From Oidiodendron maius Zn (lineage: Eukaryota > Ascomycota > Leotiomycetes > Myxotrichaceae), in the NCBI GenBank assembly GCA_000827325.1, contig KN832887.1, positions 62,001-126,000 of the forward strand: 64,000 bases of DNA, in the 5' to 3' direction. A program made the position numbers and the translations under genes. The notes beneath the pieces are model-generated. The model had not been told where the DNA came from, did no database searches, and saw nothing but the letters and a program-made list of their open reading frames with translations. Shown piece by piece: positions 1 to 64,000 of this stretch; position 1 is the stretch's first letter, and the number at the start of each line of letters is the position of its first letter.

Positions 1-856
1 GTGGACGGCATAGATGTCAGCTGGGAGAGCATCAATGTTGTGGACGATGTCACCGAAGTAAGTCGCGAAGACAATCTTGGGGATCTTGGCACCCAAGCTA
101 GCCAGTTTGGAGTAAGTTGGCTTGAAGGCAGCCTTGGTCTTAGCGGGCAGATCAAAGACAAGGACGGGTTCGTCAATCTGGACGGTCTCGGCACCAGCGT
201 CCTTGAGTTTGGTAAGAAGCTCCTCGTAGACGGGCAGAAGCTTGTCCAAGAGGTCAATTGGATCGACAGTCTGGCCACGATCAGGCTTGCCGAGGTGGAG
301 GAAGGACACAGGGCCGACGAGGACAGGTCGAGTGGCAATGCCAGCCTCCTTGGCTTCGAGGAACTCGACAACCGCCTTGGGGGTCGGGTTGAGCTTGAAG
401 GTCTGGTTGTCCTGGAGAGTAGGCTTAACATAGTGGTAGTTCGAATCGAACCACTTCACCATCTCCAAACTGGGGACATCAACGCCATCCTTCTGGTGGC
501 CACGGCCCATGGCAAAGTATTCATCGATACGGTCGAGGCCAGCCTTTGTGTATCTCTCGGGGGCAGCCTATTCCAGGCGTGTCAGCAAGGAATCTCCGAA
601 GCGGCACATTTCGGGAACAACTTACTCCGAAATCCTGGATGTGGGTGAGGACTTGGTCATAGAGCGCGAAGTCATTGCTGGGGATGATATCAACGCCAGC
701 CTTCTTCTGGATGCTCCAGTGCTCGAGACGAAGTCTCTTTGCCTCGGCGAGGAGGTCAGCCTGGGAGAGTTTTCCGCCCCAGTATGCTTCAGTAGCCTTC
801 TTCAGGTCGCGGTTGACGCCCATGCGGGGAAAACCGAGGATGGAGCTGCTCGACAA
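1..856 (-). CDS. Cobalamin-independent methionine synthase, N-terminal part (cut by window edge)
   Basis: Makes methionine by moving a methyl group from methyl-tetrahydrofolate (polyglutamate) to homocysteine without B12, in the cytosol. Exon 1 is 856-626 and starts MSSSSILGFPRMG, the family's N-terminal LGFPRxG signature, followed by KKATEAYW. An intron 625-568 (GTAAGT...TAG) joins IQDFG to AAPERYTKAG, and exon 2 runs off the left end at 567-1. The exon 2 reading shows EYFAMGRGHQ, WFDSNYHYV and QIDEPVLV, all typical of the N-terminal substrate-binding half of MetE/Met6. The C-terminal zinc-binding catalytic barrel lies outside the window. Only about 260 of the roughly 765 residues expected for the family are here. 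The long forward reading frame across 1-648 is an antisense shadow. Confidence 0.95.
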
Positions 857-1250
857 TTAATATCGCGAAGCTATACCGAGGAGTTACGTTTAAGGATACG
901 TACGATTGAACCATGATTGCGGCTCTGGAGGTCAGATGGGAGGAGCGAGAAAACTCGAAAGTTAGGGGGATGCCGCGATTGCGTGCTGTGAAAATCAGGT
1001 GGCCGTTGTCGGAGATGTTTGGGACCAGCGAGCAGAGAGAGGAGAGAAAGGAAGGGAGGAATAGAGCAATAGAACAATGCTTTGTACTATATCTCCTCTA
1101 CGGAATTGAAGAGGATGGAGGATGGACACAGAAGAAGAGCGGTGTGAAGGAAGGAGAAGAAAAAGTTGGAAGAGGAGGGAAGAGGGGTGGGAAGAAGGAA
1201 GGGTTTGGTGGGGTGATGGTGTAGAGCCACGCTAAGCCCGACTGAGAGCA
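857..1250 (-). promoter_or_regulatory. Upstream region of methionine synthase, pyrimidine-rich
   Basis: Read on the minus strand, about 1075-1215 is a long C/T tract (plus strand is almost all A/G with repeated GAAGG/GGAAG). CT-rich tracts just upstream of the start are common in highly expressed housekeeping genes of filamentous fungi. No clear TATA box was seen. The extent of the 5' UTR is inferred. Confidence 0.4.
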
Positions 1251-2858
1251 TATCACGTGTCAAATATTTGTTTATTGCCCGACAGATCGGTGAGTTTTTT
1301 ATTTATCTATTTCCAATTTCCGCGCCTCTCTCTTTGCTTTTCCGCCTCGATGAATAGTATATCTTGGCATGTTATGTATTTTATTGCTTCACTAACCAAG
1401 ATAGACGTTCCTCCAAGCGCAAAACCTCGGTTTTGCCTCCCACTTATATTACTGCTCTGTCCTCTTGTCGACCTGATCTCTCTTGTCGACTACACAATCG
1501 GGAATCCTTTTCACTATTCTATAATATCATCCAAATTTAAATTTATTCTTGTGGCATATTTCATATTTTCTTCGGCGCCACTCTCCAAATGATAACAGCA
1601 ACCCTAGATATTGTTCCCGATCACCGATCCAATTCTTGCAGGATGGATACTCACCTGCTGTCAATCAGAAAACTCTCCTCGTGAGATTGTTCCACAGGGG
1701 TCCCATATGTAATAGCATGGCTTATGCGCCTGGTGACCTGTAGCTCATCCGAACTTGGTATTATGAAGTGACAGCCATTCGTTATTTGAAGACCTCCTTC
1801 GAACACGAGACCCAGGACAGACTGTACAAATAACGATTCCGTATTTGCCATAGTCTCGCCCAAAAGCATCTCTCAAACTTAGCTGTAGCTGTTCTTGGTT
1901 TTGATTATGGCGCTCAGTATTTATTACAAGGTGATATAATTTCCGGACTTTATGATAAAGAATATCATGATCAAACATGAGCTGGAACTTGGCTCTAACC
2001 CAATGTCCGAGTTTATGATATTCAAAGTGCCTAGCATCATGGGTAGAAAAAAGAGTAGGTTTGTACTTGGATTCAAATGCGCCTTTTCGAGACCATGAAA
2101 AATGATGATCCGCAAACGCATTTTAACCTTCCTGTCGCTTCCTTTCCCAGTGCCGTTCATCAGTAACGGATAGGGAGTTAAAATCTGAGTTGAGGAATGC
2201 CATCAATGTGAACTCAATCTCCATAAAATTCAGTTGTTTTTAAATGCGATAGATTCTAAGCTGCAAGCCGAGCCCACCCCATCCCACTGCATCAGATATA
2301 TCCCTGACAAAGGAGACAGGAGCATTAATTAATATGGCTACTTATATCCTGTGCACTATACAAGCGCTGCGGCTAAGGTATGAAATATTTGTGGCTTTAT
2401 TTAGATGCTCACCCAATCCTTTGGGCTCCTTCCATTTCACCGGATCTCTCAGTTTGAGAGTATCTAGAAGGACCAATTACAAACCCGAAGTCACTCCGAA
2501 TTACACTGGAGCGGTGTCTGAGCAATTTCCTTCCTATACCAGACGATAAGAGCCAAATCTTGGAGCACCGTTAAATTTTCAACGCTCAAAATGAGACATT
2601 CCATGAACCCGAGATAGTCTATTAGCCATCATATTGCAGGATTAATGCCCCGAAGTTGAAAGAAGGGGGAGCTTGAAGGTTTTAATTGAGGGTAATGCTC
2701 TCTTCTAATGGGTAATTTCCAGTTCTTTGATTGCGGCCATTAACCATGGATATGAGCCCGGACATAAAATTACCTTCCAACACAGAATTAGATCTCCTCA
2801 GCTGCCTAACAATGCTGCGGTCTGTCTTATTCGTTACATGTGTTAACTGTATGAACTG
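1251..2858. other. AT-rich intergenic stretch without recognisable gene
   Basis: Frequent stops in all frames and no family motifs. The short open frames (about 60-110 codons) on both strands have no recognisable signature. Base composition falls towards AT compared with the methionine synthase gene. Confidence 0.6.
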
Positions 2859-3960
2859 GAATCAATCATCCGCTATTTAAAGTACTGTGATGATGTTAAC
2901 TTGAACCAACTAGATGATGGTGGTTTCATCTACGGTTATGGAGCTCCCTTATCTCATATGCAGCCAAAGAGGGGCTGTCTGGAGATCGAAAAAAAATTTA
3001 TGGAAGGAAAACATGGACGCCAAATGGAATGCACAAGACAACATAGATCGCATGTTCTTACTCATGCAGCCTTGAATTCACACTCCACTTCCTCAAAGCC
3101 GCTGCCTAAGTTATATTGACGCAAATGGCGGTAATGTGTAAAAACACTATAGCATTATGGCTGGAGACAACAGGCTTCTTCACCTCCTGGTATCCTGTCA
3201 TGCGAATCCGAATATTCCTACAGAAATCCTTACTGGCAAAACAAAGTATTTTATATCAAATCTGTAGTCAACAGCTTTATCAAAATACCAAGCTCTTGGT
3301 AGAGACTGGCGCGGATATCTGCAGTCTAATCTGCAAAGATCCAATATTCTATGCCTCCGGAGTTGGCGACGGATGGCTCTTTGAGAAACGCCTAGCCATA
3401 GGGAAAACCATGAAAGACTTTAAAGCTCACGAAGGACGTTTGACGCTATCGCATTATGCAGCTCAATCTGGGAGTACTAATATTATCCCAAAGTTGATAG
3501 CATATGGAATTGATATCAGTGCCAAGGATATATATCTAGCTCGAAGGATATTTGCTGGAAGGCAATCCAATACTAACTTCACTCGGCGCCAGTCCTAACG
3601 AAAAGAATAATTCTAGAAGAATATTTCGTATGTAGCAGCCGAACATCCATAGTGAGGATGTCGTTAAGTGCTAATCAATCATTCTGTGCAAGTTACTACA
3701 GTTGACCGGAACTAAGGACAGCTCTGCACAGTGTGGCAGGTGCGAGCCAACCATTTCGAGACGTAGCAACAGCATTTTGCATTATGAGCATGATCTTGGA
3801 GCAAAATATGCCAATGAATGCGAGGGATTCTTACGAGCTCACAACACTAGATTAAGCAATTGCAAATTCTCAGTCTGAAACAGCGAATTTTCTTTATTGG
3901 AGCGAGGGGCGAAAACTCGCAAGAAAGATCCAGCTTTATGCTTTACAAGAACTTTTGATT
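2859..3960 (+). pseudogene. Decayed ankyrin-repeat protein gene
   Basis: Ankyrin-repeat pieces appear in shifting frames on the plus strand. Near 2860-2960 there is IRYLKYCDDVN followed by YGAPLS, and after a frame change YAAKEGLSG. Near 3160-3230 NRLLHLLVSCHANPN can be read. Near 3295-3330 KLLVETGADI appears, near 3430-3530 LSHYAAQSGS and KLIAYGIDISAKD, and near 3810-3890 NARDSYELTTLD, a TAA stop, then AIANSQSETANFL. These match the usual repeat logic (TPLxxAAxxGxxxxxxxLLxxGAdxn). Stops and frame breaks between pieces, and high AT content, show it is not functional. The TAA within the conserved D-W-A position fits C-to-T (RIP-like) mutation of a Trp codon, which is an inference. Confidence 0.75.
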
Positions 3961-4564
3961 AATTTGTGCTTCCTGTTAATGATCATATTTATCTAAAAGT
4001 ATAAACTTAGAAGCTAAGCATTTCAAAGTCTAATATGCACACAGTGCAATAATTGGCTAGAAAGAGGGGGGGTGGTGGAGAGAGCTTTTCGCTAGAGAAG
4101 AGTATATATGTAGAGATATGTAGTAAGATTGTAGGGTATAATGTTAAACAAGTCCCAAGAGGAGCAAAAAGACCAAACGTCAAAGCAAACCAGTTCACGC
4201 ATAGGTATATCAATTATCCGCGAGAATACAGAGTTCTGGCGGACAGAAATATTCTCCGATATATCGCTGGAAGGATGGGTTAATACTAGAATATTGATAT
4301 ACGATTGCTACATCTAAAATGCAAATATTATGCGATACGTATAACATTCTGCATTTCTATTCTCATGCCCGATGGTGACTCAAATAAAACTCGAAAAGCC
4401 CACTGTCATAAAATGTCAGTATTGTGGACACCGGACGATATATTATACTATTCCAGACACATAGTACCACAAACTAGGAAAATAGATATGCATTGGAAAC
4501 ACACCTACAATTGTATTTATTTACATCTATGCTGTGGTACCGCGACGGGGGGTTTCCCCCCCCC
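3961..4564. other. AT-rich stretch without recognisable gene
   Basis: Nothing recognisable in any frame. It ends in a short palindromic G6/C9 stretch (GGGGGG TTT CCCCCCCCC) directly against the run of Ns, which looks like a sequencing or assembly boundary. Confidence 0.6.
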
Positions 4565-4906
4565 NNNNNNNNNNNNNNNNNNNNNNNNNNNNNNNNNNNN
4601 NNNNNNNNNNNNNNNNNNNNNNNNNNNNNNNNNNNNNNNNNNNNNNNNNNNNNNNNNNNNNNNNNNNNNNNNNNNNNNNNNNNNNNNNNNNNNNNNNNNN
4701 NNNNNNNNNNNNNNNNNNNNNNNNNNNNNNNNNNNNNNNNNNNNNNNNNNNNNNNNNNNNNNNNNNNNNNNNNNNNNNNNNNNNNNNNNNNNNNNNNNNN
4801 NNNNNNNNNNNNNNNNNNNNNNNNNNNNNNNNNNNNNNNNNNNNNNNNNNNNNNNNNNNNNNNNNNNNNNNNNNNNNNNNNNNNNNNNNNNNNNNNNNNN
4901 NNNNNN
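4565..4906. other. Assembly gap (342 Ns)
   Basis: Undetermined bases. Left flank is a C homopolymer, right flank is C-rich (CGCCCTCACCTCCCCCAACCCCCC). Reading frames that cross it are meaningless. Confidence 0.99.
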
Positions 4907-7900
4907 CGCCCTCACCTCCCCCAACCCCCCAGGCATTTAGGCCTTCAGTATTGGAGAACCAGATATAAGACATTTGACTCTGGCCCACGCATTCTTCGAT
5001 AGGTAAAGACCTTTTGAGCTGAATATTGCCCTCTGTCCATACTTCTTTTTCAGCTCTGCAGGTATATTACAGCATGCGAACGGCATTCTGGAGATTCTTT
5101 TTCTCCGGCCACGACGCGTGTGTACTAAAGGAATGTCCCGGATCGGCAATCGAAGTTGTGAAAGAGTGTTCCGCACAAGCAGACGGTTTATCTGCGACAT
5201 ACATTGGGACGAAAGATGAAAAATTTTCATCGTACAGGTGTCTTCACTCTGTAGCGCGAAAGCAAAAAAGGAGGCGGGTTTTGGGTTTACACAGAGCCTC
5301 CAGACATTCTATCTAGCTTCGCAGGAATGTCTAGTATTAGATAAACAAGTCGATCGATCAATCGATGCGTGCCTAGAGGAGTATGGAGGGGTGAGAGAGT
5401 CAAGGGTTGAAACAGAAGTACGGGTACAGGCCACATTCAGCCCCCAAGTATCAACGCGTACCATGGCGTTGTATACCTGCTGCCCCGGATTCTCATGACT
5501 CAAAGGGTCGGGAATATGTCTCATAAGCTCGATCTGTGATCTAGATTCAGACTGTGTTTACCCGAGGCGGGGCTGGGAGGACCAAAACAACTATGCATGC
5601 CCGGTCGGAAACAGAACAACGCATGAGCACGAACTAGGTGGACTGCTGCGCTTAGACTGTTTCGCAAGAAGTAGGATTGTATGAAGTGAGAGATGATGGC
5701 TGTGGAACTATATACAGCGGCCTGTATATAACCGTTCCGTGTTTCACTGGCATGATAGAAACCGGACAGTGGTATCTGTAACGTTCAAAGTCCTTACGGA
5801 TCCCAATAATAAAAGAAAACGATAACGTACAGTGTGTACTGTATAGGTAGTATAGCCATGAGACATCGTTTCCTTAAACGATTATCGACAGGAGACTTAG
5901 ACATGCATGCCTTAGGGCAGCGGATTTGACATAGCGTGTAAAACGCACAGGTGGCGTATTTTAGAACAAGCAGAGGTGACTTGCCGTACAAGACGAAGAC
6001 GCGACATACATGCATCACAGCGCGGAGATGTTATCTTGGAGATACTCGTTGCAAAGATGAGGGGGAAGACAGTGACACACAGGTGGCTAGCGAGTCAACA
6101 GTTTGACGTTTGACAGGCGCCTATAAGGGATCAGCATACTTATGGAGCGTCATGCATTAAATGGCTGAAACGATGATGCTCCCAAGCTCTGCAGCATTGT
6201 GGGGGCAGCTTTGAGGGGATCCATATCTGCATCCCTCTCAATAGCTGAATTCGAGCATCTTAATCAGTTATTGCCTGAGGGGAAACTCGAGCTTGGAACA
6301 CACATTGATGAAGGGGGTTATTGGGCGGGGGTTCTGCTATGAAACGTCGGATCTCGATAACGTCTTGCATATTCTTGATTTATGTAAGAAAACAGATAAA
6401 ATACTATCCATTTGTGATATATCGCAGAGCTGTCAACGTCGGATACGGCCACGGAGTTGTCACCGGCTAGCTGCCGCGCAGAGATACCCGAAGCTGGTGT
6501 CATTGGAGAGTTAAGTATCACAGCACGGCGACAATGGGAAAAAAAGGGAAACGATCAAGTGGTATCCTCCGTGAGGCGGACTTCGATGGTGGTGTATTCT
6601 ATGGACTATCAAAAGAACCGGTCCCGAGAATGACAGTATGGATTGACATCCGGTACATCCGTCGACTTCGTGAGGGGTTCTCGGCTTGGCTTTAGTTCCC
6701 CGCACGCAAGGACAGAGGGATGTTGAGGGAGGGTATCTTGGCATCATGCGAGGCGCCCATAACTTAATTTCATCCACGATGTGATAGGGGGTGGTTTGAG
6801 GTTCCTGATAGCTGGAGGTTACGAAAACCCGATGAGGGGAATCAATTGCCGACCTGAGCTGCATGAGCAGTCTTTGTGATGGCTTTTGTGATGGCTCGCG
6901 TCCATCACCTTATTCCTTCGGACCAATCAGACTGTGCGCAGCATCACCTAGCATAACCCGGCTGACTGGAAAACCTGAGGAAAGGCGGAGTAGACAAATT
7001 ATGCACGGATGCTTGGAAGTCAAGAATGGGGCAGATTATCATTTCTCCCGTCCCGTGGGAATGGTCGTCAGTAAGCAGAAGGATCCAAGCTCCACGACGG
7101 ATTCGGCAAGGGTACAGCTGGGGAAGGGGCGGCCCGATTCCGCGGCTATCCGTGATTGGCCATGTAAAATTGTCCCTGGAGGCGCAATCTTTTGATATGC
7201 TTATGCACAAGAGCTGGGTTGAGGTCACGACTCGCGAATAATATTATACATGCTGCTTGACGGAGTGGTCCATGCTGAATACACAGGTGTCTACCCATCA
7301 ACAAAGTTAGGGCGCTGGAGCACGCAACCCCAAGAAAGAATCTTATAAGAGCGGGGTCAACGGGTGTCTTGGACCCTGCGGTAAGAAGCAATATTCGGGG
7401 AGGGCCATCGCTGCTCCCGGTCGGCCGTCCCGTGTGATCGTCAATCCGCCTCACACGGTACGGGCTTGCTCCCACGCCTTAGTAACAGCTTAGCAACGGT
7501 TGTTCCGTCGATAAGGCGTCGAGCGGTTCCAATAGGCCGGGAAAGACATCGCCACAACGCTCAAGAGGGAAATAGGAACCAGTGGGGACCACGCAGATCC
7601 TGAGCGGTTTAAGGCTCTGGGTGCTCGGCTATGTGGGATGTGCCACTGCTAGCATTGGCGCTGGTTCGGCACCAGGCAAGTCGTGTGTGTACGAACGAGT
7701 ACGAGAACACACAATGCTGCCTTATTATTGTATGCAGTGGACTCGACATGCAGTGGCAAGCGTCGGCGCACTGCACGAGTTTTCGATCACCTGTTGTAGC
7801 AGATTCGCGACCGACGGCATGAGCTAATAAGGACATTTTAAGTGTTGGGTTCATGCACTGACGTTGTAACTGCACCGCACATTTCGACAGGTCAGAACGG

Positions 7901-10040
7901 CCATACGTGAAGGCAATAGTAAACGAAACCCGGCGAAGATCTGTGCGTAATTGTGAAGAATGGACCAATAATCCACCACGATGACGATCATTGGGACGTT
8001 TGGGACCGAATGGTAGATCAGCGAGTCTTAGACAAACCGCCACGGGCAATAACGCGAATATCCTCCTAGTGCGCCGTGATGGATTTTAGGCCTCGAAGGT
8101 GTTCAGATATGGAACGGAACGGACGCTTCCGGGAATAACACACTCAAGAATGGATGGTAGATCGACCTACGGGGAGGGCTAGAATCCCAAGGTAGCCATT
8201 TTAGACCGTAACCTGTGATTTCGGGAGATGTTCGTACAGGATTGGGGAGGGGCTTCGGCATTTTGGAAGCACGATGTGGCCATTGGCGAAAGCATGTGAT
8301 ATGTGGCTTTCCTCACGAGTCACGACTTATACCAGCGTCTCGCAACGACGGCTGGCGCAAGATGGCGAGGGCCGATCGCCGTCAGACAAAAGCGCGCCTT
8401 GGACGCGCGGATCTTGCCCCGAGCCGAGACGGTCGAGCCAGCAGGCGATCTAGAGGCCGTAGTGTCCCATCCGCTGTCACCGGTTATTCCGTAGGCCGCA
8501 CGGCGCAGTGCTACCCGGGCGGGCGCCCTGTACGGTCGCATAAACCACCCGTTACGACGTCGTGACAGTGGCCGTGCCAGGCATGCATGCTGCACGTGTC
8601 TGTACGCCTAGAGGCATCAATTCATTCCTTTTTGCGGGAGCTCTGTGCTACGGGCGTCGCGGGGCAGAATCTGTATTGTCATCGCCAGAACGCAAGCAAA
8701 TAATTGTCACCGGAGAGCAGGCTGTTCACCCAAATATCATCGCCACCAGTGGTCTCGTAATGGGTGGATCGAGGCAGCACCGTGGGAACTGGTCTTGTCG
8801 TACGCCGTTCTGGATCGAAAGTATCACGCTGCTCCTCTGTGCCATCCATCGCTGGCTCGCCCGACCCAGGGCTTGGGGTCAGCCTGTATGAAGGCTTCAG
8901 ATCCGCGGGGCCTGTACGACCGGGGGGGAACAAACTCTGGGAGCTGAGAGGCCCGAAAAATGTTCCGCCAGTGTGTGCAGGTCCGACCATCCTGCATTAG
9001 CACGAGGAGTAGCCCAGAGAGTAGGAAGGGTGGTAATGGAGGCCCTCGACGAGAAAGAGGTTCCACCACGAGAGCAGCTACTGAGTCTAGCTGCCCCATC
9101 GCCGTCGCATTATGCCGACCAGCTGGGACAGTGGAGACTCGTGCCCTCTGGATTGATGTGCAGACATACGTGGCGGGCGCATAAGGCGGCAAGACGCTGT
9201 GATTCCACATTGCGGCCCGGCTTTGAGAGAGGAATGCGGGGAGACTCGCAATCCTCCAGGAATGCCATTCTCGGCCAACTTCGAAGGACCATGGAACAGC
9301 ACCGAAAAGAAGAAAATACGCTCACTGGGGGGGGGGGGGGATTCGGAGAGAAGGGTCATGGCTTGAGGGCGAGTGGACGGGGTGCGGGCCCAGGGTTAGG
9401 ATGTTATCACCATGGTAATTTCCTGCAAGCGGGAGGGATCGCCTTCTGTATCAGCGCTCGTTGGCCGAGGAGACGCTGGGTAGAGGGCCAACACCGCCAC
9501 GGTAGATGTGTATGGCCATTTCGAAGCTGAGCAGCGTGTGCTTCGGCAGTGTCGTGGTCGATAGGTGTGATGGAAATCAACGACAGGCAGAAGAGAGGAT
9601 ATCATCCGGACAGAGCTTGGTTCGTGTTGCTTTTCGGGGCGCAGCACTTCTGCCTTGAGCGAGGCGAAATCGAGGAGCGAGAAGACCACGACGTGGTGGA
9701 GCTCGATTTTCGTATGCATGGAGATATTCTGGTACCGCCCCGTACCGCCAGCAGCTCTTAGTGCCTGCCTGGGTCGAGCAGGACCTGGGCTCCGCACATC
9801 CCGTCGGCCCAAGAAAAAAAAAAGAGCTCAGTCGAGTCGGTCGGTTTCCTGGGAGAGTCCCGGATATGTTCCTGCGCTCCCTGGCCAGCCGCTAGAGCGC
9901 CAATCCTTCCTGGACGGGAGCTGGAGGCTGGGGAGGGGCCAGACGTGCGTACAGGATCCAGCATATCACGAAAGTAGGTGCCTGACTCCAACTGGTCGCG
10001 GCCTGAGGATTTGAGCTTAGTGGTACCTTTGCGCCGGACT
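4907..10040. other. Gene desert of about 5 kb, higher GC than the left side of the gap
   Basis: I read both strands and recognise no protein family, RNA gene or repeat array. Many open frames of 70-180 codons exist on both strands, which is what a GC-richer random-like sequence gives. They overlap each other in opposite directions and none has a signal peptide, domain motif or splice pattern. A G14 run lies at 9327-9340, and an A-run near 9812. The change in composition across the N-gap could mark a misjoin or a different chromosome compartment. Confidence 0.5.
5709..5730. repeat. Perfect 9-bp inverted repeat with 4-nt loop
   Basis: TATATACAG, loop CGGC, CTGTATATA. It could form a small hairpin. 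It lies in the gene desert with nothing recognisable beside it, so function is unknown. Confidence 0.4.
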
Positions 10041-11361
10041 CTGTGGACATGGGAGACCCCCAAAACCCTCCCGTTGCCCAGATTCCCCTATTTCCAAAAG
10101 ATCTCGTCTTCCAATCCCTCTTTTCTGTGCTTTATCTCTTAAGCGTGCAAGAACTCCCTCGCCCTCTTTCTCTATTCAATTGCGTAGAGTTTGGCCACGG
10201 GGTAGCAAAAGGGCCTTCTTTTCGACCTTGCGTCCCCCACGTCCCTTACCGTCTTCCTCCAGAGAGCATTGTCTGGCTGGTCTCCCTCCCTTGGACGAAA
10301 GCCCTCACGGTTGAAATATCAAGCTCACCCTCGCGCTGGTCGACTGGCGTTGATCCTCTTCCATCGTCCTCTTCGTATGGTGCTGCATGTTTCCTAGTTG
10401 GCATCCTCTACAATAGCCGGGCAGTTCCTATTTCACCACCCACGAACTCGTCCTCGCCGCAACCCCATCCGGCAGGTCAAAGCACCACAAACGGGGCGCG
10501 CACACACTTTCCAGGGCCCAGTCGAGTGGGGCAACAGTCTCGAGCCCCCAAAGCAGAAGACGTCTGACGCTGTGGAAAGGGGCCATTGCGATTTTCAATA
10601 GTGCCAGCTTCCCAATAGTGCAACTCTTTCTGTTCCGCACGATCCCACGATCCACGCGAAGCCCGTTGCCAAAGACCTCGTCCCACGCGGCAGATCCTTG
10701 CGCCTGCGCTCTGCAACTATCCATCTTCCCGCCGAAGCCGTTGAACCCAAACAGCCGCGTCAACGTCTGTCACAATACGAGTCCGGGGTAGGTTCGAGCG
10801 GAAAAATCCTTATACCAGGAGTGGCTGGGTGTTGATTGTAACTCCTCCCAGTTTCACGCTCTGGTGCTCTTCATAGACGACGGTCAGAGCACTCCAACGC
10901 ATTGCACTGTCGACCTCGCCCAGGGGCCTGAGACGTCGAAGGCAGTTGCTTAAGCATAACCGGCACCGCTCTAACCCGAGCGCTCTATCATCTGATATTC
11001 CAGCATCGCCGAGGGCTTCAGAGGTTGACCCTCTCCACAGGAATTTTCGAGAACAGGAATTTGAAATCGGCGGCCTGCATGAAGAGAGGCTCCCAATTCG
11101 AACTGGTATGCGGTCATTGACTCCTCGCGAACATTCCTTCCACTCCCCCTCGATGCATTCCTCCTCCATCACTACCCCTTCTTGAGGAAGAATCGTGACC
11201 AACAATAGCTAATTGCCCAATTCCTCTACAGATCTATTCACGTCAAGTCACTCTACATCAAAGTGCAAGCACGAGACCATCATTCATTCTATCAACAATA
11301 TTTTATACATCTTCACGACGTTGCCTGGTGATCTCATGGTAACTTCCGAAGGTCGCCCATC
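10041..11361 (+). promoter_or_regulatory. Long pyrimidine-rich upstream/leader region of the RasGEF gene
   Basis: Coding-strand sequence is rich in CT tracts and CCCTC/CTTCC words from about 10060 on, as in long promoters and leaders of fungal signalling genes. Several short upstream ATGs occur, so translation control by upstream ORFs is possible. No protein family is recognisable in the open frames here (10043-10567 and its antisense). Transcription start is unknown. Confidence 0.4.
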
Positions 11362-14300
11362 ATGGTGACGGACAGCGAGAACAACACGTTAGCAAGCATA
11401 TACGTTGCGCCAATCTCGGTCCAGCAAAGCTACACTGCTGTATCGAGTAGCACCTCTGACCACAAGCGGAACGCCTCTTCTCATGGGAGCAATAACCATA
11501 GTTCTACTGGTAGCCGCTCACAGATGACTCCTCCCGCGACTCCTAATGGGTCCCAAGAGAACCTCCACCAACTGGAACCTCCCCAACCCGTCTTCCATAA
11601 CTTCCTTCGTGCATTCTATCCTTTCCATCCGACTTACGCTATCTCTGATTCTACTGTTACGCTGCCTTTGAACGAAGGAGACGTGATACTTGTTCATTCC
11701 ATACATACCAATGGCTGGGCGGACGGCACTCTCCTGGCTACAGGAGCGCGCGGCTGGTTACCGACAAACTACTGCGAAGCCTATGAACCTGACTCAATGC
11801 GGAATCTCCTCAAGGCCCTGTTGAACTTCTGGGATCTCCTTCGGAGTGGCTTAACTTATGACTGTGAAGTCTTCGGAAAGCAAGAGTTTATGCGTGGTAT
11901 CATTGCTGGCGTACGGTTCCTACTGGTATGTGTAACAACAAGTAGTGGTGGGACTCGGAAGCTAATGCGAAACAGGAGCGATCAGGTTGCTTGACTCGCG
12001 ACGCCCCGATAGTCCAAAGTAACGGAGCCTTGCGACGACAGCGCAAGGTGCTATTGTCTGATCTCTCTTCCTTGGTGAAGACGGCAAAGAAGTTACAAGA
12101 TTATAGGATCAACCCAAATGGATCGCAGTCCGAGGCAGACGTGGTGAATGATGTTATTGACCAAATGATCTTGAAGGCGTTCAAGATCGTGATCCGCGGT
12201 GTCAGGTTTCTCGATGTCTTAGAGGAAGATATCAAGTCGCGACAACCAATTTACAGGGTCATGGCCACCGTTACTGAGGAGTCGTATAACCCCCCAACAC
12301 CGCCGGCGGAGTCGACCACGTTCGACGCGTCGTCACAAGATAATCCAGCATCTTATCCCGAATCTCGCAGAAGCTCGAGTTCGGCGAGCGGCCCCTCTCA
12401 TTCGCAACGGGTAGACGAGCAAACAGAGCGTTATCTGTACCATCGGATATCAAACTCGCATTCCGTCAATACTTCTTCCCGTCCGATATCCATATCTAGG
12501 GCATCGTCTACCCAAAAGCGACAATCAATAACGCACCGTTTGTCTGTCACGGCTTCGATCCCTGCCGCTCAGCGCCAGAATCTCGTGTCGGAGCGATTGA
12601 ATGCTAGTGATGATATCTTCCTCTCACATCTCAGCTCGTTCATTGGCCGTCTCCACCTCCAGTCTCAATCCTCAGCAGGTCTCCTCCTCACCATCCGCCA
12701 GTCAGCTGCCGCAGGCCGCGCCCTTCTTACAATTGTCGAAGTAGTGTGCGACTACGACGTTCAGAGTGCCGAGTCCTTAGAACCGTCGCGTGCCGCCATG
12801 TACGAGAAGATCAACTATCTCCTGAGCGCTGCTCAGGAGATAGTTAGATCTTCGTCCGCAGACGATGAGGATGTGGTGATGGCGCAACAAAATGGCAAGC
12901 TCCTGGCTGCCGCAATGGACTGCGTGAAAGCCGCTGGCGAGTGCGTCGCTAAGACGAAGTTCGTCATTGAACGCATTGGCGACTTCGAATTCGAGCCCGA
13001 GTCTCAGGGCTTAGGTATTCATGTCAATGGAATTGGCACTGATATTGTTGAGGAACCCAGGCCCGAGTCAGTTGAGATGGAAGTATCCTCTACAAAATCC
13101 TCCCCCACAGAATCCTCGACCCGACCATCCCCGCCACATCTCATAATTCCCAGCTACGAAAAGCCCCTTCCTGAAGTGCCTGTGGAATCGCCTCCCCTCG
13201 ATCAGAATAACACTCTCTTATTACCAGATCGGACGATTCAACCTACCTTAGAAATGGAGACTGCAGACGACCTTCCCGAGGATTCAAGACGATCGTCTGC
13301 CATATCTCTCTTACCCCCTCTACCTCGAATGGTCAGCCCATTGATGATAAGTGAAGAATACAGTCCGTCGGAGAAGTCTTTGCCAACCAACGACTCAGAT
13401 TTCCAAACCTCCTCATTCCGAAGTGGCAGTATGACTGTCTCCAGCACTGGTACAAGTAGTATATTCCTTGGTGGGATGCGCGACTCTGAGTCTAGTATCA
13501 TATCGCAAACATCTACCAGGGCAACGACTCCGGATCTGGCTGGATATGTTAAATACAAGCCCTCTATGTCCGACGTCAGCGCTGTCGACAGTCAGTCAAC
13601 ACTTGCCGATGATGTGGATGACTGCGAGTGCAAGATGCTTGAGAGGACTTACGCCCATGAGCTTTTGCATAATAAGGAGGGGCAAGTTACTGGCGGTACT
13701 CTCCCAGCCTTGGTTGAGAAGCTTAGCACACACGACTCGACGCCCGACTCGATGTTTGTATCAACTTTCTACCTTACCTTCCGCCTATTTGCCACTCCAA
13801 CAGAGCTTGCGCAAGCTCTGGTTGATCGATTTGACTACGTTGCCGAGAGCCCACACGTTGCTGGCCCAGTGCGACTACGGGTGTATAACGTCTTTAAGGG
13901 CTGGCTTGAGTCGCATTGGAGGGATCTGTCAGATCACGAAGCTCTGGTTATTATTGAGCCATTTGCAAAGGAGAAGCTCAGCAAGGCTCTTCCTGCAGCT
14001 GGACGAAGATTACTAGAGTTGACAGAAAAGGTCTCGTCAAGCGATGGAGCACTGGTGCCCCGCCTCGTATCTTCCATGGGCAAGACCTCTACATCAATTG
14101 CACAGTACATCCCTGCTGACACGCCTATCCCGTCATCAAACATGACAAGGAGCCAGACAAACGCATTGAAGAATTGGAAGATGGGTGGGAGTAACCCCTC
14201 CATTCTCGAGTTCGACCCACTGGAGTTGGCTCGCCAATTAACTATCAAGGAGATGAACATCTTCTGCTCCATAATGCCGGAGGAGCTTCTTGGCTCTGAG

Positions 14301-15098
14301 TGGACGAAGCGATCGGGATCTAATGCTGTCAATGTCAGAGCCATGTCAACTCTTTCAACCGACCTATCAAACCTTGTTGCGGACAGTATCCTTCAGTATG
14401 ATGATGCCAAGAAGCGAGCAGTCATCATCAAGCACTGGATCAAGATCGCGCACAGATGTCTCGAGCTGAACAACTACGATTCATTGATGGCCATCATCTG
14501 CTCACTCAATTCCTCCACCATCGTTCGATTGAAGAGAACATGGGAGGCGGTGTCCCAAAAGCGCAAAGACATTCTGAAGGATCTCCAAGCCATTGTGAAG
14601 CCCGACAAGAATTATGCTACACTTCGCAAGAGACTCAACGATCATGTGCCACCGTGTCTTCCATTTGTCGGCACATACTTGACAGACCTAACTTTTGTCG
14701 ATGCAGGTAACCCCGCCACCAAGCAGCTCCCAGGCTCGAGTGACGGGGAGAGCATCCCTGTGATCAACTTCGACAAGCACACTCGTACTGCAAAGATTAT
14801 CGGCGAGCTTCAGCGCTTCCAAATCCCATACAGGCTTGCGGAAGTCCCAGAACTTCAAGAATGGCTACAAGCACAGATTGTGCGTGTCAAGTCTTCCTCT
14901 GATCACGAAAATGTGCAACAATATTACCGCAAGAGCTTGCTTCTCGAGCCGCGCGAAACCTTCCAACCTCGTGCTAGCCCTGTTGATTCGCAGGGTAGCG
15001 GCTCGGCACAAAAGGACAAATTTGATCTCTTTTCCTGGACTCATTCTTCACGGGAGAGGCAAGGAAGCGCATCCGGCCCTTCAGGCCCTCCCATTTAA
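11362..15098 (+). CDS. Cdc25-type Ras guanine-nucleotide exchange factor with SH3 domain
   Basis: Activates Ras-type GTPases by releasing GDP, placing it upstream of cAMP/PKA or MAPK signalling at the membrane. Exon 1 is 11362-11925, intron 11926-11975 (GTATGT...ACAG), exon 2 11976-15098; the splice is phase 0 and joins VRFLL to ERSGCLTRDAP. The product is 1228 aa. In order: low-complexity Ser-rich N terminus; SH3 domain at about 81-143 (ALYDY-like RAFYPF, then WLPTNYCE); a helical region with RKVLLSDLSSLVK; a Ser/Pro-rich linker; RasGEF_N at about 750-880 (LVEKLSTHD, FYLTFRLFATP); RasGEF catalytic domain at about 934-1160 (LARQLTIKEMNIFCSI, CSLNSSTIVRLKRTW, PPCLPFVGTYLTDLTF, FQIPYRL). Length and domain order match fungal Cdc25/Ste6-like exchange factors. 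Flanked by long intergenic regions. Confidence 0.95.
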
Positions 15099-16380
15099 TT
15101 ACCATGTTACATCTCACACGGCCGCTACGAATACCTCACTACGGACGATTCGATCGATTTGATACCCAATTTGAATAGCGTTTTAGCGAATCGGCGCACT
15201 GGCGTTTTACATTGTTCCAGCTTCTTCCTGCAACATGAAGCACTTAGTGTTTCATGTGGGCTATTGAATACTATCTTAGCTTTGGCCCAAATGGATGAAC
15301 ATCATCGAAACGGCGATGATCCTTATTGATAATTTCTTGTATATCCACCCTCCTTTCTCTGTACTGTTTGCTTGCCGGCCACACGCACCTGGCAACCACG
15401 GCTCTGGGCAGCCTCTTTTCTTCACTACTATGTCAACTGGTTGTTTTTTTATTGAAGGAACTATACCTCTGTCCTTCGTCGCATGTCACGAGTAAAATGG
15501 CATGCATAAGTGGGACGCAAGGGAGATGGAGAAGAGAGCTCGCGCTCTATTTTGTACGTTGGATTGAAGCTCAGAAAGGGTTGGGAATTAAAAAGTGCGT
15601 GTATTAATCTGTATAGTCCTGTTACAGATGATGAAGCCGCGAGGCCGGGCCTGGGACTTGCTCGTGGATGCAAGACGGGAAATGAATAGATGGGAGGAGA
15701 AAAGAAATATGGGGTAGCTAAGATGAATAAAAAGATGAAACATTTCAAACTAATGACGCTCTCTTTAATATTAAGTGATCATACATACCCTTTCCTTTCT
15801 CCCTGCAATGTATTCATTTACAATTCAGTAAACATCTGAAATTGTCAAAGCAGAGTTATCGACCATTCTGTGACAGCATTCATAACTAAGAGCACACTCG
15901 AGCCGATTACTATATTCAGGAATCTAAGAGGGCGGTGACTGTCCGCTGTTGGTATACAGCCTCGGCGATTTGACGGTTTAAGCTCATCTCCTGGTCTATT
16001 TACCTTGACATCACATTCTCGAGGATGAGAAGCTCAGCATGAAGATCAAGGTCGTTATCTGTCAATAGTAGTCATTTGCAACTTCGACGGATCGGTCACC
16101 ACACATTGGACAATTCTCCGTGAGCTGGCAGCCCCTGAGTTAATTCAGGGGTGATCTATATTAGGCAATCCAGGCGAGACAGTCAATGGATCACGAGCAA
16201 ATGTTCATATATGTGATGTATTCAGCCACTTCCCCAGCCTTACGTTTCCACATGTCCACGCAAGGTGAACGCCATCCGTACTCCAATCTAGAATGCTTCC
16301 AGCTTGAGCCAGAGAGCTTAATTTGCCACCAATGGACAGTCCATCACACCTGAAACTGGCATTTTAAGCCCCCTATCACG
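15099..16380. other. Intergenic region between RasGEF and polygalacturonase
   Basis: 3' UTR of the RasGEF gene followed by AT-rich sequence. No recognisable gene. Open frames near 15295-15750 on both strands lack motifs. Confidence 0.6.
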
Positions 16381-16975
16381 GCCGGCAATTGCCTTCCGGA
16401 AAAACCCCGGAAACGACTTCCTTGCAGACGCACCCCGCATTGGATATTAATCGTGACTATTTCCATCGCATTGGAAACCACCAGCAGCCATAAAACTCGA
16501 GATGGAAATCAAAACAGTCGGAGGCTTCGGAGCGTGGGACAAGCTCGGATTTTTTACTACCAGAGCGGAGATGAGGATATAGGGAGGTCTTTAGGACCGC
16601 CTTTGCTCAACGACAGAATCCCCGCGAGAGTCCGAACAATATGACGGACTAACGGCTTTCTGGGATAAAAGCTGCTAAATGACAAGTTTCCTATTTTCCG
16701 GTTGGAGGGATATTCGACTTAACGATATCTCCCCGACTATCTAGAAGCAGAAATAACGTTCAGGCGCCCTCAGATTTCCCGTCCAATTATGATTGGAGGA
16801 CTTTCAACCTCGTGAGTACCGGATCCTCTGAGCGGAATGGCATTTGGTGCAGGGTTCTCCAGAGATTGTGCAAGCCTCTAGGCGCTGAATATAAAAACAG
16901 CTTGCCGCAGCCAAGGGGTGAAACTTGCCCGGCAAAAAATCGGCAATCTGAACTGTGAACTATTATCTCCTTATC
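16381..16975 (+). promoter_or_regulatory. Polygalacturonase promoter with TATA box and CreA-like sites
   Basis: TATAAAAA lies at 16890-16897, 79-86 bp before the ATG. Matches to the fungal carbon-repressor consensus SYGGRG (read on the minus strand) are CCCCGG at 16405-16410, CCCCGC at 16433-16438 and CCCCGC at 16620-16625. Repression by glucose through CreA is therefore likely, as known for pectinase genes; binding itself is inferred. Confidence 0.5.
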
Positions 16976-18326
16976 ATGGTTTCTCTGACTTACTCTCTGC
17001 TAGTCGCTCTCGCGGCTTCCGCAATTGCTTCTCCAATCGCTGAGCCTGCTATCACCCCTGCTCCTGAGGCTGGACTTGTCAAGAGAGCTACTAGCTGCAC
17101 CTTCTCTGGAGCAAACGGTGCCTCTTCAGCAAGCAAGTCTCAGAAGTCTTGCTCTACCATTGTCCTCTCTGCCGTCGCTGTGCCTTCTGGTACGACGTTG
17201 GATCTTTCTAGTCTTCCTGACGATACTACCGTAAGTTAACGCACCATGTAGATGTTACGTCGTACTAATTCAACCTACAGGTTATCTTCGAAGGCGAGAC
17301 CACCTGGGGCTACGAGGAATGGGATGGCCCATTGCTCCAGATTGAGGGCACCGGGATCAATATTCAGGGCGCCTCCGGTGCCTATCTGAACCCCGACGGT
17401 GCTCGCTGGTGGGATGGCGAAGGCAGCAATGGTGGCAAGACCAAACCCAAGTTCTTCTATGCACATGATCTTATCGACTCCACTATCACCAATCTTCATA
17501 TCCAGAACACCCCAGTTCAGGCCGTTAGTATTAATGGCGCGAGCGGCTTGACTATCACCGATATGACAATCGATGATTCTGCCGGTGATACGGAAGGAGG
17601 CCATAACACTGACGGCTTCGATATTGGATCAAGCAGCAATGTGGTGATCACTGGAGCTAATGTGTATAATCAAGATGATTGCGTTGCTATTAACTCCGGA
17701 ACAGTACGGTGCCCTCAAGACTTGGTATAACTTACACTAACACCATACTAGTCCATTACTTTTGAAAATTCCGTGTGTTCCGGCGGCCATGGACTGTCCA
17801 TTGGCTCAGTTGGCGGCCGTTCTGATAACACTGTTAGCGACATTACATTCTCAAATAACGAAGTTAAGAACTCAGCCAACGGTTAGCATGACCATTGTCT
17901 CTTAATAGGAATCGATCTAAATGTCAAATAGGAATTCGTATCAAGGCAACCGAGGGGGATACTGGCACCATCAGCGGAGTTACGTACAAGCAAATCACAC
18001 TTTCGTCAATTTCCGCGTATGTTCTACTCTGATTTAATTTGGAAGAGTTCTGAAATTCTAACCACACATATAGTTACGGCATTATCATCGAGCAGAACTA
18101 CGATGGTGGTGACCTTGATGGCGGAACCCCCTCCAGCGGTATTCCGATCACGGGCCTGACCGTTGAAAATATTTCAGGATCTGGCGCAGTTGAGAGTAGT
18201 GGATATAACATAGTCATCGCCTGTGGAAGTGGTGCCTGCTCCAGCTGGACATGGTCTGGTGTCACCGTGACAGGAGGCAAGACCTACTCCAGCTGTTCGA
18301 ATGTCCCCGATAGCATCTCGTGCTGA
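16976..18326 (+). CDS. Secreted endopolygalacturonase (GH28)
   Basis: Cuts internal alpha-1,4 bonds in homogalacturonan of pectin outside the cell. Five exons: 16976-17230, 17281-17703, 17752-17881, 17932-18016, 18074-18326, with 48-57 bp GT-AG introns; product 381 aa, normal for fungal endoPGs. Signal peptide at 1-19 ([16 protein letters not shown]), then a short propeptide ending in the Kex2-type Lys-Arg at 36-37. All four family motifs are present: [19 protein letters not shown] and RIKA, giving the three catalytic Asp and the active-site His. The start chosen is the ATG at 16976; an upstream in-frame GTG at 16955 is not needed and would spoil the signal peptide. Promoter shows CreA-like sites. 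No broken residues seen. Confidence 0.96.
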
Positions 18327-19435
18327 ACGCTGGTCGACGAGATACATACCTTGGCGTAGTTATCCAAGATAGGCTACTCAGAGGTATGTCTATATCGTCT
18401 CACAAATTGCTCAATTCCAGATTGACAGGAGGACTTCTGATGCCGGATTGATCTGTTTTGTATATACGATAATGAAGATATGTATATAAAAAGTCTGTGA
18501 CAGCATATGAGATAATGCATTCCTTGGAAGCTATATGTCATCATAATCTCACCATTTGAACTATACCTCTCTCGAAATATCAATAGCACAGTTAAACGAG
18601 AGTTGTATACGGTACCCTAGCTTTTGTAAATCACGGAAATAGAACCAACCCCCTGGCGAAGAGTCAAAGGTGAAACGAAATCAACGTCGATGTGCAACGA
18701 AAAATTACCGCGGGACCATATATGGCAGCAAATCTGTACCGGGTAACGGACATGGCATAAAACTCCCTGGTAGTATTGGCGAAACGAACTGGACACTTAC
18801 AACATGTAACAAACTCTAACTTGGTGACGAGACAGTGAAGACGTATGTACGCTGGGTATCTTGATATAAAATGTTGATTCCGTTATGCAACATTTTGTTG
18901 CATATCGCTGTCTGGCTGTCGAAGTCTTTCCAACTGTCCAATTCGTAATCGCTGTCAAGCTTGCCCTTAACCACTGTCAAGTTCTTAATCTCCGTCAAGC
19001 TCTTAACCGCAATTGCAGCATTATTCACCCTCACTATATAACAGGTCCTTTGGTACATTTGGTTTAGTTGGCTGCCTCGTGGGTAGCGATACTACGTATT
19101 TTGCACAACTTTAGAGCAGTGAGTAGGACTGAGTTCTAAGTCTTATTAAGACTGGAAGCACTCATGGAGACTGGACACAATGTTTCCAGAGGTAGGTGAA
19201 GAGATATGAATCTAGGGCTGTTGAGACGAGACACCGATACTGGATCTAAGAAGGCAATAAATGGTAGTCTAGAGGCTGAATTTATTGCTTTGGGTATTTC
19301 TAATTAATCTCGAAAGAGTGTATGGCATTTCCATAGCGCTAGACCCGTTGTATCTCACGCTGATCTCGAAACTTTTTTTGCGGAAACAAATCAATCATTA
19401 CTTTTTCATTACAAAGTTCCGATGCGCGTGCGATC
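18327..19435. other. Intergenic region with a possible retroelement scrap
   Basis: Mostly AT-rich 3' flank sequence. A short imperfect internal repeat (CTGTCAAG/CTTAACC words) lies at about 18950-19010. At 19224-19307 the plus strand reads RRDTDTGSKKAINGSLEAEF then IALG, faintly like the TEAEFIAL segment of Copia RNase H. Too short to assign firmly. Confidence 0.35.
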
Positions 19436-22193
19436 TTAGCCTACGCCCGAGTCGCTGACGAAACTCCCGTTCCTCTCTTCACTACTCTCTTGTCTTTGAT
19501 GCTGCACTACTGGCATTTCCTGACTGATCTTCCTGCCCGTGCTGCTCCTGTTCCCACTAACCTGGCTGATTACGGCTTTGAACGATCGACTCATTCTGCG
19601 GTTCAAGGTTTCAGGCCGTCCATTTGCAGGTCCCCGGCCATTTCTGAGTTGCCCTTCGTCGCCTAGGCTCGAATGCTCGATGGGGTCGACCTGGTGCCGT
19701 GCTGCGGGAACGAAATTAAGGTATAGCGGGAAGATGGTCATACCAGCGAAGAGCGCAACGATAACACAGAAGCTGTATTGAATTGATCTGTGGGCCAAAT
19801 CGATCACGCCAAGCTGCACGAAAGGGAATGGGCCGCCACCACTAGCACTGGCAGTAATGCATGCTGCAGCAAGCTTGGTCCGCTTTCCCATCCCGCGGAG
19901 GCCAATGGCAAAGATTAAGGGCCATACGGGGCCCTCGAAGAAGAAGAACACAAGGGCGGGAGCGGCAAGCGCGTTGACGTTTATCTGCAACGCCATGGTC
20001 AAAGTTATCGTTATGATACCACCCACAACCGTAACGAGTAGGAGGATACGAGGCGGGATGATGAGACACAAGGGTGCGAAGATGAATCGGCCGATTGCGA
20101 AAGTGGTATGTGATAGAGAGGAGTAGCTATCCACACTCAGAGTCAAAGGAGTCGAGGTATTAGGAGTGGCGAGCGTGGCAAGCAAGGTTCCGAACCAAGC
20201 GGACATGCTCTCTTGTGCGGCCACGTAAAGGAATTGTGCGAAGACTGCGAGGGCGAGAGTAAGGTAAACGAGCGGAATGCCTGGACCAAGGATACTAGGT
20301 GTGGTGAGATAAACTCCTATGTCGTCGGATTGAAGCTGTAGGTCGATATCACTCGCTTCTGGGAGAGGCATATAGTAGAAGAAAAGAGCGAGGAGGACAG
20401 TGAAAAGAGCGACGGCGAGGTATGTCCATTGGACATCAATCAGGGTTGGATCATTTACAACACTAGTGAACAAGGCTCTTTCGGCGAGTATTTGCGAAAG
20501 AACAGAGCCGACGGCCTGAACTCCTTGTGCAAGCAGAAGGCGGTACTCGGCGTAATTTGCCGGGCCGCACAGGGCGATGAATGGGTTGGCAGCAGTCTCG
20601 AGGATGGAGAGTCCAAAGCCGACAACGAAGTTACAGATAATGAACCCCGGAAAGGACGTCAGAACTGCTGATGGCCAGAACATGAGAGTCCCAGTGCCGT
20701 AGATGCAAAGCCCACATATGAAGGTAGCTTTGAATCCGCCATGTCGCAATACCCATTGGCCAACGGTTAAGGGGCCGAAGAAGTATGCACCGAAATATGC
20801 CGTCGTCAGACCTAGCGTTTGGTAGTCGCTCTGATGCGCAACCATTGATATTTGTGCATTTAGGGAATTTAGGAGGCCGTAAGAGAAACCCCAGAGGAAA
20901 AAGAGGGTCGTAACTATGGTACAGTATATAAATGCTTCCCTGCCCCTGACTCTGAGCATGCTCCTCGGTCGGTTCATGTCGATAAATCCAAAGTAGACTG
21001 TTTGATCCGTCCCTTGGGTGGGAGTACTCTGCGTTTGCCCAATACCGGCGTCCGTACCAGTGGCTGTTAGGAAGGTCATCTGGTCCATTGCATCTTCCAG
21101 ATGCATGCCTTGTTGATGGTGAGGCAGAGGTTTGATTCGGGGCACATGACTTGAGATAGACGATAGTTCGTGAGAACGACCATTTGCGCCCGACGCAGCA
21201 TGAGAATCGAAGAAAGCCGTTCTGCACTTGTCGGATCCGGATCTGTGTCGATCCATAAGCATCGAGGGTCGGATTCGGTGGATAAGTGGTTTCAGAGTCG
21301 GGATGCAGGCACAGATGATCCCCACGTTCACCTCCACGGCGCTCCACATGAGTGCTGTGCTAACATTATATGAGAAGTCCACTCCAGTGCCAATGCGGGA
21401 GTGTGTCAGAGTCTGGTCATCAGAAGCTTGTTGCAGATAGTAGATTCGGACGACATCTATAATAGCGACGAAGATGCCGAGAGTGAAGGTAAATATAAGA
21501 ACCGTCTTCTGACGTTGAGGGAGCTGCATGCCAGTAAGAACGGGGATCGGGAGGACAAGGATAGCGAGGTCGGTAATGATATTTACTGGCGCTTGGCATA
21601 GGTATATCGTAACGATAGACATGCAGTGTCCAGTGCTCACTGGCGAGTATGCAGCGCTGACGGGGCTACATTGGAAGGCATTCAGGAAAGTAAGGATAAA
21701 CCCGGCGATGTTAACAATAGCAAGTGTGATATAGGAAGCGATTCGTAGGAGTTTCTGGGTATCTCGTGCGATGCGAAGGTAGAAGATGAGAATAGCGGTT
21801 TTGGTGGCCATCAACGCAGGATTATAGAGGATGGTGAAGGCATATTCGCTCTGATGTAGGCTTTGCAGCCATGCATCCGGAATATCGACATCGTGTCGTC
21901 CTAAGCCTCTGGAGGTCCCATAGTCAATTGAGAAGGAGAGGGCAAAGGCGATGATCTACATTGATCAGCTCAATTCTTTCTCTGCCATGGAGTCTATCAA
22001 AACTCCAATGCTACTAGCTAGAACTCACCCAGGCAAGAATCATACACCAATCGTCCGCCGTCCTATGTCTCACGATCCCGAAGCGACTGATCAGACGCGC
22101 GGCGACGAAGACCGTAGCTGGCACGAAGGTCGCAGTGGTCACTATGAAGACGGCCCTCCCCCGAGAATGGAAGCCACCTTGGATGGCGTCCAT
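19436..22193 (-). CDS. Fusion: fungal rhodopsin-like 7-TM domain + fucose-permease-type MFS transporter
   Basis: Two exons, 22193-22029 and 21955-19436, with an intron of 73 bp (GTGAGT...GTAG), give 894 aa. Residues about 10-310 match the fungal rhodopsin-domain (PTH11-related) family: TADDWCMILAW at the end of TM2, DYGTSRGLGRHD in the first outside loop, FQCSPVSAAY, YLCQAPVNIITDLAILVLP and SALMWSAVEVNVGIICACIP. After a hydrophilic linker, residues about 383-810 are a 12-TM transporter of the FHS/FucP class, with LWGFSYGLLN, AYFGAYFFGPL, ETAANPFIALCGP and RGMGKR. The tail is basic and Ser-rich. The frame is open across the joint without an intron, so the fusion is in the sequence itself. FucP-class carriers move L-fucose, glucose or galactose with protons; substrate here is inferred from the nearby fucose genes. 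The 7-TM half might act as a sensor. ATG at 22193 is inferred; no signal peptide expected. Confidence 0.88.
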
Positions 22194-22990
22194 CGGGTCG
22201 CGCGTGCACGTACAAAAAGAGCCCGTGGATGCGCTCTGGTCGAGTTTGTGCTCAAGCTATGGTCGGTAGCAATCGCAATGCCATGCTCCGAGCATTGGGT
22301 GTTTGGCTAGCCTCACTGGTCTGCCCGGGCCCATGATCCCGTCTCCAGAGACTGCTCTGAAGACCGCCTATTCTCAGCCTGTTACGCTCGTCGTCGTAGG
22401 CGCATTACCTCGTTCTTATGACTGCCGATTCCCAAGGCCTGCAGGGACCACGCGCGCATTAATATTGAAACCTATAGTCGCCGAGCCCAGTCTCAGAGCC
22501 GTTTCCGTGGGGGGGGGGGTTGTATCGATTCGCAGATGGAAGGATCGTGGGGAGAATCAACGCGAGATCTGAGGGAGATCTAAGGTGGCAATGAAGCCAT
22601 GGAAATCCGGCTTGTGCTGACCCTTAACCCTGCGGCGTGACCCAATGCTTGCATCAGATGCTGACTTTCCTCCCTAAAGCTGAAGATGATCGGCGCCAGG
22701 CGGCTTGATTCTGGGGCCGAGGATACAGGCGCACGTGATTGGCCACGTATTGTACCGTCCGATGCAAGGCAGGAACCCCGCAGAACAGGATGAGGAACTA
22801 GACCGGGAAGGGGAAACAGAGTGACCTTAGGCGGTTTGGCAAATGGGCTGAGGTGATTTGCAGAATGTAACCGTTGTGCTGAGCTAATAAGTACGTACGG
22901 TAACTTAATCCCCCGGGTGACTTACAGTATTGCATAGTGCAGGCGTCACCAGCATGGCGGAAGTATGCTTCATGGTACATAGAAAAACTG
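22194..22990. other. Upstream region of the fusion transporter
   Basis: No recognisable gene. A G-run lies near 22509-22519. The octamer CCGAGAAT, shared with promoters of the cluster to the right, occurs at 22161-22168 but inside the first coding exon rather than here. Confidence 0.5.
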
Positions 22991-23049
22991 AGCTGATTGA
23001 AAGGATTTTCTGTAATCCAGTACAGTAATCTAGAGTAAGCAGCATGAAT

Positions 23050-25290
23050 GTCTGCTCACAACCGGCAATTCCTCCATTACCAGACCAACCCCACAGATCC
23101 AACCTACACTCAGGAGGGCTCCTCCTCCGGTCTCATAAACACCGAGAAAAGCATATCCATCCCTGCCAGCCCGCCGATCGCGCGCGCACCGAATTACCCG
23201 CCACTGGTAGCGGCGTGTTCGCGAGTGCTGAACCGTCGCGAGCACCCGCAGGCGGCGAAGCCGTAGCATTCCCAGCCGCTGAGGGTCATTGCGCTGGGGC
23301 CTTCTGGGCTCTCTGAGCTCTCGGGACTGATGCTACCCTCCACGCTGATGCTGATGGTCTTGGCAGCCGACGGGGCTACTTCAGAATGGAAGGCGCCTAA
23401 TCGGCCGCGGGCTGGGTCTCGATCTCTGCACATGAAGATAAGCTTGTGACTTCGTCAGAAGATTGGTTCCCGGGGGTAGCGACAGCAGGATGCGCCGTTT
23501 CAGGGGGGAGCTGAAGGGCAGCCGTATATACTCCCGCTCTAGCTCTCTGGACAATCTGTACTGGTCTCAGCCTCAATGACGATCGGTTGGGAGGTCTTCG
23601 AGCTCTCGGGACAGAAAGTCGTCTTAGTTGTCACGGCGCTGAAATACAATTACGATACTCCGCATACTTGCGCATAGGTGCTGCTGGAAGTGCTGGCGAT
23701 ATTTGATTTCCAAAGTCAGCTTCCATGACAAGGCTGTTAGGTTCGTTGCCGCGATTCCGCCACAAGGGCCGCGCCGAACACCATATCTGAGAAGGTAAAT
23801 GACAGCTAATAAGTTGAGCCCGAGGGGGGGATATTGTCCTAAAGGGTCAGAAGTCGAGTTTCGTAATATGCTAATTTCGGGATCTCTTGCACAACATATT
23901 GGTCTCCCTGGCTGTCACTAATCCAGACCCTTGTGATCGCCGAATGCCGTGGAAACATCACTTCAGAAGAATATCCAAATCGCAATTGATCAAACGACAA
24001 ATGTTCTATGATTTGAGTTGCATACGTTCCAGCTGGAGCTCCCCCGAAAGAGATAGTCAATGTCCCTACCGGCGATCCAACACTACCTGGGTAGAAAACC
24101 CCGTTCGAGGTATCAATCTTGTCGCGCTAACAAACGTATTGCACTCCGGGATCGAATCATATGTCACTATATCACAGTCGGTGCCAGTGACCTCCATCAT
24201 GAATTGAGAGCCCTTGACCATCTTTTCCGTCGATAGATTGGACCTAGGTAGACAGCTCCTGGGCTGTGTTCTGAAAAAGGGGTACTACAGTAATCACAAG
24301 TCAGCCGCTGGCCCTTGTTCGGCCCAGACGCTTTCTTCTGGCCTAGTTAAGGTGTCGGCGTTCCCTTCTAGAACATTATTTGCCGCGTCATGATTCGTGC
24401 CTGTGCAGCACTCCCCCTGCATAGGTCCTCTACCTGTTTCCGCTGTAGGTCCGGCGTAGCTGAGACATTGCGAATTCCTGGGCTGGTTTGAGTACCGGAG
24501 ACCTATCCTACTGGTTGATATGGATTATTAAAGTTTCAGATTTGTGGCGCACCACGACACATGTTCTCGACAAGCTGAAGGATATTAGCAAGGGGAGTAA
24601 ATTGCATTTTCAAGGTACATTCACGTCCGTCATCCGTAAGCACTGGGATGGAGAGAAATGTGATTGTTGGGTGAGCTCTTCATGTCGCTGTTTGGCTGGG
24701 AGGAGGAGAGGAGAGCCAACTTAGTAACTACTTCCTCAACGCAATATCCTTCTTCCTCGCAGCGTTTGGATCGCCGGAACAGCCTATGCTGTAGTAGTTG
24801 AGAATTCCTCCAAAGGAAGTCGACATACCTCAAGAACCGCAAGTCACATCGTCCGGCATACGGCAGATGCTCTCATAGAAACATCCCGTTCCTTGAATAC
24901 AGCAGTATTTAGACCTGCAGCAAGAGTGGTTTTCGGGGTGTGCTATTTCTGCTGGTTTGGGACAGCAGACGGAGACCGGAATATGGCAGAGAGAAGGATT
25001 TATCTCCTCACAAGCCACCATACTGGCCGGAACGCAAAACACATTCGGTTGACACATGGAATGCAATTCTTCGCAGCGGAATTCGTCGCACTGATTCCAT
25101 TAAGCTATCCTGCTGTTTGATGTGAACTGTTGAAGCTTACACAATATCACAGATTGGATAGCACAGAAAGCCACAAGGTTTTGGGATGTCAAATCAGAAA
25201 TCCTGCTTGTGCTCTGGGCAAACCTACAAACCCCCTCTTGGACGCTCCTCATCCCTGTTCGCGGCACCCATGTTCATTAGAGGACGAATT
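23050..25290 (-). pseudogene. Decayed cysteine-rich, Ser/Thr-rich secreted-protein gene
   Basis: Pieces of one minus-strand gene seem to lie in order but are broken by stops and frame changes. From right to left: a Cys-rich segment at about 25110-24830 (CDEFRCEELHSMC, VCCPKPAE, CCRSKYCC), preceded in the same frame by sequence interrupted by TAA; a segment at about 24480-24250 with CLSYAGPTAETG and ECCTGTNHD; EVTGTDCDIVTYDS, then after a frame slip NGVFYPGSVGSP and LTISFGGAPAGTYATQ, to a stop at 23839; and Ser-rich repeats FCPESSKTS and SISPESSES near 23620-23300, followed by a hydrophobic stretch like a GPI-anchor tail. I do not recognise the family. An intron-rich intact gene is less likely because several stops fall inside the conserved-looking parts. 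Confidence 0.4.
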
Positions 25291-26439
25291 GGCAGCTTCA
25301 CAGACCCAAGGGGACCATTTCCCTTGTTCCACCTTGGCCTTCCATTCAGGAGGATGTACTTCTATTTGAGAGAGAATTATAGCCAAGCTTGCGAGCATCG
25401 TCGCTACCGGCAATTAAATAAGAAGGAATGGCAACAACTGGAATTTATCCATTTCAAAAGGATAAAATGAGAGGCGCAAGATGTTCAAGGTCTTCCGCTA
25501 ACGGCCAAGATCCACCCACATATGTACCATATCGCCTCTGCCCGCGGTGTTAAGTGGCTCCTTTCTCGCAGGTCGTTTCCTGTATACGCCAATGTACCAT
25601 AACAGTGAGCAAAGCACGGTTGAAAATCGGCAGCAAGGATATTAATCTGATGACGTACAAGAAGCTTTACTAGAGTCTGCTTGTGCCCGCCGATTTAAAG
25701 ATGCGACCTTGTGGGTGTCGGGAAGAAATAGAAATGAAAGGTTAACTCGTTGAGGATGTGGGATATGTGTCAAAAATAGACTCAGGGGATTTACAACCCA
25801 GTAAAGAGACATTGGTAGCTCGTTGATCGCTAATATTGATTGGAAGGGCGGAATTCTTGGCATAGAACCCCAGGCTCCGGACTTGCAGACCAACGGCTTC
25901 TGGGATTTTTGCTCTATTTATATATGCTGTCCAAACCCCATGAGGCGTCCACAGCAGACAGTCCGCCCCAGAGAGTGACTGACGGCTATGGTAAAGAAGA
26001 ACGTAATAGATTGTACATTCAGTTTGAAGCAAATAAAATGTTTCGTTGTCACAATTCCCGACGAAAGTTCGAATATCACCCGCAGCTCGTACTTAGCTGA
26101 CATTATGATGATAGCCATGGATCACCCATAATGATGGCGTTTAATGACTTTTAAAGGTATGTCTCTCCATAAACATTGGATCAAAGCCCTTTGCCCTCAA
26201 GCCTAGGTAGCTTGTCTGGCTTATGCACAGAATTCGTGATTTCGTCCTTCGAATGAGCCGATTTAGGCTTTCTCGCTTTCTTACTTACTCCATAGTTCAA
26301 ATTGCACCAGCCTATACCCACTTGCCCTCCTGTCGGTAGCGTGATCATTCCCAAGCTAGAATATGCACCGAAACCTCGCAGCTGACAGGAAAATACTCAC
26401 GATGTCCCGTTGCCGACGAGGAAAACATGAGGCCACTAA
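25291..26439. other. Intergenic region upstream of GH27
   Basis: No recognisable gene on either strand; short open frames on both strands overlap and lack motifs. Confidence 0.6.
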
Positions 26440-26463
26440 CCGAGAATCGCACCGAGAATCCTG
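26440..26463 (-). promoter_or_regulatory. Two direct copies of the shared cluster motif (ATTCTCGG) upstream of GH27
   Basis: Plus strand CCGAGAATCGCA then CCGAGAATCCTG, i.e. two copies of CCGAGAAT spaced 12 bp, about 220-240 bp before the GH27 start. The second copy, read on the minus strand, is CAGGATTCTCGG, identical over 12 bases to a site upstream of the esterase gene at 31643-31654. Half-site CGG fits Zn(II)2Cys6 binding; the regulator is inferred to be the one at 28815-30329. Confidence 0.55.
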
Positions 26464-26680
26464 CCTCGACAATGCCCCGTGGCCAGGCTTTACCTGAGAG
26501 GTACTTTCCTACCCCACAAAGCATCGCATACTCCATATGATGAGATAAACTTACAGTGCGGGGTGACCCAAAATGGGGAGGCCGGCATTTGCTATAAAAA
26601 TGGGGATGCGGCTCCTCACTGAAATCACCAGCGCTCCAACTCAAAGCCAGAGAACTTGAATCGGATTCAGATTCAAAGTC
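26464..26680 (+). promoter_or_regulatory. GH27 core promoter
   Basis: TATAAAAA at 26593-26600, 81-88 bp before the ATG. CreA-like sites: CCCCAC at 26512-26517 (minus-strand GTGGGG) and GCGGGG at 26558-26563. Suggests glucose repression plus induction through the upstream motif pair. Confidence 0.5.
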
Positions 26681-28483
26681 ATGGACTCGAAACTTGCCTT
26701 TGTCATTTTAGCCACAGCTAGCTCGGTTGCTGCTCAATGGCAGTGCGGCGGAAGCACCTACACACCCGGATCGGTCAAGTTCACAAATGAATGCTACCAG
26801 ACCGCTCAAGATTGCATCAAACAGTTTGCGGCAAATACAAGCCAAGCGTACTGTCAAGACGATGCGGGGAATCTTTATATGCAACAAGAGCCTTCCAATG
26901 GGAGCAATAGCCAGTATGCCGCTGCTTTCGAGGATATTCTTGACTTCTGTCTTCTTGATGGATCGACCACTGGAACTTGGGATGATGGATCAGATGGGCA
27001 ATGGTATTGGATGGCCGCAGAATCCGGATGCTACTCGTCAACGGGAACGATAAACACCACAGGCCCTGGATTTTGTGTCCAGGATCGCACTGACACTGTC
27101 ATCAATGGATGCTATCCGCAACCCGAACCGAACTCAGGCGCCCTTCAAGTACTTAAGACCGGACGCACCCGCAATGGCTTTACCTCCTCCGGAAGAGGAT
27201 GGAACTCTTGGGGGATTCAAGCTACTCCACTGACGACTCCCAGTTTCTCCGAGTTGGATCAAGAATTCGTGATTAAACAATGTTCGGTTCTTGCTCAGCC
27301 CGAATTCAAAGCCATGGGTTACGATGTCTGTAGCTTGGATGCAGGTTGGGCAGCATCCACTACCGACGAATATGGCAGGATTAGTTACGATACAACTCGG
27401 TTTAACCTCCCTACACTGGGCAAATACCTTAGTGGGCACGGCTTGGGGTTGGGCGTCTATGTTATTCCTGGCGTTCCCTGCGAAGCAGGCAATAAAACTA
27501 TCAAAGGAACAAATATAAAACTAAGCGAAGCCTTCATTGGAAACAATGATGGGCTCGATTACTGTGATTGGGATTTCAGCAAGAATGGCGCACAGCAGTG
27601 GCATGATTCTTTGGTCGAGCTATGGGCGTCTTGGGGGGTCAGGATGATAAAGCTTGATTTTGTCACTCCCGGAAGCCCGTGGAACGGAGCAAATTTACTT
27701 TGCAACAACAGTCCAGCCGTACAGGCTTACCAAACTGCCATCAAGAGATCGGGTTACCAAATACGATTAGATCTCTCCTGGAAACTCTGCCGCAACGAAA
27801 CCTATCTTCCATATTGGAGCAGTTTCGCCGAGTCCATGAGAACTGATCAAGATATCGACAACTATGGCCAACCCACATTTGTTGCCTGGCAGGAAGTGCA
27901 GCGTGCTGTTGATAACTATCGTCAATACATCTCTCTGCAAAAGCAGCGTAGAGTTCCTATTACGATCTATCCCGATATGGACAACCTCTTCGTAGGGAAT
28001 TCGGAGAATGTAACCGGAGTGAGTGATACACAACGCTACACTATAATGAATCACTGGCTCGGAGCCGCTGCAAATCTAATTATTGGCTCGGATCTCACAA
28101 CTCTGGATAACCTCGGTATCAAGCTGCTGACGAGTACGCAATCGGTCAAGGCTGCCAACTTTTTTGCTCAGTACCCTATGCAGCCACGCAATCCCGGAAC
28201 AGGAAATAATCTCGCACAACAACTTCAAGCCTGGATCGCTGGCCCGACCCCGCAGAAACAAGGCTATGTTCTTATTGCAAATTACGGACCAGACCAAGGC
28301 GCTGGCGGATTCGGTACATCAGTGACCGGTGTCCAGCCAGTGACTGTCTCGCTCAGTGATTTGGGTATCAAAGGCAAGTGGAAGTTTACAGACGTCTGGA
28401 ATGGGAATTCCACTACGGTATCGAGGTCGTACACTGCTTATCTGGATGAGAATGAATCACAACTTATAGCAATCTCGGGGTAA
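26681..28483 (+). CDS. Secreted GH27 alpha-galactosidase-type glycoside hydrolase
   Basis: Expected to release terminal alpha-D-galactose from side chains or oligosaccharides outside the cell. Single exon, 600 aa. Signal peptide at 1-18 (FVILATASSVAA). A Cys-rich N-terminal extension covers about 19-150 (WQCGGSTYTPG, ECYQTAQDC), not part of the usual catalytic core. The catalytic barrel begins near residue 167 with GRGWNSWG, then SLDAGWAAS; the nucleophile Asp sits in IKLDFVTPG (about residue 325) and the likely acid/base Asp in SMRTDQDI (about residue 388). C-terminal beta domain follows. Many N-glycosylation sites. Convergent with the regulator gene next door. The KLDF and RTDQD forms differ from the KYDNC type of classical GH27 enzymes, so a related specificity (for example beta-L-arabinopyranosidase) cannot be excluded. 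Confidence 0.88.
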   Translation: MDSKLAFVILATASSVAAQWQCGGSTYTPGSVKFTNECYQTAQDCIKQFAANTSQAYCQDDAGNLYMQQEPSNGSNSQYAAAFEDILDFCLLDGSTTGTWDDGSDGQWYWMAAESGCYSSTGTINTTGPGFCVQDRTDTVINGCYPQPEPNSGALQVLKTGRTRNGFTSSGRGWNSWGIQATPLTTPSFSELDQEFVIKQCSVLAQPEFKAMGYDVCSLDAGWAASTTDEYGRISYDTTRFNLPTLGKYLSGHGLGLGVYVIPGVPCEAGNKTIKGTNIKLSEAFIGNNDGLDYCDWDFSKNGAQQWHDSLVELWASWGVRMIKLDFVTPGSPWNGANLLCNNSPAVQAYQTAIKRSGYQIRLDLSWKLCRNETYLPYWSSFAESMRTDQDIDNYGQPTFVAWQEVQRAVDNYRQYISLQKQRRVPITIYPDMDNLFVGNSENVTGVSDTQRYTIMNHWLGAAANLIIGSDLTTLDNLGIKLLTSTQSVKAANFFAQYPMQPRNPGTGNNLAQQLQAWIAGPTPQKQGYVLIANYGPDQGAGGFGTSVTGVQPVTVSLSDLGIKGKWKFTDVWNGNSTTVSRSYTAYLDENESQLIAISG

Positions 28484-28814
28484 TATAGAACGTAAACGTC
28501 ATGTTGTGTATGTATAGAAAGAATACAATACACCTATCTACTTTCCACCTGAAGCATGTACATTCATTTCCTCTTTAGACTTAGTTAATTGAGGAAAATT
28601 TCTACCTGACAGTGGCAGATCTGCGCGAAGCCGATCTTGGCGTTATGCAGGGCTCAGCCATGCATCTTGTAGATCTCTATGCCACGCTATAGGTGGTTCA
28701 ACCTTAAACTCACTAATTGAATACAAAGCCTGCAACTCCCCTGATATATCACCACTAGTTTAATTACCTCTCCAAAACCCTCAGTATTAACCCCTTAAAT
28801 TTCGTACATATTGC
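28484..28814. other. Convergent 3' region between GH27 and the regulator
   Basis: Holds the 3' ends of two convergent genes. AT-rich, with nothing else recognisable. Confidence 0.6.
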
Positions 28815-30329
28815 TTAAGCAAGGTCGAGGAAGTCATTATATAGCATGGAATTCACAAGTTGAAAGTCGGTGGAGAGTAGGTCTTCCTCAAAGGACGACG
28901 GACTATCCTCTTCAATCAGCTCCAAGCTTTTTGGTATCGACGAAGAATCGAGAATGACCTCAACCTTCTGCGCCAGGACATCGCGAAGACCGGGATTCAT
29001 AACCTGAAGAGAAGACATAAAATTTGTCAAGCTTTTAAGCGTGTCTTTCCGACCAACCAAGAGGCAGGACTGTTCTTCTGGCTTGCATAAGATTGAGTCT
29101 GCTAATGCGGTAGCAATCTCGTACATCTTGACCTCCATGCCTGGACCGTGTACTTCGAATGCCGCCGGTGAGAACTGAGAGACGCCTCGAAGAGCATGCT
29201 GAGCGATTTCAAGAGGATATTCGACGTTCATTTCCCGCTTGCCGTTAGGCATTACGTACCCAGAAATCACGGATAGCTTCCATGCCAGGGAACGGATCCA
29301 ATGCTGTGACACCACAATATCCACCATTTGGATGTCGTTAATGTAGCTCGGGTTCTCTAATGGGCGTTGCAGTGCATGCTGGATGAGAAGAAGCTGATCT
29401 CTACTCATTGTTACGTTTGAGCCCTGAGAAGTCCATCTGCCGAAGAAATCGCGACCCGGTGTGCTAAAGAGTGTGACGAGATTCAAGAATCCGGTAACTG
29501 CGTCTGGGTTCTCTTCGTCGTCCGTGTCAGGTAGTGGGATAGACTCGAGAACTATCGGAAGACCTTGTTGGATACAAAGGTAGCGTTCCGTCATGAATAG
29601 GAGGAAATATAATTTCCGCATGACCCGCTGGTCCTTGACACAGTATCGAGCATATGTATCTTCCAAGTGCATGCCGAACATATGGGCGAATGTAATTGCC
29701 TCGCGGATGTAGAATGCTGCCATCTGCTCCCGCGATGCTTGCCGGCCATAGAAGATATGGAGGAAGTAAGACGTCAAAACAGTATCTAGAGTTACCGGCT
29801 CCATATAGTCGTAAGTGCCTCGAACCCTTCGACACTCCTTGATGAACGCCTCTGCGTCAAGTGCGCCCTGGCGGGACTCGTCCATGACAGTCCGACTCAT
29901 GTTGGATAGTGTTGCTCCGCATAGGGCCGTCGTAAGGGCGTAAATTGTAGGGTCGCTTGTCTGACTCTCGAGTCGGAGAATCAGATCATCGGTGGCAAGC
30001 AGTGGCCATATGCCGTACAAGCTTTCCTTGTACATCGATAGTACGTTTCGAATCACCGAGGTCGGAATCTGCTGGAGATCTGCTGCCGGCGACGCTTGAT
30101 ATACGCCGGGTGGTGACATAGGCAATTCATCCGGCTTCAGCTGTGTCAGAGCCATCTGCTCTTTCCATATCTTCATTGAGGCTTGTCGGAGATGTCGAGG
30201 GCCACTTCGCCTCCTCTCTCGTAGATATGTGCACGCTAGCCCATTGGCCATACATCGACCGCATGGGAGCCCACCTTCACATTTTATCTTCCTAATGTTG
30301 CAACAATCGCAGGCTCGTTTGGGCGACAT
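28815..30329 (-). CDS. Zn(II)2Cys6 transcription factor, candidate cluster regulator
   Basis: Nuclear DNA-binding regulator. Single exon, 504 aa. The binuclear zinc cluster is at residues 7-33 with spacing C-x2-C-x6-C-x5-C-x2-C-x6-C (CDCC, KIKCEGGLPCGRC, LACTY), followed by a basic linker RERRRSGPRHLRQ. The middle (about 90-400) has the features of the fungal-specific TF (middle homology) region: YGIWPLLATDDLI, AEAFIKECRRVRG-type sequence, TSYFLHIFYGR, AFYIREAITFAHMFGMHLED and RKLYFLLFMTERYLCIQQGLP, resembling AmyR/MalR/XlnR-type regulators of sugar use. It lies inside the cluster, between GH27 and the esterase. The shared ATTCTCGG sites in neighbouring promoters contain a CGG triplet, as this class prefers. 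Link to that motif is inferred. Confidence 0.92.
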   Translation of the reverse strand: MSPKRACDCCNIRKIKCEGGLPCGRCMANGLACTYLRERRRSGPRHLRQASMKIWKEQMALTQLKPDELPMSPPGVYQASPAADLQQIPTSVIRNVLSMYKESLYGIWPLLATDDLILRLESQTSDPTIYALTTALCGATLSNMSRTVMDESRQGALDAEAFIKECRRVRGTYDYMEPVTLDTVLTSYFLHIFYGRQASREQMAAFYIREAITFAHMFGMHLEDTYARYCVKDQRVMRKLYFLLFMTERYLCIQQGLPIVLESIPLPDTDDEENPDAVTGFLNLVTLFSTPGRDFFGRWTSQGSNVTMSRDQLLLIQHALQRPLENPSYINDIQMVDIVVSQHWIRSLAWKLSVISGYVMPNGKREMNVEYPLEIAQHALRGVSQFSPAAFEVHGPGMEVKMYEIATALADSILCKPEEQSCLLVGRKDTLKSLTNFMSSLQVMNPGLRDVLAQKVEVILDSSSIPKSLELIEEDSPSSFEEDLLSTDFQLVNSMLYNDFLDLA

Positions 30330-30703
30330 GGTGAGAACCGTGATGCTGACTGTTTTAGATTGCGTTCAGCAGAGTGTAGACCGGATGCCAATGGAACAGA
30401 AACGAGCAGATGCAGACCACTCCATGAAGATAGGAAGAAGAATGGAAACGGGGGTTAGAGATGAAGAGCGTCAGGACAATGACGCCGAGGAAGAATCGAG
30501 ACTGGGAAGGAGAGCTGGAGTTAGAGATGGAAGATGCGGGGTTCTGACTAGGGTGGGGGTGGTGGGCCAAGCCTTGGCCCCTGAACACGAGCTTCAGTGG
30601 CGAAGTTTAAATGAGAATTGATGGGATGACAAGTCACGAGGACATGTGAGATTGTAGAGGGATATATATATATATATATCACATTATAAAGGTTTATTAG
30701 GCT
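30330..30703 (-). promoter_or_regulatory. Upstream region of the regulator, with (AT)9 tract
   Basis: Short upstream region shared with the 3' end of the esterase gene. A/G-rich on the plus strand near 30420-30530. An (AT)9 microsatellite lies at 30662-30679, just after the esterase stop codon. No copy of the ATTCTCGG motif was seen here, so autoregulation through it is not suggested. Confidence 0.45.
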
Positions 30704-31474
30704 TCACTGCTCGGCCACCTTTACATCTCTCCATAGGGAGGCCGGTAAGTCCGAATTGTCCACGTCCGAGATATGGGGTAAGATTGTAGCTAAGTTCTCC
30801 GTGCGAAGTTCAGGGTATTCCTTGCGGATTGTCTCGCGCAGCAAGTCATACCAGATCCGGTAACCTTTGCCTGAAAAATGAACGCCGTCGGTGAGCAGAT
30901 CGTCTAAATTCTGGTTTGTCGTCTCGCCCAGCTTTCCCGGAATCGGGTCCCCTTCTTTCAGTCCCTTAGACTCCAGGAACGCGTGCCATAAATCGATGAA
31001 CGGTACCTCGAGTTCCCTCGCGACCTTGCCGACGGCATTAGAGTATGCGAGGTTAGTCATGGTCGCCCTGTCGCCATCCATCTTGTGCTCATCGACCAGG
31101 GCCGGACCGACTAGGATAATAGGGACTTTTCGTCTCGCTGCTTCTGTTGCTAGGAGATGTACATTTTCAGCATACCGCCCGAGCGGGACATGCTGAAGGG
31201 CATTCTGGGCCGAATCATTGGTTCCGAAGAAGACGACAAGGAGCCTGATCTTGCTCCCGCCAGCTGCTTCCGTATCCAGTGTTGGGTTAAGAATGTAGCG
31301 CGCATGCTCTGTATTGTAACCACCATACCCACGAACGACAACTTGGAGTTTTCGAAAGTATTCGTGCTGTAAGGCCGGGGCAAGATTGAACCCGTATTCT
31401 TGATTGTAGCTCTGCTCCGTAATTGAGTCTCCGAACAGGAGGATCTTGTCCACGGTCACTTTGGCAACATTCAT
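30704..31474 (-). CDS. SGNH/GDSL esterase, isoamyl-acetate-hydrolysing esterase type
   Basis: Single exon, 256 aa from the ATG at 31474 (an in-frame TTG lies five codons upstream). Shows the SGNH blocks: catalytic Ser in LFGDSITEQ, the Gly block as RGYGGYNT, the Asn block as FFGTNDSA, and Asp/His in TDGVHFSGKGY. Closest in layout to IAH1-type acetyl esterases. No signal peptide, so it acts inside the cell. In this cluster a role in removing O-acetyl groups from an imported oligosaccharide is attractive, since acetylated galactose occurs on fucosylated xyloglucan side chains; this is inference. Its upstream region has the shared motif at 31643-31654. Confidence 0.9.
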   Translation of the reverse strand: MNVAKVTVDKILLFGDSITEQSYNQEYGFNLAPALQHEYFRKLQVVVRGYGGYNTEHARYILNPTLDTEAAGGSKIRLLVVFFGTNDSAQNALQHVPLGRYAENVHLLATEAARRKVPIILVGPALVDEHKMDGDRATMTNLAYSNAVGKVARELEVPFIDLWHAFLESKGLKEGDPIPGKLGETTNQNLDDLLTDGVHFSGKGYRIWYDLLRETIRKEYPELRTENLATILPHISDVDNSDLPASLWRDVKVAEQ

Positions 31475-31642
31475 TTCCACAAAGTACAAATCAAAACCAG
31501 CGTTTGCCAGATGAAAGTATCAGCACATGTGAAATGCAAAGATCCGACACTACACGAACGCATATACCAGGAGCAAGCATGAAGTACGCTTGAAAATCCG
31601 GAAGCTGGCTGCGACATGATCCCCGTAAGTAGGAGGGGTCGG

Positions 31643-31654
31643 CAGGATTCTCGG
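31643..31654 (+). promoter_or_regulatory. Cluster motif CAGGATTCTCGG upstream of the esterase
   Basis: Sits about 170 bp before the esterase ATG, in the 332-bp gap between the dehydratase stop and the esterase start. Identical over 12 bases to one of the two GH27 promoter copies. Followed by CGG, giving TCGGCGG. Confidence 0.55.
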
Positions 31655-31806
31655 CGGATCGCAATAACCGATAGACAACCGACAACAGACTCGGGATTGG
31701 TTAAGTCTCACGGATAGAACAGACTTACGCCTAAACTGGTTCGAGATTTTCAGATGATACAGGGAACTAATTTGTTTACTCCCTAATAGGCTATTAGAGA
31801 GAAGCT

Positions 31807-33366
31807 CTATATTTTATTTCCGCTTCGAATTCTGAGCCCTCGAACTGACTTCCAGAAGTCTCCATCCGGAAAGCTGTAGGTCGATATGGCATTATCCTTG
31901 TACTTGACGCTGTACCCTTGCTCCCATGGCGTTACGAAATAGCTATTCTTGACTTTCACTGGGTATTCGATGACCTCATTGAATGAGTTGATATGTTCCA
32001 GCATGCTCTTCTTTCCAGAGACGCAAACATAGTCAATAATGGCAAGATGCTGAGTGTACTCATTCAAACCAATGCCACCGCTGTGAGGAATGACGGGAGT
32101 TTCAAACCTAGCAATGTTAGCTATCTGTAGTATAACATACTTAATTGATTTGTATACTTCTTTGCCAATAAAAGTACCGACATGACCTCATTGACACCAC
32201 CCAGCCGACAGGCATCGATTTGGCATACATCGATGGAGCCAGCCTGAAGAAGCTGTTTGAATATTACACGATTTTGGCAGTGTTCGCCTGTTGCTACCCC
32301 AATGCCGTGAGGTTTTAATGCTTTCCGGATTTCCGCGTGTCCGAGAATGTCGTCTGGCGAGGTAGGTTCTTCGATGAAACTGTTGAAGGGTATAAGCAGA
32401 GTTCTCATACTCAACGGAACGAAGTTTGTTCCGGAAAGGACACTCACTCAGGCTTAAATTCAGCCAGCTGTAGCATCCAATCGATTGCATCTGGGACTCC
32501 CCAAACTTGATTCGCGTCTACCATAAGTTTCCTCTCGTATCCAATGACATCCCGCGCAATCTTCAATCGGCGTTTGTCGTCTTCAATGCTTCCACCAACT
32601 TTAAGTTTGAATTTATCAAACCCCTCTGCAATCATGTCTCTCATCAATTCTGTCATTCTCTCGTCTGTAAAGCCAAGCCAACCTGCTTGTGTTGTATAAG
32701 CCGGGACTGCAGTGTTGCTCTTCACATCTTGTAATCTCCTGTCCCTCGTCTTTCGTGCCTCTGTAAGGATAGAAATAGCTTCTTCCGGCGTTATGGCATC
32801 CATGATATAGCGAAAGTCGATGCATCTCACAAACTCTTCGGGGGTCATGTCAGCTACGACTTGCCACACGGGCTTTCGTAAATATCGAGCCCAGAGATCC
32901 CACAGAGCATTGACACAAGTACTTAACCCCAGGTGAATGACGCCCTTCTCTGGGCCAATCCACCGAAGTTGGGAATCTGCCACCAAGTAGCGCCAGGTCT
33001 TTCCCATGTCAGCTGTCAATTCTTCAAGATTCTTCCCGATTAACTTCTCAGCGATATTCTGTGCAGCCATGCAGACAAGATCATTTCCTCGACCAATAGT
33101 GAAAGCGAAGCCATGACCATCGAGATTTTTGGAAGTATGAAAAATAATATACGCGGCACTGTAGTCTGCTGCTAGGTTCATAGCATCAGAGCCAGATGCG
33201 TCCAAACTAGTAGGAAATCTCAAATCTATATAACTGTTAGCGATGCCTTCAATGCCTTAACTATCAACAGCGTGAAATTACCGTGCACGTCAAACGATGT
33301 GATGATGATATCTTTCGGATCAAGAGGGCTTGGACCCTGAGTTTGGGTGCCATCTGTGGCTTCCAT
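31807..33366 (-). CDS. L-fuconate dehydratase (enolase superfamily)
   Basis: Dehydrates L-fuconate to 2-keto-3-deoxy-L-fuconate in oxidative L-fucose breakdown; the family can also take L-galactonate. Four exons: 33366-33282, 33225-32448, 32379-32158, 32107-31807, with 50-68 bp introns; product 461 aa, close to bacterial FucD and human ENOSF1. Splices restore [21 protein letters not shown]-type N terminus, [10 protein letters not shown] and [14 protein letters not shown]. Visible signatures: LEGHG-like [34 protein letters not shown] (catalytic Lys), LMVDANQVW (metal Asp), EEPTSPDD and ATGEHCQNR (metal Glu), [12 protein letters not shown] and the His in PHSGGIG. All metal and catalytic positions are kept. 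The third intron uses donor GTATAC; an alternative GTATGT inside it would leave a 33-base intron and an insertion, so it was rejected. Cytosolic. Confidence 0.95.
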
Positions 33367-33702
33367 TTTAACAGTAGTAATGAATGACTTTGCCTTGCGG
33401 TACGAAATAAGAAATGTGAACGCTTTTTGAATCTCAGAAAGATAATCTTGGGTAGTTCCATGACGCTGGTAACGCGGGGCTGATGGCCAATAGGTGGGGT
33501 GACAGGTGGTGGATCTTCGCCGACATTTGACCCGACATCACAACCGATACCATCAGCCCGAATTGTCTCAGGCCGTGTTGGTTCTGGAACAAGTCTAGAA
33601 CAAAGGGAAATATAATAATAGAGTTTAGATCTTGTTTAAATTTAATTACTTGGAGCGTTATCTAATTGTCCCGGCTAATAACTTCAGCCACTCTCTCTCC
33701 CC
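33367..33702 (-). promoter_or_regulatory. Upstream region of L-fuconate dehydratase
   Basis: Shared with the 3' end of the GH95 gene. Contains GCGGGG at 33474-33479 and GTGGGG at 33494-33499, both CreA-like. The exact ATTCTCGG octamer is absent; a weaker relative, CCCGAATTGTCTCAGG, lies around 33558-33573. A copy of CCGAGAAT does occur at 32341-32348 but inside coding exon 3. Confidence 0.4.
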
Positions 33703-36012
33703 CTAAGATTTATATACTTGTAATGAGCTATCTAGCTGCACCACTTTTCCCGCCTCAAATACTAACTTGATGTTATGATCTTTGTAGTATACCGTGACAC
33801 ACCCTGGGGAGTAGAATTTAAGAGTCCCTTTCACCAAGTATTCATTCTCCCACTCGATATCAACTTCAATATTCCCTCTTGCACGCAGGCCCTTGATATG
33901 TCCAGTTGGCCAAGCGGAGGGAAGGGCCGGAAGGAGATCAATTTCTGACGTACTACTGCGAAGTAGCATTTCACTAATAACAGCTGTTCCTCCATAGTTT
34001 CCATCAATAACGAAAATATTTGTCTCTGCTCCCGCAATCCCAGGCTTTGAGAAAGATAGCAGGTTGTCGAAAGACAGCTCTCCGATTAAGTGGCCAACTT
34101 GTTTAAAAGCCTGTTCGGCATCATTGAGGTGGGCGTAGTTAAGTCCGAATAGAGCAGCAGTGAACTCAATATCTTCTAAATCCGCGCGGGCTTGACGGTT
34201 CTCAAGTGTAATTCGAACGGCTTCTGCTAGCTTGGGAGTGTGCCGAGGGGTAATCTGGTCACTTCTGCATAATGCCATCGTGTGAGAGAGATGTCGATGG
34301 TCTGGCTGAGCCTCCTCGTAATCCTCCAGCCACTCCTGGAGCTGGCCTCTCTTCCCAATCTTAAACGGAGGAAGCTTTGTTATGGCATCTTCTAAACGAT
34401 TCGAGAACTCTGCATCGATATTCAATTCTCTTGTCGCAGTAACACAAAAGTTAAATAGATCTCGGATTAGAACTATGTCCAGAGTTGGTCCAAGAGAGAG
34501 TTGATGTTCGATTCGGGGAGAACTGTTAGGATAAAAGCTGTTTTCAGGAGAGACGGAAGGGCCAGTAACAAGGTAGCCACACCTAGGATCTACCACCATA
34601 TAATCCAAGAAAAATTCTGCTGCAGCTTTTAGCACGGGATAGGCGTGTTTGAAAAGATAGGTTTTGTCCATCGTATACTCATAATGCTCCATCATGTGTA
34701 CGGCGAGCCATAATCCTCCAGTGACATTCATGCCCCAACTGGTCTCCCAGCCGGGATCAGCAAAGCCCCAAACATTGGTGAAGACATGTGCCACCCAGCC
34801 TGGACTACCATAAAATAACTCCGCTGTAGTCTGCCCAGCTTTTGCAAGTCTCTCAATAAAGGCAGCCAGAGGACTGTGGCAGTCAGCTAGGTTCGTGCTT
34901 TCTGTGGGGAAGTAATTCATCTGTGTATTCATATCTAGATGATAGTCGCAGCTCCAATTCATTCTATTTGCTTCTCCATCATTCCATAATCCTTGTAGAT
35001 GTAATGGAAGTGGAGAGTCCGTGCGGGTGCCAGCAATAGTGAGGTAACGTCCATATTGAAAATATGTGGAAAAGAGTTGCGGATCATCGAAGCCAGACGC
35101 TTTAAATTTTTGTCGCCTCCCGTTTGTGGTCCATTTATCTTTCGCATTGTGACCGAGATCAATGCTCACACGCCGATACAAGGACTGGTGATCATTAACA
35201 TGATGTCTCTTTAGCTCATCATAACTCAATGCTTGAGCTTCATTCAGCTGTATGAATGCGAGAGTTTTCCACGAGTCATCAGTCTGCTGAAAATCCGTAT
35301 TGAATGCAAGTAAGATGAGAACAGACGAAGCATCTTTGACAGCTATTCCTGATTTGCACATTTCTAATCGGCCACTAGACGTGACAAGTTTAATAAATCC
35401 ATGTCCAGAGACTCCACATTTGCCATCGCTGTGCACATCTTCCACTGCGTGGACGTTGAATTCTAGACCATCAGCGACATTTGTCAACGATATCTCATCA
35501 TTTTCACCGGATAGAGACAGTTCCAGCGTAAGCCCTTGAGGAGCATTTGTGCTAAATCGAGATACGAGGACATTGTGGGGATGAGAAACGAATGTTTCTC
35601 TGCGATAGTCATGGTTATCTAACTCGTACGTAGCGGTGGCAACAGCGTCGTCAAAGTCGAGCTTTCGTTGAAAAGCTGTTGGGGAGCTCGAATGTCCAAT
35701 TTTGAGCTGAACTTTGCCAACAGTCAAATTTGTGCCAAAATTATGCTTTGGTGGCTGTAGATATTTTTCGGCCAGCTTCTGTCCAGCGCCATAGTCATCC
35801 TGGAAGTATTTATTTTGCATTTCCCGAATAGACTCTTTAGTACCATATCGTTTTCCCGGTTCTGACCGGCCTGACCAGAAAGTGATCTCATTTAAACTCC
35901 ATGTCTCTTGGTTGATGTCTGACAAGACGACAGCACCAATCCTGCCATTACCGATTGGCATGCCTTCACTCCATTTCTTAGCAGGAGCATCATATATCAG
36001 AGACTCTGACAT
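33703..36012 (-). CDS. GH95 alpha-L-fucosidase-type enzyme, no signal peptide
   Basis: Expected to release alpha-1,2-linked L-fucose (some members take L-galactose) by inverting hydrolysis. Single exon, 769 aa. Starts MSESLIYDAPAKKWSEGMP, directly at the catalytic family's N-terminal domain, so the protein is probably cytosolic, unlike secreted fungal GH95 enzymes. Motifs: GNGRIGAVV, TFWSGRSEP, LPLHLQGLWND, NWSCDYHLDMNTQMNYFP (about 352-368), TSWGMNVTGGLWL, the general-acid Glu in LQEWLEDY (about 559), HRHLSHTMAL, and the Asp in VIDGNYGGTA (about 668). The usual N-x-N water-holding pair before TQMNY/LQMNY reads D-x-N here. Divergent from the sugar transporter across an 855-bp shared promoter. 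Activity is likely but the D for N change makes specificity uncertain. Confidence 0.92.
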   Translation of the reverse strand: MSESLIYDAPAKKWSEGMPIGNGRIGAVVLSDINQETWSLNEITFWSGRSEPGKRYGTKESIREMQNKYFQDDYGAGQKLAEKYLQPPKHNFGTNLTVGKVQLKIGHSSSPTAFQRKLDFDDAVATATYELDNHDYRRETFVSHPHNVLVSRFSTNAPQGLTLELSLSGENDEISLTNVADGLEFNVHAVEDVHSDGKCGVSGHGFIKLVTSSGRLEMCKSGIAVKDASSVLILLAFNTDFQQTDDSWKTLAFIQLNEAQALSYDELKRHHVNDHQSLYRRVSIDLGHNAKDKWTTNGRRQKFKASGFDDPQLFSTYFQYGRYLTIAGTRTDSPLPLHLQGLWNDGEANRMNWSCDYHLDMNTQMNYFPTESTNLADCHSPLAAFIERLAKAGQTTAELFYGSPGWVAHVFTNVWGFADPGWETSWGMNVTGGLWLAVHMMEHYEYTMDKTYLFKHAYPVLKAAAEFFLDYMVVDPRCGYLVTGPSVSPENSFYPNSSPRIEHQLSLGPTLDIVLIRDLFNFCVTATRELNIDAEFSNRLEDAITKLPPFKIGKRGQLQEWLEDYEEAQPDHRHLSHTMALCRSDQITPRHTPKLAEAVRITLENRQARADLEDIEFTAALFGLNYAHLNDAEQAFKQVGHLIGELSFDNLLSFSKPGIAGAETNIFVIDGNYGGTAVISEMLLRSSTSEIDLLPALPSAWPTGHIKGLRARGNIEVDIEWENEYLVKGTLKFYSPGCVTVYYKDHNIKLVFEAGKVVQLDSSLQVYKS

Positions 36013-36867
36013 TTTGCCCGATGAGTGCTTTAAGGTCGCTCACAGCGTGCAATTAAAATTGCTGTAATACACCTCGGCTGTTGACTTTGAATTTAATGAT
36101 TGCCCTGCCTGTGCGTTAGTTGCAGGCATATTCAAAGTATAAAAGGGTATGAATCATGTGGTTCTAAAAAAATGACTTACCTAAAGCCTAATCTCCGACC
36201 TTGTCGACGGATTGGCTAATGTGTATGTCTATTCTTGATGCGTCCCAGTCAATAACTCAAGACTTTTCACCCTGATCTCCGGAATCTCACTACTATCGAC
36301 ATCTCAAAGTAGGAAAACTGCCCGGTCGCCGGGGACGCAGTTTCCCGAATGCTACAATATCTAAACGGTTTCTCGCGACAAACTAACACGCCACAAGTGC
36401 GACGACGGCAGGCTCCTTCACCTCGGTGAGATTATCGGCAGAGGGGAATCCTCCACTCTCAGCTGCAAAATAATACGGCGTCCATAAGCGAGAGGCGAAT
36501 TAGGGGCAGACGAGCATCCTGACCTTTTTGGGAATGGCGCCTTCAGTATCTCGTGATATCGAGCGCGGCCGAATTCTCGGGACACACACAACAGGGCTGG
36601 TTTGCTCACAATTCTCAATGATTTGGCCAAACCCATAGGTTGGAGAAAGCATGGGAAGAGAGGAAGCAATCCCGAGCTTAAGGTTCCGTCTACTGTTAGT
36701 ACTGAACCGTGTCCTAACGCCTCCCGGGAATCTCCCCGGATTTCAATAGGACCTTGTGCTATGCATTTCCCCACTGGCCTACCCCACACATTGAACGAGC
36801 GTATATAAACATTTGCCTACGGCTCACTTGAGGACACTATCGAGTCCATCCTCAATCATCAGCAACC
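36013..36867. promoter_or_regulatory. Divergent promoter between GH95 and the MFS transporter
   Basis: Shared control region. Near the MFS gene: TATA at 36802-36808 (60-66 bp before the ATG) and CreA-like sites at 36735-36740 (CCCCGG), 36770-36775 and 36782-36787 (both CCCCAC), plus CCGGGG at 36329-36334. An inverted TCCG-N10-CGGA lies at about 36191-36208, a possible zinc-cluster site. The shared cluster motif is at 36569-36580. Open frames inside (36418-36808) are not supported as genes. Confidence 0.55.
36569..36580 (+). promoter_or_regulatory. Cluster motif CCGAATTCTCGG in the GH95/MFS promoter
   Basis: Contains ATTCTCGG and is itself CCG-N6-CGG, an inverted CGG pair of the kind bound by Zn(II)2Cys6 dimers. 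Lies 288 bp before the MFS start and 557 bp before the GH95 start. Confidence 0.55.
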
Positions 36868-38496
36868 ATGGAGAAAGAGACCGCCATTACCGAGAAGATC
36901 CCCTCCGACGTGGAGCAGCTTGAGCAGCTCCACGATGTCGAGACCTCAGGCAAAATGGAAGCAATCACCAGAGATTTAGCTGACAGAGGAACCCGGACAG
37001 AGCATGAGCTGGGCACCTGGGAGGCTCTTAAGATCTACCGAAAAGGGGCCTTTTGGTCTATGTTCATCTCCCTTTCGATCATCATGCGAGCCTATGATAT
37101 TGAGATTTCTGGAAATTTCTATGCTTTACCAGCGTTCCAGCAACACTTTGGATTCCCCGTTGCTGGCCATGGCTATCAAGTCCCTGCTCGCTGGCAGGTG
37201 GCCATATCCATGGGCTCACTTGTGGGCCAGGTCGTTGGAGCGTATCTCGTCACATTCCCGATGGAAAAGTATGGCAGGAAGAAGACGTTTGCTGTCTGCT
37301 TGGTCCTCACGACGATCCTCACATTCATGCAATTCTTCGCTTCCAGCATCGGTGTCCTCACTGCCTCTATGTACCTATCAGGCATTGTCTGGGGTAGCTA
37401 CTGTGTTATCGCAACCACATATGCCTCCGAAGTTCTTCCTCTGCGCCTTCGAGGATTTCTGACTGGATATATCAACTTGTGCTACGTCATGGGTCAGTTC
37501 ATCCAGACTGGAGTAACGCGAGGCTTTATTTCCCGGACAGACAAGTGGGCCTATAAGATTCCGTTCGCAATCCAGTGGGTCTGGCCAGTCATCCTTCTAT
37601 CGGGCCTGTGGTTTGCTCCCGAATCTCCCTGGTGGCTCATCCGACAGAATAAGACGGATGAGGCCGAAAAGTCGCTCAAAAAGCTTTCCCATAAGGACGA
37701 GAAAATCAACACACGAGAGACGCTGGCTATGATGGTCAAGACAGATTTACTTGAGCACGAGACTGAGGTCGGCACAACCTACGCCGACTGCTGGAAAGGT
37801 ACCAATCGTCGCCGCATGGAGATCTGCATCCTTCTGTTTGTTATCCAGAACTTCTCCGGAAACCCAGTTGGATTCGCAACATATTTCTTTGAGCAAGTCG
37901 GTCTTGACAGCAAGCAAGCCTTCGATATGGGCGTTGGTCTCAATGGTATGGGTTTTGTCGGCACACTGTGCTCCGCTGTACCCTTGATATACTTCGGTCG
38001 TCGACCCTGCTATATCGCCGGCCTGGCTTGCATGGTGACAATTCTCTTCATCGTAGCAATCATCTCATGCGCTCCGAATTACTACACAAACGATAGCTAT
38101 AAATGGGCCCAAGCCACGCTCCTCATTATCCTCCAGTTTATCTGGCAAATGACGCTCGGCCCTCTGACCTACGTCGTTGTTTGCGAAACTCCATCCACAA
38201 AGCTTCGGTCTAAAACAATTGCTCTTGCAACTATAATCGATGCTATTACTGGTCTTGCCACCAGCGCTGTAGGACCATACCTCCTCAATCCTGGCGCGGC
38301 GAACGCTGGAGGAAAGATGGAGTTTTTGTATGGTGGCATATCTATATTCTCCCTGACGTGGTGTATATTCCGCCTTCCTGAAACGAAGGGACGAACTTAC
38401 GAAGAGCTTGATATCATGTTTGAGCGGAAGGTACCAGCGCGGGCTTTTGGCAAATATGTTATCGAAGATCATGATGACGAAGCTCTAGTTGTGTAG
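36868..38496 (+). CDS. MFS sugar transporter, maltose/alpha-glucoside permease type
   Basis: Proton-coupled sugar importer of the plasma membrane. Single exon, 542 aa with about 12 TM segments. Hydrophilic N terminus, then ISLSIIMRAYDIEISGNFYALP, cytoplasmic GRKKT between TM2 and TM3, YASEVLPLRLRGFLTGYIN, the central-loop PESPWWLIRQNK, QNFSGNPVGFATYFFEQVG, PLTYVVVCETPSTKLRSKT, and the C-terminal PETKGRTYEELDIMFE. These are sugar-porter hallmarks, and the closest layout is the MAL-type family that carries oligosaccharides. Since two neighbouring hydrolases (GH95, GH36) lack signal peptides, import of an intact oligosaccharide is suggested. Substrate is inferred, not seen. Confidence 0.93.
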   Translation: MEKETAITEKIPSDVEQLEQLHDVETSGKMEAITRDLADRGTRTEHELGTWEALKIYRKGAFWSMFISLSIIMRAYDIEISGNFYALPAFQQHFGFPVAGHGYQVPARWQVAISMGSLVGQVVGAYLVTFPMEKYGRKKTFAVCLVLTTILTFMQFFASSIGVLTASMYLSGIVWGSYCVIATTYASEVLPLRLRGFLTGYINLCYVMGQFIQTGVTRGFISRTDKWAYKIPFAIQWVWPVILLSGLWFAPESPWWLIRQNKTDEAEKSLKKLSHKDEKINTRETLAMMVKTDLLEHETEVGTTYADCWKGTNRRRMEICILLFVIQNFSGNPVGFATYFFEQVGLDSKQAFDMGVGLNGMGFVGTLCSAVPLIYFGRRPCYIAGLACMVTILFIVAIISCAPNYYTNDSYKWAQATLLIILQFIWQMTLGPLTYVVVCETPSTKLRSKTIALATIIDAITGLATSAVGPYLLNPGAANAGGKMEFLYGGISIFSLTWCIFRLPETKGRTYEELDIMFERKVPARAFGKYVIEDHDDEALVV

Positions 38497-38829
38497 GAAA
38501 TTCGCTGAAGATAGTTGTTAGTCTCTGAATGTGTGGAAATTGGATTTAATCGGTCATAAGTGCTTAAAATATCGAGAAGCACCCTAGTAGCCTATATCTA
38601 TGACTGTAAATCTAATGTTGTCACCTAAATCCAGACTTTATATAGCAATTGCACTTGACTCAAATTAAACACATGCCTCTTGTAATGTGTGTATTATGAA
38701 ATGGAACTCGTGAATTAAACCAAACCTATAATTTGCCTACACCAAATCTAGCAGGATAATTCGATCCACAGGAAAGGAACATTACACCGAGATATTCGCA
38801 GCTGATTGCCCTCAGTGGCCCCTAAACGG
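38497..38829. other. Intergenic region between MFS transporter and GH36
   Basis: 3' flank of the transporter, AT-rich, no recognisable gene. Confidence 0.6.
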
Positions 38830-38841
38830 TGCAATTCTCGG
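38830..38841 (+). promoter_or_regulatory. Cluster motif TGCAATTCTCGG upstream of GH36
   Basis: Lies 85 bp before the GH36 ATG. Differs by one base from the first GH27 copy (TGCGATTCTCGG when read on the minus strand). Confidence 0.55.
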
Positions 38842-38925
38842 AAGCCACTTCTATGTGGGTCTTGATCGAGTGATATAAAGCTTCGATGGAACCGATAGAG
38901 ATATTTTTGCAGTTCAGTTGCAGCT

Positions 38926-41418
38926 ATGCCCTCGGCCACCCAGATTGTGTTTACGCCGGCCCTTGGCCAGGTTGTCACTCTGCCTCCTGGTGTTGCCAAG
39001 GTTGCCGTTTATGCGACAACCCCGCATCCGGCCGAACTTGAAGCCAGATTCACTGGTGGATCAGCCAAATTCGACGAAATAAATCTAGATTCTACAGCGG
39101 ACCTTTTCACGTACGCTGTTCATTTTAACGGCGGCAAGGTACCTGAGGATATACGCGTTGTCGCAAATGGGGTTGAATTGGCCGAAAGGATCAAGTTTAC
39201 ACAACAGCAAGTGCGGGGGAGTGATCGCGAGTTTTTGACGGAGGTTGTTCTTGAGGAGGGTGAAGATTTCAAAAGCCAAAAACTCGACTGGCTCGACGTT
39301 CACGACTGGGAAGGTTGGGCTTGGTACAGACCAAGAGATACATGGATTGAGGCTTATCATACCAGCTTAAGCAAGCTCTCGCCTGACACGCCAACGCACA
39401 ACTTGCTCCTCCATCCGACAAACATAAATATCGACTCCAACTCAGTTCTCGCAGTTTTCCCCGCCTCTACGCAAGAGATTTTTGTAACCTTGTCTGGAGC
39501 TCGAGATGGAGAGGCTCCGGGGATATATGCGCGAGCTCGACGAGTCAAACGAGGCGATAAGATCAAAACTCACGTTGGCGGAAAACTCACCGTTCACAAA
39601 GGCAAAATAACCGCCATTAAGGGTGCAGTTGACGTTGTGTGCGCCGAGCAGGGCCTTCCTGGAACCTCTTTTACCAAACATGAAGGCGAGAGTCCGTTTG
39701 ATAGATTGGGTTTCTGTACCTGGTCAAGTATTGGCGAGAATGTACCACTCACTTTGGATCTCATGGATAATCTAGTGCAGTTACTTGCGAAGAATGAGAT
39801 TCCAATTGGCACGTTCATCATAGATGATGGTTGGCAAGATATTCGGTACGGTTTCAATGGCCATGAAAAGGCTCGCGGTCTTTGGGACTTCGGTACTTGG
39901 GATGTCATGAAAGCCCCCCTTTCGGATGTCGTTTCTTTGATCAAGAAGACTCTTCCCACAGTCAAGGATGTCGGTGTCTGGATGACGCTTGCAGGTTACT
40001 GGAATTCAATTGCACCAAACTCTCCTTTGGCTAAAAAGTATGAAATGCGAACATTCAAACTCAATCGCGACAATGTCCCTGGCATTGTTTGGCACGATGA
40101 CGGATTTGACGGTCAGCAGTCAGGCACAATTACGAAACCGGAAGATCGGTTTTATTGCCTACCGCCTCCGCATCTTGCCTATACCTTTTGGAGGGATTAT
40201 TTTTCTAGTTGTGCAGAAGCTGGCGTTACTTTTGCAAAGGTAGATAACCAAGCCTACGGATCTTACTTGGACGGAGTCGAAGGTGGAGAACAATTTGTTG
40301 CAATGTGGAATGGCATGACCAAGGCTGCGAACGATGTCTTCGGAGAGAATAAGGTTATCCACTGTATGGCGCACTATGAACGCATGTTCAATGGTGACAT
40401 TGGCATGGGTATAGCTACAGGGGGCAAGAGGATTGTCATTCGGAATTCTGACGACTTTGGTCTCGATAGGCCGAATGTCCACCGAAATCACATACAGTAT
40501 AATATTTTCAACGGCATGCTTAACTCGCAGCTTTGCTTTATCCCCGATGCAGATATGTTTATGACAGGAGCTCAATGGCCTGAGTACCATGCAGTTCTGC
40601 GTGCATTTTTCGAAGGCCCAATTTTGCTTGCGGATAAACCAGGCGCGTCTGACCTCAACGTTGTACGAAAGCTAATTGGAAGATCGCCGCAAAATGTTTA
40701 CGAGACTGTCACCGCACCGGAGACCATTCGACTTTTAGCCAGGAATGTGTGGGAGCGTTTCCTAGATGCCGGAGAAGGCCCTGCCATAAAAGGGGCTGCC
40801 AAGTTCCCAAATTCAAACTCGGCCTCCATTGTACTTTGGAATGCACGACAGGACGCTCTCTATAACAGTTCAGATATCATATTCGAAGGTGACCTTATTG
40901 ACGCCCTGACTGGAACTGAGCTCTCCTCTTCCTCTCTCAAAACTTTGGAGGTTGCAATCTGGCTCTTTACATCCGGAAAGGCCATGTCTGCAGCTCTGAA
41001 TAGCTTCCCCATCTATCCTGAATACGATCCAGTATTGTCGTCGCCGCTGTTATCCATTTCGCTCCCTCCTGAGGCAATGGAAGTCCTCACGATTGCCCCG
41101 TTTTACCAAGTTGGAAACGTCAAAATTGCTAATCTTGGGTTGATTGACAAATATGCTGGCCTCGCGGCGGTTAAGAATACCAATGTCGCGGAAAATAAAC
41201 TCACAACAGAAATTATATTCGATGGAATTCTTGGCTTTCTTGTTTCTGGCAGTAGTGGGGATCTGGACAGCAAGATCAATCTGGCCATCGACAATGTCCC
41301 ACAACAATTCTCTGTTGTTTCTAAAGATGGCAATCTGAGTCTGGTACAAGTAGACCTGACAAAGTTACCAACTGCTCAAGGAAAGACCAGTTGGATTATT
41401 GAGCTTGCCTTTCATTAG
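38926..41418 (+). CDS. GH36 raffinose synthase / seed-imbibition type alpha-galactosidase
   Basis: Family members hydrolyse or transfer alpha-galactosyl groups. Single exon, 830 aa, in the expected size range. N-terminal beta-sandwich region, then FCTWSSIGENVPL, IGTFIIDDGWQD, GYWNSIAPNSPLAKKY, and the catalytic residues: nucleophile Asp in FAKVDNQA (about residue 440) and acid/base Asp in IRNSDDFG (about 509). QYNIFNGMLNSQLCFIPDADMF and LLADKPG match the raffinose-synthase subgroup. No signal peptide, so an intracellular role on imported oligosaccharide or on stored raffinose-type sugars. The start at MPSATQIVF follows a plausible context and the shared promoter motif. Convergent with the next gene. 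Confidence 0.93.
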   Translation: MPSATQIVFTPALGQVVTLPPGVAKVAVYATTPHPAELEARFTGGSAKFDEINLDSTADLFTYAVHFNGGKVPEDIRVVANGVELAERIKFTQQQVRGSDREFLTEVVLEEGEDFKSQKLDWLDVHDWEGWAWYRPRDTWIEAYHTSLSKLSPDTPTHNLLLHPTNINIDSNSVLAVFPASTQEIFVTLSGARDGEAPGIYARARRVKRGDKIKTHVGGKLTVHKGKITAIKGAVDVVCAEQGLPGTSFTKHEGESPFDRLGFCTWSSIGENVPLTLDLMDNLVQLLAKNEIPIGTFIIDDGWQDIRYGFNGHEKARGLWDFGTWDVMKAPLSDVVSLIKKTLPTVKDVGVWMTLAGYWNSIAPNSPLAKKYEMRTFKLNRDNVPGIVWHDDGFDGQQSGTITKPEDRFYCLPPPHLAYTFWRDYFSSCAEAGVTFAKVDNQAYGSYLDGVEGGEQFVAMWNGMTKAANDVFGENKVIHCMAHYERMFNGDIGMGIATGGKRIVIRNSDDFGLDRPNVHRNHIQYNIFNGMLNSQLCFIPDADMFMTGAQWPEYHAVLRAFFEGPILLADKPGASDLNVVRKLIGRSPQNVYETVTAPETIRLLARNVWERFLDAGEGPAIKGAAKFPNSNSASIVLWNARQDALYNSSDIIFEGDLIDALTGTELSSSSLKTLEVAIWLFTSGKAMSAALNSFPIYPEYDPVLSSPLLSISLPPEAMEVLTIAPFYQVGNVKIANLGLIDKYAGLAAVKNTNVAENKLTTEIIFDGILGFLVSGSSGDLDSKINLAIDNVPQQFSVVSKDGNLSLVQVDLTKLPTAQGKTSWIIELAFH

Positions 41419-41637
41419 ATCATTAGATCATAATTGATTGTATTAAGGACAAATATCCTTGTATCTAGCTAGACTGAATAGAACAATTGAACCGTGTTAT
41501 ATAGCACCAGTCATATCCAATTTGGAACAGCCCTCAAACGAGTGATAATAGCTGATGTTTCAGTCCGTCCGGTGCCATGTCTGAATATGTTCTATAAGCT
41601 TACCCTCTCCAATAGATAAAATCCCTAAAGCCCAATG

Positions 41638-43492
41638 TCAAGTTTCCAGTTGGCTCAAACCAAAAGACGCTCCAGTATGAAGAGTATTGTCAATATCACC
41701 GCGTCTTGTTCGTTTTGAAGACGAGTTTCGTGCCGGTGGGGCACTACGTTTGCTGGAAATTTCTTCTAGACGCCGACTTATAACTTCGCGGAATGCTCTT
41801 TTAAGAGTTGAATGAAGCTCCTTTGCTGCATAGTCGACTAAAATACTCTGGATGAGCACGCAGGCTTGGTCTTTGGTGTATCTATTTAGTGGCCTAAGTT
41901 CATCAAACTGAAAAGACAATATGCCATCAGTACGTTTGACAATGCGATGTACCCGGACACCTAAATCTTGAGCATTGAATACCACGGAGAATACTCGAAC
42001 ATCTTCTGAACACTCTTCTTCAAGGTTCGCACGTTCTATCCAGGTGTGCATGTTATTAAGAGCCTGGCTGGCGCTATGCAAATTCGCCATGAAAGCATCT
42101 TGGAGATCTGCGCCTGCCTTTTTTACTTCAAAAAAGAGAAATGGAAAGCATCGAAAGCCATTATCAGGAGATAAGCTAGATTGTAGTTCCCGTGGAACTG
42201 GATCTGATTTATCTCCACCAGTGCTTAAAGAGCGTAACTTGAAACTAATAGCCAGGTCAGGTTTAGGCAATGATATTTTGTCGTCATCACGAGATTTTAG
42301 GCATGTCGCATCAGTCTGTGACCATTGGCCTTCGGTGTTCCAATCGAACTTTTCGTCCAGCCAATATTGATTGATGATATGAATCATGATAGTGCGTTGA
42401 AGGACAGCTTCATTTTGAGATAGACATCTCTTCAAGTCGGCTTTAAAGTAATGGCAGTTAATGGCTGGATATCTAATACTGGTTTTGCCCTCGTCAAAGC
42501 GATATGAAAAGTCGTCAATGGCATTGTAACAACTCTCATTTGGATGCTCCTCTATTTGTTGCAGAAAATCCTTTGTAACCGATTTAAGATCTCCAATATC
42601 TTTTAGCTGTCGTTCAGGGAGTTGCAGAGTAAGAATAGATCTGAGATCTGGCATTTTAGGATCTTCCAGTGGTTCATCCTCTATCCGGCGCACCGCAAGC
42701 TTTTGAATGGACAGCTTTTTCCCACCGCTCCCCCTTCCTTTTGTAGTTGCAGATTCATCGTCTCGGGGTAATGAACTTAAATCCATGGTGCTCTCGGATC
42801 CGTCTGGAATACTGGGCCTAGATGCTGTGTATAAATCGCGATCTTCAGCGAATGCCCTGGGTGACACTGGTTCAAGTCCGCTTAACCAATCCGCTAAATT
42901 AGGATCCTATAGATATTAGGATTTGTTGTAGAATGATTCCAGTATATAACTGGAGATTGCATAAGTACTCACCTGCTGTTTTCCTTGTTCTAGTATCTGC
43001 TGAGGCTTCTCTTCTGCTTCAACTCTTTTCGGCGCAGATTCGATTGGAGGCAACTTCCTTTGCCCTTTCTTACTTACGGGTTTTGTACTCCGTTTTGTAC
43101 CCCGTTTTGTACCTGACCTTGCTGGCTGTACCCTCTTCGACTTTAAACCTCTGTTATGTTCACCCTGCGCCTCTCCTGGGGATGCTTGAAGGACGGGTTG
43201 TTGTGCCTGAGACTCGAGTGCATCCGGTCCCGTACCCCGTTGTCGCAAGGACCGTCGACGGCCTATGGTCCCTAATGGAACGATTGATTCTGCTCCCCTT
43301 ATCTCCTCTTCTTGTTTTACCCAAGCTCTTGTTCGGGGCCGGTGTGGGGGGTTAGGCAATTTGTTGACCTTCTTCTAGAGTTCGTCAGTCATGTCTACAG
43401 ATTCCAATGCTCCTCCATACCTGATTGTTCTGTACCTTTACAGCACCATCTGCGACTTGGAGTCTCTCTGTTGCACCTCGTCTTTTCGGCAT
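41638..43492 (-). CDS. Basic nuclear-looking protein with PD-(D/E)XK-like core (fungal DUF7924-type)
   Basis: Three exons, 43492-43421, 43374-42973 and 42906-41638, with introns of 46 and 66 bp, give 580 aa. The first exon (MPKRRGATERLQ) was found by tracing the splice upstream, because the long frame has no ATG. N-terminal third is disordered and very basic (GRRRSLRQRG, KRGTKRSTKPVSKKGQRK), suggesting nuclear targeting or nucleic-acid binding. The C-terminal core at about 240-540 contains AIDDFSYRF, PKPDLAISF and, after a loop, FLFFEVKKAGADLQDAF, that is the D...ExK pattern of PD-(D/E)XK nuclease folds, then SASQALNNM. I recognise this as a fungal family of unknown function; the name is from memory. 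C terminus is Arg/Ser-rich. Nuclease activity is only inferred. Confidence 0.78.
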
Positions 43493-44164
43493 GGAAACAA
43501 AAGGTGGTTGCGCTGGCTCAATTGAGGACAGCGACATTCGCAAAGAGAGGAAAGCTGGTCGTACAGCTTATTCGCACCTCTCGTGATGCATTGGCACAGC
43601 ACGTCGGCAACCATGGTGTGTCGTCTTTAAATGCTACTGGTTTATCCGGTCATAAATTCCATCCCGCGTAACACAAGCTTCCTTGTCGCACCCCCAACAT
43701 ACTCCATTTTGAGCAGGTGGATCTGCAATGGCTTAACAGTAGCTTAATCTGGATTGGATGTTGGTCGGTCTCTAACCGCCGAAGAAAGTTGCATTCTGTC
43801 GTATTTCTTAATCGCACAGCCTGTCGGCCTTTTATAGCCTCTCCGATCTGGCTGGTTGGAGAGATCTTTTGGCGCGGGGACGGCCCGATCCCCTAGCAAG
43901 GTACCAGTACCACACTGACACGCTACGGCTACCACTATATCCGCGCTCCCATTTTATCCTGGCGATGTATTAACGACCTTGGTAGCTAGTAGATATGCCG
44001 AGGCTTATCTCCAACAGCTCGAGTGTGAAACATTGTCATACCAGTGCAACACCAGATTTGTTAGATACGCTTGTGGTAATATAAATGAATTAGGCGTGGT
44101 CCATCTTAATACCTGATACCAAATTTAGCTTACCGCTAAGGCTAATTAACTCTCATATGCCTAT
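43493..44164. other. Intergenic, no recognisable gene
   Basis: Upstream region of the PD-(D/E)XK-like gene. Open frames have no motif. Confidence 0.6.
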
Positions 44165-44890
44165 TTTGCTCGACACACTAGCAGGCAGAGTTCGTCTGCC
44201 TGATGGGACCAAGCCTCCCGGTAACAAGATATAGTCACCAGTTGCATTTGGATCCAGAGGAGACTGCAGAGGCTGATTGTCAATGTTCGGTCGTTTTGAG
44301 GTTCGCACCATCGCGCCGTGACTGATGCTTTTCGTCCGGGGAGTGCCACTGAAAATCTCATTGTGGGATCGCGAAAACGGATTAACTCATTGTCAGCAAG
44401 CCCAGTCCATTAACGGAGAGGTTTGTTGAGGTCCATGAGCGTAGGTATCAACCATGATCGCAGCCAATGGGCTTGACAATCAGCACATATGCGCCATTGC
44501 CAACGTTATATACGCATGGAACCCCAAACAGATTGGATATATCCGAGTCAGAAAGGGCGGTAGCACTACTACTCATGCCAATAGGAAAGTTGCGGAGCGC
44601 AGTCTCTGAGCGGTAGAGATGACCATTGTCGTAGGAAGAGAACAGGTAGTAGTTGGCGAGTCGCAGATAGTCCACATGTCCACCCAATAGCCAGATCCAA
44701 TATTTTGGGTAATGATGCTGGGCACCTTACTTAAAAATACTTTTCGGGGTGCTCCATCCAGTCGGGTTACTGATATACTCGTTTGTCGAGTATGCAGCAT
44801 TGCTGTCCTGATAGACGAAGTGCCAGTAGAACATCTGAATACCAAGCAAAAATTAAAACTAGATTGGAAGGTGTGCTTGAGGAAAATGCA
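44165..44890 (-). pseudogene. GH62 alpha-L-arabinofuranosidase pseudogene (C-terminal part)
   Basis: Fragments in the right order but different frames spell most of a GH62 catalytic domain. Reading leftwards: YQDSNAAYSTNEYISNP and GWSTPKSIF (about 44830-44745), VPSIITQNIGSGYWVDMWTI (about 44725-44665), YLFSSYDNGHLYRSETALR (about 44655-44600), LFGVPCVYNVGNGAYVLIV (about 44525-44470), YLRSWTSTNLS (about 44448-44415), NPFSRSHNEIFSGT and ISHGAMVRT (about 44375-44300), NDRTLTIS, then DPNATGDYILLP (about 44250-44210). At least three frameshifts and in-frame stops separate them. No signal peptide or N-terminal third was found. A functional copy would release arabinose from arabinoxylan; this one is dead. 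Confidence 0.85.
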
Positions 44891-46796
44891 TAGCGGGTGA
44901 CAATAATTGCCAAGAGTGGTTTATTGTTCCACAGGACCGTAATAACGCACATAGTCTAAACCACAAAAAGTTATCCATCGTGCCGATACCTCTACTCTGT
45001 GATTAATTTGAGATAGTGTAGGGGGATAAAAGTAGTTAGCATACTTGTCGGGAGGACTTGTAGCCAAAGTGCGAGTCGTATTACGATAATTAGTGTTTCT
45101 ATGGCTAAACTATATTCAAACGAGATTATATCATTGACGCCTGTTTACATTGCAGCCATTAACTGAGCCTATCTGAGGCAAGACAGTTGCAATTGCACAT
45201 GACGGTTATTGAAGCGATTGGGACACTATAATCTTCGTCCTATAGGCCTATTATCTTTGTAAAGAGACCAGAGGCTGTGCTCGAGAGATGTGAAGAATCT
45301 GCAGACATGTAACGATTCACAAATTCCTTCCTTCAACATCCATAAGGGAGCAGAGAGGTCCGGGCTTGTTTATGGACCTGCGACATGTATTTTAAGCAGA
45401 GGAATATAAAATAACAGAAAGGAGAGCGTGATCATTACTTCTTCGCCAGTTCTTTGTCCGCTTCATTCGTTGTTTACTGTAAACAAGAAGGTATGTTTTC
45501 CTTTGATAATCAAAACCACGTTACAAACGCCTTGAGCCAGGGAGTATGCGATGAGGCGGAGATTATCTACCATAATGGTCTGAATTATTGTACTGCTCGA
45601 CACTTTAGAATGATTTATCGGGATGCCCGATGTGCTACGGTGCGTCTTACTTGCTCCCTTTTGAATTCATGTGAGGACTCGGATGTATAAAAGTATCCAG
45701 GAGTGAAATAAGCAATAGTGGATCCGGTAGTGACCTTCTACATCTTGGGAACAACCTTAAAATCACAGTTCAAGGCAGGAATTTGAATGCAAGGCGACGG
45801 GAGGGAAGAGGAGCTTGCCCTATGGATCCAATCTCATCATGAATTGGTGTGTCTGAGACCAGCCGTAGATCATGCGCAGAGGCTAGGACCGTTCCTCGCT
45901 TACTGCCCGCAAATAGAAAATGGTCTGCCGTGTCCGAATGCTACTGTCCTGAGTAGGGGGATTCTCTCACTTGCACGAGTGAACGTTACATGGCACATTG
46001 TAAACGCATAAAGAAGAGACTCTGGCCATCCAACAAGCTTCTTCTATAATGTCATTCAAGGATCCAGTAATGTCTGTCTGCGGATCAAGTCGCCAATAAC
46101 TCTTGGCAGAGGCAAACGTCGGGATCGCGGCTGAGAAGACGCGACACGCCAGACGCGGGATATCAGCAGCCTTCTCACACGGTGTCAGCAAGCAATGCGA
46201 TGATACAGAATAAAAAATGGACTGCGCCTCGCTTTGCCTGTCTGTCGACGGAAGAATGTCAACCGGAGGGAGTTAGGCGGCAGAGCAGTAGGGGTATGGC
46301 GAGTTAAATGTCGACATGCAACGGCATATTTGCGGAGAAGCCGGTGGCTTTCGGGATGTGGATGTCGCACAAGACCTTCCTTACAGGAGCGAAGCCAGAA
46401 GCCTATCTAGGAAATCTCTTGGAATGCAGGAGAACACACCTGGCGGGACTGACGGAAGCGGCAGCTAGTGCCCTGATCCCCGACGGTTTGTTCCTCGATC
46501 AACATGTCATTAAACTACGAGTTGCTATATTTATCGACAAGCGTTGGAACCTACCCGTACGACATGCACGATGATGTTCATGGATCAGCGCCTCTAGCGC
46601 GTCAGAAATGCACGTTGTCGGGTTGTGGCCAGGAACAGGAAGAGGAGCATCAGACGCGGGACGGGAAGCACGATCACGGTTCTTTGTATGGAGGGTGGAC
46701 CCGTTGAATGTCGATACAGGCCATCCACTGCACTGCATTCGAGCTCTTCAGTTACAATAGCCTCAGATCCCGGTATTCCTCTTAGAGTAGAAAATC
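44891..46796. other. Intergenic, no recognisable gene
   Basis: About 1.9 kb with only short open frames on both strands. The frame at 45454-45690 (78 codons, Cys-containing) has no signal peptide and no recognised motif. No repeats noted. Confidence 0.55.
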
Positions 46797-46804
46797 TATA
46801 AAAG
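46797..46804 (+). promoter_or_regulatory. TATA box of the GH24 lysozyme gene
   Basis: TATAAAAG, 128-135 bp before the ATG; a CT-rich leader follows. Confidence 0.5.
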
Positions 46805-46931
46805 ACCATCACTCTGCCCTCCAGAATGCTCTCCACCCCACAGCTCACTTTCCTTCTCAACACACTGTCAGCAACATAACGCAGACACGCTCTTTCGATT
46901 CCCATATTTTTCGAATCTGACTCTATTCAAA

Positions 46932-47525
46932 ATGAAGTTCTCCTACACCGTTCTACCTCTCCTTGCTCTCGGTGTTAGCGCCGCTCCTTCCACCGCTATT
47001 GAGGCTCGCAATGCTTCTCCGATCAACGCTGGAGCTATTTCCCTAATCGAATCCCTCGAGGGCTTCCGTGCCGACTTTTACTACATTAATGGCCACGAGA
47101 CCATTGGTATGATATTTCTCCAGCCTAGGTACAAGATGAAAGAGGAACTAACAATAACCGTAGGTTATGGCCACGACTGTGTTGAGAGTGGAGGCTGCGG
47201 CAGCCTGCACCCCCCGATCTCCCAGGCCGAAGGTACTGCTCTCTTTAAGAAGGACATCGCTGAGTATGAGAGCTGCGTCTGCGCCATGGCCAATGCCAAG
47301 GACTTGAATGCCAACCAGTACGGTGCTCTTGTCAGTTTTGCCTACAACTCCGGCTGCGGAGGTGTCCAGTCCTGGTGGCACGGCGCCATGGCCAAGAAGA
47401 ATTTCAAGGGCATTTGCGAAGCCCTCCCCACTACCAACACCTTGGGTGGTGAGCTCAGCAGCCGCCGCAAGAAGGAGGGTGCCTTCTGCTCCAAGGCCAC
47501 CACTGCCAAGTCAGGATGCGCATAA
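46932..47525 (+). CDS. Secreted GH24 (phage-type) lysozyme
   Basis: Cleaves bacterial peptidoglycan; in fungi these secreted enzymes are thought to act against bacteria. Exons 46932-47106 and 47164-47525 give 178 aa. The 57-bp intron (GTATGA...CGTAG) is a multiple of three without stops, so a read-through frame exists, but splicing restores HETIGYGHDC, the family signature; a branch-like CTAAC is inside. Signal peptide at 1-17 (YTVLPLLALGVSA). Catalytic Glu is in IESLEGFRADFY; the Thr of the E-D-T triad is in ETIGYGH. The middle Asp of T4-type enzymes is not obvious (YYIN there). Six or more cysteines after the signal peptide fit a disulphide-rich extracellular protein. Also seen: ALVSFAYNSGCG and the C-terminal GGELSSRRKKEGAFC. 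Confidence 0.92.
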   Translation: MKFSYTVLPLLALGVSAAPSTAIEARNASPINAGAISLIESLEGFRADFYYINGHETIGMIFLQPRYKMKEELTITVGYGHDCVESGGCGSLHPPISQAEGTALFKKDIAEYESCVCAMANAKDLNANQYGALVSFAYNSGCGGVQSWWHGAMAKKNFKGICEALPTTNTLGGELSSRRKKEGAFCSKATTAKSGCA

Positions 47526-48745
47526 GTAGATAGAGATTGGGTTGATTTCACTGTACGATATGTATGAGAGGATTTTCTTTCTGTACATTGTCTTATTCGC
47601 GTCTATAAGTCATTCGTTTTATTGACATTCTTTCAACACAATTTGACATGACTGAAAAAGAAATTTTGAAATGTGAACTGAAATGCCATAAATAGCCTGT
47701 TCAATCGGAAATTCCAACCTCAGATTCAGTCACTCCAAAGGAGATTTAAAGCAACAGTTGTGGGTCTTAAATATCAATATCTGAATGAAAATAGTCCATA
47801 TTGTGCAACGCCTCTGCCCAGTTCATATCAAAAGCCAAACCTATGCCAGCAGTCACTTATCTTACTTGTCATAACTGGCTCTGTTTATAGTTATTCTTAG
47901 CTTTCTATTAACTTTTGGTTTGGAAGACTGTACTGTATGAAACCAAAATGGGAAAGTCAACCGAATTGTTCAGTTGTATTTGATACCAATAAAACTAATG
48001 ACAGAATTATGCAGTATTGAAACGACATCCACAGTTAAAATTTTACCGACATGTACTAAAAGCCCATCCAAGCGACTGATGTAGAAAATAAAGAGTGCTA
48101 TTTCGTTGAGTTGTTCTTGTCTGTTCCATCGTTATCAACTACAATCACAATGAAATTGTTGAGTCTCGATGTTCATTTTATTTTGCTCATAGACTACATT
48201 GAGATCTGGGCTGCGTATCAGCATGAAGTAATCTTTTGGGTAACGCAATGATATGAAGGCTAAAACGATTATCGCCACAGGAGGCGTCGGCTTGACACGC
48301 TCGTCCGAAATGTGGCATATCAGCCTTCTAAAAGGAGACGAGCACGGTAATGCCGAAAAAAAAAGCGGTTTGGAGTGTTACAGAATTGCATACTCCTGCA
48401 TATTCCAGTACCCTAAAATCATTCTACTCCTTGAATGGTAATTGGTGTGCAAGTGAACGTGAACTCGCCGGGTATTCAACCTGGAGAGTTGCTTATGCCC
48501 AATATTTCAGGCTCGCGCCAGCCCGTCAAATATCCAAAATCCCTAATTACACGCTGACTAACAATGTTCACTTGACATCAACTGAGACATCCTACCAATA
48601 AACAAAGAAGAGGGGTTGTCGCTAGGATCCAAACAACCAGCTTGTGCTCTATGTGGCGAGTATATATAGTCAACAAATTAGTAGTAGTTGCCCGTGGCCT
48701 TTTGGCTGCATTCAACTATTAACATACTATTCCTATCAGTCTGAA
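47526..48745. other. AT-rich intergenic region
   Basis: 3' flank of the lysozyme gene and upstream region of the membrane protein. No recognisable gene. Confidence 0.6.
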
Positions 48746-49573
48746 ATGGCAGGTTCAAAGTCAACCGAGATGCCCTCGCGGGTTAAACGCTCAACACCTT
48801 TTGGTACAGCCTGTTTTGTTGGCCTCCACGCAGCTGACATATACTTGCAATACTACCTCACAAAGCAAGGAGGAGCAGCTAAGCTTCTGTCTCTAATCGG
48901 GCTGCAGACAGTTCCCATTGCCAAAACTGCCTACGCCGACATCCTAGTCTGTCTTGCGGGTCTGGGTAGCCTGAAACAGATCTTCTGGGTAATTGGCATC
49001 TCTGAAAACGAAATGCCTACTGGGCAAGCAGTTGAAATAAGCATAGCCAACACCGTCTTCGCTAGTATCAATGCATTTCTTGCTTCTTGGGCGATGTCTT
49101 CTTTGGCAACATCAACTGGACTTCTGCTCTCAGACGCTTCGGTGACGCAGGAGCTGTCCAAGAATCCTATTCTTGCGGCAGCAGTAGCTGTGTACGTCTT
49201 AGGAATTGTTATCGAAACCGTGTCCGAGCTTCAACGCAAGACATTTAAGGCCGACGCTAAAAATAAAGGAAAGCCATATGCCGGGGGCTTGTTCGGTGTT
49301 GCGCGCCACGTCAATTATGGCGGACATGCACTATGGCAAGGTGCAAATGCAATGGCTGCTGGGGGTTTGGCGTCTGCAATTGCCGTGTTCTCATTTTTTA
49401 CCTACGCTTTCATCTCGAATAGCATTCCCGTTCTGGACAAAGTGAGTGTTCTGAGAGGGAAACTATTATTGTCTTACTAACATAAGCTTTAGTACTGTAG
49501 TGAGAGGTATGGAGAAAGCTGGAAAGAAGTTCAAGGTAGAGTGAAGTGGAAACTATTTCCAGGCGTGTATTGA
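48746..49573 (+). CDS. DUF1295 / steroid-5-alpha-reductase-like membrane protein
   Basis: Exons 48746-49441 and 49493-49573 with a 51-bp intron (GTGAGT...TTTAG, CTAAC branch) give 258 aa. The splice joins PVLDK to YCSERYGESWKEVQGRV. Several hydrophobic helices (for example AVAVYVLGIVIETVSE and ASAIAVFSFFTYAF). The C-terminal part carries GVARHVNYGGHALWQG, matching the RHPNYFGE-type motif, and the terminal RYGESWKEY-type motif of the ICMT/DUF1295/5-alpha-reductase group. Such proteins are ER membrane reductases or methyltransferases acting on lipids or steroids. The exact reaction is not visible from sequence. Confidence 0.85.
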
Positions 49574-50022
49574 AGCCAAGCTACCGCTTGGTTCGGCGAG
49601 TATGCTACTAACTTGCGTCATGCAAGATGTACAGTACCACATTATTGGGAATCTTTTCATTATGAATATGCTACTACTAAGTCCAAAACGAATAAAATAT
49701 ACATATGTATTACAATCTTCTCCTCATAGTCATTTCTTTGGAGTGCCACTTATAGTTGCTGCGTCTTAGCATAGTCGTGGCAAATTCTAATAAAGCATCC
49801 CCGTTACTTACTCGATGTTCTCCATTTGTTGACGTGTTCCCTTTGCTGGACTCTTAAGCAGCTTTTTGTGTCGAGAAGTTGGTATAATCCTCTAAATCAC
49901 TATTGCCAGATCTTCATCATTCACTTCCGCAAATTTTCTACAGTTGTTTACTAGTGCTTTTTTTTGTGATAGATGGAACTTGATGATCGACTAGAATCAT
50001 TCTATTTGTCGGCTTCTTGCAG
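49574..50022. other. Intergenic, AT-rich
   Basis: 3' flank of the membrane protein; nothing recognisable. Confidence 0.55.
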
Positions 50023-51560
50023 TTAACTCACTAAGTGTCTTGCTCGAGATATTTTGCGGGAGTAACGATTGACTATCGAGGCTCTTTGTCGCTCAACATA
50101 TCGCCCCCTCCGTGTTTTTGGTGAAGAACTAACTGTGTCTTCTGTACATTCTATGCACCAACTTGTAGCTTGAGTTGCCAGTCCCTTTGTATCTTCTTTT
50201 TTTCTGAGCCGTTGCCATTTAATGCATTGTTGTGCCCACCGGGGATTCTCGAGTAAACTTCTGTTAGTATATGGTGTCTGTTCCTTCTGAGGAACCGCTG
50301 AGGCTTTAGACCCCTTATCGCACTTGTGCCGCCTACATTTCTCCAAGATATAGAAATCTTTGTCGATGATTGACCAGCCGACGTTTTCGTTGTCGGGAAT
50401 AGCCTGTTTACAAGCATTGCATTTGATTTCCATGACACTCTTTTCCCATACTCATAGAAGCTCCAGTCGTCAATATAACCCCCTGGGTGTCCAAGGAGAT
50501 TTAGTCTTTTCTATTGCACTTTCATTAAATCACATGTCATCTCGGTAGGAGATGCTTACTCCTCCGATAGAGAACTAAGAGGCACGCATTACTTTTGTAG
50601 GAAACAGCCATGTATACTGCTGTTGAGATCGCCTGGCTCAAAAAGAATATGTTTCTGTCCTGCCAGCCCCTCCTTCAGAGTATCTGGAAGATGCATATAA
50701 TCTCCTGATTCATCCACGATTGCCAGTTCGTCTATCGTACATGTTCTGCATATCTCGACTTTCAATATCTCCCTTAGATTAGATGTACTCCTGATTCTAT
50801 CAGTCTCTTCCGCTTTTTTTGCTGTCCTTACCTTTCGATATAACGAGGCCCAGGCCACCAGGATTACCTTCTCCTCTTACTATGTTCGAGTGGCGGAGAA
50901 TTGTAAGCGTTGAAAATCTTTATTGCTGGACCATTTTCAAGTTTGATAGAAATTCTCCATCATTCCAGTCTTTGCAAGCCTCCCTGCGACGGCGAGCTGC
51001 AGGTCCTGAAGCGCGGCATGTTTCGGTCCCCAAGGGAAGAGGAAAATCTGTAGGTACAAAAGTGAGACGACGGATGCTGAAAGTCTACCGAGAAAATGGC
51101 AACCTGCTCAAGTCCTTTCCAAGATGTGACTCTTTATCTTGAGCGGACATCGGGTCAGCGGTCCCGGTTAAAGCGTTTCATTATTGTTGTTATGCACCCC
51201 AGAAGACTTCGACTGTTGCCTTCCTGTGGGCTCTGATTTCATCAATTTATTCTTCGTGGAAATTCAAAATCTGTGTTGGGTAATGATCGATCCCGTCAAA
51301 TAACGTCCGACTTCTCTCCTTGGGAGAGGTGCTCAAAAATCAAGGTCTTATCCTTCTAACCGCCAAAAATGAGGAAGAAAGTTCTCTAAGTCGCGCGGCT
51401 TTAATTTCATCTAAGTGTTGGCCCAGTTTTTCGAGAGTAAGGTCACCGTATAATTGATAGAAAGAGTCTATTCTGATTAGTCTAGAAGGATGTTCAAGAA
51501 GTAGAGGTGTAGGTAAGTAGTCGTGCAAGAGAATGAGAGTACTGAGATGAATATTCATAG
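50023..51560 (-). pseudogene. Possible decayed gene with Cys-containing C terminus
   Basis: Several minus-strand frames follow one another: a 72-codon piece at 51558-51340 ending LRELSSSFLAVRRI, an 89-codon piece at 50858-50589 with CRTCTIDELAIVD, and a 136-codon piece at 50433-50023 starting MEIKCNACKQAIPD and containing CRRHKCDKG, like a small zinc site. They are separated by stops and lie in AT-rich DNA. No family recognised; an intact but unrecognised multi-exon gene is possible. Confidence 0.25.
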
Positions 51561-52369
51561 AAGAGCAAGGAAGGTGTTTTAAATCCCTGGCCGCTCCTTC
51601 CTACATCCAGAACTGTCTCGTCTATTGTATCGGTAATGAAATTCACTTTAGTGCACGCTTTCGTTTTTAACAAGCATATAAGGTGACTAGGCTTTTGATA
51701 TATGCGATATTCTTGTAAATAAACGTCAATAGTATGAGTATGTTTGTATAGCTTTTTACTTCAACTGCCTACTTTATTTTATATTTACTAAAGCCTTCTT
51801 TTAAATATTTTTCCATATAAATCTAAGTACTTATAATATTATTTAAGAATATATCAGGAGAACGGTAATGGCTGGATTACGGCATTATGTGATCCCGTGG
51901 GCGTAGAATAATAGTCGACCTGAAAAGCGAGGGCATTGAGGATAAATACCAGAAATCTGGAAACGTACATAGAGACCTTATGCAATAGTTATTTTCTGCT
52001 TAGCCTTGCTCACTACAAGTTACACCTGTAGATCCAGATCTAAGGCCTTTACTCTACCTAATGACCCTTCTTTTACAACTCTATTGCTGCTTGCTGTCAT
52101 AGGGCTATCACGGCTAACCTAAGCCTGTGACTTCGCTAGAACTCTGTATGGGAAGCACACTTGCTTGACTTGATTATATGTGAAAGAGTATGGACTCGAA
52201 AAGAGAAGAACTAAAAGAGCACACAATGTATTCTTTAATCTTTGTTAGCCAGCCCTTCGCTTACGGCTAGCGCAGTCAGATCTCTCTAGGTGAGTGTAGA
52301 GAGAACAGTATAATTAAATCAAGATCTCAAGGATGGGGAGCAAAAAAAAAGGAGCAAAAAAAAAAAAGG
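51561..52369. other. AT-rich stretch without recognisable gene
   Basis: Strongly AT-rich between about 51640 and 51870, stop-dense on both strands, consistent with a decayed repeat. Confidence 0.5.
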
Positions 52370-52376
52370 AAAAAAA
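52370..52376 (-). terminator. Poly-T Pol III terminator after the tRNA-like gene
   Basis: On the minus strand seven T residues begin two bases after the tRNA 3' end, followed by further long T tracts. This is a standard RNA polymerase III stop signal. Confidence 0.6.
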
Positions 52377-52377
52377 G

Positions 52378-52514
52378 GGCTTGACCCGGATTCGAACCGG
52401 AGACCTCTTACAATTTTGAGATTGTCCCAAAGCAAGAATTCCTGAGATTGACGTTAGAACAGAAACGTTACGTTTGTGGACTCGGTTAACTTACTACCAC
52501 TGAACTATCAAGCC
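52378..52514 (-). tRNA. tRNA-like gene with a long internal insert, anticodon unclear
   Basis: Minus strand: 7-bp acceptor stem GGCTTGA / TCAAGCC; A-box TAGTTCAGTGG; B-box GGTTCGAATCC inside a good T arm (TCCGG, loop TTCGAAT, CCGGG). The whole is 137 nt, about 55-65 nt longer than a plain tRNA, so it would need an intron. A local hairpin ACAAT-CTCAAA-ATTGT lies before the T arm, but I cannot draw a clean 5-bp anticodon stem, so the amino acid is not called. Could be an intron-containing tRNA, a decayed tRNA or a tRNA-derived element. Confidence 0.6.
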
Positions 52515-53870
52515 ACATTGTTCTTAGTTTAAAATTCATTATTATACATGATAAATGTAGGATTAAAAAATGAATTTTAGCGCCTCTATTTTATTCCGTA
52601 GAATCTCCTCTCTCTTGTTTTAGGTGGCTGCCAAAGGAATACACCATGTGAGGGGTCAAGATAGCGGGAAAATTGCTCTTATTCTCAAACTAAGGGTATT
52701 CTAACTACCCAATATAATGAAGTATCTCACTCTTGAGAATTTTTGGAAATGTGTGAGAATTTTGCAAACGTTCTAATGACATATTTAGCACCTCCGAATG
52801 CATAACCGAATGCGATCAAGGGGCCGCTACTATGCTAACAGATCCCGCGATATCACTATCTACGGAAACCGGCTAATGTGATGATGTTATACTCAGGATG
52901 GTTATGACTTGATTTGATACCGTCCATGATGAATGATCGATATGTATCCGTATATCTTCTTTCATAACACAATTCCGACATCCTACACAGACCGCAGACT
53001 TAATATCCAGAGCTTTCCGAAGATACATGTCAAATTTCGAAAGCTACAACCTATGAGTCAACCGACATCGTATTTCTATTTCTAAATTGAATAAATATCG
53101 GGTTCGATGTCCTTGGCCCAAAGAACACACAATATCATTCTACTTTATGATGCCACCTAAAACCTTTTCTCCATGCCATCATGCTACACTTACTCTTTGT
53201 CCTTCATCTCAAGCTGCAATATCAGGCTACACATACCCAAATTTGGCTCAGAGAACAGCAGCCACTGGTCTGCGAGGAGGTTTTAAAGGCTCCATAGCTA
53301 ATGCATCTACCAGCCTAGAGGAGGAATATTTTTTGACGTTTTTCGCGCCGCTTTTTTACCAGGCGATGATCTCTCGCTTGATTCAACTTATCCGCCTCAG
53401 AGTGTTAGATCTTGGAGTAGGAAGAAGGACAGGAATAAAGTCACACCCCAGAGGCGTACTATCTACCTTGCAGCACCTCCTGAAATTGAACCGGGCTTGG
53501 AGCATATTAGAAAATGGACTCAACTACGGCTCAGAAGTCACACCAAGTAGAATTCGGCTAACATCCCACGAACAGAAGATATTCCGAGTTATTTAGAGGC
53601 ATTCTATCACGGATTGCCACTCAAGATGCTGCCTCAGCACTATTGAGATCATTTGATATTCACAATAGAAAGAAGAAACCACAAAACTTTAAGAGCAGAA
53701 TTCTTAGATACATAAACCAAAACACAGAGAATAAACGCTATTTTTCCATATCCGAAACACCAGCGCTTCGCCATCGTGAGATTAAGCTTCTGCTGCAACA
53801 CCTTTAAAACAATTCTTCTAAACGCCAAACTTCGACTTTTAGACATTTATATTGATATGATAAGCATGGG
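52515..53870. other. AT-rich region, one unassigned open frame
   Basis: Mostly stop-dense. The longest plus-strand frame, 53087-53596 (169 codons), has no motif or signal peptide that I recognise, and is probably chance or decayed. Confidence 0.45.
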
Positions 53871-56105
53871 CTACTGATATTGACTGTCCTTCGGAACAGG
53901 GTCAAAGAAAGAGTCGTCCAGGAAGTCTTCAAGAATATCAATATTTCTTATCTCATCCCAGCCCATGCCGTCCTGCATGATTGGAATCTCTATTACTTCG
54001 GGATAGGCATCCATGGGCGGGTCTATAGGTGTTTGTACGGCCATGCTCTGTAATGATGATTGAATAGTGGACATGGAATTATCCGACGGATAAGATCCAG
54101 TCGACCATCTCTTGAACGGTTCCGCGGCGCTTGTTGCTGGTAGTGTCGAACGTTGATGTGATGAGACTGCGGCTTCAATGTTGTCTTGATTTGCTGCACT
54201 CTGTGATGTGATGTTTTGATCCGTGGTTCTATTTGAGCCTGCTAGATGTAGTTGCGGTTGTTCAATGTTTGTATCCTCTTCCTCAGGTGCATCTGGATAG
54301 GAGAGGGGCCGAGTAAAATAGTCTTCTGGTTCCACCACAGCGTCGGCCCGAGGCTGATTATAACGCGACTCACCTAGTGCCCGCTGTATGATTGCTATGT
54401 ATTCCCTATGAACTCTTTCATCTGGTGGTAGAGCTCCACGTTGGACTCCATCTGCTACGCTTGCTGAGATATCAGCTAAGATTTCATCAGCACTACGAAG
54501 CGAGGTGGTAGATATCCTCTCCGGCCCGTTCCCTTTCGAATATCAGTAGTTATACTTTGTAGGGGGATAGAATGTCTTTTACATGGAGTTAACGGTGGCT
54601 GGGTCTCTGGGAATAAAATTCCCCAGATATCATACCATTTGTCGTAATCTTGTCGTCCGGGATGAGCTCTTGCTTTGACAAGTTGCTCAATCTTCTCCCA
54701 CTCGCCATCATTAATGCCCTCTTTGAGACTTGGGTCACCCTTGTTGCACATCTGCTCTTCTCCTCGGTGGCTCACCAGCTCCGCCTTACTGTCAAATATA
54801 GTATAACACCTTTCGCATTGCGCGATTCGATGGTTTTTGAAGTGGTCCCTTTCACGTATCAGTATATATATTCCACTATTAACAGGTATCAAACCATACT
54901 TTATGCGACGGATTGAAGGGATTCTTGGATGGATACAGTTTCGATATCTCTCATTGGTAAAAGAGCAGTATTTATGAGGATCCCTTTTATGGAAATGGCA
55001 GGCGAATGTAGGCGAAGAGACGGTAGAGTTGGATGGTAGTCTTCGTTTCCTCCGTACTTGATCCGATTTCTCGTAGTCTTCCTGCCCGTCCGAATTCGGG
55101 CCACGCTTGCCGGTTTGTGAATTTTTTGCCCCTCCTGCTCCTGTGCTGGAACTAAGATTTGAAGCTTCTGCTGAGAAACTTCTGGAAGCCTCATTTCCGT
55201 CTGGCGCATCTGAAGGAGGAGGTGTACTCTTGACAGAATCATTGTTATCCCTTACAGAGTCTACTTTGTGAACTGAAGGAATGGTTTGTGCTGCGGGTGA
55301 CCGGCGATGGCTTAAAACAGTTGATATGCAAGAATCTATGGCATGATAGAACTGATATTTCCAGAATTTATCCTGATGAGAAGAATATTTCTCTTTATCA
55401 ATTCCAGCTGAGATGCCTGTCTCAGGAGGACGATTCCTTAACGGCAGAGATTTGCCATTCAGGCTTGTTTGGAAGGCTTTTGATGACGGAGTGGAGTTGA
55501 CGAATTCGCCATATTGGTTAACTTCACCTTTCATGGTCCACCACGGGCTCTGTCTATCAAAAGCCATCTGTAATTTCGGGTTGAGGTCTATAGACGGACG
55601 GCTTGTGGATGAACCACAGCTTTGTTTTGTTAGAAACAAACTGTTCTCGACGTAAAGGGTCTCATGCGTACTCATCCAAAGGAGCAAATGCATCAGACAA
55701 CGACTTGTCAGATATCCGGTGCTTCAGTAGCTCCACGGGACAATCCTCGCACCGATAGTGCTTACATTCGGAGCAACATTCAATGAAGGTTGACATCCCT
55801 CCTTCGGCACAATCACAGCAGGCCCAATAACGTTCAGGCATAGACTCATAACCCTCCATTTCTCCGTCCTCCTCACTATGTGATATAAAGCTCGGGGGTT
55901 TACTGCTCTCCGGTGTAGTGCTCTCCGATTTCGTCCTATGTTGTGGAAAGCTTCGCTGTTCAATTCTCTGCAGCGTAATGGCCTGCAATTTAGTGCTCTG
56001 CGGATTGATACTCTGCGATTTCATGGTCTGCGGTGTAACGACTTGCGGCTTGCTGCCCTGCGATCTATTCCTCTGACGCCCTAGCCTTCTCCAAAGCTTA
56101 GGCAT
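53871..56105 (-). CDS. Large zinc-binding protein with pentapeptide repeat and C2H2-like fingers
   Basis: Four exons, 56105-55672, 55619-54900, 54848-54583 and 54532-53871, with introns of 50-52 bp all ending in AAAG, give 693 aa in one frame. N terminus: an imperfect five-residue repeat at about 17-65 (units such as VVTPQ, TMKSQ, SINPQ, STKLQ). Then a zinc site at about 105-135 (WACCDCAEGG, CCSECKHYRCEDC). Middle, about 350-460: ACHFHKRDPHKYC, RIPSIRRIKDHFKNHRIAQC and CYTIFDSKAELVSHR, then DYDKWYDIWGILFP, a pattern common in fungal C2H2-domain proteins of unknown role. The C terminus is acidic and unstructured. Splicing restores RRIKDHFKNH, which supports the second intron. If the first intron is not used, this is two genes (56105-55662, 147 aa; and 55567-53871, 531 aa), only 94 bp apart, which I find less likely. 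Confidence 0.72.
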
Positions 56106-57157
56106 GGTGCGGTACTCGATTCCTACACAGATCTGAGACAGAAGCCGCAGAGGTAATTCGAAATATGTAAAGGTATTCAAAGTGACTGGATTGTTACCAG
56201 GCTGGCCCACTATAGTATAAACCACAATGAGTATTGCGGGCTTAAGGGAAATAGATAAGACAGCGAGGGCCATCTTTCGCTCATATAAGGACTGCAAGGA
56301 AATCCAGAATCAATTACCATCAAGCGTATGCAAAATGTCCCCAAACTATCCCCACCAAGCCTTGCTTTCCGGGGGGGATTCAGGTGCAATGCGGGGAGGG
56401 GGAGGCCGCTCGGCGACGCTCCTAGGGAAGGTAATTCGAGAAAAGAAAAATCACAGAGCGAGCGTGCGAAGAAGAAAGCCCAATATTTCCGACGATATAG
56501 GAGAATGAAGATATAGATACTAGAAGCTTACGAGTGTTTTGAATGCGATGGTACGCCTTGGTTGCCTTACTTGGTGGGTGGTTAGGCGGCCGCGCGACAT
56601 CTATTCGCCGATGATTTTGCGAGAGTTCGCAGAAGCGGGGCAATCCATCCCTGCTACCATGAAGGGAAACGGGATAGTGGAAGCTTCGGGCTGCCTCCGA
56701 ATGGACATTTGTTAGATAAGGAAGTATGTGAAGATAAAAACTCTATCTATGATTGCAACGAGGCTGAAAATATGGCTTCGTAAGGGCCCGCAATATGTGT
56801 CTCTAGTCCACGGCTACGTCGAGGGGCCGGCAGCTAAGTCCCTGACTCCACCAGGCGAAAAGTGACGATTGGATTGAAAAATTTTGCCCTGATTATGATC
56901 AGGCACAGGCGGGAGTGGCTTACATATCTTGGATAAGGCTGTTCTAGACACGTAAGGCTGAGTTGATGACATGAACCGTTTGGATGCCTAAAAGATACTT
57001 TGCAGATTCTCCACACCTATGTCCCTCCCCGTGTTGCTGGGCTCGGGGTTAGATGGACAGAGAATGAGGTTATGCTCAATATGCCGAAGCTTTTGATTAG
57101 ATTTAAACTCTAGAGCGATTCTATGAATCTCGGACTATATACATCTTTCCTTATTAA
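56106..57157. other. Intergenic region
   Basis: Upstream of the zinc protein and 3' of the phosphatase. A G/C-rich patch lies at about 56367-56430. No recognisable gene. Confidence 0.55.
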
Positions 57158-58417
57158 TTAAGCAAGCCCAGTAGGGATTGTCTGCCCTGGAGAACAGACA
57201 CACCCTCCGGTCCCCAAACTCGTCTGCGGTGGTCCGCTGCAAACGACCTGCGACGTATACGGCAGTACCGCTGTCGTCGGGCCGGTTCCAGAGATGGTCT
57301 CCGCCTTCACCAAGACGGGAATCACGGAACCGGTCGAGAGGCTAAAGGGGATGTGATTCAGAACAGCGAGGATACTGGCCCCCTCTCCGGAATGAGTTGT
57401 GAAACTCAGAAAGGTATTCCCATCGGTCTGGAAGATCTGGTCCAGAAGAGTCTTGGAGCGCAGATTCTGCGCTGAGGACGTCTCAGACGTGGAATTCCGG
57501 AAGAGGAGGTCGTGTTCCGTGAACCCAGGCTCGATGGTGTAGGTGGGGAAGTTCTCGCGGATGTAGGTGAGGGTGCTGCGGCTGTCGCAAGTGTGGATGT
57601 CGATGCCCTCACGTAGCAGCTCCTTGACTTCTGGGATGAAGGGGAACTGACGGGGAAGGTCGAGTCCATTGAACGAGTACCACGCGGTTTGCAGGCAGCG
57701 AGTCATGGGGCTGGTATAGAAGCTCTGCGGGGTTTGGATGTTTTGAGTCTTGATCAGCTTCTCCCACAGCGCGTTGACTTTCATGGCCTGTGAGATGCCG
57801 AGATTTGAGAGGTGGGCGTCCCTCCAGGTCACAGTTTCATTGCCATCCAGCTGGGCGTAGTAGCACTGGTATGTGTTAGTCGATACGGGTATCAATGGAC
57901 ATAGTGCGAAAATGTCAGGGAATATCGCTGAGTACCATGCCAAAAGTACAAAGCTTAGCTACTTACGTTCCAGGCCGGGGTTCCAAAGTAGCTCTCCGCA
58001 TCGTTGTGGAATCCATCGCCGTGCCGGCCGATGAAAAGCACCTTGTACTGCACATTTCTGGGAGCGTGGAAGTTTAGCAGGTTCACCTGGTTGGCGAACC
58101 GCTCCCACTGGCTCTTCTTACGTCCAAAGTCGAACAGGGCGTCTCCGGGGTAACTCTGGTTAATCAACCCGAAGTTCGTTCCAATCTACCAGGCCATTGT
58201 CAGCAATTGGGCAATTGAGACGCGATAATGGGATTGGCCATACGAAATCGAACGTCGACGGGTTAGTCGACGAGTTGTCTTGGAGGAAATACCCAGGCAC
58301 ACTGCTGTACTGAATGTACTGTAGGACCGGCTTCTGCTTGAGGTTCACCGTGTCCGCCACAACACCCGACACCGCGAGAGCCGCAACAGCAATTGATCCT
58401 AGAAATCTGGCCATCAT
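57158..58417 (-). CDS. Secreted histidine phosphatase superfamily protein (phosphoglycerate-mutase-like)
   Basis: Exons 58417-58244, 58185-57967 and 57865-57158 give 366 aa; all splices are phase 0, introns 58 and 101 bp. Signal peptide at about 1-22 (FLGSIAVAALAVSGVVA). Splices restore STFDF-IGTNFGL and GTPAWN-CYYAQL. The catalytic His is in LFIGRHGDGFHND, an Arg in YTSPMTRCLQTA and the second His in FTTHSGEGAS, the usual superfamily set. C terminus has CVCSPGQ, not a clear anchor. It probably removes phosphate from an extracellular substrate; the substrate is unknown. Two tandem ATGs exist at the start (58417 and 58414). Confidence 0.92.
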
Positions 58418-59961
58418 TATCGCGAGTCTTGTCTCGGCCTGGTCAAGAATTTAGGGAGAGCTGGAGAGAAAGAGCGGCTATCAATGAGGGGGGATCAGCG
58501 CTTTGTTATATGTGTTTTCCGGGTGCAGACATTATTTTCCAAGCTGCCTGCAGCTGCAGCTGGACACCACTGGCAGCTCCCCAGTTGGTAGCTCGCATCC
58601 CTTGCTCTCACACCCACGTGCTCAACTGCTAATGGCGACAATCCGGAGCTGTCACCTAGGATACTGAACATAGGTAGGGATTGCGTTGCTAGGCATGGCG
58701 ATTGCGGCGATAACCTTGCCTCATCTGAAGTTCTGCACCATCGGAGGCTGGATACCGAGTTGGTCTGCGCGGCGATATTCTTCGTCAATATTTCTGCTTG
58801 TAGAAGGTTAGATCCAACACCTACAAGGAGCGGGGTCAGGCAAGGGTTTGAGCCCAATTACTCTAGAACGTGCTGCGGTGGCTAGACCCTGCAACGGACC
58901 GACCGATGCTGGAAGCTAATCTCTCAGTGTCGTATTTCCTACGATCACTCACCTTCTCCCCAGCACAGCGGGTACAACCAAAGCACAGCTCAGATCACTG
59001 CTGTTGCCATAGAACGATTTGATGCAGCATATGCCCTGCGACGCCGGTCAATTGCCCAGGTGGTCCGAGAATCCCGGTATTAGAAGATCCCAGTATCTTT
59101 ACCCGCTACCAGGCATGCGACTGTAGCAAATTGATTCAAATTTCTCTTCGGAGCAAATAAAAGCGCTATCAGACACCCCGCTACGGCATGTATTGTACAA
59201 TCCGGCTCAGCCCTCCGACACAAGCTGAGATCGCATCTGTGACAGACATCCATCGCCCCACGTTGGATCGCCCTTGCAGTGCTTGTATCCGTGCGATATT
59301 GCCCTAGCATAACTTAACTAGTTTTCTTGTTCAATACGCCTCCTCTGTGTTGGAAGCTGGGTTTGACTTCTGAGCCATTTTGGAAGAACGAACGGGGTTT
59401 AATTGCTAGCAGACTTGCGAGGGCATATTCTTCTGACATCAAATCATTATGAGTTCTCTTAATATGGATTTATGAGAAAGGAACCGATATTTAGGTGATA
59501 GATTATTCCTGCTGCATTCCTGAGTGCGCTGATCTAATTTCGAAGGACGAGACATATTCAGACGCTGAGCTATCCCAGATGGAACATTCGAATCCGTGGC
59601 TGCGCATAACTGGCAGCAGTACGAAATAGACTTATGGTAGACGACATCCACAAAACTTACAAGGCTCTTAACACACATACAGAACCGGTTAGATACGCAA
59701 ATAACGCCTGATGCAGCCTCATCGCTGACTGGGTTCCTCCTAGATGCTGTCGCCTTATCGATAAAGCCTTTCAAGGCCCAGAGTACGCAGAGCCCAAAGA
59801 AAGGTAGATGGCCAACTGCCAAAGGAAAAACGGTGTCGCTATGTACTGAAATTTCATTCATGATCTCGGCTTAGGATTCATACGTCCAATGGAGATCGCT
59901 CTTATCCCCGATCTACCATGCACCAGTGAATCCCCTGCTCGCCATTTTCGCTCCGGTGTAT
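58418..59961. other. Intergenic, no recognisable gene
   Basis: Open frames at 58495-58857, 59080-59310 and 59439-59861 (all minus) lack motifs. One chance copy of CCGAGAAT lies at 59065-59072. Confidence 0.55.
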
Positions 59962-60495
59962 TTAGAAATAACCCTCGGAGGAGTTATCCGAATCGTACAT
60001 ACCTCGAGCAACCATATCATCCATAGCCTCATTGCAAAGTTGATCTGCCCGCACGTTTTGCTCCCTCGGTATCCAAGCGTATTCCACGCTCCCTTCTCTA
60101 TCCAGTCTATCATGCAGCTCCGCAGCTTTCTTAATAAGATCTTGATTCTTAACTGGATTACCGGCAGCATTTGTCCAGCCGTTTCGGCGCCACTTATGTA
60201 TCCACTCCGTCATACATCCGATGGCATATTTCGAATCAGAGTGAATCGTGACGTCCATATATGGGTTTGAATCTAGCTGACCATATTTCTCGAGGCCTAA
60301 CTCCAGGGCAAGTATGATGGCTGCAATTTCTGCCCTCTGATTTGTCGGTGAATAAGGCTCTTTAGGGAGGGGCTTTTTATAGAGCATGTCCTTTCCCCAT
60401 TTCCTCTCAATAACGGCGGCAGCGGCTGATACACTCTTTGACCTTCCATTGCCTCTGCACCCACCATCAACATAGATTTCCATGGTATACACCAT
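59962..60495 (-). CDS. Ribonuclease H (RNase H1 type)
   Basis: Cuts the RNA strand of RNA-DNA hybrids. Single exon, 177 aa from the ATG at 60495 (MVYTMEIYVDGG); the second Met, four codons on, is an alternative start. The four acidic catalytic positions are visible: YVDGGCRGNG, NQRAEIAAI, TIHSDSKYAIGC and QNVRADQL. Also WIHKWRRNGW, the basic-protrusion-like segment. No N-terminal hybrid-binding domain, which many eukaryotic RNase H1 proteins carry, and no retroelement domains around, so a stand-alone host enzyme is likely. Confidence 0.92.
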   Translation of the reverse strand: MVYTMEIYVDGGCRGNGRSKSVSAAAAVIERKWGKDMLYKKPLPKEPYSPTNQRAEIAAIILALELGLEKYGQLDSNPYMDVTIHSDSKYAIGCMTEWIHKWRRNGWTNAAGNPVKNQDLIKKAAELHDRLDREGSVEYAWIPREQNVRADQLCNEAMDDMVARGMYDSDNSSEGYF

Positions 60496-61293
60496 GGTGA
60501 TGAAGCTTGTCAAGAGGGAAAGACGAGGTGCGTGGAAGAATATCTGCAATGGCCTTCGAGAACTGGGTCTGTGCAAAGGTTGTGATGTGGAGCGGCGTGA
60601 GGAGGAAGCTGATAGGGAGGCAGGATGTGCGGGGTACAGGCGAATAATCGCAAGTTTCGTTGCTGAATGTGGAATTTAGGAGCGTGTCCGCAACGACAGC
60701 TCCTACTATGATTTTAATTTCGCAGATGCATACACGGTCACGCTTGGTGAGGAGGATTTGTTCGCCGCAGTTCAAAACAGTGCGATGCGGAGGTAGAAGG
60801 AAGGAGGAGGAGGAGGTCGAGGAGGAGGGGTTGGCCTCCCGCGAAGGTGAAACGGATATGAGCAGCCACTGTCTCGTCCCAACGCCCTACAGGAGGGCTG
60901 AGCTCGTGACACCAGTTAGGCACCAAGCTGCTAGTAAAGCCTAATACGGAAGTGAAGTCAGCTTGTTCAGCTGCCGGTTCAGCTAGTCGGGGTATGAGTT
61001 CAGTTCATTCAGCAGTAATTGCCTCCTAGTTGAGTATATTGGGGAGTATTATCCGTCTGGTAGTTCAGTCAGTCGCATTTGAGATCAGTCGTTGAATGGA
61101 TGTTTTGCAAGACCTATGTAGCATGACCAACAAGTGCGTGAAAAAGGAGGATGCTACTGACGGCTTATTCTTGCCAGGGTAAAGGGGTGCTCGGAACCGA
61201 AATTCAGCTTAGCCAGGCTGCAATATCATAAAATCAGTCACACGAATTAGGTCCTGATATACTGTGTTGATGCAGGGCTCTTCTGATTGGCAG
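60496..61293. other. Upstream region of RNase H with purine triplet repeat
   Basis: A purine-rich AGG/GGA tract lies at about 60792-60832 (imperfect GGAGGAGGAGG). The rest shows no recognisable gene. Confidence 0.5.
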
Positions 61294-61373
61294 AATCAAT
61301 ATACTACTAAGCATATATGATCGAATGCAGCTGATATTTTGACTCAACTAACTACAGAGCGTCTGAATAGCCT
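61294..61373 (+). mobile_element. Remnant of a Ty1/Copia retrotransposon (end of RNase H domain)
   Basis: Plus strand reads NQYTTKHI, a stop, then SNAADILTQLTTERLN. This matches the C-terminal end of Copia polyproteins (SKHIDxRYHF...ADILTKPL). The piece between KHI and the ADILT part is missing. About 80 bp remain; no LTR recognised. Confidence 0.55.
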
Positions 61374-61376
61374 CCT

Positions 61377-61603
61377 TATATATTCGAATATTCAGTAATT
61401 ACGCCGATATTTGGCGCCGAATATCGGTATGTCCTGCCCTAGGTTCTGGTGCTGGATTCATGTTATCACCACTAAATCAGGCCGTATTCAGATGCCAGTT
61501 GCCACTTTACCACCTTAGACAGCATCCATCAACATAAGTTAACTACCGAATAGGCCAAATATCGGTAATATCAGCGAACCGAGGACAATTATTCGAATAT
61601 AAA
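61377..61603. mobile_element. Possible MITE: about 225 bp bounded by interrupted inverted repeats
   Basis: Left end has palindrome TATTCGAATA at 61381-61390 and CCGATATTTGGC at 61404-61415; right end has the reverse complement GCCAAATATCGG at 61554-61565 and TATTCGAATA at 61590-61599. The left arm is itself a near-palindrome (61404-61427). The arms are separated by spacers of unequal length (13 and 24 nt), and I see no clear target-site duplication, so the call is tentative. No coding capacity. Confidence 0.42.
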
Positions 61604-62896
61604 CAGTCTCCATTTTGAACATATCGTCAGTTAAGATTACTCTGTTCTTCTGCCAATTTGTTAACCTCGAATTCCAAATACAACTTCAAATAACTCAAAT
61701 AGATGAGGGATGGTCGTATCGAGGTTCTGCGTTCCAGGTGAGTGGAGGTAGTTACTCTTCTAGGGCCAGACTGCGGACATAGGGAAGGTGAATGGAGAAT
61801 CGTATTGAATGGTTATTTGGTTGAATACAACTTAATATGAACAAATAAACTTCTTCATTTACCAAGTACTAGATATTTAATTTCTTTCGCGCAAAGAGTC
61901 CTGGAGAAGATAATCTTCTTTATAAAATCAAAACTACACTCGTCCGGATGCAAACTAAGTAATCATTTTGGAAGTTGGCCCAATATCGCGAGTATTATAT
62001 GAAACCCCTCTATGTCCTGACATCGCCTATTCTTGCTTTCCTCATACCTCTAAAAAATATCTCGTGTACAGAGAAACCTTAATGGGAAATCGTGACCATG
62101 TCAACCGCACACGAATCGGCCAAACACAGCTAGAGAATAAACCTCTAATCCTCTTTAAAATAAGACCTCCCAAGTAAATCCAACCCATTCTTAAAAGATC
62201 TCACCATGCGAATTCCAAGGACCATCTTCAGAGCTTTGAGAGTGGAGTTATATGCGTGCTTGAAATACCAACCGGACGCACGAAGTCGCGTATCCGATAA
62301 AAAGCAGCATTCGACTCCGAAGCTGAGAGGTAGCCATTGGTCGCTCCGTAGAACTCAGCGAAGTCGGGCAGCCCTCTAATGCAGAGAAAGACAGTGGGTT
62401 GATAGGCGATGAGAATGTTTGGTGGGTGGACGTGGCTGTGTCTGTGTGGGTGTCGATGCTCTCTGGGCACAAGAACCGTGACGGACGAGAGAAGGGGCAG
62501 AGCAGGAGGGAGGTTATGTTCATTAGAGGGGTATGTATTACTATAATTATTTACAATTAAGACAAATAAACACTCGTCGGGCCGGGACGACCGGGGGACG
62601 GAAAAGGGAGAGACAGAAATCCAATCTTTTTGTTTTTCTCCAAATCTTGGGTATGCCTTGTATGGGCTGCGTTCATATGCAGGAGTTTTGACCAGCGCAA
62701 AAGAAATTGGAGATGAGGAAGAAAACAAAAAGTGTTCATGATGTTGGGGTATAGAATAAGGTAGAGTAGGTATGTGAGAAAGAACATTTCATCAAACGCT
62801 AAAAAACATGGGAAGACCATGCCATGACCAACCCGCGCGCCTAAATTCCGCCCCCTGCCTGGACCCGAAGAATGAAGTGTGGACAACGCTGGCTTC
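61604..62896. other. Intergenic, AT-rich then 3' flank of the GPI protein
   Basis: No recognisable gene. Open frames at 62228-62988 on the minus strand have no motif and lie just past the stop of the GPI protein, so they are probably 3' UTR or chance. Confidence 0.55.
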
Positions 62897-63745
62897 TTAT
62901 AAGACGCCAGCGAGGAAGAATGCGCCCACTGCAGCTGCGGCACCGAGGACACCCGCGAGGTTGCTGCTCGAGCTGAGCATGCCGGCATTTGGTAACGAGG
63001 AGACGGTGGGCGAGGAAGAAGAGACAGTGGCAGGGACAGTGGTATTGGCTGGGGCCGTGCCGATGAGAGGTGCGGAGGTGGTGGTCGGGTAGGTTGTGGT
63101 GGAGTTGCAGGTGGTGGTGCTGTTGTAAGCTGTGGTCACGGCCTTGGTGGTAGAGTGGGCAGTTGTAGATGTTGTGGTGGTGGAGGTGGAGGTCGATGTA
63201 GGAGTTGGATATGTCATCAAGTCGGCGGCCGCAGTCATCATCGTGATGGCTCGGAAATGCGTCTCTGCTGCTGCACCAGTGACAGTGGTCGTGGCAGTCA
63301 CAGTTGAAGATGGAGCGCTGACGGCGTCGCCGGTTGCGACGCACAACATGCTTGTCTTCCCTGCCAGATCGCATCCTACGGTAGCAACTCTGCACAAAAG
63401 TCAGTATGATGATCGCGTATATCGAACTCGCGACTCGTACCCTTGGCCAGGCACGCTCATGATGAATGCAGCAGTGTTGGGCCCCTGAACCAGCGTGTAT
63501 GGTTGATTAAAGTTGCAGGTCTTGGAGTCGCTGCCGGCCGTGCAGCCGACGAGGTAGGTGGTAACATCACCAGCCTAGAATCACGTCAGTCCCGATATTT
63601 CCTCCTCATAAAACAGCAATTGGGGACTGACAGCAGCCAGCTGGTACGCGACGACGGGGAACGAAGGTACAAACAGGTCTTGATCGGGGAGCGCGGCAGC
63701 GATGGCGCCGGCCACGAAGACGAAGGAGAGACTCGAAGTCAACAT
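62897..63745 (-). CDS. GPI-anchored Ser/Thr-rich surface protein
   Basis: Exons 63745-63632, 63574-63441 and 63389-62897 give 246 aa. Signal peptide at 1-18 (MLTSSLSFVFVAGAIAAA). Splices restore YQLAA-AGDVTTYLVGC and MSVPGQG-VATVGCDLAG. The globular N-terminal part has four cysteines (GCTAG, TCNFNQPY, VGCDLAG, MLCVATG). It is followed by a long Thr/Ser-rich stretch at about 150-225, likely O-mannosylated (STSTSTTTTSTT), then a GPI signal: small residues SSSSN, and hydrophobic LAGVLGAAAAVGAFFLAGVL. Function unknown; cell wall or membrane surface location. The second intron starts right after the first globular half. Confidence 0.85.
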
Positions 63746-64000
63746 GATGCGTTTGATTTTCAAAATGAGTGGCTTCGCAAAGATGCGAGAAGGAAAAGGA
63801 AGACGCAGCAGCGAGTTAGATGGGTCTTCTTCGTGACAGCATGAACGGTAAGAACAGAGAGAAGGGAAGAGAAGCAGTCGAAAGAGGTAAACGTGAGGAA
63901 ATTGGCGATTTAAGATTGCAGTGGCGATCTCTTCCGGAAGTGGGAGCAATTTCAGGAACGGCCTGTAGTGATTGGCTGAGGCGGAGAGTGTTTAGAAAAG

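Follow-up and report, generated by a model that had tools for sequence, protein, structure and literature searches.

The window analysed here is a stretch of 64,000 nucleotides from Oidiodendron maius Zn, in which genes for sugar breakdown, a sugar transporter gene and a regulator gene form a cluster. The first gene (26681..28483, plus strand) encodes a GH27 glycosidase of the alpha-galactosidase or beta-L-arabinopyranosidase type with the Pfam domains Melibiase_2 and Melibiase_C, and its best solved relative is the GH27 beta-L-arabinopyranosidase 4nx0 (E 4.6e-10). It is followed on the minus strand by the genes for a Zn2Cys6 transcription factor of 504 amino acids (28815..30329), a GDSL-type esterase (30704..31474, Pfam Lipase_GDSL_2, ATG at 31474), an L-fuconate dehydratase-like protein (31800..33366) and a GH95 alpha-L-fucosidase (33703..36012, Pfam Glyco_hydro_95_cat, E 3e-141). 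The gene model of the dehydratase is incomplete, with apparent introns, an approximate 3' end and a candidate ATG at 33366. Its frame at 32444-33223 carries Pfam MR_MLE_C, and the protein matched 4ip4 at the top, the L-fuconate dehydratases 2hxt and 2hne (E about 3e-80) and human ENOSF1 (4a35). On the plus strand follow an MFS sugar transporter (36868..38496, Pfam Sugar_tr, E 1e-79) and a GH36 or raffinose-synthase-type galactosidase (38926..41418, Pfam Raffinose_syn).

The preliminary description of this DNA had proposed that the octamer ATTCTCGG is shared by the promoters of the cluster and that the regulator at 28815-30329 might bind it. Ten octamers were found in the window, every one at the position it had given, and five of these lie within the cluster promoters, again as described. 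The cluster promoters were defined by us as six stretches of 3,335 bp in total. In dinucleotide shuffles the window contained 2.40 octamers on average and none of 100 shuffles reached ten; the 1594 octamers in the genome of 45,896,833 bp correspond to about 2.2 per 64 kb. At the genome rate, 0.12 octamers were expected in the cluster promoters, compared with the five observed. Taken alone, the promoter octamers are only suggestive, because both copies at GH27 belong to one tandem, which leaves four places, and the P value for these (about 7e-6) is uncorrected for some 33,000 octamers. Against a local background that is itself octamer-enriched, ATTCTCGG ranks fourth among the octamers of the cluster promoters. 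A text search of the literature with the octamer letters gave no title on fungal sugar regulation among the matches listed.

A CGG or AGG was present nine bases ahead of the final CGG in all five promoter octamers (CGG in four, AGG in one), compared with none of the five other octamers in the window. With the genome fraction of 37/1594, the chance of finding CGG at this place in four of five is 1.4e-6. From its sequence context, the octamer is well supported as the right half of a 15-bp element, CGG-N3-R-ATTCTCGG, which is a CGG-N9-CGG direct repeat and is sometimes chained in 12-bp steps to AGG/CGG-N9-CGG-N9-CGG. The GH27 promoter (ATG at 26681) contains two halves on the minus strand, CGGTGCGATTCTCGG (26440..26454) and AGGCAGGATTCTCGG (26452..26466), which together read AGG-N9-CGG-N9-CGG; the tandem ATTCTCGGN4ATTCTCGG occurs a single time in the genome. 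The esterase promoter has CGGCAGGATTCTCGG on the plus strand 166-180 bp upstream of the ATG (31640..31654). In the divergent GH95/MFS promoter, CGGCCGAATTCTCGG (36566..36580, plus strand) is found at -302 from the MFS ATG, together with a second site, CGGTGAGATTATCGG (36424..36438, plus strand), and the palindromic CCGGGAATCTCCCCGG (36724..36739), which shows CGG-N9-CGG on both strands and has a spacer less similar to the others. The GH36 promoter has CGGTGCAATTCTCGG (38827..38841, plus strand) less than 100 bp from the ATG at 38926.

The promoter of the regulator gene contains neither the octamer nor CGG-N9-CGG, which agrees with the preliminary description. The dehydratase promoter had been described as having only a weak relative. 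It lacks the octamer, but a CGG-N9-CGG-N9-CGG triple, CGGTTGTGATGTCGGGTCAAATGTCGG, is present on the minus strand at 33520..33546, with spacers that only weakly resemble those of the octamer sites; a match as good as the better half of the triple would arise 0.2 times by chance. The octamer as the unit was rejected, because each promoter copy is accompanied by C/AGG at N9 and the dehydratase triple does without the octamer. A motif shared across the cluster is supported in the redefined form CGG-N9-CGG, and it extends beyond the cluster.

The repeat was counted nine times at eight places in the cluster promoters, two counts falling on the palindromic place. Shuffled promoters gave 0.84 and none of 300 shuffles reached nine, and the genomic background predicted 1.15 (P 3.4e-6, or 2.7e-5 when counted as eight). 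When direct CGG repeats with spacings of 0-20 were scanned in these promoters, none besides N9 was enriched. CGG-N9-CGG ranked first of 33,530 dyads with a P of 3.7e-6 that fails correction for all dyads; the dyad background of about 224 kb was non-random, since an octamer or a paralog had been the reason for choosing much of it, and the C23 target locus is part of it. Among inverted and everted CGG pairs in the cluster promoters no enrichment was seen except for CCG-N10-CGG (three observed, a number reached in 2 of 300 shuffles), and this excess is probably due to chance among 63 arrangements. With the octamer-bearing sites removed, CGG-N9-CGG remained at four places compared with 1.15 expected (P 0.03), so that most of the spacing signal comes from the octamer sites. 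This modest remainder, the 1594 genomic copies, the fourth rank and the marginal significance of the octamer once all octamers are corrected for would suit a functionless string picked by eye from a long text. Chance of this kind is nevertheless extremely improbable, given the CGG or AGG at N9 of all promoter copies and the fact that the element recurs at the closest paralogs of GH27 and GH95.

These paralogs were picked in the same genome by protein similarity and not by the motif. The closest GH27 paralogs, on C4 (78% identity) and C15 (63%), have ATTCTCGGCGCGGTTCTCGG and ATTCTCGGTTCAAATCTCGG, respectively. The tandem starts 224 bp (C4), 274 bp (C15) and 241 bp (cluster) upstream of the ATG in equal orientation. 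The closest GH95 paralog (C22, 66%) has CGGCATAATTCTCGG at -365, and two other MFS genes, on C22 and C23, carry the identical CGGCAAGATTCTCGG at -333 and about -360. What the DNA shows directly is the element with its spacing, where it is placed in promoters, and that it returns at the closest paralogs of GH27 and GH95. No good site was seen in the promoters of the C5 (829k) and C11 GH95 paralogs or of the dehydratase paralog on C6, and nothing element-like near the C6 paralog of GH36, where the search was made without promoter boundaries. Conservation at relatives, which the original proposal called for, was thus seen among same-genome paralogs for both closest GH27 genes and the closest GH95 gene, but not for the C5 (829k) and C11 GH95 or the C6 dehydratase genes. 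The comparison left out the GH27 paralogs on C14 and C25, GH95 on C5:980k, MFS genes besides those on C22 and C23, and the esterase paralogs.

The copies could also be remnants of a whole-promoter duplication or of a repeat element and would then be uninformative on regulation. Such an origin is suggested by the transporter upstream regions of C22 and C26, which align at 72% over 835 bp, and therefore these two sites are not independent. The other promoters speak against it. The tandem block is the best match of the cluster GH27 promoter to both C4 and C15, and the promoters barely align elsewhere; with C4 there was a second match of 16 bases (E 0.047). Compared directly, the C4 and C15 promoters did not return the tandem but one 11-base match elsewhere (E 0.67). 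CGGCAAGATTCTCGG was the sole match between the C22 and C23 MFS promoters (E 0.001), and the element was not recovered when the cluster MFS promoter was compared with these two. The GH95 promoters of the cluster (C18) and C22 barely align outside the element, which is not their best match either. With duplication already spoken against for the GH27 and the C22 and C23 MFS promoters, we regard it as extremely unlikely.

The frequency of the motif in promoters genome-wide was judged through whole-genome counts only. The 45.9-Mb genome holds 37 copies of CGGN4ATTCTCGG, compared with 25 of the reversed control. Four of the 37 lie within the 12.4 kb of the cluster in four different promoters (0.010 expected), and this group around the regulator gene is larger than any other in the genome list; other groups are found on C22 (three within about 19 kb) and C23 (two within about 1 kb). 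Beyond these four, seven exact matches are linked to sugar genes: a GH95/SDR and an MFS locus on C22, a GH2 and an MFS locus on C23, a transporter-like remnant on C26, a glycosidase on C17 and a lactonase on C14. These links are post hoc except for the C22 GH95, because the genes were read after the sites had been seen. The other 26 of the 37 have no link to a sugar gene; they comprise 15 in-frame sites, a C24 site left out of the gene reading, nine that fall in no frame and have other or unidentified genes nearby, and C22:353137 near unrelated genes. Among 26 three-kb loci around non-cluster sites, 15 have the site inside an open frame of at least 130 amino acids. Pfam searches with ten frames from nine of the 11 remaining loci gave two sugar-related frames, compared with one polysaccharide-related frame of ten from eight octamer-only control loci (two overlapping), and therefore the Pfam comparison alone shows no enrichment.

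The variant CGGN4ATTATCGG was found 28 times (control 19), two of them at promoters named here, and CGGN4AATCTCGG 26 times (control 23), four of them at named loci including the C26 remnant. TCTCGGN6TCTCGG occurs 25 times, below its reversed control (42), with three of the 25 at the three GH27 promoters. C21:348988 appears in two of the variant-site lists.

The regulator at 28815-30329 has Zn_clus (2.5e-8) and Fungal_trans (1.4e-6) domains in Pfam, a pair common to many other fungal regulators, and among solved structures it mainly matches the DNA-binding domains of Put3 and Gal4 (E about 1e-4). It shares the cluster with sugar transporter and hydrolase genes. Eight other genome loci match it at E 2e-14 or better. 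For four relatives with long matches, an MFS match lies no more than about 4 kb away; a fifth relative, matching in the DNA-binding block only, adjoins the closest MFS paralog (C14:101820, C14:103829). In the stretches of C22 and C23 that were examined, no match to the regulator was found, so that the element could be bound by a different trans-acting factor. An unlinked Zn2Cys6 protein, for example a member of the same family, would then act on a real element while the cluster regulator has a different target. The eight matching loci, the element at unlinked loci on C4, C15, C17, C22 and C23 and the absence of a site from the regulator's own promoter would agree with this, but the largest group of exact sites in the genome, 4 of 37 within 12.4 kb, surrounds the regulator gene. 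Regulators linked to a cluster often control the neighbouring genes. An unlinked binder therefore appears unlikely.

We consider it likely that the genes of a dispersed fucose/galactoside regulon are activated together by a Zn2Cys6 protein of the MAL-activator type, probably the linked regulator. The element would be the operator of this activator, most likely the 28815-30329 protein, and in the direct repeat each CGG would be occupied by one zinc cluster of its homodimer. An inducer derived from L-fucose or galactoside-containing glycans would lead to joint activation of the GH27, esterase, L-fuconate dehydratase, GH95, MFS and GH36 genes and of related genes elsewhere. Binding by the linked regulator, the activation and the inducer are what we infer. 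Since the paired site stands in front of sugar-breakdown genes, the cluster genes and some related genes elsewhere are probably switched on together.

Little work exists on how L-fucose and fucosylated plant glycans are sensed by fungi. In our literature search, FUR1 of Trichoderma reesei was the one fungal L-fucose regulator found, and its site differs; a text search for CGGN9CGG found no paper. A 15-bp element of fixed spacing would let the regulon of other fungi be predicted from their sequence. It also narrows the target genes to a short list and offers an easy way to test if a MAL-type activator was recruited for a new sugar.

The excerpts available for FUR1 describe a similar gene set under its control, with GH95 fucosidases, L-fucose catabolism and putative alpha-galactosidases (PMC12370193), so that the element might be the site of a FUR1-like XYR1 homologue. 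According to the same excerpts, FUR1 is an XYR1-like protein of 876 amino acids with the site CCGACGG in AT-rich context (PMC12370193), whereas the linked regulator, compared by length only, has 504, and neither CCGACGG nor CCGTCGG occurs in the 3,335 bp of the six promoter stretches. The heptamer was accordingly rejected as the cluster site, and a FUR1-like binder is very improbable. We tentatively propose, with somewhat more doubt than confidence, a second fungal L-fucose/galactoside circuit unrelated to FUR1. A MAL-activator-type protein co-opted for the use of fucosylated glycans would read CGG arrays phased at 12 bp, in which dimer sites overlap, at genes for GH27, GH95, GH36, GH2, another glycosidase, an esterase, transporters, fuconate dehydratase and a sugar lactonase on at least six contigs.

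Partial texts on Aspergillus AmyR and InuR give the sites as CGGN8(C/A)GG (PMC5468973, PMC8180590). These resemble the present element in the CGG direct repeat, in which one half can be AGG, and in the Zn2Cys6 control of secreted glycosidases, but their spacing is 8 compared with 9 here. In the cluster promoters CGGN8CGG was not enriched (one observed, 0.82 expected), and CGGN8AGG occurred three times, a raw count without a background expectation. The Aspergillus oryzae MAL cluster (MalR, MalP, MalT) likewise brings together regulator, transporter and glycosidase but serves the maltose pathway, and the binding sequence of MalR was not known according to the available part of a 2021 review (PMC8180590).

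By site and gene arrangement, the regulon can be likened to the MAL-activator (MalR) type. In the available portions of the sources, yeast Yfl052w binds two CGG with nine AT-rich bases between them, and Malx3 has the site CGC(9N)CGN, of which several are required (PMC4172970). Common to these and to our cluster are a direct repeat of two CG-rich triplets, a fixed nine-base spacer and a Zn2Cys6 regulator (PMC4172970, PMC6142294), and several sites per promoter are found at Malx3 targets as well, whereas Yfl052w targets have one. CGG-N9-CGG falls within the MalR-type form CGG/CGC-N9-CGG/CGN, of which CGC-N9-CGN lies outside our count, and the clustering of regulator, sugar transporter and hydrolase is of the MalR type. 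The cluster differs from Saccharomyces MalR in its sugars and enzymes (here GH27, GH95, GH36 and fuconate dehydratase), in the 12-bp chaining, where neighbouring sites share a CGG, and in the extra conserved spacer bases RATTCT.

The cluster occupies about 26.4 to 41.4 kb of the window, which is 62001-126000 of contig C18 in a genome of 45.9 Mb and 58 contigs. The genes of the window point to a fungus, with Zn2Cys6, fungal-specific and fungal rhodopsin domains. The cluster encodes a GH27 glycosidase, a Zn2Cys6 regulator, a GDSL esterase, an L-fuconate dehydratase-like protein, a GH95 fucosidase, an MFS sugar transporter and a GH36-type galactosidase; the closest solved structure to the GH27 protein is a beta-L-arabinopyranosidase. 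Downstream of the GH36 gene, a DUF7924 protein is encoded at 41638-42867 (minus strand), which may mark the right-hand limit of the cluster. A single long open frame at 19436-21814 (minus strand) contains a fungal rhodopsin domain and then an MFS domain, as a fusion or as two run-together genes.

The preliminary description had proposed the octamer ATTCTCGG as a promoter motif of the cluster, and all ten copies that it placed in the window were found. Five of the ten fall in the cluster promoters, against 0.12 expected over their 3,335 bp. The excess is present, but as a stand-alone claim it is marginal, because only four promoter places remain when the GH27 tandem is counted once (P about 7e-6, uncorrected for some 33,000 octamers) and ATTCTCGG ranks fourth among the octamers of these promoters when set against a local background that is itself enriched in it. 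Genome-wide, 1594 copies (775 + 819) were counted. The reversed control word has 1197, so the octamer is the commoner of the two.

In all five promoter copies a CGG (once AGG) stands nine bases ahead of the CGG of the octamer, and neither triplet was found at this place in the five window octamers outside the cluster promoters. The element reads AGG CAGGATTCT CGG TGCGATTCT CGG, chained, in the GH27 promoter, CGG CAGGATTCT CGG in the esterase promoter, CGG CCGAATTCT CGG between GH95 and MFS and CGG TGCAATTCT CGG ahead of GH36. The dehydratase promoter had been credited with a weak relative only. It indeed has no octamer and its halves score weakly on a matrix trained from the five octamer sites, but it carries the triple CGG TTGTGATGT CGG GTCAAATGT CGG, chained like that of GH27. 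The regulator promoter has no CGG-N9-CGG site, in agreement with the earlier reading.

CGG pairs were scanned in the cluster promoters in three orientations at spacings of 0 to 20 (63 arrangements). The direct repeat CGG-N9-CGG stood out with 9 counts against 0.84 in shuffles, none of 300 shuffles reaching 9, and against a background expectation of 1.15 derived from about 224 kb of this genome (P 3.4e-6). A palindromic place contributes two of the nine; if it is counted once, the 8 places give P 2.7e-5, or about 0.002 when corrected for the 63 arrangements. When the octamer-bearing sites were removed, 4 places were left (P 0.03). The repeat occurs in five of the six promoter stretches and is the first of 33,530 dyads, its significance being lost on correction for all dyads. 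The exact form CGGN4ATTCTCGG has 37 genome matches against 25 for the reversed control. Four of them, one in each of four promoters, lie in a 12.4-kb cluster stretch where 0.010 were expected. The exact GH27 tandem occurs once in the genome.

The genome was searched for paralogs of five cluster proteins and, separately, of the regulator. GH27 has four other loci, and the promoters of the two closest, on contigs C4 (78% identity) and C15 (63%), were compared. ATTCTCGGCGCGGTTCTCGG begins 224 bp ahead of the ATG in C4 and ATTCTCGGTTCAAATCTCGG 274 bp ahead in C15, in the same orientation as the cluster tandem at 241 bp. The tandem was the best match of the cluster promoter to both, over 20 bases in C4 (E 0.004) and 22 in C15 (E 0.012), with a further 16-base match outside it in C4 (E 0.047). 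When C4 and C15 were compared directly, the tandem was not matched and a single 11-base match was obtained elsewhere (E 0.67). The two tandems are thus alike via that of the cluster and not closely to each other.

GH95 has seven further loci, of which the one on C22 is closest (66%). It lies divergently to a short-chain dehydrogenase gene and has CGGCATAATTCTCGG at -365 with a near match, CGGTAAGATTCTCGA, on the opposite strand. On C30, a CGG-N9-CGG-N9-CGG triple whose spacers match weakly is located about 280-307 bp upstream, and C16 has a weaker site. No site was found in the GH95 promoters of C5 (829k) and C11 or in the promoter of the C6 dehydratase paralog, and nothing like the element was seen around the C6 GH36 paralog, whose promoter bounds were not set. 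The footprint test is thus positive for the nearest paralogs of GH27 and GH95, and several remoter paralogs are negative.

Transporter, GH2, C17 and C14 loci were picked post hoc from the exact matches. C22 and C23 each have one MFS gene of the same family as the cluster transporter (about 42-44% identity in the middle part), both preceded by the same 15-base CGGCAAGATTCTCGG, at -333 in C22 and about -360 in C23; nothing else matched between the two promoters (E 0.001). The cluster MFS promoter showed no match to either at its element. Closer MFS paralogs exist, among them C14:103829 (56%), and have no exact CGGN4ATTCTCGG nearby. The C22 upstream region holds two further sites. A C26 stretch is 72% alike to the C22 transporter upstream region and start and retains the same site, and the C22 and C26 sites are not independent. 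With tblastn, the window transporter gave no match to this stretch, though the CGG-N9-CGG site persists. Near it, in C26:262-272 kb, lie an aldo-keto reductase domain and a GH95 match that contains in-frame stops. The C23 MFS gene is divergent from a GH2 glycosidase gene that has CGGGTAGATTCTCGG about 240 bp upstream of its first Met. C17 has two sites ahead of a glycoside hydrolase (MGH1-like domain), and at C14:299830 CGGGGGTATTCTCGG precedes an SMP-30/gluconolactonase-type gene, whose product is plausibly a sugar-lactone hydrolase of the same pathway. Twenty compiled sites give the consensus CGG-Y-R-R-R-A-T-T-C-T-CGG, in which T is invariant at positions 10 and 12.

The regulator encoded in the cluster (28815-30329, minus strand) has 504 aa with a Zn2Cys6 and a fungal-specific domain. 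At eight other loci relatives match it with E values of 2e-14 or below, identity over the long stretches being about 26-33%. They have similar Zn2Cys6 blocks, which we take to be typical of MAL and AmyR regulators. Four of the eight have an MFS match no more than about 4 kb away (C14:284856, C21:508148, C11:347641 and C1:5088070). A fifth, C14:101820, matching in the DNA-binding block only, adjoins the closest MFS paralog, C14:103829. The five look as if a family of sugar regulators linked to clusters had multiplied in the genome. We conclude that the shared element very probably has a regulatory function, that the linked regulator likely binds it, and that the element probably defines a dispersed fucose/galactoside regulon.

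Sites of the CGG-N9-CGG kind are already known. FUR1 of T. reesei is described as an XYR1 homologue that acts via CCGACGG, regulating fucosidases, putative alpha-galactosidases and the catabolism of L-fucose (PMC12370193); neither CCGACGG nor CCGTCGG occurs in the 3,335 bp of cluster promoters. Within our limited literature search, the regulon looks new, as does its apparent independence of FUR1. AmyR and InuR bind CGGN8(C/A)GG (PMC5468973), with a spacing of 8 in contrast to 9 in the cluster element, and for MalR of A. oryzae a 2021 review stated that the binding sequence was not known (PMC8180590). The yeast MAL-type regulator Yfl052w is described as binding two CGG with nine AT-rich bases between them, the arrangement and spacing of the cluster element, and Malx3 as using CGC(9N)CGN, several sites being needed for full activation (PMC4172970; PMC6142294). 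Since this nine-base spacing is shared and the sites of AmyR, InuR and FUR1 differ, the element would work like a MAL-type site, a likeness in the manner of the site and not a family placement of the linked regulator.
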